IMG/VR virus record: IMGVR_UViG_3300047328_000096
Coordinates: 1-33,337 of that record
Source of the DNA: a virus
DNA: 33,337 nt
Strand: one strand, 5' to 3'
The stretch's first letter is position 1. The number at the start of each line of letters is the position of its first letter. The notes under the pieces were generated by a model. That model ran no database searches. It saw only the letters and a program-made list of their open reading frames with translations, and was not told the origin of the DNA. Made by a program: the position numbers and the translations under genes. This document shows, in pieces, positions 1-33,337 of this stretch.

Positions 1-393
1 TCATCGGGACACGGCCTGACCAGCTCCGCCGGCACCGCCCGGTTGACCAGCACCGGCCGCTGGGGCGCGGGCGCGCAGGCCGTCGAACAGAGCGCGCATA
101 GCAGGACTGGCCACGCAGCCCGTCGTCGAGGGAGTGGCGGCAATCGAGACGTCACGTGCATTGGCTTGCTCCTTCAAGCGGGCGATCTCGGCGGCATGCG
201 CCTCCTCGATCTCCCTGGTGTGCGCGGCATCGGCGACCGCGGCCTTCTCGACCGCCTCGTGCGCGGCGACGAGGTCGGCCGCGCGTGCGGCCTTCTGTTC
301 GAAATAGTCCGCGCGTTCGTACAGGCCGAAGCCGATCGCCAGGACGGCGACGATCCACGGCCCGGCTTTCCCGGCAAGCGACAGCCAGCTCAT
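1..393 (-). CDS. Rz-like inner-membrane spanin candidate
   Basis: The 130-residue protein starts with one N-terminal membrane segment (about residues 10-25, rich in I, V, A, L, G). An Ala/Glu/Lys-rich stretch (about 30-80) follows that is expected to form a coiled coil, and the tail is Gly/Ala-rich. This is the layout of phage i-spanins and related lysis accessory proteins, which link inner and outer membranes in the last step of lysis. It lies directly downstream of a lysozyme remnant with a 4-base overlap, which fits a lysis cassette. No sequence motif fixes the family, so the function is inferred from topology and neighbourhood. The stop codon sits at the very edge of the window, so the gene is complete. 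Confidence 0.5.
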   Translation of the reverse strand: MSWLSLAGKAGPWIVAVLAIGFGLYERADYFEQKAARAADLVAAHEAVEKAAVADAAHTREIEEAHAAEIARLKEQANARDVSIAATPSTTGCVASPAMRALFDGLRARAPAAGAGQPGGAGGAGQAVSR

Positions 394-704
394 GGCGATT
401 CTCCTTCAAAAAGCGCCCGCTCCCTGGCGCGGCGCGTCACCAGGCCGGGCAGCACCGTGCCGTCGGCGTGGACCCATTTGCCGAACTCGGCCGCCGCGCC
501 CGCGCAATCGCCGGCGTTGAGCTTGCGCAGCAGGGTCGAACCCGCGAGCGCCGCCGCCCCGAGATTGAAGGCGAACGACACCAGCGCATCGAACTGGCCC
601 TGCGTCAGCGGCACCTTGACCAGACGCGCCACGTCGATCTCGATGCCCGCCACGTTGCGCGCCAGGTCGGCATCGGCCTTGGCTTGGCTGATCGGCGGCC
701 ACAA
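390..704 (-). pseudogene. GH24 phage lysozyme, N-terminally truncated
   Basis: The 104 residues match the C-terminal two thirds of T4/P21-type phage lysozymes (glycoside hydrolase 24, which cut the glycan backbone of peptidoglycan). The block PLTQGQFDALVSFAFNLG, the STLLRKLNAGD motif and the RRARERALF end are all present. What is missing is the first 50 or so residues, including the catalytic Glu of the usual RFEG segment and the TIGYGH block. Translation in this frame can only begin at a TTG (704) a few codons after an in-frame TGA (714-716), so no intact start exists. The fragment cannot be an active muramidase. It overlaps the spanin-like gene by 4 bases. The plus-strand cassette near 23 kb may supply the working lysis functions. 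Confidence 0.8.
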
Positions 705-968
705 CAGAATAATTCAGATAAGGACCGACCGGCGATCGGCCAAGCTGGCGACGATGTTAACGATGCCCGGCTCGACATGGCGTCGGTCGCCGCGTTCCGA
801 TCGTTGGTGTTTTCCATGCGCGAGAACCTACGCGCGTTTGCGGAAATGGCAAATTACGGTCGTTACTTAAGCTAAAACGCTGGCGGGCTTGAAACCATTC
901 GATGTCGTTGGCGGCGATTTCGGTTGCGGAACAGGCCGCCGCCGGACATTTTCGGGGCCATCCCGAGC
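705..968. other. Gap between lysozyme remnant and ClpP-like gene
   Basis: No intact gene is visible. On the minus strand an ATG at 815-817 opens a short Asn/Asp-rich start (MENTNDRNAATDAM). A neighbouring frame then gives GIVNIVASLADRRSVLI before a stop at 714-716. Read across one frameshift, this could be the remains of a small phage protein that once lay upstream of the lysozyme. The plus-strand gene that follows must have its promoter here, but no convincing -35/-10 pair was found. Confidence 0.3.
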
Positions 969-2537
969 ATGGCCCTTCCGCTTCGCCCCCCGAACCGAAA
1001 CTTCTTCGTCCGCTTCTGGCGCGGCGAGTATCCGCTGGCGCTTTCCTTCTGGGTGATCGGCCTCGGTCTCTATGGGCTGGGCATCGCCGCGATCGTGGGG
1101 CTGACGCTGCTGATCTATCGGGAGCCTTACGAGCCACGGATCATCGCGCTCGCGATATTCGGCTCATGGGCGGTGACGGCCCCGGTGCTGTTCTTCCAGT
1201 CGGTCGGCGTGTGGCGCGCCGCATCGCGCTCGCGCGCCGGGAAACTCGACAGCAAATGGCGCTGGCTGTGCGCCAGGCTGGCGCAGCTTTCGGTGCTCGC
1301 GGTCGTCGTCCTGGTCGCCGTCCGCTTCGGCCAGGTAGGCATCGTCCAGGTCGACGCCGCGTGGCGCATGGCCTACGAAGGCGATCCCGAGGTCCCCGCC
1401 TTCTCGATGCGCGTCATGCGCGACGGCACTGAACTCGAGATCACCGGCGGCTTCAAGTTCGGCTTGACGCACGAGGCACGTGCTCTCGCAGGCTCCTCGC
1501 CCGACCTGAAGGTCGTGCACCTGTCGAGTGCCGGCGGCCGCATCGGTGAGGCGCTGGAACTGGTCAAGCTGATCCAGGAGCGCCGCCTCTCGACCTATGT
1601 CGGCACGGCCTGCCTATCGGCCTGCACGATCGCCTTCATCGCCGGCCAGAACCGCTACCTCAAGACCGGCGGCAAGCTCGGCTTCCATCGCGAATCCTTC
1701 GCCGGCGCGGAGAGCTCCGACCTCATGCGCAAGCTGTTGCTCGACGCCGGCATCGATCGGCCGTTCGTCGACCGCGTCGCCGCGCAGCCGGCCACCGGCA
1801 TGTGGTATCCCAGCCCGGGCGAACTGCAGGCCTCGCACGTCGTCACCGAGACGGTCGACAGCCACCGCTTCGCCGCCTCCGGTCTCGGCGCCCGTCCGCT
1901 GCCTGCCGCCTTCGCCAAGGACCTGCGGCAGAACGGGATCTTCCGCGCCTTCGAAGGCGTCGACCCCAAGGTCTTCGCGCGGCTCGTCGACGAGTACGAG
2001 CGGCGCTATGAAAAGGGCCAGCCGGAAGGCGACATCGAGGACAACCTCACCGCGATGGTGGCGCCGCGAATCCGCCAGCACATCGCCACGGCCGACAACC
2101 AGGTTTTGGTCGACTACGCCAACCTGATGGCGGATCAATACGCCGCGATCGGCGCCCGCGACGCCGGCGCCTGTTTCATCCGACTGACACGGGGCGCCAC
2201 CGCAGCGCAGGCGGTCTTCTTCGGCCCGGAGCTGCGCGAGCGCGAGACCGCGCTGCAGGAGCGTGCGTTGCGCTCGTCCTATCCGCGCACGCCGGTGCCG
2301 CCCGACCTGCTGCAGAGCGACTACGCGGTGGTGTTCAAGCAGCTCGCCGATCGCTACACGCCCGACGAGCTCGCGATGTTCGGCCAAGCCGACAAGGTGC
2401 AGCCGGCGCAATATGCGACCTACTGCCGACTCGCCACCGCGATCTTTCGCGGCATCGCAGCCCTCCCCCCGATGCGCGCCGGCGACGTGATGAGCGCGAT
2501 CTTCACGGGCATGGACACAGCCCAGCAGGGGAAGTGA
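969..2537 (+). CDS. Membrane protein with ClpP-like serine protease domain
   Basis: The 522-residue protein (start chosen at the ATG at 969; a TTG at 924 would add 15 unlikely residues) has three hydrophobic segments in its first 120 residues. A ClpP/crotonase-fold domain follows at about 150-260. The domain shows the SSAGG oxyanion strand (about 186), a nucleophile Ser within CLSAC (about 215-219), and a His in LGFHRES (about 240), the expected order for ClpP-class peptidases. Proteins of this kind (COG3904-like) are common in alphaproteobacterial chromosomes and are thought to act at the membrane or in the periplasm; the substrate is unknown. The C-terminal 250 residues are helical and not recognised. 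It is the only host-like gene in the window and is flanked by phage debris on both sides. Confidence 0.7.
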   Translation: MALPLRPPNRNFFVRFWRGEYPLALSFWVIGLGLYGLGIAAIVGLTLLIYREPYEPRIIALAIFGSWAVTAPVLFFQSVGVWRAASRSRAGKLDSKWRWLCARLAQLSVLAVVVLVAVRFGQVGIVQVDAAWRMAYEGDPEVPAFSMRVMRDGTELEITGGFKFGLTHEARALAGSSPDLKVVHLSSAGGRIGEALELVKLIQERRLSTYVGTACLSACTIAFIAGQNRYLKTGGKLGFHRESFAGAESSDLMRKLLLDAGIDRPFVDRVAAQPATGMWYPSPGELQASHVVTETVDSHRFAASGLGARPLPAAFAKDLRQNGIFRAFEGVDPKVFARLVDEYERRYEKGQPEGDIEDNLTAMVAPRIRQHIATADNQVLVDYANLMADQYAAIGARDAGACFIRLTRGATAAQAVFFGPELRERETALQERALRSSYPRTPVPPDLLQSDYAVVFKQLADRYTPDELAMFGQADKVQPAQYATYCRLATAIFRGIAALPPMRAGDVMSAIFTGMDTAQQGK

Positions 2538-2656
2538 CGGGCTAACCAGGGACGATCACTGACGATCGCGACGATCTTGACCCGCGCCGCAGCAGACGGC
2601 GCGGATGCTGGCCAGTGCTCGCGAACGGTATCGCCGCTCAAAACAAGTTAGACCGG

Positions 2657-3019
2657 TCATTCGGCAACTTTCGAATCCTCTCCTGGCTGACAAAACCAGC
2701 AGGTCGGATCGAAAAGCCTGGCTTTATCCTTAGCAACTTCCCATTCACGGTCGATGCGTGCGATGACCGCGTCCGTCTGATGCTTCGGCCAGATATGAAA
2801 TCCAGTCTTTGCATAATCCCACGCCTGTAACCCGCGCTGAAGCAAACGGCGAACGATTTCGATCGTCATGAGCTTTATCGCTTCGTTGTTCCACTGCTTG
2901 CGACGCCAACGCACGCTACCCGAAATCGCCCATAACCCGAGGTCGTCTCTTTCCATGGATGCCATGAAACTGTCGGTCATTTTGACGATCTCGGTCTCCT
3001 CAAGGTTTTCTTTCGACAT
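2657..3019 (-). CDS. Hypothetical protein in low-GC stretch
   Basis: This 120-residue protein is not recognised. It is soluble and mixed charged, with many Trp and Lys (WRRKQWNNEAIKLMTIEIV) and a CWFC pair near the C-terminus that could bind metal or form a disulfide. The start is placed at the ATG at 3019 because GAGGG lies 6-10 bases before it, while the earlier ATG at 3031 has no ribosome site. Base composition is lower in GC than the flanking phage and host genes, which suggests recent acquisition. No coupling to a neighbour is seen. Confidence 0.6.
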   Translation of the reverse strand: MSKENLEETEIVKMTDSFMASMERDDLGLWAISGSVRWRRKQWNNEAIKLMTIEIVRRLLQRGLQAWDYAKTGFHIWPKHQTDAVIARIDREWEVAKDKARLFDPTCWFCQPGEDSKVAE

Positions 3020-3267
3020 TTGCGCCCTCATTGCGTGAAATGGATTCTGTAGTATTGCCCCATTTCGCGCGGCTATGGAGCTGGCGCAGCACCGTGCTCC
3101 GCGTCAGCTCGTCGATCGCCAGCAGATGCCGCGTCGTAGCGCGACGCCAAAGGCCGCGCCGCGCGTGTTTCCTTATCGCCACTCGCTGCGACAGGCTGGC
3201 ACGAAACTTCCTTGCCCCGATATGCCTCGTCGCTTCTATCGTATGGTGGATTTTATGAGTCTCGACC

Positions 3268-3450
3268 CTAGCCGCTGGGCGTCGTTGGCAATGCCGTCTG
3301 CACCTCGTCCAGCCAGAACCCCACGCCCGCATCCTGGTTGGCCGCGTCCGACGACACTCGCAGCCGCAACCACGGCCTGGCCGGCGAGCTGATGCCCGCC
3401 ATCATGCCCGACGCCATCACCCCGCTGCACCAGTTGCAGCGTGTTGACGA
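3268..3450 (-). pseudogene. Remnant of podovirus head-tail connector (portal)
   Basis: One frame between the stops at 3451-3453 and 3268-3270 encodes GVMASGMMAGISSPARPWLR followed by LRVSSDAANQDAGVGFWLDEVQ. This is the signature N-terminal block of the Head-tail_con family of T7-like portal proteins (usual form: GMMSGMTSPARPWFRL, then a WLDEVE-type segment). There is no start codon. The residues expected just upstream (RLIVNTLQLVQ) lie in the adjacent frame, indicating a frameshift. The match ends after about 45 residues at TAG, whereas intact portals run past 500. The remaining sequence of this 3020-3490 gap shows no intact gene on either strand. Confidence 0.65.
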
Positions 3451-3490
3451 TCAGGCGGCTTTTGCAGCGCTGACCGTCCAGATATTCACA

Positions 3491-3811
3491 TCAATTCAGA
3501 AGACGGCGGAACGTCACTTCATGGACATTAAGTGCTTCGATTTGGTCCGCCAAAATATTAGCAAATACATCGTCAGGATAGCGATGTGCGCTTGAAGGCA
3601 GCATTTGATGAAGCTGATCAAGGACCCAATGCAAAGCTTCATTCACTACTCTCGATCTTGTGGCATCACCCACACCGACATGACCTTTGTAGGTGTCTCG
3701 ACCGACCATGGTTAGCCATTCGCCCAATTTTGCCAGAAAAATTTGCTTGGCCGTACTGGGACCGAAATCATCGTGATTGCGAACCACGAAGGTCACGCTC
3801 GGTTCATGCAT
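3491..3811 (-). CDS. Hypothetical protein, possible immunity-type gene
   Basis: The 106-residue protein is not recognised. It is small, acidic to neutral, without signal or membrane segments, and is encoded in sequence of clearly lower GC than the phage modules. It follows the 84-residue gene and the possible pre-toxin gene in the same direction, the position that immunity genes occupy downstream of polymorphic toxins. The ATG at 3811 has no clear ribosome site; the frame is open for a further eight codons upstream to a TAG, so the true start may differ or the gene may be 5'-truncated. The role is inference from position and composition only. Confidence 0.45.
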   Translation of the reverse strand: MHEPSVTFVVRNHDDFGPSTAKQIFLAKLGEWLTMVGRDTYKGHVGVGDATRSRVVNEALHWVLDQLHQMLPSSAHRYPDDVFANILADQIEALNVHEVTFRRLLN

Positions 3812-3832
3812 GTATGAGGTCGTGGCCGGATT

Positions 3833-4087
3833 CTAATGCAAGGCTAACAACTCATCGCGCAACGGCCCAGGCGTCATGAACGGCTCTAGCTCCCGGTAGG
3901 GAATGATCACCGGATCACCATTCATCGCTCCCCACAAGCATCGCAAATTCTGCGGCGCATCAACGACGTCTCCCCTGTATAAGGCGAGGCCAGTCGGTGT
4001 TACAACTGGCGCCAGAGGATATTCAAACTCTGCCAAGAGCTTTGCCCATTTCTTGCAACTCTGTATGTTTGATCCGGAAACCGTCAT
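3833..4087 (-). CDS. Small protein coupled to the putative pre-toxin gene
   Basis: This 84-residue gene begins MTVSGSNIQSCKKWAKLLAE and has a strong AGGAGG ribosome site about 10 bases before its ATG at 4087. The ATG overlaps the TGA of the upstream gene (ATGA), so the two are probably coupled. Composition is lower in GC than upstream. The family is not recognised. Two readings are possible. It may be a stand-alone immunity- or antitoxin-like protein. Or, because the same frame stays open and protein-like for about 25 codons upstream (KYAAFHALVVRKAKEASSP), it may be the C-terminal toxin part of the upstream gene separated by a one-base frameshift. Confidence 0.6.
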   Translation of the reverse strand: MTVSGSNIQSCKKWAKLLAEFEYPLAPVVTPTGLALYRGDVVDAPQNLRCLWGAMNGDPVIIPYRELEPFMTPGPLRDELLALH

Positions 4088-4989
4088 CGGCGAAGATGCC
4101 TCCTTGGCTTTGCGAACGACCAAAGCATGAAACGCCGCATACTTTTGTTCGTCGCATAGGTGATGCCCGCCTGCTGCCTGATCCTGTTGGCGGCGTCGGC
4201 GCCGAGGACGCTTTCGAGCTGTCGCGGATCGATGGCGACGACCAACCGGCCGTCCGGCGTATCCACTTGCCTTGCGGGGACCGGCAGTTCCTCCCAATGG
4301 GCGTCGATGCCCGTGCCAAATATGCCGCTGCCTTCGATCCGGCGTTCGATCGTGACCGAGTTCTGGCCGGGGGCGCTCCGCATGCGCAGCCCGTCGCCCA
4401 ATTCCGTGTATCTCGCACCGGAGTTCGTCGGAAGGAGCAGGACGCCGGCCGCCGCGCCGGTCGCGGACGCCGCCCGGGCGGCATAAGGAGCGGCTCGCGC
4501 GATCGCTCCCGCCGCAGCTTTCGCGGCGTCGCCCAGTGTCGCCGCACCGGCGGCTGGAACGGCGACGGAAGCGGCATTGGATGGCGGTGCGGCCTGCTCC
4601 GGAGTGTAACCCGCCTGTACAATGTCCGAATACGGAGCGGCTTTGGCGCGAGCGGGAACCGCACCGCGCGCGTTGATGACGAGCTGCTTGTCGAGGGCGG
4701 CTTGTTCGGCCGGCGTGAGACGATTGCGCAGCGACGGCGGCGGCTGACTGGTTTGCGGCTCGCCGTTGGGGCCTTTGCGGGCGAGCCAGTCGGCGACAGC
4801 CTGGGCGCGCTCGGCCGCCGCATCGTCGATGCCGCGCTTTTGCGTGGCATGCTGTACGTCGAGCACGCGCTGCACCTCGGCTTGGTAAGCCGGATCGACC
4901 TGGTTCTCCGATTGGTTCTGCTCTGTCGCCGCCGCGTGCTGGGCGTCGGCCTCGTCGTGCGAGGTGGACCATTGTGGCACGAGCTGCAC
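4084..4989 (-). CDS. Putative pre-toxin / polymorphic toxin-like protein
   Basis: This is a 301-residue protein with a GTG start. The N-terminal third is Gln/Glu/Ala-rich and probably helical. An Ala-rich low-complexity segment (about 140-185) leads to a compact domain with LLLPTNSGARYTELGDGLRM, RSAPGQNSVTIERRIEG and FGTGIDAHWEELPV. Such linker domains sit just before the variable toxin tip in some proteobacterial polymorphic toxins; this is recollection of sequence style, not a database match. The last 25 residues (SMRRFMLWSFAKPRRHLRR) look unlike a folded domain, while an alternative frame across the same bases looks protein-like, so a frameshift at an AAAA run near 4147 may have cut off the tip. 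The frame is open upstream of the GTG only as far as a TGA near 5020. Confidence 0.5.
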   Translation of the reverse strand: MQLVPQWSTSHDEADAQHAAATEQNQSENQVDPAYQAEVQRVLDVQHATQKRGIDDAAAERAQAVADWLARKGPNGEPQTSQPPPSLRNRLTPAEQAALDKQLVINARGAVPARAKAAPYSDIVQAGYTPEQAAPPSNAASVAVPAAGAATLGDAAKAAAGAIARAAPYAARAASATGAAAGVLLLPTNSGARYTELGDGLRMRSAPGQNSVTIERRIEGSGIFGTGIDAHWEELPVPARQVDTPDGRLVVAIDPRQLESVLGADAANRIRQQAGITYATNKSMRRFMLWSFAKPRRHLRR

Positions 4990-5163
4990 GGCATAGGCTG
5001 TAGCGGCGCAATTGATTTGGCGTCACTCGTCGAATGCTTTGGCGACACCGAGGCTTTAGCGCCAGCCTTCTGTCCCACCCTATAAGTGAGACCGGATCCG
5101 AGGCGCCGCCGACCTTTCGAAAACGCGGGTTACGAGAGGGCTGCGAAGGGTGTTCGTGGACCT
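4990..5163. other. Gap between pre-toxin-like gene and methylase
   Basis: No gene is supported. In the minus direction one frame reads SLGVAKAFDE before a TGA, which could be the last codons of a lost gene. This gap probably marks the border between the left accessory genes and the Mu-like tail operon. Confidence 0.3.
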
Positions 5164-5982
5164 TTAGCGGCGCCTGGGGCCGGTGATGATCAGCTCGCGG
5201 GCGTTGCCCGATCCGACCTTGCCGCCGGCGACCGTGTAGGTCGTCCGGACGGCCTCCATCCTGAAGGGCCGAAACAGGCGTCGGACGTCGGGCACGTCGT
5301 TGAGGCTGACGATGAAGCGGCCCTTGATCTGCGCCAGGCGCGCGGCCAGCAAACCGAACTGCTCCTTTGGGAAGGCGTCCTTGCCGTAGGCGTCCTCCGA
5401 ACCCCAATACGGCGGGTCCAGATAGAAGAGCACGCCGCGGCGATCGTAGCGGTCGATGAACGTCGACCAGGGCAGGCATTCGATCACCACCCCGGCCAGG
5501 CGCTCGTGCGCCGCCTCGAGCAGCGGACCGAGTTTGGTGACGTCGAACCTGGCTGGCCCGTAGCTCACCCCGAAGTTGCGGCCGTGGACCTTGCCGCCGA
5601 ACGCCAGCCGCTGCAGGTAGAGGAAACGCGCCGCGCGCTCGAGATCGGTCAGGGTGTCGGGGTCGGCCGACTTCAATCGATCGAACTCGGCGCGGCTGGT
5701 GAGCTGCCAGCGCAGCATGTCCATGAAGGGCACATTGTGCCGCTGCAGGATGCGCATCGTGGTGACGACGTCGCGCGAGAGATCGTTGATCACCTCCGCC
5801 GGCGCGCGAAACGGCCGACGCAGGAAGATGCCGCCCATGCCGACGAACGGCTCGGCGTAGAGCACATGGGGCGTGCGCCGGATCCTGCGAATGACCTGGT
5901 CGGCGAGATTGCGCTTGCCGCCGATATAGGCGGCGATCGGCTTGACCGGCGATACCGGCGCAAGCGTCATGGACTCTTTCAT
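5164..5982 (-). CDS. D12-class DNA adenine-N6 methyltransferase
   Basis: The 272-residue protein is a complete Dam/D12-type methylase that transfers a methyl group from S-adenosylmethionine to the N6 of adenine in DNA. Visible motifs are the N-terminal YIGGKRNL (19-26), motif I EPFVGMGGIF (44-53), INDLSRD (65-71) and the catalytic DPPY (189-192), all in family order. No restriction endonuclease gene is adjacent, so it is an orphan, as is usual in phages, where such enzymes protect viral DNA or alter transcription. It is the last recognisable gene of the minus-strand tail operon. A second ATG four codons in, with GAG before it, is an equally possible start. Target sequence cannot be read from the protein. 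Confidence 0.92.
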   Translation of the reverse strand: MKESMTLAPVSPVKPIAAYIGGKRNLADQVIRRIRRTPHVLYAEPFVGMGGIFLRRPFRAPAEVINDLSRDVVTTMRILQRHNVPFMDMLRWQLTSRAEFDRLKSADPDTLTDLERAARFLYLQRLAFGGKVHGRNFGVSYGPARFDVTKLGPLLEAAHERLAGVVIECLPWSTFIDRYDRRGVLFYLDPPYWGSEDAYGKDAFPKEQFGLLAARLAQIKGRFIVSLNDVPDVRRLFRPFRMEAVRTTYTVAGGKVGSGNARELIITGPRRR

Positions 5983-6117
5983 TGGGCGGTGCTCTTTTCA
6001 CCGCTCCGGTGATCGCCGGTGGCGGGATGGCCGTGACGTGGCCGGTTACGGTCGTGCGCATCCCAAGTGCGCGGTTCGCGGCGTTGACGCGCCGCAGCCC
6101 CCGCCGAGCGCTCACGC
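5983..6117. other. Short gap upstream of the methylase
   Basis: No gene is supported. An ATG overlaps the stop of the 6118-6474 gene (ATGA at 6118-6121), but its frame runs on through the methylase without a plausible protein. The methylase is presumably read from the tail operon transcript. Confidence 0.3.
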
Positions 6118-6474
6118 TCATGGCGGGACGATCTTGAGCTCGCCCTGCGCCGGCGCCACCGTCGGCGCGCGCCAGGCGCGGGTGTAGACTGTCGTGCCGA
6201 GCAGCTCGGCGGCATCCATGCTCTCCTCGAGCATCGCCATCGCGATCAGCACCCTGGCCATGAATTTCGCCGCCGCGATCTGCTCGCGATAGCGCCAGCA
6301 GATCTTGTAGAGCGCCAGCGCTTGCGCCTCGCTGATCGGCCTACCGCCGGCGCGGGCTGCGGCGATGACGCCCACGATGCGGTCGGCGCTGCTGTAGACG
6401 CCGAAGCGCACCTTGGCGAGCCTCGACAGGCATTCGATCTGCAGGGCGGAGAGCGTCTCGACGGCCTCGCTCAT
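6118..6474 (-). CDS. Hypothetical phage protein after fibre assembly gene
   Basis: This 118-residue, mainly helical, soluble protein contains the phrase SEAQALALYKICWRYREQI, a pattern (an aromatic-basic helix after a short Q-rich turn) seen in small uncharacterised proteins near phage tail genes. The ATG overlaps the preceding stop (ATGA at 6471-6474), so it is coupled to the fibre-assembly-like gene and part of the tail operon. No catalytic motif or membrane segment is visible. The function is unknown. Confidence 0.7.
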   Translation of the reverse strand: MSEAVETLSALQIECLSRLAKVRFGVYSSADRIVGVIAAARAGGRPISEAQALALYKICWRYREQIAAAKFMARVLIAMAMLEESMDAAELLGTTVYTRAWRAPTVAPAQGELKIVPP

Positions 6475-6965
6475 GCGATGTTCGCGACCGCCGCCGGCGC
6501 CACCCACGCGCCGCCGGCGACGGCCGCGGCCAGGGCCTCGTCGACCGAAACGATGAAGGCCATGATGGCCTCCGCGATCGTCGTGAATTGCACCGGCGTC
6601 ATGGCGTGCGACGTGCCCGACTTGTCGCGAAAATAATTTGGAAACAGCGCCGGGTTGACGCCGATCGCCGTCTGCAGGCCGTTGATCGCCGTCTCGTCCG
6701 ACGGGCCGCAGCCATAGGTGCCGTTCAGCGCCGGCGTTCCGGCCGAAGTGATGGCAAGGCCGCCGGCGATCAGCGCCGCGGCCGCGGCGATCGGGTCGGG
6801 CTTGGTGGGATCGTGAGCGGCATAGACCGCCTCGATCGCCGCCTGCTGCGTCGGCGTGATCGCCGCGCCGAAGTTGATCGCGCCGTCGTCGCCCCACGCG
6901 AAGGGCAGGCCGAGCAGGCCCGCGGCCTTGAGCTCGTTCTGGAAATTCGGTCCGATTGCTTTCAT
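6471..6965 (-). CDS. Tail-fibre assembly-like protein (DUF4376-type)
   Basis: The 164-residue protein starts at the ATG (6965) that follows the tail fibre stop by one base. The C-terminal half resembles DUF4376 domains found in tail-fibre-associated proteins: an ITSAGTPALNGTY strand, a DETAINGLQTAIG helix, then AMTPVQFTTIAEAIMAFI. Such proteins sit directly behind fibre genes and are taken to help fibre folding or attachment. The N-terminal part (LGLPFAWGDDGAINFGAAIT) is unassigned. The match is by pattern only; an uncharacterised minor tail component is the alternative. Confidence 0.55.
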   Translation of the reverse strand: MKAIGPNFQNELKAAGLLGLPFAWGDDGAINFGAAITPTQQAAIEAVYAAHDPTKPDPIAAAAALIAGGLAITSAGTPALNGTYGCGPSDETAINGLQTAIGVNPALFPNYFRDKSGTSHAMTPVQFTTIAEAIMAFIVSVDEALAAAVAGGAWVAPAAVANIA

Positions 6966-6966
6966 G

Positions 6967-8013
6967 TCAGCCTCGCACGGCAATGGTGAGAGTGAAGGGC
7001 GTGGTGCCTGGGCTTCCGCCGCCATAGACCGCCGGCGGCGCGTACAGGGTGAGGGTGCCGGCGTCGACTGCGCCCAGCGCCGTCAGATAGTGCGCGCCCT
7101 CCGACAGGCCGGGCTTCAGGTCGCCGGTGCCGGCCGGCATGATGCGTCCCGCGGTGGCCGCGACCTGGAGCTCGGCCGCGCCTCCATCGAAGCACACGCC
7201 GGCATAGACGTTGGAATTGCCGCCGCCGATGCCGCCGTTCATGCGCCAGTCGACCGTGTCGCCTGCCAGGCAGATGAAGTTGTTGCGGATCTCGGTGTTG
7301 AGCTCGACCAGCGATCCACTCGAGGTCGAACGGTTGGCGGTGTAGGTCGTGGTCTGGACCTTGGTGCCCTTGTTGAAGTGCGACAGCGTGAAGAAGTCGC
7401 TGAGGTGGGACATGGCATCGGTCATCAGGATGCCGATGAAGGTATGCGTGCTGTCGACCACGCCGCCGTTGTTGCGCACCTCGACGCCGATGTTGCCCGC
7501 CGTCGTGTCCGGCAGGTGGCCGTAGGCGCCGGCAGCCCACAGCGAGGGGATCATCACGCCGCTGTGGCTGCCGTCGTCGATCATGTAGGCGAGGTAGACC
7601 GTCGACGCCGCCATGTTCTGCGCCGCCACGCCGCCGATCGTGACGTTGTTGGTCGGTATCGACACCCCAATCCCCGGCACCTGGTAGAACTTGCCGTTGA
7701 TCTTCAGCGTCTGGCCGTTCTTCGGCATCAGCTTGGCCAGCACGTTCGAGGAGAACTGCAGCTGGCACTGGCCGTGGCCCTGCTGGACCAGCGCCTTGAT
7801 CGCGTCGCTGAGATCGGCGAGACGCCCCGGCGTCGCGGCGATGCCGGCGACCGCCATGATGTTCATCAGGTTGCCCAGGATGTCGTTCCACAGAGCTGCC
7901 TGGAACTCGGTGCCCTGCGTGCCGGTGGCGGGATTGCCGTCCTGGAAACCGCCCTCGCCGGCGCCGAAGTAGTTGGGATTGACGCCAGGCGTGCCGCCGG
8001 GAACGTATTGCAT
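6967..8013 (-). CDS. Phage tail fibre protein
   Basis: This 348-residue protein starts MQYVPGGTPGVNPNYFGAGE. The first 90 residues resemble the baseplate-attachment region of Mu-like fibres, with a helix WNDILGNLMNIMAVAGIA and LADLSDAIKALV, the usual way a fibre N-terminus begins. The remainder is beta-rich with many Gly, Asn and Thr, consistent with a receptor-binding shaft and tip. The gene follows gp48 and precedes a fibre-assembly-like gene, the classic Mu position for the host-range fibre. No chaperone-cleaved C-terminal module or enzymatic motif was seen. The start is set at 8013; an upstream GTG frame extension has no support. Confidence 0.8.
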   Translation of the reverse strand: MQYVPGGTPGVNPNYFGAGEGGFQDGNPATGTQGTEFQAALWNDILGNLMNIMAVAGIAATPGRLADLSDAIKALVQQGHGQCQLQFSSNVLAKLMPKNGQTLKINGKFYQVPGIGVSIPTNNVTIGGVAAQNMAASTVYLAYMIDDGSHSGVMIPSLWAAGAYGHLPDTTAGNIGVEVRNNGGVVDSTHTFIGILMTDAMSHLSDFFTLSHFNKGTKVQTTTYTANRSTSSGSLVELNTEIRNNFICLAGDTVDWRMNGGIGGGNSNVYAGVCFDGGAAELQVAATAGRIMPAGTGDLKPGLSEGAHYLTALGAVDAGTLTLYAPPAVYGGGSPGTTPFTLTIAVRG

Positions 8014-8015
8014 GA

Positions 8016-9164
8016 CTAGATGCCTCCTTGGGAGAGATCGACCGGCCACGCGGCCAGAGGAATGTTGAACTGCCGCGCCAGCACGCGCTCGAGCCAGTCG
8101 ACCTCGTGCGGGCCGAGCGGCCAGAGCTTGAGACCGAAGTGATCGAGGCCGGTCGCGGTGAAGGCGATCATGTCGCCGGCGATCGCGCCGGTGCCGGCGA
8201 CACTCACCGTACCGACCGGCGCGCCGTTCACCCGCACGGCGATGGTGCGCTCGCCGCCGGCGTCGGTCTGGACGATCGAGATCAGCGCTTGGCCGGCCGG
8301 CGCGATGTTAACAGTCGCGCGCGGCTCGTCGCCGCCGGCGGCAGCGCCGACGCTCACGCGCGTCGCCGACGCGATCAGCGCATAGGCCGCGTCTGATCCG
8401 CCGAACGCCTCGGCCGCGAAAGTGCCGACCATGAAATAGGTGGCGCCGGCAGGCCGCGCCGGCAGCGCCGTGTCGACGTTGTCGGCCGGCCCCGGCTGCT
8501 CCCATAGCGACGCCGCGCCGAAGGTGTTCTGTGGGTCGTTGTAGGCGAAGGTGAGCTGCGGCAGCGTCGTGGCGCGCACGTGCTTCCGGATCACGCATTC
8601 GAGGATCGAATTGCCGAACGAGCACAGGCTGTCACCCGACTGCGCCGAGCCCATGAACATGCGGCGCACCGCGACGTTGGGCGAATGGATCTGCATCGCC
8701 CAGGCGAAGGACAAGCCCGCGAAGCTGCCGTGCCACAGGTCGCTGCAGCGCACCTCACCCATGCGCGCCGGCCGGTAGGTCTGCACGAAGATGTCGAAGC
8801 CCAGGTCGAAGGCGATCGCGGTCAGGAAGCGCCGCGTCGTGCTGCCCTTCAGGGTGACGAGCTGGACCAGGCGCGTGCGCTCGATCTCCTGGGTGGGCGC
8901 GGGCCCGACGCAGGTGTCGGGCAGACCGTAGGCCTGCAGCCAGTCCTCGAAGGTGTCCGACGCGGTGCGCGGATCCATCTCGAGCAGGAGCTTGCGCACC
9001 TTCTGGTCGACCCGCGCCGGCTCGGTGCCCAGCGCCGTCAGCAGCCCGTTCCACACCGGCGTGCGCGCATCGCCGAACCACTTCGGCCAGACGAAGCCCT
9101 TGGGCAGATGGCCCACGAGCTCGGCTGCGTAGGACGCGGCGTTGCGGAGAGGCCTGATGCTCAC
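8016..9164 (-). CDS. Mu gp48-like baseplate protein with extra beta domain
   Basis: The 382-residue protein has at its N-terminus the DUF2313/YmfQ (Mu gp48) domain: LPKGFVWP, then a long helix-rich region with DPRTASDTFEDWLQAYGLPD, and the closing LCSFGNSILECVIRKHVRA around residues 185-205. The family is normally about 190-200 residues; here a second, beta-rich domain of about 170 residues follows, ending WLERVLARQFNIPL. That ending resembles concanavalin/LamG-like ligand-binding modules of phage tails. The protein sits at the base of the contractile tail and links baseplate to fibre. It is coupled to gp47 by GTGA (9161-9164); an earlier GTG (9170) is the alternative start. Confidence 0.8.
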   Translation of the reverse strand: MSIRPLRNAASYAAELVGHLPKGFVWPKWFGDARTPVWNGLLTALGTEPARVDQKVRKLLLEMDPRTASDTFEDWLQAYGLPDTCVGPAPTQEIERTRLVQLVTLKGSTTRRFLTAIAFDLGFDIFVQTYRPARMGEVRCSDLWHGSFAGLSFAWAMQIHSPNVAVRRMFMGSAQSGDSLCSFGNSILECVIRKHVRATTLPQLTFAYNDPQNTFGAASLWEQPGPADNVDTALPARPAGATYFMVGTFAAEAFGGSDAAYALIASATRVSVGAAAGGDEPRATVNIAPAGQALISIVQTDAGGERTIAVRVNGAPVGTVSVAGTGAIAGDMIAFTATGLDHFGLKLWPLGPHEVDWLERVLARQFNIPLAAWPVDLSQGGI

Positions 9165-10225
9165 GGCCACGCCGCCCAGGTGATGACGCCCAGCGTCGTG
9201 ATCTGCACGTTGGTGTTGGTGAAGTTGGTGCCGTAGGCCGGCACGCTCATCGCATAGTCGCCGCTACCGACGCCCAGCCCGACCGCCTCGTCGATGTGGC
9301 TGTACAGCGTCGTGCCGCCGGGCGCGCCCTCGCGGGCCACCAGATCGGCGAGCTCGGCGGTGATGGCGGCACGGATCGCCGGCGTGTCGGGGTTGAGCGC
9401 GATCGTGAGCGCGAGCGGATTGGCGACCGGCGCCACGGCATAGGGCGTGTCGGTCGACGGCGCCTTGGCATCGAGCAGCGCCTGCATGGCCGTCACGTCG
9501 GCGGTCAGCGGCAGGATATTGGCGCGGCCGTCGAACACGAAGAAGACGCCCACCGTGCCGGCGCCGAGGTAATTGGGCGTGCACCAGGCGCGCGTGACGC
9601 CGACCATGGTGCGCGCCCACTGGACATAGTCCATCGCCGTGCCGCCCTGCGGCGGCTCCTGCAGATGATCGATGACGCGGCCGCGATAGTTGTCGATGTC
9701 CTCGACGTCGAGGCCGCCCGCCAGGCTCGCCACGATCGCGCCGGCATTCACGCCGGCGACCGGCGAGACGAAGGTGAGCTGCGTGGCGGCCGCCTGGTTG
9801 GCCGCCGAGCCCGCGACGGCGGCGCGCAGGGTCACCGTGCCGTTGCCGGTGTTGTCGAGCGCGGTCGCCGCCTGGACGATGTACTCGACCAGGCTCTGCG
9901 TCTGCAGCACGGTGCCTTGCGGGATCGGGGCATAGGGCGCGCCGGAAACCGACGCGGTGCCGGCGGCGAACTGGGCGCCGGTGGGTGGCACGCCAAACAG
10001 GCCGCCGAAGTTGGCCAGGCTGTCGTCGTCCATCGTGTCGGGCAGGCGCTGGCGAGCGACATAGGCCAGGAAGCGGTACCAGCCCCACGACAGGCGCGCG
10101 AGGATGTAGGCGATCGCGCCCAGCACGCTCCTGCGCAGGCGGCTGTCGGCGCCGGCGATGTTGGCGTTGATGTCGCCCTTCACGCGGTCGGCGATGGTGG
10201 TGAGGGTGTCGATTTGCAACGGCAT
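9161..10225 (-). CDS. Baseplate J-like protein (Mu gp47)
   Basis: The 354-residue protein has the hallmarks of baseplate J family wedge proteins: an N-terminal helix ending LARLSWGWYRFLAYVARQ, the LPDTMDDDSLANFGGLFGV block, a central PIPQGTVLQTQSLVEY strand region, and ATQLTFVSPVAGVNAGAIV before GLDVEDIDNYRGRVIDHLQ. The PPQGGTAMDYVQWA motif is typical. It forms the baseplate wedge that triggers sheath contraction. The ATG at 10225 follows the gp46 stop by one base (TGAGATG). It is the best-conserved marker for a contractile rather than a siphovirus tail here. Confidence 0.93.
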   Translation of the reverse strand: MPLQIDTLTTIADRVKGDINANIAGADSRLRRSVLGAIAYILARLSWGWYRFLAYVARQRLPDTMDDDSLANFGGLFGVPPTGAQFAAGTASVSGAPYAPIPQGTVLQTQSLVEYIVQAATALDNTGNGTVTLRAAVAGSAANQAAATQLTFVSPVAGVNAGAIVASLAGGLDVEDIDNYRGRVIDHLQEPPQGGTAMDYVQWARTMVGVTRAWCTPNYLGAGTVGVFFVFDGRANILPLTADVTAMQALLDAKAPSTDTPYAVAPVANPLALTIALNPDTPAIRAAITAELADLVAREGAPGGTTLYSHIDEAVGLGVGSGDYAMSVPAYGTNFTNTNVQITTLGVITWAAWP

Positions 10226-10226
10226 C

Positions 10227-10730
10227 TCAATCACCCTTCGCGGCCTGAGCCGCCCACACGAACTTCCACTTGCCGAGCGTCCGCGTGCCCTGGGCGATCG
10301 CGTTCACCAGCTGGATGGCTTCGGAAACCCGGCTGATCGGGCCCGGCGGCAGCACCGTGGCGATCGGCAGCACCGACGCCGCGACGCCGTCCTCGAGCAT
10401 CCAGGCGAGCGCTTCGGCGGCATACTGCTGGACCATCGCGGCGGTGAGCGCGCCGCCGAAGCGGGCATCGGTCGGCAGCGTCGCGCGCTCGAGCAGCCAC
10501 AGGCGCGAGCCGATGCGGTCGCCCGGCGGGGCGAGAAGATCGCCGGCCCAGCCGCGCCCCGCGAAGGGGTCGCGGCTGTCGACGGGATCGTCGGTGTCGG
10601 CGCGGCGGTCGGTGAACAGCGAGATCAACGCCGCCGTATCGAGGCCGCCATCCATGACCAGGTCGCCGTTCTCGATCGCGATGTCGGCCGACAGGCTGTC
10701 GGTGCTGAGGACGAGGGCGATGTCGCTCAT
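10227..10730 (-). CDS. Mu gp46-like baseplate protein
   Basis: This 167-residue protein matches the GP46 family, a small LysM-fold-associated baseplate component (related in role to P2 W/T4 gp25). It opens with a beta strand region (MSDIALVLSTDSLSADIAIE), then ISLFTDRRADTDD and the family motif GDRIGSRLWLLERA at about 70-83. It lies between gp45 and gp47 as in Mu, and its ATG overlaps the gp45 stop by one base. Length is normal for the family. Confidence 0.9.
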   Translation of the reverse strand: MSDIALVLSTDSLSADIAIENGDLVMDGGLDTAALISLFTDRRADTDDPVDSRDPFAGRGWAGDLLAPPGDRIGSRLWLLERATLPTDARFGGALTAAMVQQYAAEALAWMLEDGVAASVLPIATVLPPGPISRVSEAIQLVNAIAQGTRTLGKWKFVWAAQAAKGD

Positions 10731-11293
10731 CAGAAAACCTGCGTGCCGCTGGGCGTCCGGATCGTGACGTGCAGCGGCGTGATGGTGATCTTGCTGTAGT
10801 TGGCGCTATTCGGGTCCTGCACCAGCAGCGTCGTCTCCTGCGGCACCATCCGGATGTACTGAAATTCCTTGAGGTCCTTCAGCGTGACGAACCACTGGGT
10901 CTCGCCCTGGCCGAGCCACGAGCCGCTGTCCTGCAGGTGCGTCCAGACGTCGGGGTTGAGGCAATGGAAGGCGACGTCGCCCGAGGCCAGCGCCACCAGC
11001 AGGTTGAGCTTCAGCTTGGCCGACGCCACCATCGCCACGAAGTGGTTTCGAAAGCCGCCGACGGCGAGCGCGATCGCGCCGGTGCCCTGCGGCGGAAAGG
11101 AGCGCACGCCCATCGGCTGGAAATGCTCGACGGTGGGCAGCATGTCGGCGCCGGCGCCGGCGGCGGCGCCGTCCTGCAGCTGCAGCTCCTGGCGCTCCGG
11201 CGCATCGTCGACGTTGGTCACGACCGTACGCCGCACCATGCCGCTCACCTGGCGGCGCATCGGCTCGAGCAGCTTGGCGAGATCTTCGATCAT
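10730..11293 (-). CDS. Mu gp45-like baseplate assembly protein V
   Basis: The 187-residue protein starts at the ATG overlapping the gp44 stop (ATGA at 11290-11293). The RRQVSGMVRRTVVTNVDD opening, the LQLQDGAAAGAGADMLPTVEHFQPMG region and the FPPQGTGAIALAVGG strand are typical of Mu gp45, the central tail spike that punctures the cell envelope. The C-terminal part should form a trimeric beta helix, although the TITPLHVTIRTPSGTQVF end is short. It is essential for injection in Mu-like phages. Confidence 0.88.
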   Translation of the reverse strand: MIEDLAKLLEPMRRQVSGMVRRTVVTNVDDAPERQELQLQDGAAAGAGADMLPTVEHFQPMGVRSFPPQGTGAIALAVGGFRNHFVAMVASAKLKLNLLVALASGDVAFHCLNPDVWTHLQDSGSWLGQGETQWFVTLKDLKEFQYIRMVPQETTLLVQDPNSANYSKITITPLHVTIRTPSGTQVF

Positions 11294-12381
11294 GAGACCC
11301 CCGGGAACGGATCGCTGGGATCTGGCCGGCTGCTGTAGGCCGGCGCGCCACCCGCGCCGCCGCTGCTCGTGATGTCGAATTTCTCGGGCGGCACGAGGGT
11401 GAGCATCGTCGAGTTGTCGTTCTTTCCGAGCGAAAAGGAGCACTGCTCGATGGTGTAGACGCCGTCGACCAGCAGCCAGTCGTCGGTCACGGCGACGCGC
11501 CGGTTGGTCGGCCACACCAGGCCGTTCTTCATGCGCCAGCCCGCGACCTTGATCTTGATCGACTGGCTGTCGCCGATGCGCTTGTTGCGCTCGTTCAGCA
11601 GACGGTCGCCCAGCGTCTCGCCGTTCTGCTGGTCCTCGCCCTGGATGACCAGCGGCCGGTGGCGCGCGATCGAGGGATCGCTGACGTGGCCGCTCACGAC
11701 CGCGGCCTCCTGGTCGCTCACCTGGTCGGAGCCGCGCTGCTGGCCCTTGCCGTAATAGTCGGAGAAGCGGCCCTCGTCGGAGTAGTCGGCGTCGGCCTCC
11801 TCGATGTCGTCGCCGCGGATCAGCACGCCGTCGAGCCGCTCGGTCGAGGCCTTCACGAAGGTGAGCGCGCCCTCGGCCGTCGAGGCCAGCCAGACGTTGC
11901 GCGTGCGGCAGAGCTTCTCGAGGAACTGGAAGGGCGTGTCGCCGACCTGCAGGGCGGCCTGCGCGATCGGCTTGCCGGTGTCGTCGCCCGGCACCACCGG
12001 GACGGAGAACTCCGCGCAAAGGTCCTTCGCGATGTCCTCGAGCTTGCGGTTGGTCCATGAGCCCGGCGTCACGGTCGAGGAACAGTCGACCAGGTCCTGG
12101 GTGAGATCGCGGCCGGAGATCTTGATGCCGTGCCGCGTCGGGCCGTAGCCGGGGCCGACCTTGTTGATCCAGCCGGTCTGGCGCAGCTCGTCGCCCAGCA
12201 GGCATTCGTATTTCATGCCGAGCTCGATCGGGCGCGCATTGAAGTCGCCGCGATACCTGTCGCTCAGCACCAGGTCGATGCGGCTGCACAGGGTCTTGCC
12301 GAAGATGTCATCCATCTTCACGGACTCCCAGCCTTCCCAGGTGCGGCCATCGACGCGCAGGGTCACGAGCTCCTGCACCAT
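11290..12381 (-). CDS. Mu gp44-like baseplate hub protein
   Basis: The 363-residue protein (start ATG at 12381, overlapping a TAA by one base) matches Mu gp44/P2 gpD-type hub proteins, which form the trimeric hub carrying the spike. Seen in order are VTLRVDGRTWEGWESVKM, the GWINKVGPGYGPTRHGIKISG strand region, the GDTPFQFLEKLCRTRNVWLA helix, and a C-terminal half containing ITSSGGAGGAPAY. It is followed at once by gp45, its structural partner. Length is normal for Mu gp44 (about 380). Confidence 0.88.
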   Translation of the reverse strand: MVQELVTLRVDGRTWEGWESVKMDDIFGKTLCSRIDLVLSDRYRGDFNARPIELGMKYECLLGDELRQTGWINKVGPGYGPTRHGIKISGRDLTQDLVDCSSTVTPGSWTNRKLEDIAKDLCAEFSVPVVPGDDTGKPIAQAALQVGDTPFQFLEKLCRTRNVWLASTAEGALTFVKASTERLDGVLIRGDDIEEADADYSDEGRFSDYYGKGQQRGSDQVSDQEAAVVSGHVSDPSIARHRPLVIQGEDQQNGETLGDRLLNERNKRIGDSQSIKIKVAGWRMKNGLVWPTNRRVAVTDDWLLVDGVYTIEQCSFSLGKNDNSTMLTLVPPEKFDITSSGGAGGAPAYSSRPDPSDPFPGVS

Positions 12382-12437
12382 TAAGCGGCTCCGAAGGAGA
12401 CGCCGGCGCACCGGCGCATGTGAATGCGCACCATCAT
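12381..12437 (-). CDS. Coupled micro-ORF with RIHMRR motif (copy 1)
   Basis: An 18-codon reading frame (MMVRIHMRRCAGVSFGAA) sits exactly between gp43 and gp44. Its ATG overlaps the gp43 stop (ATGA) and its TAA overlaps the gp44 start by one base. It shares 19 identical bases and the peptide core RIHMRR with a second micro-ORF at 19340-19432 in the same operon. It may be a real micropeptide, or only a translational bridge that keeps ribosomes coupled across an RNA hairpin. It could also be a truncated version of small HMR-motif proteins that I believe occur between tail genes of other Mu-like phages; that link is from memory. Confidence 0.45.
   Translation of the reverse strand: MMVRIHMRRCAGVSFGAA
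12411..12429. repeat. 19-base repeat with GCGCAT/ATGCGC hairpin (copy 1)
   Basis: The 19 bases are identical to 19406-19424. They contain a perfect 6-base inverted repeat, GCGCAT-GTGA-ATGCGC (12414-12429), able to fold into a tight stem with a 4-base loop in the RNA of either strand. It lies at the gp43/gp44 junction. Confidence 0.7.
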
Positions 12438-13711
12438 CCGACCTGCTGCTGGGCATCGAGCCAGTACTCGAGCGGCACGCCACCGGGCGTGAGGCCGGGA
12501 TCCTGGACGGCGTTGCGGGCGATGAAGTCGGCCTCGATCGCGAGAGTATTTGCGCGCGCCGCCGCCGAGCCGTCGCCGTCGCCGTAGAGCGCATAGACGA
12601 TCTGGCCGGACGGCATCGCCGCACCGAGCACGATCGCGGCCACCGGCACCAAGGTCGCGGCGGTCGCGGTGAGATCGGCCACCATCTCCGAGCGCGCGGC
12701 GTCGAGCCGGTCGCTCACGAGGCCCGCTTCGGCATCGCTGTCGGTCGAGGCCTGGTCGGCCGCCGCCACGATCTCGACCGTCATCATGTCGGAGAGGCTG
12801 TCGCGCGTGTCGATCGCGTCGGCCGACGACACGAAGGTCATCTGCCGCGTGAGGTTGGCCATCTGCAGCAGCGCCAGCCGCCGCACGGTGACCGAGAGCG
12901 CCGACATCGCCTGCGCGACAGTGGCTTTCGAGGCGGTGTCGGCCGCCTCCTGGGCGAGCGTGAAGCCGGCGAGCGGCGTCAGCGCGCGATAGGTGGCGTC
13001 GGCCTGGTCGGCGGTGAGACCCAAGGGATTGCCGTAGCTGTCGGTGGTCAGGCACGTGAAGGCGTCGACTAGGCCCTGGCCCAGGCCGGAGATCTCGTCG
13101 ACGGTGGAGATCGCGTCGCAGGCCACGGCCAGCGCCGCCTGCACCGGCTCGGTCAGCAGCGCCACGGCGTCGCTCAGCGCACCCACGACATCGCCGATGG
13201 CGTCCTCGGCGTCGGCCAGCGCATAGGCCGGGATCGAGGCGAGCTCCCAGAACTCGTCGAGCGCGTCGGCGATCGCCTCCTCGGCCGCGTCCACGGCATC
13301 GGCCAGGTCGGCGCCGATCCAGCGCGTCGTCATCGGCTCGACCATGCCGATGTCCTCCTCGAACTTGAGGTCGAGGTCGATGCGGTTCAGCGTTTCGCGG
13401 TTTTCCTTCCAGGTGAAGCCCTTGCAGACGCAGCTCAGCAAGCCGAACACCGGATGCATCAGCACGCCCGGCTCCTGGTTGCGGCAGGCGCGCTCGAACA
13501 GCACGAGCTCGTCGCGCACGCCGCGCGTGTCGGGCGCGATCAGGAAGGCGGTGAAGGTGAAGACCCGCGGGCCTTCCGCCATGTCCTCGTGCCAGCGGCC
13601 GGGCTTCTGCGGGAAGTCGTGCTCGGCGAAGCGCGGCGTGGTCTCGCCGCCGCGCTCGTCCCATCTGAAGGGAACGCCTCTGAAGGAACACTGCAGGCCG
13701 GGCGATGCCAT
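12434..13711 (-). CDS. Mu gp43-like DNA circularisation/tail protein
   Basis: The 425-residue protein carries at residues 5-110 the DNA_circ_N domain: LQCSFRGVPFRWDERGGE, HDFPQKPGRWHED and FTAFLIAPDTRGVRDELV, with ENRETLNRIDLDLKFEED closing the domain. Despite its name the family is a baseplate/tail component in Mu (gp43). The rest is Ala/Asp-rich and helical. The ATG overlaps the tape measure stop by one base (TGATG). Its place between tape measure and hub matches Mu exactly. Confidence 0.88.
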   Translation of the reverse strand: MASPGLQCSFRGVPFRWDERGGETTPRFAEHDFPQKPGRWHEDMAEGPRVFTFTAFLIAPDTRGVRDELVLFERACRNQEPGVLMHPVFGLLSCVCKGFTWKENRETLNRIDLDLKFEEDIGMVEPMTTRWIGADLADAVDAAEEAIADALDEFWELASIPAYALADAEDAIGDVVGALSDAVALLTEPVQAALAVACDAISTVDEISGLGQGLVDAFTCLTTDSYGNPLGLTADQADATYRALTPLAGFTLAQEAADTASKATVAQAMSALSVTVRRLALLQMANLTRQMTFVSSADAIDTRDSLSDMMTVEIVAAADQASTDSDAEAGLVSDRLDAARSEMVADLTATAATLVPVAAIVLGAAMPSGQIVYALYGDGDGSAAARANTLAIEADFIARNAVQDPGLTPGGVPLEYWLDAQQQVG

Positions 13712-15354
13712 CAGAACGCCATGCCGTAGCCGAGGTTGGCATCGAAGCCGAGCTTGCCGCCTCCGTCGCGGAACGACGCCGAGGGCTTGCCGTCGCCGTC
13801 GATATGGATGTCAAGTTGCGCGCGGCCCGTGATCTCGGGGGGACCGCTCACCATCGCCGCGGCCGGGTCGCTGTTCCCGGCGCCGAGATCGGAATTGCTC
13901 GAGCCCGCCAGGGATGGCAGCAGCCCGCGCACCTTGTCGATGCCGGCGAGGATCGGCCCGATCGCGGCGTCATAGGCGTCCTTGATGCCACCCCACAGTT
14001 TCTCGAAGAAGGCTGCGATCGGCTCCCACACCTTCATGAACTCGGCCGCGTTGGCGCGTGCATCGTCCTTGATGCTCTCCCACACGCCGGCCAGCCACTT
14101 GCAGACCTCGTCGCAGTGCTCGTAGAGCTCGTAGGCCGCGATCGCGACCGCGGCGATGCCCATGACGATCCAGCCGACCGGCGTCGCCATCAGCGCGACG
14201 CCCAGCGACCAGATCGCGGGAATGACCGACGTCACCAGCACCGAGGCCAGACCGAACAGCGCCCTGATCAACGGGCCAGCCATGACGACGGCCAGTGCCG
14301 CCGCCAATACCTTCGGGCCGCCCATCGCCTGGCTGATCTCGCGCAGGCCGGCGATCGCCTTGGGCAGGTACTCGACGGCAAGCTTCATGAGCTCGATGCC
14401 GAGACGGATCAGCTCCTTGAACATGGCGGCGAGATCGGCGGCGAAGCTCTTGCCGCCCTCGCCCGCTTCCTGCGCCTGCTTGACGAACTGACCGAGCTGG
14501 TCGGCCAGGTAACCCATCACGCCGCCCTGGCCCTTGCCGCCGCCCATGACCTGCATGGCGAACTCGTCCCAGGTCTCGCCAAGCCGCTTCAGCTGGCCGC
14601 CGACGCCCTGGCTGGCGCGTTCGGCCGCGCCGGTGTGCAGCAGGCCGATGATCCGGATCAGGCCTTTCTCGACGCCGTGATTGGCCTTCGAAAGGGTTTC
14701 GGTGATCTCGCGGCCGGCGTTGCGATAGGTCACGACCATCTGGCCGCCGAGATCCTTCACCGACACGCCGAGCTCGCGCAGTGAGCCGGTGCGGCCGCCC
14801 TCGGCGGCGTTGCCGATGACGCGCGCCACCTCGTCGATCGAGGCGCCGGTGACGGCCGCGGTATCGGCGACGGCCTGCATGGCGCCGGTGATCGGATTGA
14901 CGCCGTGCTCGCGAAGCTCGATCCAGGCGCTGGTGACTTCGGACAGGGTGGCGTTGGTGTGGTCGCGGAACTTCTTGATCCACTCGAGCGCCAGGTCGCC
15001 GCGGTTGTCGGATCCTTCGAGGCCGATCAGGCGGCTGCGCAGCGCGCCCACTTCCTTGGCGACGTCGAGGAAGCCCTCCTTGAAGCCGAACATCGCGCCG
15101 GCCGCGCCCATGCCGCCGTACAGGATCGACGAGAAGAGCGCCGTCGACGCCGCGCGCACCTGGCCCAATGCGCCCCGCAGCTCGCGCGCCGCCACCGCGC
15201 CATGGCGAAGCGCCGCGCCCAGCTGGAAGGCGCCGGTCCCGCCCAGGGCTGCGTCCTCGGCCTTCACGCCCATCAGCCCGTCGCGCAGCTCCTTGAGGGC
15301 GCCGGCACCTTCCTGCCGGACCTTCAGAAGCAGCGAGACGACCATGTTGCTCAT
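13711..15354 (-). CDS. Tail tape measure protein (Mu gp42)
   Basis: The 547-residue protein sets tail length and is ejected with the DNA. The N-terminal 170 residues are the usual tape measure domain, with GVKAEDAALGG and the TNATLSEVTSAWIELREHGV / VARVIGNAAEGG blocks. A hydrophobic cluster of several membrane-like segments (about 350-430, including IWSLGVALMATPVGWIVMG) is typical of the pore-forming part. It is coupled by ATGA to the frameshifted chaperone product upstream. At 547 residues it is on the short side for myovirus tape measures, predicting a short tail. No peptidase or lysozyme domain is visible. Confidence 0.93.
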   Translation of the reverse strand: MSNMVVSLLLKVRQEGAGALKELRDGLMGVKAEDAALGGTGAFQLGAALRHGAVAARELRGALGQVRAASTALFSSILYGGMGAAGAMFGFKEGFLDVAKEVGALRSRLIGLEGSDNRGDLALEWIKKFRDHTNATLSEVTSAWIELREHGVNPITGAMQAVADTAAVTGASIDEVARVIGNAAEGGRTGSLRELGVSVKDLGGQMVVTYRNAGREITETLSKANHGVEKGLIRIIGLLHTGAAERASQGVGGQLKRLGETWDEFAMQVMGGGKGQGGVMGYLADQLGQFVKQAQEAGEGGKSFAADLAAMFKELIRLGIELMKLAVEYLPKAIAGLREISQAMGGPKVLAAALAVVMAGPLIRALFGLASVLVTSVIPAIWSLGVALMATPVGWIVMGIAAVAIAAYELYEHCDEVCKWLAGVWESIKDDARANAAEFMKVWEPIAAFFEKLWGGIKDAYDAAIGPILAGIDKVRGLLPSLAGSSNSDLGAGNSDPAAAMVSGPPEITGRAQLDIHIDGDGKPSASFRDGGGKLGFDANLGYGMAF

Positions 15355-15898
15355 GTTGCGTTGGCTCTCTTCGTGTAGTCGATCAGGTCAACACGCCAGG
15401 CGAGCATCTCGTCGGGCGTCAGTCGGTCTATGTCGCGAGGGCTCCAGTGCCAGACCCCGGCGAAGTCCCCGCGCCAGATCCCGAGGTCTTCCGGAAATTT
15501 GCGAGCGACATCATTCCCGGCAGCAGCTGCCAGATCAGCTTCAGCAGATCGGCCAGGTCGAGCTGGTCGACCACGTCGGCCGGCTGCTTCGTCGCCTTCT
15601 CGGCGATATGCATCAGCCACGGCACGAGCTGGTCGATGTCCTCGCCCTTGGGCCAGATGTCGAGACCCTCGAGCAGCTTCTCGTCGTCGAGCTCGGGCGC
15701 ATCCTTGCCGGCCGCCTTCGCCGCCGCCTCCTGCTCGGTGAGCTTCGCCATCACCGCCTTGACGGTGTCGATGAACCACTGCGGCGTCTTCGGACCGCCG
15801 CGCAGGAAGCCAGTGCGGAACGGCGCGGTGTAGGGGAGCGCCGAGACTTCGAGATCGCCGATCGTGATCGGCGTTCCGAGCGTAAGCTGCTTTTTCAT
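15351..15898 (-). CDS. gp41 -1 frameshift fusion (tail assembly chaperone GT-like)
   Basis: The region after the gp41 slippery site carries, in the -1 frame, a 47-residue extension starting PEDLGIWRGDFAGVW and containing RDIDRLTPDEMLAWRVDLIDY. The frame is protein-like, lacks its own start, and ends at 15351-15353, overlapping the tape measure ATG by 4 bases. Reading gp41 to TTC at 15494 and then stepping back one base gives a 182-residue fusion. This mirrors lambda G/GT, P2 E/E' and Mu gp41, where a minor frameshifted form recruits the tape measure and the short form coats it. The slip itself is inferred from the sequence. Confidence 0.8.
15428..15898 (-). CDS. Mu gp41-like tail assembly chaperone (short form)
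   Basis: The 156-residue zero-frame product begins MKKQLTLGTPITIGDLEVSA. It has the usual chaperone layout: a short beta N-terminus, then helices (TVKAVMAKLTEQEAAAKAAG; DVVDQLDLADLLKLIWQLLP). The last 21 residues are Gly/Ser-rich and look like read-through of the extension frame, so the real structural end is near residue 135. It lies between tube and tape measure, as in all long-tailed phages. Its role is to keep the tape measure soluble until the tube polymerises. Confidence 0.85.
   Translation of the reverse strand: MKKQLTLGTPITIGDLEVSALPYTAPFRTGFLRGGPKTPQWFIDTVKAVMAKLTEQEAAAKAAGKDAPELDDEKLLEGLDIWPKGEDIDQLVPWLMHIAEKATKQPADVVDQLDLADLLKLIWQLLPGMMSLANFRKTSGSGAGTSPGSGTGALAT
15494..15500 (-). 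promoter_or_regulatory. Slippery heptamer A_AAT_TTC for -1 frameshift
   Basis: On the minus strand the bases AAATTTC fit X_XXY_YYZ in the gp41 frame: zero-frame codons AAT TTC become AAA TTT after a one-base step back. The codon phase was checked against the start at 15898 (133 whole codons to 15499). It lies in the segment where the two frames overlap and both are protein-like. No downstream pseudoknot was worked out. Confidence 0.7.
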
Positions 15899-15912
15899 CG
15901 CTCGCCTGCCCC

Positions 15913-16296
15913 TCAGCCGCTCGCCGGCGTCTCATTGACCAGGGCGCCGAAGACCTTGCACTGGAAGGTCGTGCCCGACGAGCTGGTCGAGGCGGTGCCC
16001 GGCGTCGCCATGGTCGCGAGCTGCATCGAGGCGGTGTAGCCGTTGTCGCCCTCGAACAGCAGCGTGTCGTCGATGATGTCCATCAGCTGCTGGGCGGTGA
16101 CGTTGCCCTTGATGAAGACCTCGAACTCGCAGGTCGGGATCACGACCTTCTCGGTGAAGCCGGCGTAGCCGTTGTCGTCGGCGACGGCTTCGCGCTCGAT
16201 CGACGCCGGCATCAGCTTGGCGCCGGGCTTGCTCGAGATCCGGGTGCCCGCGATCGTGATGGTCGCGCGGCCGAGGATCTGGTTCGGTGACGGCAT
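15913..16296 (-). CDS. Mu-like tail tube protein (gp40)
   Basis: The 127-residue protein belongs to the tail tube family of Mu-type contractile phages: short, beta-rich, with RATITIAGTRISSKPGAKL at the start, CEFEVFIKGNVTAQQLMDI in the middle and FQCKVFGALVNETPASG at the end. It polymerises into the inner tube through which DNA passes. It directly follows the sheath gene and precedes the chaperones, the standard order. Length is normal. Confidence 0.92.
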   Translation of the reverse strand: MPSPNQILGRATITIAGTRISSKPGAKLMPASIEREAVADDNGYAGFTEKVVIPTCEFEVFIKGNVTAQQLMDIIDDTLLFEGDNGYTASMQLATMATPGTASTSSSGTTFQCKVFGALVNETPASG

Positions 16297-16308
16297 GCGG
16301 TCTCTCCT

Positions 16309-17868
16309 TTAAGCCGGCGATTGCGCCAGCGAGTTGAGCACCGCCGGGTTCAGGATGAACTGGTCGTCGACGGCGAAGGTGCGGAAGTTGTTGATGATCG
16401 GCGGGTTGACCAGGGCGTTGAGACGGTCCGGGTCGTTGTTGTCGCGCGTGACGCCGCCGGTCGAGTTGAGCAGCTGCACGAAGGACGGGTAGTCCTGGAT
16501 CCAGCCGGCGTTCGCCCAGGACAGGCCGCGTGTCGCCAGCGCCGCCTTCATGTACTTGGGCGTCATGATCTGCGTGCCGCTGCCGGCGGTGGTGCCGGTC
16601 GCGTCGTCGGCCAGCTTCCAGCGCGGGAAGGCCTGCGGCACCCAGCCGCGAATGTCGGCGCGGATGGCGGCCAGGACCTCCATCGTCTCGACGTCGCGAT
16701 AGGAGATGTCCGGCGCGCTGGCATTGTTGAGCCGGTACATCGTGACCGAGCGCACGTTGGCCATCAGGCCCGAGGCATCGGGCGCATCGACGGCGATGCC
16801 GTCCTGCAGCAGGTTCTCGATCTCGTCGGCGGTCCAGCGGTCGGCCGGCGCCGGCGGCAGCTCGTTGAAGAGCTGCAGGGTGCGGAGCTGGCGCGGCGGA
16901 TCGATGACGGCGGCGGCCATCGCGCGCGCCGTCGAGCGGGCAGCCAGCACGAAGGCTGGCGCCAGCATGCCCTGCGAGCCGGTGCAGGAGATGAACGGCG
17001 TGTTCCAGGCCAGGCCCAGCGTGAGCAGGGTCGAGAGGCCCGAGCCGCTGCCGGCCGGCTGGTTGTTCCAGGCGTGCGCGATGCCGTCGAGCTGGACCAT
17101 CGGGCCGAAGCGGCGCAGCAGCTCGTTGCTGATCAGCGTCCAGTTGGCCGAGCCGTTGTACGGCATGCAGACCTTCGACCAGCGCTGCGCGCCCATGCCG
17201 GCGATCGCGTTGGTGATGTCGGGATCGCCCGCGCCGCCGGTCGGCTGCACGTAGGTCAGCGTCATGCCCACCGGCAGCTGCTCGCCCAGCATGTAGCTGT
17301 CGCGCAGATCGATGCCGTTGTAGACGAGGCCCTTCTGCAGCGCGGTGAAGTTGACCTTGCTCGCGTTGCCGCCGTCGACCGCGGCGGTGAAGTAGACGTT
17401 GGTCGAGATCGCGGCACACGCCGCCTGCAGCGCCGTGGCGATCGACGCCGTCGACTGGCCGGCCGTGACCACGACCTGGACGCGCTCGCCGCCGACATAG
17501 AAGGCGAGCGTGCCGCCTTGCGTGGGCTGGCTCGCGACGACCACCGAGCCCACCGCCGCGGCGGCGCCGCCGGCGTCGGCCTGCGGGATCGCCCAGATCT
17601 GCAGGCCCTGGCCCTGCGCCTGGTCGAAGATCCGCTTCAGCATATTGTGAAGCATCGACTGGTTGCCGAAGTAGTAGGCCGCCATCGCCGGCGACGCGAT
17701 CTGGATCGGCACGTTGGCGACGGCCGGCGCGCCGGCCAGCATCTGGCCGAACACCAGCATCTTGTTGGTCGCGAGATAGAGGCCGCCCTGGGCGATCGAG
17801 TTGTCCTGGTTGATGTAGACGCCGCCGCGCAGGACGATCGGGATCGACGTGATCGAAAGATTTGGCAT
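16309..17868 (-). CDS. Mu-like tail sheath protein (gpL/gp39)
   Basis: At 519 residues this is the expected size for Mu gpL. The opening SITSIPIVLRGGVYINQDNS, the PYNGSANWTLISNELLRRFGPM segment and the GLSWANAGWIQDYPSF region near the C-terminus are typical of the Mu sheath subfamily. The sheath contracts to drive the tube through the cell envelope, so this gene is the direct proof of a contractile tail. It overlaps no neighbour but lies only 3 bases from the upstream small gene and 12 from the tube gene. Confidence 0.94.
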   Translation of the reverse strand: MPNLSITSIPIVLRGGVYINQDNSIAQGGLYLATNKMLVFGQMLAGAPAVANVPIQIASPAMAAYYFGNQSMLHNMLKRIFDQAQGQGLQIWAIPQADAGGAAAAVGSVVVASQPTQGGTLAFYVGGERVQVVVTAGQSTASIATALQAACAAISTNVYFTAAVDGGNASKVNFTALQKGLVYNGIDLRDSYMLGEQLPVGMTLTYVQPTGGAGDPDITNAIAGMGAQRWSKVCMPYNGSANWTLISNELLRRFGPMVQLDGIAHAWNNQPAGSGSGLSTLLTLGLAWNTPFISCTGSQGMLAPAFVLAARSTARAMAAAVIDPPRQLRTLQLFNELPPAPADRWTADEIENLLQDGIAVDAPDASGLMANVRSVTMYRLNNASAPDISYRDVETMEVLAAIRADIRGWVPQAFPRWKLADDATGTTAGSGTQIMTPKYMKAALATRGLSWANAGWIQDYPSFVQLLNSTGGVTRDNNDPDRLNALVNPPIINNFRTFAVDDQFILNPAVLNSLAQSPA

Positions 17869-17871
17869 GGC

Positions 17872-18147
17872 TTACTGCTCCTCGTGATGCGCGGGCTCGG
17901 GTTGCGGCGCGGGCGCGGGCTTCGGCGTGAACTCGCCGTCCTTGTCGACGGTGCCCTCGACGATCTCGACCTCGCCGCGCTGATGCTGGCGGACGTAGTG
18001 CGGGTCGAGCGCCGCCACGACGACGCCCTCCTTGCCGATCGCGCCGCCGCCGTTCGGCATCTTCACGCGATGGTGCGTCGGGTGTTCGCCGGGCAGGTCG
18101 AGCTTCTGGTGCTCCTCGAACGGCTTGGGCGTGATCTTGTACGGCAT
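17872..18147 (-). CDS. Small gp38/DUF2635-like protein
   Basis: The 91-residue protein between gp37 and the sheath occupies the slot of Mu gp38 (DUF2635), a short protein of unknown role next to the sheath. Residues HYVRQHQRGEVEIVEG resemble the Trp/Tyr-Arg-rich, Gly-Asp/Glu-Val ending of DUF2635. The C-terminal tail (FTPKPAPAPQPEPAHHEEQ) is Pro/Glu-rich and unstructured, and the N-terminal half is not typical. Assignment rests more on position than on sequence. Confidence 0.6.
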   Translation of the reverse strand: MPYKITPKPFEEHQKLDLPGEHPTHHRVKMPNGGGAIGKEGVVVAALDPHYVRQHQRGEVEIVEGTVDKDGEFTPKPAPAPQPEPAHHEEQ

Positions 18148-18156
18148 CTCGGCCTC

Positions 18157-18843
18157 CTAGGGGTTCACGGTGATCTTGTCTTCGCCGTCGTAGGTGCCGG
18201 CCGCCGGATCGACGGTCGACGACGGGATCGCGGGCTCGGGCGCGGGGAACGGCGGGATCTCCCAGGCGACATCGAAGGTCGAGAAGTCGCCCACGATCTC
18301 GGTCGACGGCATGTCGCCGGCGGCCGCGTTGAAGGCGCTCGGGTCCCAGTGCGTGGAGAAGGTGAGCAGCGCCAGCGCGATGCGCGTCTTCTGGTAGTTG
18401 GCGTTGAACGGCAGGCTGATCTTGGTGCAGCGCACCGCCGTGATGCCCGGGATGCTGAACGACTGGCCGTCGAGCAGCCCCACGACGTCGCGCGCGATCT
18501 GGTAGACGCCGGTCTCGCCGGCGCCGGCGCCGCGGCGCGCCGCCTTCTCGTTCCTCGCATTGGTCGCCACGCAGACGACCGAGAAGGCGGCATCGAAGGT
18601 GCCGTTGGTCTCGTTGAAGGTCGCGTCCTCGAAGCACAGCCACACCGCCGGCAGGTCGCGGATGAATTGCGCGATCGCGGCGGGGTCGCCGCCCTCGAGC
18701 TGGCCCTGGTAGTTGTCGAGCTGGCGCAGCACGTAGCCCAGGAACGGCTCGGCGGGATCTCCGACCGTGAGTGCATTGGCGGCGCGCAGGGCGGCGAGCA
18801 TGCCGTCCTCGACGTCGGCGACCGGGAAATTGGCGACGGTCAC
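18157..18843 (-). CDS. Mu gp37-like protein (DUF1834)
   Basis: The 228-residue protein matches the DUF1834 family (Mu gp37), a tail terminator-type protein upstream of the sheath. Typical are the N-terminal VEDGMLAALRAANA helix, the FIRDLPAVWLCFEDA strand, a FSVVCVATNARNEKAARRG segment and a VGLLDGQSF motif. The C-terminus after PFPAPEPAIPSSTVD is an extra Pro/Asp-rich tail. The GTG start at 18843 overlaps the stop of protein G (GTGA). The family is thought to cap the tube or sheath. Confidence 0.82.
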   Translation of the reverse strand: MTVANFPVADVEDGMLAALRAANALTVGDPAEPFLGYVLRQLDNYQGQLEGGDPAAIAQFIRDLPAVWLCFEDATFNETNGTFDAAFSVVCVATNARNEKAARRGAGAGETGVYQIARDVVGLLDGQSFSIPGITAVRCTKISLPFNANYQKTRIALALLTFSTHWDPSAFNAAAGDMPSTEIVGDFSTFDVAWEIPPFPAPEPAIPSSTVDPAAGTYDGEDKITVNP

Positions 18844-19343
18844 GACCGGCCCTTCCCGCGCTCGGCCGCGTCCAGGTCGGCCACCACGATCGCCTCGACT
18901 TCCTTCTGGTCCTCGGCGTCGAAGCCGATGAAGGGTCTTGGCACCAGCGTGACCGAGGGCTTGCTCACCCAGTGGCTTCCGATCTTGAACCTGAGGTTCG
19001 CGACGTTCTTGGCGTGGATGGTGCCGCCCAGCTGCTGGATCGCGGCATAGATCTTGTTCGAACCGACTTCGACCTGGTTGCGGCCGGCGATCGACGCGAT
19101 CGAGGCGCGCAGCATGCCGCTGTCGAGCAGCGTCTGGCCGCCCTCGAGCGTGGCGCGCAGCGACGGCTTCCAGGGCGCGCCGCCCGGGCCGGTCTGCGTG
19201 GTGAAGCGCCGCTGCGTCGACGACACCAGGTAGGCGCCGATCGTATCCATCACCGGCGTGAGGTCGCCGGCGATCTTCGAAAGCCGTTCGAGGCCGATGG
19301 CGGACGAGCCCAGCGCGTTGCGATCGAGGAGCATGCTGATCAT
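18840..19343 (-). CDS. Phage virion morphogenesis protein (Mu gpG / P2 gpS type)
   Basis: The 167-residue protein shows the pfam05069 pattern: AGDLTPVMDTIGAYLVSSTQRRF, the GGAPWKPSLRATLEGG block and the LLDSGMLRASIASIAG motif, with a final PRPFIGFDAEDQKEVEAIV. In P2 and Mu these proteins complete tails or join tails to heads. In Mu the gene (gp31) lies with the head genes before the protease; here it follows gp36, inside the tail operon. It is coupled by a stop/start overlap to the micro-ORF upstream and to gp37 downstream. Confidence 0.9.
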   Translation of the reverse strand: MISMLLDRNALGSSAIGLERLSKIAGDLTPVMDTIGAYLVSSTQRRFTTQTGPGGAPWKPSLRATLEGGQTLLDSGMLRASIASIAGRNQVEVGSNKIYAAIQQLGGTIHAKNVANLRFKIGSHWVSKPSVTLVPRPFIGFDAEDQKEVEAIVVADLDAAERGKGRS

Positions 19344-19432
19344 CGCACTGCCTCCTCATTGGCACGGTGCGAGCTCCCGGCGTTGGTTACAACGCCTGCC
19401 GCTCGCCGGCGCATGTGAATGCGCCCGATCAC
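19340..19432 (-). CDS. Coupled micro-ORF with RIHMRR motif (copy 2)
   Basis: This is a 30-codon frame (GTG start; VIGRIHMRRRAAGVVTNAGS at its start) between gp36 and protein G. The GTG overlaps the gp36 stop by 4 bases (GTGA), and its TGA overlaps the ATG of protein G by 4 bases. A GAGGAG near its end can serve as the ribosome site of protein G. It shares a 19-base identity and the RIHMRR core with copy 1 at 12381-12437. Either a short peptide or a coupling device is possible; repeated placement at a gene junction argues against chance. Confidence 0.5.
   Translation of the reverse strand: MIGRIHMRRRAAGVVTNAGSSHRANEEAVR
19406..19424. repeat. 19-base repeat with GCGCAT/ATGCGC hairpin (copy 2)
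   Basis: This is the second copy of the sequence at 12411-12429, in the same orientation, with the stem at 19409-19424. It lies at the gp36/protein G junction of the same operon, about 7 kb upstream of copy 1 in the direction of transcription. Confidence 0.7.
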
Positions 19433-19893
19433 AGCGCATCCCTCAGCTTGCGGCGGCTCATCTCGCGCTCGAGCTCGTTGGTCTGCGGCATGCCGGCGCC
19501 CTCGCCGATGTCGGCGGCATCGTCGTCGGCCTGGGCGGGGAACAGCCGCACCTCGCGGGCCTGGACCTTCTTCAGCCAGCCGCGCGCGGCGCTCTCGGCG
19601 GAGGAGACGTGGTCGGGCACCGCCATGGTGTTGCGCCGGTAGAGCGCGGCCAGGACCAGGTCGCAGGCAACCGACACGAGATAGGGCGGCGTCGAGCCAA
19701 GCGGCAGCGTGTATTCGACGGCCAGGTAGCTGTCGATCTCGGCCGAGGCATCGGCGATCGCCTGGGTGAGCACCGCGCCGGTGATGGTGGTCGCCGGCGG
19801 CGTGGCGTCGCTCTCCGGCAGATCGGTGAGCTGGATCAAGAGCCGCGTGTTGAAGCGGGCCTGCAGGTCGGATTGGGCGCAATAGGCGGTCAT
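19429..19893 (-). CDS. Mu gp36-like protein (DUF1320)
   Basis: The 154-residue protein has the DUF1320 pattern: an N-terminal YCAQSDLQARFNTRLLIQLTD, then the long helix AIADASAEIDSYLAVEYTLPL, and a DLVLAALYRRNTMAVPDHV segment. Mu gp36 is a head-tail connector-type protein made just after the capsid in the usual gene order. Here it follows a large fibre gene instead. Its stop is shared with the GTG of micro-ORF copy 2. Confidence 0.88.
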   Translation of the reverse strand: MTAYCAQSDLQARFNTRLLIQLTDLPESDATPPATTITGAVLTQAIADASAEIDSYLAVEYTLPLGSTPPYLVSVACDLVLAALYRRNTMAVPDHVSSAESAARGWLKKVQAREVRLFPAQADDDAADIGEGAGMPQTNELEREMSRRKLRDAL

Positions 19894-19897
19894 TGCA

Positions 19898-22303
19898 TCA
19901 CCAGAAGTCGGCGTAGGCGCTGTAGTGCAGCGAGAACCAGTTGCCGGGGGCCGAGGTGCTGACGACGCCGCTCGACTGGCCGGTGCTCACCACCGCCAGC
20001 GTGCCGTAGCTGTCGGTCCACGAGCCGCTCACGTAGTAGCTCGACGTGTTGGCATGGCCGGCGCGATCCCACAGCGACATGGTGGGCACCGCGCGCATGC
20101 GGACGGGAAAGCTCAACGAGGTGGCGGACGCGCCGGAATTGCTGGCCGGCAGGCTGGCGATGCCGTTGGCCGACGTCGAGCCGGGCGCGGTGCCGTTGTC
20201 GTAGCTCGCCTGGTAGAAGGCGGCATTGCGCTCGAGCTCGCGCGCGCTGTCGGGCAGCTCGGGCGGCGGCGGCTTGCCGTTCAGGGAATTGTTGGTGAGG
20301 CCCGGCGTCGGCCGCAGATCGGGCGCACTCAGCTCGACGTATTTGGTGTTGGCGTTGAGCGCGCCGAAATCGAAGGTGACGCTGTAGCCGTTCGACGCCG
20401 AGCTCGACGGCGTGAAGGTGTAGGCGAGCGTGCAGACGGCGGTGCTGGCGCAGGCCTGCAGGCTGGTCGCCGAGAGATCCGCGGTGCAGGTTCCGAAATT
20501 CTCGAAGCTCGAGGCATAGCAGGTCGAGACCTGCGCGGTGAGCGAGGCGCCCGAGACGTTCTTGATCGTGATCTGGACGGTGGTGACCTTGCCCGCGATC
20601 GTCGCGGCATCGGAACCGCCGATGCGCTGGCTGCACGCGACGTCGCTGTTCGACGTGGCCCCGGTGACGCGCAGCGAATAGTACGCGCCGTTCTGTCCGG
20701 TGGTCTGCTGCGTCCAGGCGCCTGCCGCGGTGCCGGCCTGGCAGGCCCAGCCGTTGGCCGCGATATAGGACGAGCCCGAGGGCGACGTCGCGATCGTGCC
20801 CGAGGTGCCGTTCGGCCACGACACCATCGTCGAATTGCGGAACAGGTTCGCGTAGCCGTGCGCCTGATAGAGCGCGTTCCATGCCATCGCCGTGGTGGCG
20901 ATGTTGGTCGAGCTGTCGTTCGGCGCATCGGTCGTGGCAGTGACGCCGCTCGGGATCGTGCAGGTGCTCGACAGTGTCGTGCTCGAGCTCGCGTAGTACG
21001 CCATGCAATTGGCGGTGCCGGCATTGACCATGCCCGAGCCCGGAGATCCCGCGGGCGACACCGCGGCGCCCGAGTTGATGGTCGTGCTCGAGCTCGCGTT
21101 GCCGGTGAGCCCAGTGTTGGTCAGCACGACCGTCGTGGAGTTGGTGATCGACGACACCGTCATGTAGCCCGCAGTGCCGACGTAGAGATATTCGCTCGCC
21201 ACCATCCACGCGGTGGTGGCGACGCTGACGCTCACCGTCGAGGAGACGGCCGGCATCGTGAAGTTGGCTGTCGTCGTGGTGTAGGCACTGGTGCCGTTGG
21301 TGCCGTTGGTTCCGTTCGTGCCGTTGGACCCCGCGGAGCCGGTCGCGCCGGTCGATCCCGTCGCGCCGGTCGAGCCGGTGGCGCCTGTCGCGCCGGTGAG
21401 GTTGGCGATCGGCGAGCCCCACGAACCGGCCGACTTCGTATAGACGTCGCCGGTGCTCGAGCGGAAATAGTAGTCGCCGTTCGTGCCCGTGCCCGACGAG
21501 GGCACGCTCGTGCCGCTGTACCAGGTCGAGCCGTTCGTGCCCGCGGCGCCGGTGCTTCCGGTTGCGCCCGTCGATCCGGTTGCGCCCGTCGAGCCGGTGG
21601 CGCCGGTCGCGCCCGTGAGGTTGACGACCGGCGAGCCCCATGATCCGGCCGACTTGGTGTAGACGTCGCCGGTGCTGGTGCGGAAGTAGTAGTCGCCGTT
21701 GACGCCGGTGCCCGACGAGGGAACGCCCGAGCCGCTGTACCAGGTCGAGCCGTTCGTACCGGCTGATCCTGTGGCGCCGGTCGAGCCCGTCGCGCCGGTC
21801 GGGCCGGTGGCGCCCGTCGGGCCCGTTGCACCCGTGGCGCCGGTCGGCCCCGTCAGGTTGGCGATCGGCGAACCCCATGATCCGGCCGACTTGGTGTAGA
21901 CGTCGCCGGTGCCGGTGCGGAAATAATAGTCGCCGTTCGCGCCGGTGCCCGACGAAGGCACGCCCGAGCCGCTGTACCAGGTCGATCCGGTCGCGCCGGT
22001 GGCGCCGGTCGGGCCCTTGATGTTGGCGACGACGGTCCAGGTGCCGGCGACCTTGTTCGACACGTCGCCGGTGGTGTCGTTCACATAGTAGTCGCCGTTG
22101 ATGCCGAGGCCCGAGCTCGGCGTGCCCGATCCGTTGTAGAGCTGCGAGCCCGGCACGCCCTGCAGGCCCTGCGGTCCGATCGGCCCGCGCGGGCCGGGGA
22201 TGTGACTGCCAGGGCCAACCGGATCCGCGAAGCTCGTGATCGACGAGCTCGCGAGCGGAACGAGCGCTAGGACGATCGCGAGGAGAAGACGCCTAAGCTT
22301 CAT
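19898..22303 (-). CDS. Collagen-like fibre with signal peptide and repeat modules
   Basis: The 801-residue protein has a classic signal peptide (residues 1-26: KLRR, hydrophobic core LLLAIVLALVPLA, then SFA before DP). A short collagen-like piece (GPRGPIGPQGLQG) follows, then four copies of a 45-residue beta module (WYSGSGVPSSGTGANGDYYF type; the first diverged), each joined by Gly-X-Thr triplet runs (GATGATGSTGATG). The second half has phage-fibre features: NIATTAMAWNALYQ, a beta-rich domain with several Cys, and the ELERNAAFYQASYDNG motif of tail fibres. The start overlaps the upstream stop by 11 bases. It may be a virion fibre whose signal-like N-terminus is an anchor, or an exported surface protein. 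Confidence 0.75.
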   Translation of the reverse strand: MKLRRLLLAIVLALVPLASSSITSFADPVGPGSHIPGPRGPIGPQGLQGVPGSQLYNGSGTPSSGLGINGDYYVNDTTGDVSNKVAGTWTVVANIKGPTGATGATGSTWYSGSGVPSSGTGANGDYYFRTGTGDVYTKSAGSWGSPIANLTGPTGATGATGPTGATGPTGATGSTGATGSAGTNGSTWYSGSGVPSSGTGVNGDYYFRTSTGDVYTKSAGSWGSPVVNLTGATGATGSTGATGSTGATGSTGAAGTNGSTWYSGTSVPSSGTGTNGDYYFRSSTGDVYTKSAGSWGSPIANLTGATGATGSTGATGSTGATGSAGSNGTNGTNGTNGTSAYTTTTANFTMPAVSSTVSVSVATTAWMVASEYLYVGTAGYMTVSSITNSTTVVLTNTGLTGNASSSTTINSGAAVSPAGSPGSGMVNAGTANCMAYYASSSTTLSSTCTIPSGVTATTDAPNDSSTNIATTAMAWNALYQAHGYANLFRNSTMVSWPNGTSGTIATSPSGSSYIAANGWACQAGTAAGAWTQQTTGQNGAYYSLRVTGATSNSDVACSQRIGGSDAATIAGKVTTVQITIKNVSGASLTAQVSTCYASSFENFGTCTADLSATSLQACASTAVCTLAYTFTPSSSASNGYSVTFDFGALNANTKYVELSAPDLRPTPGLTNNSLNGKPPPPELPDSARELERNAAFYQASYDNGTAPGSTSANGIASLPASNSGASATSLSFPVRMRAVPTMSLWDRAGHANTSSYYVSGSWTDSYGTLAVVSTGQSSGVVSTSAPGNWFSLHYSAYADFW
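21392..21985 (-). repeat. Three tandem beta-module/collagen repeats in fibre gene
   Basis: Modules at about 21848-21985, 21611-21748 and 21392-21529 encode almost identical 46-residue units (STWYSG through SAGSWGSP and NLTG). They are separated by runs of Gly-X-Thr triplets of differing length. A fourth, diverged unit lies at about 22010-22141. Near-identity at the DNA level suggests recent duplication or ongoing slippage and recombination. Confidence 0.85.
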
Positions 22304-22643
22304 CGTCCGGTGCCGCGTAGTAGAGGACATGGACGACGACAGCCGTGCCGTTGAGGCGCACGAGCTGCAGGTTCGCGGGATCGCCCGCATAGTCGTCGCG
22401 CTCGCCGGTGTAGAGCGGCATGCCTTCGGTCGGCGTCGGCTCGGTGCCGTCGTCGCGCCAGACGACGGCGCCGACCTCGCCGTCGGTGGTCGGCGCCAGC
22501 TCGAGCACGCGGATCTTCGCCAGCACCGGCCGGTAGCTGCCGATCAGCCCGTCGCGATCGAGGCCGGGCAGGCGATAGACCTGCGCGTCCTCGATCGTGA
22601 CCTGGCCGTAGCCCAGCGGCCGTTCGTGCTTTCCGGCGGTCAT
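22293..22643 (-). CDS. Hypothetical phage structural protein
   Basis: The 116-residue protein is beta-rich and soluble: RPLGYGQVTIEDAQVYRLPG opens it and LVRLNGTAVVVHVLYYAA closes it. It has no signal or membrane segment. It lies between gp35-like and the collagen-like fibre, overlapping the fibre start by 11 bases, so it may help fold or attach that fibre. The family is not recognised. Confidence 0.65.
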   Translation of the reverse strand: MTAGKHERPLGYGQVTIEDAQVYRLPGLDRDGLIGSYRPVLAKIRVLELAPTTDGEVGAVVWRDDGTEPTPTEGMPLYTGERDDYAGDPANLQLVRLNGTAVVVHVLYYAAPDDEA

Positions 22644-22653
22644 GCGGCGGCGA

Positions 22654-22875
22654 TCAGCTCGCCGGCGGAGCGGCGGCGGCCTTCTTCTCGGCGGCGGCTT
22701 GTGCCGCGGCCGCGGTGCTGTTCTGCGTCACGGTGAAATTCGCATCCTTCTTCAGGGTCGCGATTTTCTCGGCGCCGATCTCGCTCACTTGCGCGGCGCT
22801 GAGCGGCGTGGTGCCCGCCGCCCACTGCCGGCCGGCGCGCCACATCGCCCGCTTGGCGACCACGACGGTGCCCAT
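22654..22875 (-). CDS. Mu gp35/FluMu-type small protein
   Basis: The 73-residue protein begins MGTVVVAKRAMWRAGRQWAA, then PLSAAQVSEIGAEKIATLKK, and ends in an Ala/Lys-rich tail. This is the pattern of the small gp35-type proteins (an RxGRxW motif followed by a short helix-turn of about 30 residues) that follow the major capsid gene in Mu-like phages. Here it is the first gene of the minus-strand operon. No ribosome site precedes the ATG, and only 9 bases separate it from the divergent ATG at 22885, so nothing upstream of it resembles a capsid gene or a normal promoter. Confidence 0.55.
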   Translation of the reverse strand: MGTVVVAKRAMWRAGRQWAAGTTPLSAAQVSEIGAEKIATLKKDANFTVTQNSTAAAAQAAAEKKAAAAPPAS

Positions 22876-22884
22876 GGCGATGCC

Positions 22885-23142
22885 ATGTGGATCCAGGAGG
22901 GCGGCTACGTCGATGCCGACAACGTCGGCTGCTGCGGCCCGACCGATTGCCATCGCGAGAAGGCCGCCAAGTTCCGCGAGGCCGACGACGGCGTCCACAT
23001 CACGGCGGGCGCGGGCGAGGAGGTTCTGATGCCGCGCAAGCTCGCCGGCCACGGCCTCTATGTCTCGATCGACGACGGCTGGTGGATGTGCGTGCGCGGT
23101 GGCGTCGTGAAGTGCGTGTTCAAACCCGCGACGGGGACCTGA
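22885..23142 (+). CDS. Exported CCxxxDC-type protein, apparently decapitated
   Basis: The 85-residue frame starts at ATG 22885 and contains NVGCCGPTDCHREKAAKF, GAGEEVLMPRKLA and WWMCVRGGVVKCVF. Small secreted proteins with a Cys-Cys-x-x-x-Asp-Cys centre and late Cys pairs are common in alphaproteobacteria and normally carry a signal peptide. Here none is present. The frame stays open upstream and reads GAHGDAM just before the ATG, like the first residues after a signal cleavage site, but the bases before that belong to the minus-strand gp35-like gene. The stop is followed one base later by the next start (TGAGATG). Confidence 0.5.
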   Translation: MWIQEGGYVDADNVGCCGPTDCHREKAAKFREADDGVHITAGAGEEVLMPRKLAGHGLYVSIDDGWWMCVRGGVVKCVFKPATGT

Positions 23143-23143
23143 G

Positions 23144-23611
23144 ATGGATCCGACCCGGCAGCGCGGCTACTTCAACAACAATCCCGGCAATCTCGATCGC
23201 GTGCTGAGCGACGAGCCGTGGCAGGGCGAGATCCGCAATCCGAACGATCCGCGCCTCTCGCCCTTCCAGAAGAACGAGATCATTTATGGCCGCTTCTGCG
23301 TCTTCGACACTGCCGAGCACGGCCTGCGCGCCCTGGTCAAGAACCTGATCGCGCTGCGCGATCGGCTGGGCGACCACACCGCCAACCAGTTCATCGGCGC
23401 CTGGGCGCCGCCGGGCGAAAACAACACCGCGGCTTACGTCGCGCGTGTCTGCGCCGTCGCCGAGGTCGGGCCCGACGATCCCATCAACATCGGCTATCGG
23501 CCGATCATGCGCGAGTTCGTGATCGCCATCACCGACGTCGAGGAAGGCGGCAATCCCTACCCGCCGGCCCTGATCGAACAGGCGATGACCGACGCCGGCA
23601 TTGCCCTGTGA
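23144..23611 (+). CDS. RGYxNNNPGNL virion/lysin-like protein
   Basis: The 155-residue protein starts with TRQRGYFNNNPGNLDRV, the signature of a widespread phage family (RGIRNNNPGNI) annotated as structural or peptidoglycan-degrading proteins. In order there follow a YGRFCVFDTAEHGLRALVKNL segment and a HTANQFIGAWAPPGENNTAAYVARVC block, both usual in that family. It heads the plus-strand lysis group, directly before a holin-like gene, which makes an endolysin role likely. The catalytic residue is not established to my knowledge. It may replace the truncated lysozyme at 390-704. Confidence 0.7.
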   Translation: MDPTRQRGYFNNNPGNLDRVLSDEPWQGEIRNPNDPRLSPFQKNEIIYGRFCVFDTAEHGLRALVKNLIALRDRLGDHTANQFIGAWAPPGENNTAAYVARVCAVAEVGPDDPINIGYRPIMREFVIAITDVEEGGNPYPPALIEQAMTDAGIAL

Positions 23612-23636
23612 CCCAAGGCATTTGAGAGGAGCTGTC

Positions 23637-24146
23637 ATGCATCGCCTTCGTCGTCTCGCGTCCCTCGGCGGACTTCCCGCCCTCCTGGCCGTTGCCATCG
23701 GTTGCTGCGCGCTCGCGATCGCGCCGGCGTTCGCCCAGGCCGCCGGCGTCAACGTCACCCAGGCCTTCGACACGATCACCGACCTGCTGATCGGCACGCT
23801 GGGCACGCTGCTGGTCTATGTCATCCAGGACGCGGCCAAGAAGCTCACCGGGCAGGCGGTGTCGAGCAATGCGCTGGATACCGTGAAGGCGCTGTTCGAG
23901 CACGGTGCGCACGACCTGGTGAACACGCACCTGCTCAAGGACGGCGAGATCACCGTCAACACCAAGAGCGAGCTCGGCAATCTGCTGCTGCAGCGGGCGA
24001 CCGCCGCGGTCCCCACGGTGCTCGCCCAGAGCAACCTCACGCCCGACACGCTGGCCGCCCTGGCGCAGGGCGCCGTCGCCAAGGCGCTCAACAACATGCC
24101 ATCGGCGCCGCCCTTCGCACCCGCCGCCCCGTCCGTCAAAACCTGA
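23637..24146 (+). CDS. Holin-like membrane protein
   Basis: The 169-residue protein has a strong ribosome site (GAGAGGAG six bases before ATG 23637). A signal-like N-terminus (HRLRR, then ALLAVAIGCCALAIAPAFA) is followed by a second hydrophobic segment (DLLIGTLGTLLVYVIQDAAKK), then a soluble helical tail. This fits a two-segment holin or holin accessory, which opens the inner membrane for the lysin. It is placed between the lysin-like and lipoprotein genes. An exported protein of other function is possible. Confidence 0.55.
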   Translation: MHRLRRLASLGGLPALLAVAIGCCALAIAPAFAQAAGVNVTQAFDTITDLLIGTLGTLLVYVIQDAAKKLTGQAVSSNALDTVKALFEHGAHDLVNTHLLKDGEITVNTKSELGNLLLQRATAAVPTVLAQSNLTPDTLAALAQGAVAKALNNMPSAPPFAPAAPSVKT

Positions 24147-24156
24147 GGAGACTTCG

Positions 24157-24573
24157 ATGTTCCGTTCCCATGCCCGCACCCTCATCGCCGCCTGCGCCTT
24201 TTCGTTGCTCGCGGCCTGCTCTCCGGCACCGCCGAGCAGCACCGCAGCGCCGAGCACCGGCCCGCTGACCGTGCCCGGCACGTCGGTCCTGATCGCCGAC
24301 GCGGCGGCGTTCGCCAGCACGGCCTGCGGTCTCAAGGCGCCGACCGATGCGCTGCTCACCGGCATCGCGACGGCGGCGGTGCCCGCGGCGACGCTGCCGC
24401 TGCTCGGCGTCGAGGGGGTCGGCAATCTGCTGTGCGCCTATCGCGCGGCCGTGGTGGCGGCGACGCCGGCGGTCCCGACGCCGCCCGCGGCACCGGCGCC
24501 GGCTCCTGCGCCGGTGCCGGCGACGCCAGCGGCCGTCCCGCCGGCCGCGATCACACCGGCCACGAGCGGCTGA
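24157..24573 (+). CDS. Pro/Ala-rich lipoprotein, possible o-spanin
   Basis: The 138-residue protein has a lipoprotein signal (FRSHARTLIAACAFSLLAAC, lipobox LLAAC with Cys 21), so it should be lipid-anchored. A Pro-rich tail (PAPAPAPVPATP) follows. Small Pro-rich lipoproteins in lysis cassettes are typically Rz1-type outer-membrane spanins. However, no i-spanin partner overlaps it, although the next small membrane gene is close. A good ribosome site (GAGGAG) precedes the ATG by 8 bases. Confidence 0.6.
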   Translation: MFRSHARTLIAACAFSLLAACSPAPPSSTAAPSTGPLTVPGTSVLIADAAAFASTACGLKAPTDALLTGIATAAVPAATLPLLGVEGVGNLLCAYRAAVVAATPAVPTPPAAPAPAPAPVPATPAAVPPAAITPATSG

Positions 24574-24586
24574 GCTCGCGTTGCCC

Positions 24587-24736
24587 GTGGCTGCCCGCGT
24601 CATCATCATCGTCACCTTCGGTCTCGCCGCAATCGTCTGCGCGGCATTTGCCGTCGACCGCGGCTACTACGTCAGGGAATGGACGGCCGGAACCATCTTG
24701 TGCGCCTTCGTCGTGCTGTGGGGCGCGATAGGATGA
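24587..24736 (+). CDS. Tiny membrane protein
   Basis: A 49-residue frame from GTG 24587 (a TTG at 24581 is the alternative start) encodes two hydrophobic stretches (VIIIVTFGLAAIVCAAFAV and TILCAFVVLWGAIG) around a short charged loop. Its TGA overlaps the ATG of the lipase gene (ATGA at 24733-24736), indicating coupling. It could be a holin or antiholin subunit. No motif beyond topology. Confidence 0.5.
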   Translation: MAARVIIIVTFGLAAIVCAAFAVDRGYYVREWTAGTILCAFVVLWGAIG

Positions 24737-25563
24737 TCGCCGACATCGTCCTCGGTGCGCTGCTCGCGATCGGCGCCCTGCTGTGCTTTATCGCCGGCCT
24801 GGCGTCGGCGGTCTTCGTGCCCGACGGGCAGGCCGCCAATCCGGCGTGGAAGGGATGGCTCACCGTTGCCCTTCTGTTGGCGGTGTTCGCGTATCTCTGT
24901 TTCGCCGACGCTCACGTGGCGCACAGTGCCGAGCTCGCGACGGCGCTGCTGCCGATCCACCTCGAGCGCGCGAAGATGTGCGCGGAGACCTACTCAGCCG
25001 ACGCGGTGCCGCACTGGATCACGCCCGGGATGTGCAGGGCTTTCCTGGGCGACGACGGCGTCGAGACCGTCGTCACCTTCGAGGGCACGCGGCCGGATTT
25101 CGCGGGCGACTGGCTGGTCGACCTCAACCAGGCGCCGCTCGATCTCGATCCCTCGCTGGGTCGCCTGCCGCACGGCTTCGGCACGGCGGTGTTCTCCGTC
25201 GTGCTGCGCATCATGCGCGAGCTGGGCGGTCACCACACGGTGGGCTTCAACGGCCATTCGATGGGCGGCTCGAACGCGCTGATCGCCGCGGCCGCCTGGA
25301 AGCTCGCGGGCCACGCGCTGGGCCGCGTGACTGCCTTCGAGCCGGCGCGCGTCGGCAAGCTCGGCCGCGTCCTGGCGGGCGAGCAGGTACTGATCACTTC
25401 GTGCGGCAGCGATCCGGTGCCGGCGCAGCCGTTCTGGCGCGAGCATCCGGTAGAGCCCGTGCACCTCGAGCCGTCCGACAGGATGTCGCCGATCGACTGC
25501 CACGAGATCGACAACGTCGCCGCCGCGATCGACGCGGCGCTGCGAGCTCCGGTGAGGGCCTGA
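24733..25563 (+). CDS. Membrane-anchored class 3 lipase
   Basis: The 276-residue protein joins two N-terminal membrane segments (about 5-27 and 41-58) to a class 3 lipase domain. Family features in order are TFEGT and GDWLVDLNQ (115-133, matching the usual FRGT...DWLTDL), the nucleophile elbow GHSMGG with Ser 176, an Asp in GSDPVP (227) and a His in CHEID (257). The full catalytic triad is therefore present. Class 3 lipases cut acyl esters of lipids. Within a phage lysis cassette this suggests attack on membrane lipids during release. The gene is coupled at both ends (ATGA upstream, TGATG downstream). An origin by fusion of a small holin gene to a lipase gene is likely. Confidence 0.8.
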   Translation: MIADIVLGALLAIGALLCFIAGLASAVFVPDGQAANPAWKGWLTVALLLAVFAYLCFADAHVAHSAELATALLPIHLERAKMCAETYSADAVPHWITPGMCRAFLGDDGVETVVTFEGTRPDFAGDWLVDLNQAPLDLDPSLGRLPHGFGTAVFSVVLRIMRELGGHHTVGFNGHSMGGSNALIAAAAWKLAGHALGRVTAFEPARVGKLGRVLAGEQVLITSCGSDPVPAQPFWREHPVEPVHLEPSDRMSPIDCHEIDNVAAAIDAALRAPVRA

Positions 25564-25922
25564 TGGAGTGGGTGAGTTTTCTAAAGGACTGGGGGGCGCT
25601 GCTGATGGCGTGCGTGCCCAACGCCGTGCTGGCCGCGCAGTGGGCGATGCGCAAGGAGTTCGCCACGACCGACAGCCTGCTGGGCGTGCACAAGATCCTC
25701 GACGACCGCGACCGCGAGCTCGAGGACAGCATCAAGAACGCACATCACCGTATCGACCTGCTCGCCAAGGACGTCGAGGGGCTGCCCGGCTATGACACCA
25801 CCAACGACATCAAGCGCGAGTTGGCCGAGCTGGGCGCCTCGCGCGAGCGCAATGCCGCCCTGATCGAGCGGGCGCTGATGAAGCTCGACCAGATCGACGA
25901 ATATCTGCGGACGCGGCCATGA
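25563..25922 (+). CDS. Mu gp25-like protein (DUF2730)
   Basis: The 119-residue protein starts with one membrane segment (LKDWGALLMACVPNAVLAAQ), then a long charged coiled coil (DDRDRELEDSIKNAHHRIDL and onwards). This is the DUF2730 pattern of Mu gp25, placed between lysis and gp26/gp27 in Mu-like phages. Its role is unknown; the layout also resembles i-spanins. The start overlaps the lipase stop by one base. Confidence 0.75.
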   Translation: MEWVSFLKDWGALLMACVPNAVLAAQWAMRKEFATTDSLLGVHKILDDRDRELEDSIKNAHHRIDLLAKDVEGLPGYDTTNDIKRELAELGASRERNAALIERALMKLDQIDEYLRTRP

Positions 25923-26221
25923 ACGCCTACGATCAGTTCAACCGCAAGCATCGCCGCCTCTCGATCCTGCGCATCCTCGAGGGCGCGCCGGGCTACGCCA
26001 GCAACGAGGCGATCCTGCACCAGATGGTGAACCACTTCGGCATCACCTCGACGCGCGACCAGGTGCGGAGCGAGCTGGCGTGGCTGGCCGAAGTCGGCCT
26101 GGTCAAGATCGAAGACCTGGGCTCGCTGATGATGGCCACCATCACCGAGCGCGGCATGGACATCGCCCAGGGTCACGCCCATCACCCCGACATCGCGCGC
26201 CGCGGCGCGCCCAAGGCCTGA
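25919..26221 (+). CDS. Mu gp26-like winged-helix protein
   Basis: The 100-residue protein matches small gp26-type proteins: RRLSILRILEGAPGYASNEA, then a helix-turn-helix-like TRDQVRSELAWLAEVGLVKI and a wing-like strand MMATITERGMDIA. The fold suggests an ArsR-like DNA-binding domain, possibly helping terminase recognise DNA. Start and gp25 stop overlap (ATGA). Confidence 0.8.
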   Translation: MNAYDQFNRKHRRLSILRILEGAPGYASNEAILHQMVNHFGITSTRDQVRSELAWLAEVGLVKIEDLGSLMMATITERGMDIAQGHAHHPDIARRGAPKA

Positions 26222-26224
26222 GGC

Positions 26225-26773
26225 GTGTCCCCTCCCAACAAGGTCGACGAGCTGCCGCCGGAGATCCTGGCCGAGGCGCAGAAGCTGCTGCGCGAGGGCC
26301 GCACCATCGACGAGATCACGTCCAAGCTCAGGGAGCTGGGCATGAACGTCTCGCGCTCGGGCGTCGGGCGCTGGAAAAAGTCGGCGATGAAGTCGATGCG
26401 CTCGATGCAGCGCGCCCAGGCGTTCGGCGCTGAGTGGGCGAAGAGCCTGAAGGAGGATCCCGAGGGCAAGGTCGGCCGCCTGCTGATCGAGATGGGCAAG
26501 ACCGCCGTGCTCGACAAGCTGCTCGACGCCCAGGACGACGGCAAGGACGGCGGAGAGACCGAGCCGCTCGACGTGAAGTCGCTGTTCTTCCTGTCGTCTG
26601 CCGTGAAGAATTTCGAGAGCGCCGGCAACATGAACGTCGCCCGCGAGCTCAAGATCATCGAGAAGGTGCTGTCGAAAGTCGACGAGGCGGTCGACCAGGT
26701 CGCCAAGGCCCGCGGCCTCACCAAGGAGACCGTCGAGGAGATCAAGCGCAAGATCCTCGGGGTGACGGCGTGA
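26225..26773 (+). CDS. Small terminase subunit (Mu gp27, DUF3486)
   Basis: The 182-residue protein has the DUF3486 pattern: KVDELPPEILAEAQKLLREG, a helix-turn-helix (TIDEITSKLRELGMNVSRSG), the VGRWKKSAMK segment, and a long C-terminal helical region with FFLSSAVKNFESAGNMN and the ending LTKETVEEIKRKILG. It recognises phage DNA and feeds it to the large subunit. Start is GTG. The end overlaps the gp28 GTG by 4 bases. Confidence 0.92.
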   Translation: MSPPNKVDELPPEILAEAQKLLREGRTIDEITSKLRELGMNVSRSGVGRWKKSAMKSMRSMQRAQAFGAEWAKSLKEDPEGKVGRLLIEMGKTAVLDKLLDAQDDGKDGGETEPLDVKSLFFLSSAVKNFESAGNMNVARELKIIEKVLSKVDEAVDQVAKARGLTKETVEEIKRKILGVTA

Positions 26774-28374
26774 GCGCGCCGCATGCGATCGCGCCCGAGA
26801 CCAGGATCGACGCGCCCGGCGACTGGGGCCTGCTGCGCGAGAGCCAGCGCAAATGGGTGGCCGATCCCGCCGAGGTCAAGATCGCCGAGAAGGGCCGGCG
26901 CACCGGCTTCACCTTCGGCGAGGCCGCCGACGACGTGCTGATCGCGGCGGCATCGCGCGAGGCCGGCGGCGACAACGTCTACTACATCGGCACCACGCTC
27001 GACATGGCGCGCGAGTACATCGAGGCCTGCGGCCGCTGGGCGGTCGGCCTCAACCATGCCGCCGGCGAGATCGGCGAGCTGCTGATCGACGACGTCGACG
27101 AGCACGGCAACTCCAAGAACATCAAGGCCTTCCGGGTCGACTTCCCGTCGGGCTTCTCGATCCTGGCGCTGTCGTCGCGGCCGCGGTCGCTCCGCGGCCG
27201 CCAGGGCGTCGTGGTGATCGACGAGGCGGCCTTCCAGGACGATCTCGCCGGGCTGATCAAGGCCGCGATCGCGCTGATCATCCTGGGCAGCAAGGTGCGC
27301 ATCATCTCGACGCACGAAGGCGTCGAGAATTACTTCAACCAGCTGATCGAGGAATGCCGGGCCGGCCGCATCCCCTACTCGGTGCACCGCTGCACCTTCG
27401 ACGATGCCGTGCGCGAGGGCCTCTACCGCACGCGGTGCAAGGCCAAGGGCGAGACCTGGACGGCGGAAGGCGAGGCGGCGTTCACGGCCAAGGTGCGCGC
27501 CTTCTATCGCGGCAACGAGGAAGAGGAGCTCGACTGCATTCCCGCGCTGTCGGGCGGCACGTATCTCTCGATGGCGCTCATCCTGCCCTGCGTCAACGCC
27601 GCGATCCCGGTGATCCGCTGGGACTTCGCCGATGATTTTCTCGACCGGCCGGAGGCTGTGCGCGACGCCGAAGTTCTGGCGAAGTGCCGCGAGGAGCTGC
27701 AGCCGCTGATCGACAAGATGGATCCCGAGGCGCCGTCCTATTGGGGCCTCGACTTCGGCCGATCGGCCAACCGCACGACCTTCTGGCCGGCCCAGGCGAT
27801 GCGCGACACCAGACTGAAGACGCCGTTCCTGCTCGAGCTCTACAATTGTCCCTTCGCCCAGCACGAGACGATCTTCATCTGGCTGTGCGATCGGCTGCCC
27901 AAGTTCACGCACGGCAAGCCCGATGCGCGCGGCAACGGCGCGGCGCTCGCCGAGAAGCTGCGCTCGCGCTACGGCGTCGAGCGGATCGAGGAAGTGAAGG
28001 CGACGCTGGAATGGTACCGGGTCAACTGGCCGCCGGCGAAGGCGCGGCTGGAAGACCGCAGCTGCGAGGTGCCGCAGGACCGCGAGGTGCACGACGATCT
28101 GCGCGCGGTGAAGACGGTGCGCGGCATCCCGGTCATCCCCGAGCAGAACGCCGGCGCCGACAAGAAGAAGGGCCTGCGCCATGGCGACGCCGCGATCGCC
28201 TTCGTGAACCTCTGCGCCGCGGCCAAGGCCGAGCCCTGGACGTCGCAAGGCTACGAAACCCCTTCGAACCGGCCGCGCGATCTCTACGAACCAGCCGCCC
28301 GCCAGGGCGGCTTCGCGATGCGTGCCGACGATGACGATGCCATGAGCGCCGCGCGCGCCCGCGAAACGATCTAG
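26770..28374 (+). CDS. Large terminase subunit (Mu gp28)
   Basis: The 534-residue protein is the ATP-driven DNA packaging motor with nuclease. A Mu-type Walker A variant, EKGRRTGFT (40-48), Walker B GVVVIDEAAF (146-155) and the coupling motif IISTHEG (178-184) form the ATPase. The nuclease part contains YWGLDFGRSANRTTF (324-338) and GLRHGDAAIAF near residue 475, which supply the metal-binding Asp residues. Length is normal for Mu gp28 (about 550). It would package by headful into a capsid whose gene is not found in this window. Confidence 0.95.
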   Translation: MSAPHAIAPETRIDAPGDWGLLRESQRKWVADPAEVKIAEKGRRTGFTFGEAADDVLIAAASREAGGDNVYYIGTTLDMAREYIEACGRWAVGLNHAAGEIGELLIDDVDEHGNSKNIKAFRVDFPSGFSILALSSRPRSLRGRQGVVVIDEAAFQDDLAGLIKAAIALIILGSKVRIISTHEGVENYFNQLIEECRAGRIPYSVHRCTFDDAVREGLYRTRCKAKGETWTAEGEAAFTAKVRAFYRGNEEEELDCIPALSGGTYLSMALILPCVNAAIPVIRWDFADDFLDRPEAVRDAEVLAKCREELQPLIDKMDPEAPSYWGLDFGRSANRTTFWPAQAMRDTRLKTPFLLELYNCPFAQHETIFIWLCDRLPKFTHGKPDARGNGAALAEKLRSRYGVERIEEVKATLEWYRVNWPPAKARLEDRSCEVPQDREVHDDLRAVKTVRGIPVIPEQNAGADKKKGLRHGDAAIAFVNLCAAAKAEPWTSQGYETPSNRPRDLYEPAARQGGFAMRADDDDAMSAARARETI

Positions 28375-28384
28375 GAGCAGCAGC

Positions 28385-30052
28385 ATGGTCGCCCGCACCG
28401 TGATCCGCGACGCCAACGACCAGCCGGTCGACATGAAAGACCTCACCGTCGAGGACGGCGCGCCGACCGTGATGGGCGTGCGCCAGGTGCGCATGGATCA
28501 CCCGTCCTACCGGATGTCGCCCGAGAGCATGGCGATGATCATGCGCAACAGCGAGACGATCGACGCCTCGCGCTTCTTCTCGCTGTGCATGGACGTCGAG
28601 GAGCGCGAGACCCACTACAGGGGCGTGCTCTCGACCCGCAAGACGCAGGTCAGCCAGGTGCCGATCACCGTCGAGGCTGCCAAGGTGCCCGACGGCGAGA
28701 AGCACGCCCAGGCGGTGCGCGACGTCGTCGAGGCCGTCGACTTTCCGCTGAAGATTGTCGACATGCTCGACGGGCTGGGCAAGGGCATCTCGTGGACCGA
28801 GATGGTGTGGGACATCAGCGAAGGCCAGGCGGTGATCCAGAAGATCAAGTGGCGCGACCCGCGCTGGTTCCGCTTCGACATCGGCGATCTCGAGACCGGC
28901 CTGCTGCTCGACGAGGGCGGCCAGCCGCAGCCGCTCAAGCCCTTCAAGTGGATCGTGCACCAGCCCAAGCTGCAGTCGGGCATCCCGGTGCGCAACGGCC
29001 TGACGCGCTGCGCCGCCTACGGCTGGATGTTCAAGAATTTCGCGATCAAGGACTGGCTGATCTATCTCGACGTCTTCGGCATGCCGCTGCGGCTGGGCAA
29101 GTATCCGCAGAACGCGACGGCCGCCGAGAAGCGCGCGCTGCTGACGGCGGTGTCGAACCTGGGCAGCGATGCCGCAGCGATCATTCCGGCGGCCATGACG
29201 ATCGACTTTCCCGGCGGCTCGGGCGCCGTCAGTGCGGCGGGCTCGCCGTTCAAGGAGATGGCGACCTACTTCGACGAGCAGGCCTCGAAGCTGGTGCTCG
29301 GCCAGACCGGCACGACCGACGCCGTCGCGGGCGGCTCGCGCGGGCTGGGCGCGGTGCAGAACGCGGTGCGCGGCGACATCGAGCGCAGCGACGGCGTGCA
29401 GCTCGGCGCCACGCTCAGCCGCGACATCGCCATCCCGGTCGTGGCGCTGAACTTCGGGCCGCAGAAGCGCTACCCGCGCATCTTCGTGGGCTATCCCGAG
29501 GACAAGGACCTCGCGGCGTTTTCCGAGATGGTGAAGACCTTCGTGCCGATGGGTCTCAAGGTCTCCGAGCGCCAGGTGCGCGATCAGTACGGCGTCGAAG
29601 AACCGGCGGCGGGCGATACGTTGCTGGTCGCACCGCCGCCACCCGCGCCGATGAACGGCGCGGTAGGCACGCCGCCCCCGGACCCTCGGGCTGAGACGTC
29701 CGGGGGCGGCGGTGCTGACGATACCGGCGCCGAGCAGGGCGCGCCGCCCGAGACCGACGCCGACGATGACACGGCTGACGGCGAGGATCCCGCGACCATC
29801 CTGGCCGCGCAGGAGACGCTCGATAGAGCCGACCCCGATTGGGCCGACAAGGCGGTAGCGGCGCTGATCGCGGAGAACGGCTGGGTGCCCGACATCGGCG
29901 ACCTGCAGGAAGCGCTCGCCAAATGCAAGACCATGGAGGAGGCGCAGACGGTGCTCGCCGGCGCGCTCGACACGATCGGCCTCGACAAGTTCGCCGAGCT
30001 GCTGGCCAAGATCGCCTTCAACGCGCGCGGCGCTGGCATCACGAACGAATAA
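28385..30052 (+). CDS. Portal protein (Mu gp29, DUF935)
   Basis: The 555-residue protein matches the DUF935 portal family: the HPSYRMSPESMAMIMRN start, LCMDVEERETHYRGVLSTRK, WTEMVWDISEGQAVI, and a long clip/wing region ending before YPRIFVGYPEDKDLAAF. Residues 410-460 are Pro/Gly/Asp-rich and acidic, then a helical tail (MEEAQTVLAGALDTIGLDKF). The portal forms the ring through which DNA enters the head. Mu gp29 is about 510 residues, so the tail is a modest extension. Confidence 0.94.
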   Translation: MVARTVIRDANDQPVDMKDLTVEDGAPTVMGVRQVRMDHPSYRMSPESMAMIMRNSETIDASRFFSLCMDVEERETHYRGVLSTRKTQVSQVPITVEAAKVPDGEKHAQAVRDVVEAVDFPLKIVDMLDGLGKGISWTEMVWDISEGQAVIQKIKWRDPRWFRFDIGDLETGLLLDEGGQPQPLKPFKWIVHQPKLQSGIPVRNGLTRCAAYGWMFKNFAIKDWLIYLDVFGMPLRLGKYPQNATAAEKRALLTAVSNLGSDAAAIIPAAMTIDFPGGSGAVSAAGSPFKEMATYFDEQASKLVLGQTGTTDAVAGGSRGLGAVQNAVRGDIERSDGVQLGATLSRDIAIPVVALNFGPQKRYPRIFVGYPEDKDLAAFSEMVKTFVPMGLKVSERQVRDQYGVEEPAAGDTLLVAPPPPAPMNGAVGTPPPDPRAETSGGGGADDTGAEQGAPPETDADDDTADGEDPATILAAQETLDRADPDWADKAVAALIAENGWVPDIGDLQEALAKCKTMEEAQTVLAGALDTIGLDKFAELLAKIAFNARGAGITNE

Positions 30053-31357
30053 ATGGCCACCGCCGGGCCCGATCCCACCGTCAAGCCGGTGCCGTTCAAG
30101 GAGGCGATCGCCGCCTTCGAGCGCCGCATCGGCAATCTCGTGCCGACCGATCGCTGGACCGAGATGTGGCAGGAGGAGCATTCGAAGGCCTTCACCGTCG
30201 CGCGCTCGCTGGGCTACGACATATTGGGCGACATCTCGGGGGAGCTGCAGAAGTCGATCGCCGGCGGTGGCACCTTCGAAGGCTTCGCGAAGAACCTGAC
30301 GCCGGTGCTGCAGCAGAAGGGCTGGTGGGGGAAGACGCAGGAGGACGACGGCTCCGTCGTGCAGCTGGGCTCGCAGGCGCGGCTGAAGACGATCTACGAC
30401 ACCAATTTGCGCACCAGCTACTCCGCCGGCCATTGGGAGCGGATCCAGCGCACCAAGAAGGCGATGCCCTATCTCGTCTACGAGGGCATTCGCGACGGCC
30501 GCCAGCGGCCCGCGCATCGCGCCTGGACCGGCACGACGCTGCCGGTCGATCACCCGTTCTGGAAGGCGCACTACCCGCCGTGCGGCTGGCGCTGCCGCTG
30601 CTGGGTGCGCCAGGTGACCCGGCTCGAGTACGACAAGACACCCGAGGCCGACAAGCGTGTGCCTCCGGCAGGAGGGCCGTCGAGGACCTTTATCAATCCG
30701 AGCACCGGCGAGAAGGTCCAGGTGCCCTACGGCATCGATCCGGGCTTCGGCTACAACGTCGGCGAAGCGGCGATGGCGGGCGACGCCGGCGCCGACGCCG
30801 CCAAGGTGATGGCCGACAAGCTGGCCTCGACGCCGCCGCGCGTCGCGGCCGTGCCGCTGCCGGCTGCGATCCTGGCGGCGCAGGCGAAGGAGTTCGCGAC
30901 CTGGTTCGACAACATCGATCGCAGCCGCCTGAAGGGCGATCGACGCGTCGCCGGCACGCTGTCGGTCAAGGTGCTCGAGTTCCTCGCGGCCCTCGGTCTC
31001 GAGCCGGAGTCCGGCGCCATCACCGTCGACGAGCTCGGCATGGGCCACATGCGGCGCCGAGTGAAGAGCGCCGTGAAGCCGGACGACGCCACCTTGCGCG
31101 CGCTGCCGACGCTGCTCGCCAAGCCCGAGGCCGTGCTGTGGGACCGCGATCTCAAGAACCTGGTCTATGTCGTGGCCGTCGATGGCGATGCCGGCACCCG
31201 CTTCGTGGTGGCCGTCGATCGCTCGGTGAAGACGCGCGACCAGGCGACGGGCCGGAGCTCGAAGATCAGCACCAACGCCATCATCAACGGCCAGCGTGTA
31301 CCGCTGGCGTCGCTGCGGGATCACCGAAAGTACGAAGTGATCGAGGGGAAGATCTAG
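30053..31357 (+). CDS. MuF head protein with C-terminal nuclease-like domain (gp30)
   Basis: The 434-residue protein has the MuF core at residues 1-200: TIYDTNLRTSYSAGHWERIQ, VYEGIRDGRQRPAHRAWTGT, and the Cys/Trp motif PPCGWRCRCWV (175-185). After a linker (200-330) comes a domain (332-434) with VLWDRDLKNLVYVVAVD, a beta hairpin FVVAVDRSV, and the closing SSKISTNAIINGQRVP and RKYEVIEGK. That ending resembles phage-associated Barnase/EndoU/ColicinE5-RelE-like (PBECR) nucleases found at the C-termini of MuF toxins. If so it is injected with the DNA as an effector. Assignment of the last domain is by pattern. Confidence 0.85.
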   Translation: MATAGPDPTVKPVPFKEAIAAFERRIGNLVPTDRWTEMWQEEHSKAFTVARSLGYDILGDISGELQKSIAGGGTFEGFAKNLTPVLQQKGWWGKTQEDDGSVVQLGSQARLKTIYDTNLRTSYSAGHWERIQRTKKAMPYLVYEGIRDGRQRPAHRAWTGTTLPVDHPFWKAHYPPCGWRCRCWVRQVTRLEYDKTPEADKRVPPAGGPSRTFINPSTGEKVQVPYGIDPGFGYNVGEAAMAGDAGADAAKVMADKLASTPPRVAAVPLPAAILAAQAKEFATWFDNIDRSRLKGDRRVAGTLSVKVLEFLAALGLEPESGAITVDELGMGHMRRRVKSAVKPDDATLRALPTLLAKPEAVLWDRDLKNLVYVVAVDGDAGTRFVVAVDRSVKTRDQATGRSSKISTNAIINGQRVPLASLRDHRKYEVIEGKI

Positions 31358-31459
31358 GTGAGGCGTCGCCCCGGTGGACGTCACTTCCACGTCGGCATGA
31401 TCGAGGATCATCCCTGCCCAGCAAGACGATTTCCTGGGCGTCGGGGCGACCCCGTAAAT
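31358..31459. terminator. Convergent gap with several hairpins
   Basis: The gap separates the converging MuF and nuclease genes. It holds ATGATC-GAG-GATCAT (31397-31411), a GCCCAG/CTGGGC pair (31416-31421 with 31434-31439), and an outer GTCGCCCC/GGGGCGAC pair (31365-31372 with 31443-31450). No T-run follows, so this is a structured convergent end rather than a textbook terminator. Confidence 0.35.
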
Positions 31460-31984
31460 TTAGGGCCGAGGGGGCGCCTGTTCAACCGCCGGTTTGATGC
31501 CCAGCCACCCTGGCCAGAGACCCTTCTGGGTGTGCCGCGCCTCGGCCTCGGCGGCGGCGTAGGCGAGGCTCAAGGTGGCGTCGCCGTGCACCGGCTCGCT
31601 GAGATAGAAGCCGAAGGCCATGCCGCGCTTCAGCATCTCGAGGCCGAGGTCGGCGTCGCCGGCTTTGCACCACGCCACGATCCGGCAATAGGGGTCGAAT
31701 TTCAGGACCTCGCAGCGCACCTTGTGATCGGATCTTTCGAGCAGGTCTTCGAGTGCCGCCCTGGCGCGCATGCCGGGCACCGTTTCGGCCTTTTGGCCGT
31801 CGCGTTCCTCGGGCGCGTTGATGCCCCACAGCCGGATCGAATGGGGGAAACCGATCCCGTAAATGTTGTCGCCGTCGCCGCTGAAAGCGACCCCGTCGAA
31901 CGCGCCAGGCAGGGGGCCGCAGTCTTTCGACCAGGCCGGGGTGGTGAGGGCCGCCAGGACGGCCCCGAGGAGGAGGATTTTCAC
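31460..31984 (-). CDS. Secreted staphylococcal-nuclease-like protein
   Basis: The 174-residue protein has a signal peptide (VKILLLGAVLAALTTPAWS, then KDC) and an SNc domain that cuts DNA or RNA using calcium. The motif RLWGINAPEE (51-60) corresponds to the RLxGIDxPE loop of the family, with Asn in place of the metal-binding Asp; the Arg (YCRIVAWC) and a late YAAAEAEARHTQKGLWPGW block are kept. A GTG start at 31984 was chosen because the signal peptide begins there. It faces the MuF gene tail to tail. It may be a host gene at the element border or phage cargo. Confidence 0.8.
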   Translation of the reverse strand: MKILLLGAVLAALTTPAWSKDCGPLPGAFDGVAFSGDGDNIYGIGFPHSIRLWGINAPEERDGQKAETVPGMRARAALEDLLERSDHKVRCEVLKFDPYCRIVAWCKAGDADLGLEMLKRGMAFGFYLSEPVHGDATLSLAYAAAEAEARHTQKGLWPGWLGIKPAVEQAPPRP

Positions 31985-32378
31985 TCCGGGCAGCCTGCGC
32001 GCCGATCGTGGCGCGCCAGCGGCGGCAACGCGGCCAAAACCGCGCCCAGTGAGCGTTTCGAAGCCCCTTCGTGGCCTTCTGTCCCAACTGTCCAACTGTC
32101 CCACGGAAGGGCCGGCCAGCCGTCGCCGATCAACGGCGCGCACTCCTCCGCTAAGCCTTTCGTTCGAAAGAGGAAAAGCCCCCGAGCTCGTTTCGACGTC
32201 CGCCGGCCCGTTCTGTCCCAAGATCAGCGCGATCGGGTCGCCGTCGCCAACCCTTTCGACGCCGACGCCAGGCCGCCTCGCGGCATTCGACACCCGTTCG
32301 AGGGCCAATTTTACTAGACTCGTCTCGGGTTCATCCCGCATACGGCCCGGGTAATCCCGGGTGGCAACACCGCCAAAC
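31985..32378. other. Gene-free stretch between nuclease and virion-like gene
   Basis: No supported gene lies in these 394 bases. They contain near-repeats of CTGTCCCA (32079-32103, and once more near 32213), read on the minus strand as QLDSWDRR-like codons. Such Trp-Asp/Val-Pro-rich runs occur in linkers of some phage replication proteins, so this may be decayed coding sequence. The nuclease promoter must lie here, but none was identified. Confidence 0.35.
32346..32361 (-). terminator. CCCGGG-TAAT-CCCGGG hairpin after the virion-like gene
   Basis: Two self-complementary CCCGGG blocks flank a 4-base loop, 18 bases beyond the stop of the 32379-33116 gene on the minus strand. The stem is strong, but no T-tract follows it, so termination is possible and unproven. 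Confidence 0.4.
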
Positions 32379-33116
32379 CTAGTGTTTCTCTACATAGGCC
32401 TTCGCGGCGTCGAGGCGCCGGGCGGTGGCGAGTTGCGAGTCCAGCTCGGCGGCGTGCTCGGGATCGAGCTGGTCGCTCACCCGGTCGAACATCACGGTCG
32501 CGCCGTCGGTGTTGCCGCGATCGAGATGGCCCAGGATCGCCACGTGATACACGCCGCTCTTCGCCTTGGCGGCGGCGGCATCGACATCTGTATCGGCAGG
32601 TGTGCCGCCGAGGGTCAGGCGTGTTCTCTCCGCGCCCGCGGCGGCGTTGCCCATGGCGTCGACCAGGCCGTCGTCGTTGTGTTGCAGCGCCGCGGCCTTG
32701 TTCAGCGCGTCGATGCGGTCCTGCGCGACCTGGCGTTGCCAGGCCAGGCTTTGGGCCGCGACGTGCCGGGCGATGTCGTCCTGGTCGAGATCCATGTGCG
32801 CGTCGAGCGCGCCGCCCAGCTTGCGGCGCTGGGCGTCGTTGGCCATGCCGTCGAGCGCCTGGTTCCTCATACGGTTCAGCGTGTCGAGCGTCGAGGGCGC
32901 GGCCTGCACCGCATCGGCACCCTGCTTGCCGTAGAAGGGGTCGGGTCCTTCGTACAACACCTGCTGCTTGGCATTGATGTAGTTGTTCAGCGCGTCCTCG
33001 GCCGCCGTGTTGTCGGTGATCCGCTGTTGTTGCAGCACCCCGGGATCGGGCGGCGGCGAAGGATCGACGGTCTCCGGCGCGGCGAACATCGAGTCGGGAA
33101 TATCGAGATAAGCCAT
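32379..33116 (-). CDS. Virion-like protein behind podovirus portal, possibly truncated
   Basis: The 245-residue protein starts MAYLDIPDSMFAAPETVD, with an ATG overlapping the upstream portal stop by one base (TGATG). It is helical, Ala/Asp/Gln-rich, with FYGKQGADAVQAAPSTLDTL, a pattern I associate with long structural (internal virion) proteins of alphaproteobacterial podoviruses. Those are usually several hundred residues longer; here the frame stops after AKAYVEKH, so it may be cut short. Exact function unknown. Confidence 0.6.
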   Translation of the reverse strand: MAYLDIPDSMFAAPETVDPSPPPDPGVLQQQRITDNTAAEDALNNYINAKQQVLYEGPDPFYGKQGADAVQAAPSTLDTLNRMRNQALDGMANDAQRRKLGGALDAHMDLDQDDIARHVAAQSLAWQRQVAQDRIDALNKAAALQHNDDGLVDAMGNAAAGAERTRLTLGGTPADTDVDAAAAKAKSGVYHVAILGHLDRGNTDGATVMFDRVSDQLDPEHAAELDSQLATARRLDAAKAYVEKH

Positions 33117-33337
33117 CACAATCCTCCCTGCAGCGCTGCGCTCACGGCATTCTGGCCGCCGCCGACATCGATCTGGCTGGCTTCCTTCGCGCCTTTCACG
33201 AGGGCGAGTCCTTGCTGCAGCGCCGCCTGCTTCGCCTGCTGCTGCTGGCGCTGTTGGCGGATCGCCATCGCCTGCTTGCGGTCGACCATCACGCCGGACG
33301 GCAGGCCGGTCATGTCGGCATAGGCTTCCATCGTGCC
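33116..33337 (-). CDS. C-terminal part of podovirus head-tail connector (portal)
   Basis: The frame runs off the right edge without a start; 73 codons are visible. The sequence MEAYADMTGLPSGVMVDRKQ, followed by a Gln/Arg/Ala-rich helix (AIRQQRQQQQAKQAALQQG), is the typical C-terminal end of T7-like Head-tail_con portals (YADxxGxP, then an IRxxRxxxQ helix). It is distinct from the DUF935 portal at 28385-30052, so two unrelated portal types lie in this window. The broken N-terminal block of a gene of this family is found at 3268-3450. Confidence 0.65.
   Translation of the reverse strand, partial: GTMEAYADMTGLPSGVMVDRKQAMAIRQQRQQQQAKQAALQQGLALVKGAKEASQIDVGGGQNAVSAALQGGL

Follow-up and report, generated by a model that had tools for sequence, protein, structure and literature searches.

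The window (the whole IMG/VR record, 33,337 bp) is a defective nested prophage, in which a Mu-like element (positions 4999-32394) interrupts a virion gene that belongs to a podovirus-like phage or prophage. We consider it probable (roughly 0.7) that this integrated element is a member of a clade with a split two-arm layout and that its centre was lost in one event. The layout is one that has been little described among phages, and the window probably holds a broken copy of it. The original prediction placed packaging genes on the plus strand and tail genes on the minus strand, diverging at about 22.87 kb, and this was confirmed. It had also merged two separate things, a divergent order that is native and an event that removed the shell genes.

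Element borders and insertion site

The element begins and ends within the window, and positions 1-4998 and 32395-33337 are outside it. The borders are inverted ends (TGTAG...TTTGGC), starting with 5'-TG at 4999 and 32394 as in transposable (Mu-like) phages, and a 5-bp target-site duplication (TSD), TAGGC. The following features were found at the borders and in the flanks:

1-393, minus: small ORF in spanin position, outside the element (no family match; putative role from position)
390-704, minus: phage lysozyme, outside the element (PF00959, E-value 2.3e-31)
4084-4998, minus: downstream part of an interrupted podovirus-type virion gene
4994-4998: left TSD, TAGGC
4999-5021, plus: left terminal inverted repeat, TGTAGCGGCGCAATTGATTTGGC
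32372-32394, minus: right terminal inverted repeat, TGTAGAGAAACACTAGGTTTGGC
32395-32399: right TSD, TAGGC
32400-33119, minus: upstream part (240 codons) of the interrupted virion gene (phrog_10475, E-value 7.9e-10 for 32379-33119)
33116-33337, minus: end of a podovirus-type connector gene, continuing past the record (phrog_332, head-tail adaptor, E-value 2.9e-7, profile positions 490-547 of 560)

The left repeat shares 16/23 identity with the right end, where shuffled windows gave a mean of 0.025 such matches by chance. The right repeat shares 21/23 identity with the end of a prophage in a Reyranella MAG (JAIETA010000165.1); this match occurred once in the window and in none of 100 shuffles.

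When the element and one TSD copy were removed, 4084-4998 and 32400-33119 formed an in-frame ORF of 544 aa. Such readthrough alone is insufficient proof, since at 68% GC long ORFs often arise by chance, and the coding score and a homologue were therefore needed. Positions 4084-4998 have the highest coding score among the six frames, and both halves match adjacent stretches of a single Reyranella ORF. The rejoined protein had no Pfam or PHROG match, although its first part taken by itself matches phrog_10475. A contig chimera as the source of the right-hand podovirus genes was rejected once the TSD had been found and the interrupted gene proved to be in frame and collinear. The host is probably a Reyranella-like alphaproteobacterium.

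Gene content of the two arms

Tail genes run leftwards on the minus strand from 22874 (identities are to Reyranella):

5164-5982, minus: D12 class N6-adenine DNA methyltransferase adjoining the tail-side end (PF02086, E-value 4.9e-19)
8016-10730, minus: baseplate genes gp46, gp47 and gp48-like (phrog_203, phrog_6, phrog_180; 47-72% identity)
11290-13711, minus: baseplate hub region, gp44-like and gp43-like with a DNA circularisation N-terminus (phrog_184, PF07157; 63% and 50% identity)
13711-15354, minus: tape measure protein (phrog_973 and others)
15428-17868, minus: chaperone-position gene, tail tube (phrog_185) and tail sheath (phrog_165)
18157-19893, minus: gp38-position gene, gp37 (Neck1/tail completion, phrog_26) and gp36 (head-tail adaptor, phrog_195) (50-63% identity)
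19898-22643, minus: collagen-like (GXX repeat) fibre, seen in the translation, and small gene 22293-22643; the collinear Reyranella homologue sits between gp35 and gp36
22654-22874, minus: gp35 fragment without its N-terminal residues, the domain starting at TVVVAKRAMWRAG

The other arm carries the lysis region (23144-25922, including a match to phrog_873) and the packaging block:

22870-23142, plus: secreted-protein gene, cut ahead of the mature N-terminus (GAHGDAMWI...), from homologue comparison
23144-23611, plus: glycosidase-like lysis-region gene
23601-24146, plus: holin-position gene
24157-24573, plus: lipoprotein-like gene
24679-25563, plus: lipase (PF01764)
to 25922, plus: small ORF closing the lysis region
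25919-26221, plus: gp26-like (phrog_436)
26225-26773, plus: gp27 (PF11985)
26770-28374, plus: gp28 terminase (phrog_2)
28385-30052, plus: Mu portal (PF06074, E-value 6e-91)
30053-31357, plus: gp30 (PF04233, phrog_220)
31460-31981, minus: secreted SNase-type nuclease at the outer end of the packaging arm (PF00565)

The presence of gp27, gp28, portal and gp30 is that expected of a transposable (Mu-like) phage. The packaging block (25919-31357) is collinear in Reyranella and in the relatives G057, G457 and G459, and homologues of the lysis-region genes lie upstream of gp26 in L002 and G057. As predicted, gp30 stands at a convergent border, facing the SNase gene, which shares 47-48% identity with the gene at the same place in Reyranella.

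The split layout in relatives

The relatives share one order, tail<-capsid<-protease<-repressor / ner->MuA->MuB->gemA->mor->terminase->portal->gp30->end. It was seen in two complete elements, IMGVR_UViG_3300002461_000856 (G457; 41,265 bp, TSD CGGGG) and 3300014720_000062 (G459; 41,769 bp, TSD CTTCC), in the Reyranella prophage and in a two-contig prophage (G057). All four carry the repressor followed by protease, gp33 and capsid on the tail arm, and ner and MuA on the other. In the element of the window, Reyranella, G457 and G459, the packaging and tail arms are on opposite strands, with gp30 near one transposon end and the tail genes near the other. MuA proteins of the split-layout relatives formed one clade (support 100/100). 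Divergent arms are how a clade of Mu-like elements is natively laid out, and this order is the product of neither decay nor misassembly.

The Reyranella prophage resembles the window in arm order and direction, contractile tail and an SNase gene at the packaging end, with 56% identity in the portal and 55-57% in the sheath. Unlike the window, it retains repressor, ner, MuA, MuB, gemA, mor, protease and capsid, is inserted next to a bacterial gene and has its tail end cut by the contig. G457 and G459 share the split layout, end type and 5-bp TSD with the window and have a secreted-protein gene with a leader where the window is cut. In contrast to the window they are complete (41.3 and 41.8 kb), the window's sheath, tube and tape measure protein have no match in them, and G457 has a central fibre of flexible-tail type (phrog_31). 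Scans of viral contigs with the sheath, the right-flank protein and the protein of 23144-23611 found nothing, nor did searches of phage records with the flank protein and the secreted protein. An exact scan of viral contigs for the right end was also empty, because the relatives' ends differ.

Mu, Rhodobacter phage RC1 and Ochrobactrum phage POA1180 have packaging, head and tail proteins homologous to those of the window, but their packaging, protease, capsid and tail genes follow one another in one direction. Pseudomonas phage B3 (NC_006548) has, like the clade, two oppositely transcribed arms from a central repressor; unlike the clade, it carries lysis, packaging, protease, capsid and tail all on one arm, and gemA and mor end the other. 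The split layout is a variation on this B3-like two-arm plan. Its nearest described precedent, likened by description and not by sequence, is the TG1 group of Leptospira transposable prophages, which have different hosts and in which Mor/C was reported absent (PMC8705779).

The join at 22.87 kb and the missing centre

At 22,866-22,870, gp35 without its N-terminus meets head to head a secreted-protein gene without its signal peptide. In the relatives, gp35 has about 20 to 90 extra residues ahead of the TVVVAKRAMWRAG motif, and all secreted-protein homologues (in G057, G457, G459, G168, G210 and G310) have a hydrophobic leader before HG(D/E)A.WI. The interval equivalent to the join was computed as 16.9 kb in G457 and 16.4 kb in G459. 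Adding 16.4-16.9 kb to 27.4 kb gives about 44 kb, within the range of complete relatives.

The predicted absence of protease, scaffold and capsid was upheld, as family and tblastn searches of the window found none of these, nor MuA or MuB. No match to phrog_328 was found within the window record, and tblastn of the window with Reyranella protease, gp33, capsid, MuA, MuB, ner and repressor gave none. A capsid or protease concealed in the window was thus rejected. All complete relatives have both MuA (DDE transposase) and MuB (ATPase). As no Mu-type protease/scaffold or major head protein was found, the window can be counted only as a defective Mu-like member. The refuting case put forward at the outset, a capsid/protease pair directly outside the window, is not applicable to an element that has both its ends inside it. 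In the relatives, protease and capsid lie mid-element.

Among the four options originally offered, a rearranged and decayed prophage is the closest. The missing centre comes down to one join, but the divergent order is native, and "decayed" holds only for 22,866-22,870. Judged by comparison with relatives, the deletion-type join appears to have taken repressor, ner, MuA, MuB, gemA and mor as well.

A genome of the clade has two arms diverging from a repressor/ner switch. On one are repressor, protease, gp33, capsid, gp35 and tail; the other starts with ner, MuA, MuB, gemA and mor and continues through lysis, terminase and portal to gp30 and the transposon end. One event would have joined gp35 head to head with the body of the secreted-protein gene. 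This join would have cost the element its repressor, activator, protease and capsid, both transposition genes, and the inter-arm space in which the divergent promoters would lie. Alone, the inserted copy would neither replicate by transposition nor switch on late genes nor build heads. Both transposon ends are kept, so with MuA and MuB provided by a relative, but not otherwise, it might still move.

Alternative explanations

The join is probably a real deletion, which we infer was present in living DNA. Its main rival, clearly less probable but of real weight, is a chimeric read or assembly error at 22.87 kb in an intact split-layout member of about 44 kb; to this extent the suggested misassembly survives, at this single point. 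The source is a metagenome record, the join has no promoter space, and the conserved coding parts of the two joined genes leave room for an overlap of few bases only, as is usual for library chimeras. Against an artefact, order and orientation on both sides are as in intact relatives, so that the join is nothing but a deletion, while most amplification chimeras are inversions. For an assembly to collapse at a repeat, a shared stretch of at least one k-mer is needed, and the few-base overlap therefore counts against this; no long repeat fits both conserved coding sequences, and to build the join a k-mer graph would have had to draw on reads that span it. Searches of records other than those very near the window turned up no second copy of this join. 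All other compared genes are open, intact and of the relatives' length, and this fits an artefact at one point too.

The remaining readings carry far less weight. It is improbable that the element is a mini-Mu or satellite that arose in nature. On this reading, selection would have favoured a deletion derivative that retains terminase, portal, tail and both ends, depends on an intact split-layout relative for its movement and packaging, and has come to rest in the virion gene of a different phage. In its favour, the TSD and the two ends are undamaged, the packaging and tail reading frames are open, and MuA/MuB can move Mu derivatives with both ends in trans. However, only one copy was seen, the cut genes were not tidied up, the helper is absent from the record and neither arm has promoter space; a capsid-borrowing satellite as first proposed gained no positive support. 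The same applies to a contractile tail particle (tailocin) with leftover packaging genes, which we regard as very unlikely. Sheath, tube, tape measure and baseplate genes are complete and open, but terminase, portal and gp30 are equally intact, as are transposon ends and TSD, whereas a tailocin would be a tail locus without these and with its own regulation; here repressor and activator genes are gone with no regulatory gene in their place. Least credible of all is that the divergent order is an inversion or misassembly peculiar to this record. The one-directional order of Mu, RC1 and POA1180 would favour it, but at least four elements from independent assemblies have the same divergent order, and two of these are complete, TSD and ends included. 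Assembly inversion of half a standard Mu genome was rejected, since four other elements have this order.

Implications for Mu-like phages

A tail and packaging motor without a shell would be explained by a simple deletion. The comparison reveals a clade in which terminase, portal and gp30 travel with the transposition genes, and protease, capsid and tail occupy the opposite arm. It is usually assumed that head genes form a single expression unit. This can now be tested, as elements of this clade have to control the timing of two late transcripts that run in opposite directions. For such work, the two complete relatives, together with the ends and the 5-bp duplications, provide exact borders.

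Gene content of the window

When the complete IMG/VR virus record (33,337 bases) was examined, the packaging genes were found on the plus strand and the genes from gp35 onwards on the minus strand, in agreement with the original prediction.

25919-31357, plus strand: gp26, gp27, gp28, portal and gp30 (packaging genes)
from 22874 leftwards, minus strand: tail genes, gp35 to baseplate
31460-31981, minus strand: SNase-family nuclease gene, convergent with gp30

The convergent border predicted at the end of the packaging genes is formed by gp30 and the SNase gene. The protease, scaffold and capsid genes had also been predicted to be missing, and sequence searches of the whole record found none of them, nor MuA, MuB, ner or a repressor. 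A collagen-like GXX-repeat fibre (19898-22339, its start at about 22.3 kb resembling a signal peptide) is encoded between gp35 and gp36, not after the baseplate, and the Reyranella prophage has a relative in the matching position.

Ends of the element

Comparisons were made with related elements in place of a host genome. A Reyranella MAG contig (JAIETA010000165.1) was reached via a portal match. In this contig gp30 is followed by an SNase gene, a 23-base sequence (TGTAGAGGAACAATAGGTTTGGC) and then bacterial genes (TPP enzyme, trmB, rimP and nusA, identified from translations). Past gp30, the window has a single counterpart of the 23 bases, TGTAGAGAAACACTAGGTTTGGC, which is on the minus strand and ends at 32394. 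Another counterpart, in inverted orientation, occupies 4999-5021 and is identical at 16/23 positions, a type of end match occurring by chance at a mean of 0.025 per shuffled window. Both ends are flanked on the outside by the five bases TAGGC, and a 5-bp duplication is typical of Mu-like transposition. The paired inverted ends and the flanking TAGGC therefore delimit an element of 27,396 bp (4999-32394).

In both the window (31460-31981) and the Reyranella prophage (L003, 13048-13572), a gene for a secreted SNase-type nuclease separates gp30 from the transposon end and points towards gp30; it looks like end-located cargo. Several TTTCGA-containing motifs (32056, 32164, 32191 and 32254) fall just inside the right end, in a 390-base stretch (31982-32371), and may represent transposase-binding sites; the whole window has 22 such motifs against about 10 expected.

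Split layout in relatives

The Reyranella contig carries the following gene order.

Minus strand: gp30, portal, gp28, gp27, gp26, mor, gemA, MuB, MuA, ner
Plus strand: repressor, protease (phrog_328), gp33 (phrog_1731), capsid (phrog_371), gp35, fibre, gp36, gp37, sheath, tube, TMP, baseplate

The same order is spread over two contigs broken inside MuA in genome G057 (C534 and C526; loci L034, L040 and L035), where the gp30 side terminates in a weaker terminal-repeat copy at about 219 of C534. Complete split-layout elements were present in two 42-kb viral contigs, G457 (41,265 bp, TSD CGGGG) and G459 (41,769 bp, TSD CTTCC). The divergent order that the original prediction proposed to seek in related genomes was thus found in four of them. 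In a tree of 22 sequences, the split-layout MuA proteins formed one clade (support 100/100). The nearest MuA outside it belongs to G210, in which gp36 and gp37 follow gp30 on one strand, the usual order; RC1 and POA1180 also show the usual order, as do G119, G148 and G330, judged by the shared strand of their portal, capsid and sheath genes. The split layout is not bound to one tail type, since the central fibre of G457 is of the flexible-tail type. Judging from these sequence comparisons, the divergent arm layout is native to the clade of the element.

Missing centre and the join

The window element is a broken member of this clade. From gp35 domain to secreted-protein gene body, coordinates give 16.9 kb in G457 and 16.4 kb in G459, and no such interval exists in the window. 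The window gp35 domain begins at TVVVAKRAMWRAG, right at 22,869, and is preceded in the relatives by about 20 (G457, G459) to about 90 (Reyranella) residues. On the opposite strand, GAHGDAMWI is where the secreted-protein gene begins. A hydrophobic leader precedes the same HG(D/E)A.WI motif in the homologues from G057, G457, G459 and three further genomes. The conserved parts of both genes touch at 22,866-22,870, without space for promoters or ribosome sites. Because gene orientation on each side is as in the relatives, one deletion suffices and no inversion is needed.

We consider the join a real deletion with a probability of about 70 %, and an artefact rather unlikely. For a graph assembler to misjoin two places, these must share one k-mer or more, and the conserved coding sequences flanking the join leave just a few bases for overlap. 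The join is therefore more likely to have existed in the molecules that were sequenced, either as a genuine deletion or, with lower probability, as a chimeric fragment. Since the other genes are intact, the deletion, if real, would be recent.

Interrupted gene and flanks

The genes outside the element ends are podovirus-type. When the element and one TSD copy were removed in silico, a minus-strand frame from 33119 stayed open for 544 codons, entering the best-scoring coding frame of the left flank. The two gene parts lie 27 kb from each other in the window, and both match adjacent stretches of one 1029-residue Reyranella MAG ORF (rejoined protein: 24 % identity over 22-347, E-value about 1e-13; separate parts: 1e-8 and 1e-4). 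Among 385 alphaproteobacterial genomes sampled, only this MAG, the same one that carries the split-layout prophage, had a relative of the interrupted gene, which makes a Reyranella-like host likely.

The interrupted gene ends at 4084, and its Reyranella relative is longer. In the left flank (2500-4500) G+C falls from about 0.68 to 0.57, and small ORFs there (2657-3031 and 3491-3811) belong to no known family. At 924-2537, adjoining phage lysozyme genes and on the strand opposite to them, lies a gene for a 537-aa protein, part of which is ClpP/protease-like (phrog_30575 and phrog_26024, weak).

Proposed working and known systems

Intact split-layout members would produce two opposite late transcripts starting from the centre, and the terminase-portal-gp30 block would be the last reached on the early arm. 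Lacking repressor, transposition genes, activator, protease, capsid and inter-arm promoters, the window copy should be silent and unable to make particles alone. Both ends being intact, MuA/MuB from a helper might mobilise it, an unsupported possibility.

Opposite arms on either side of the repressor are the B3 plan (PMC8705779), and the split-layout clade likewise has two opposite arms around the repressor. A B3-like order was also seen in viral contig L060 (IMGVR_UViG_3300049259_000085), with gp26-gp30 and gp37 on one arm and ner-MuA-MuB on the other. A limited search of the open literature found no description of the split arrangement in alphaproteobacteria. The split-layout clade is a new variation on the known two-arm plan.
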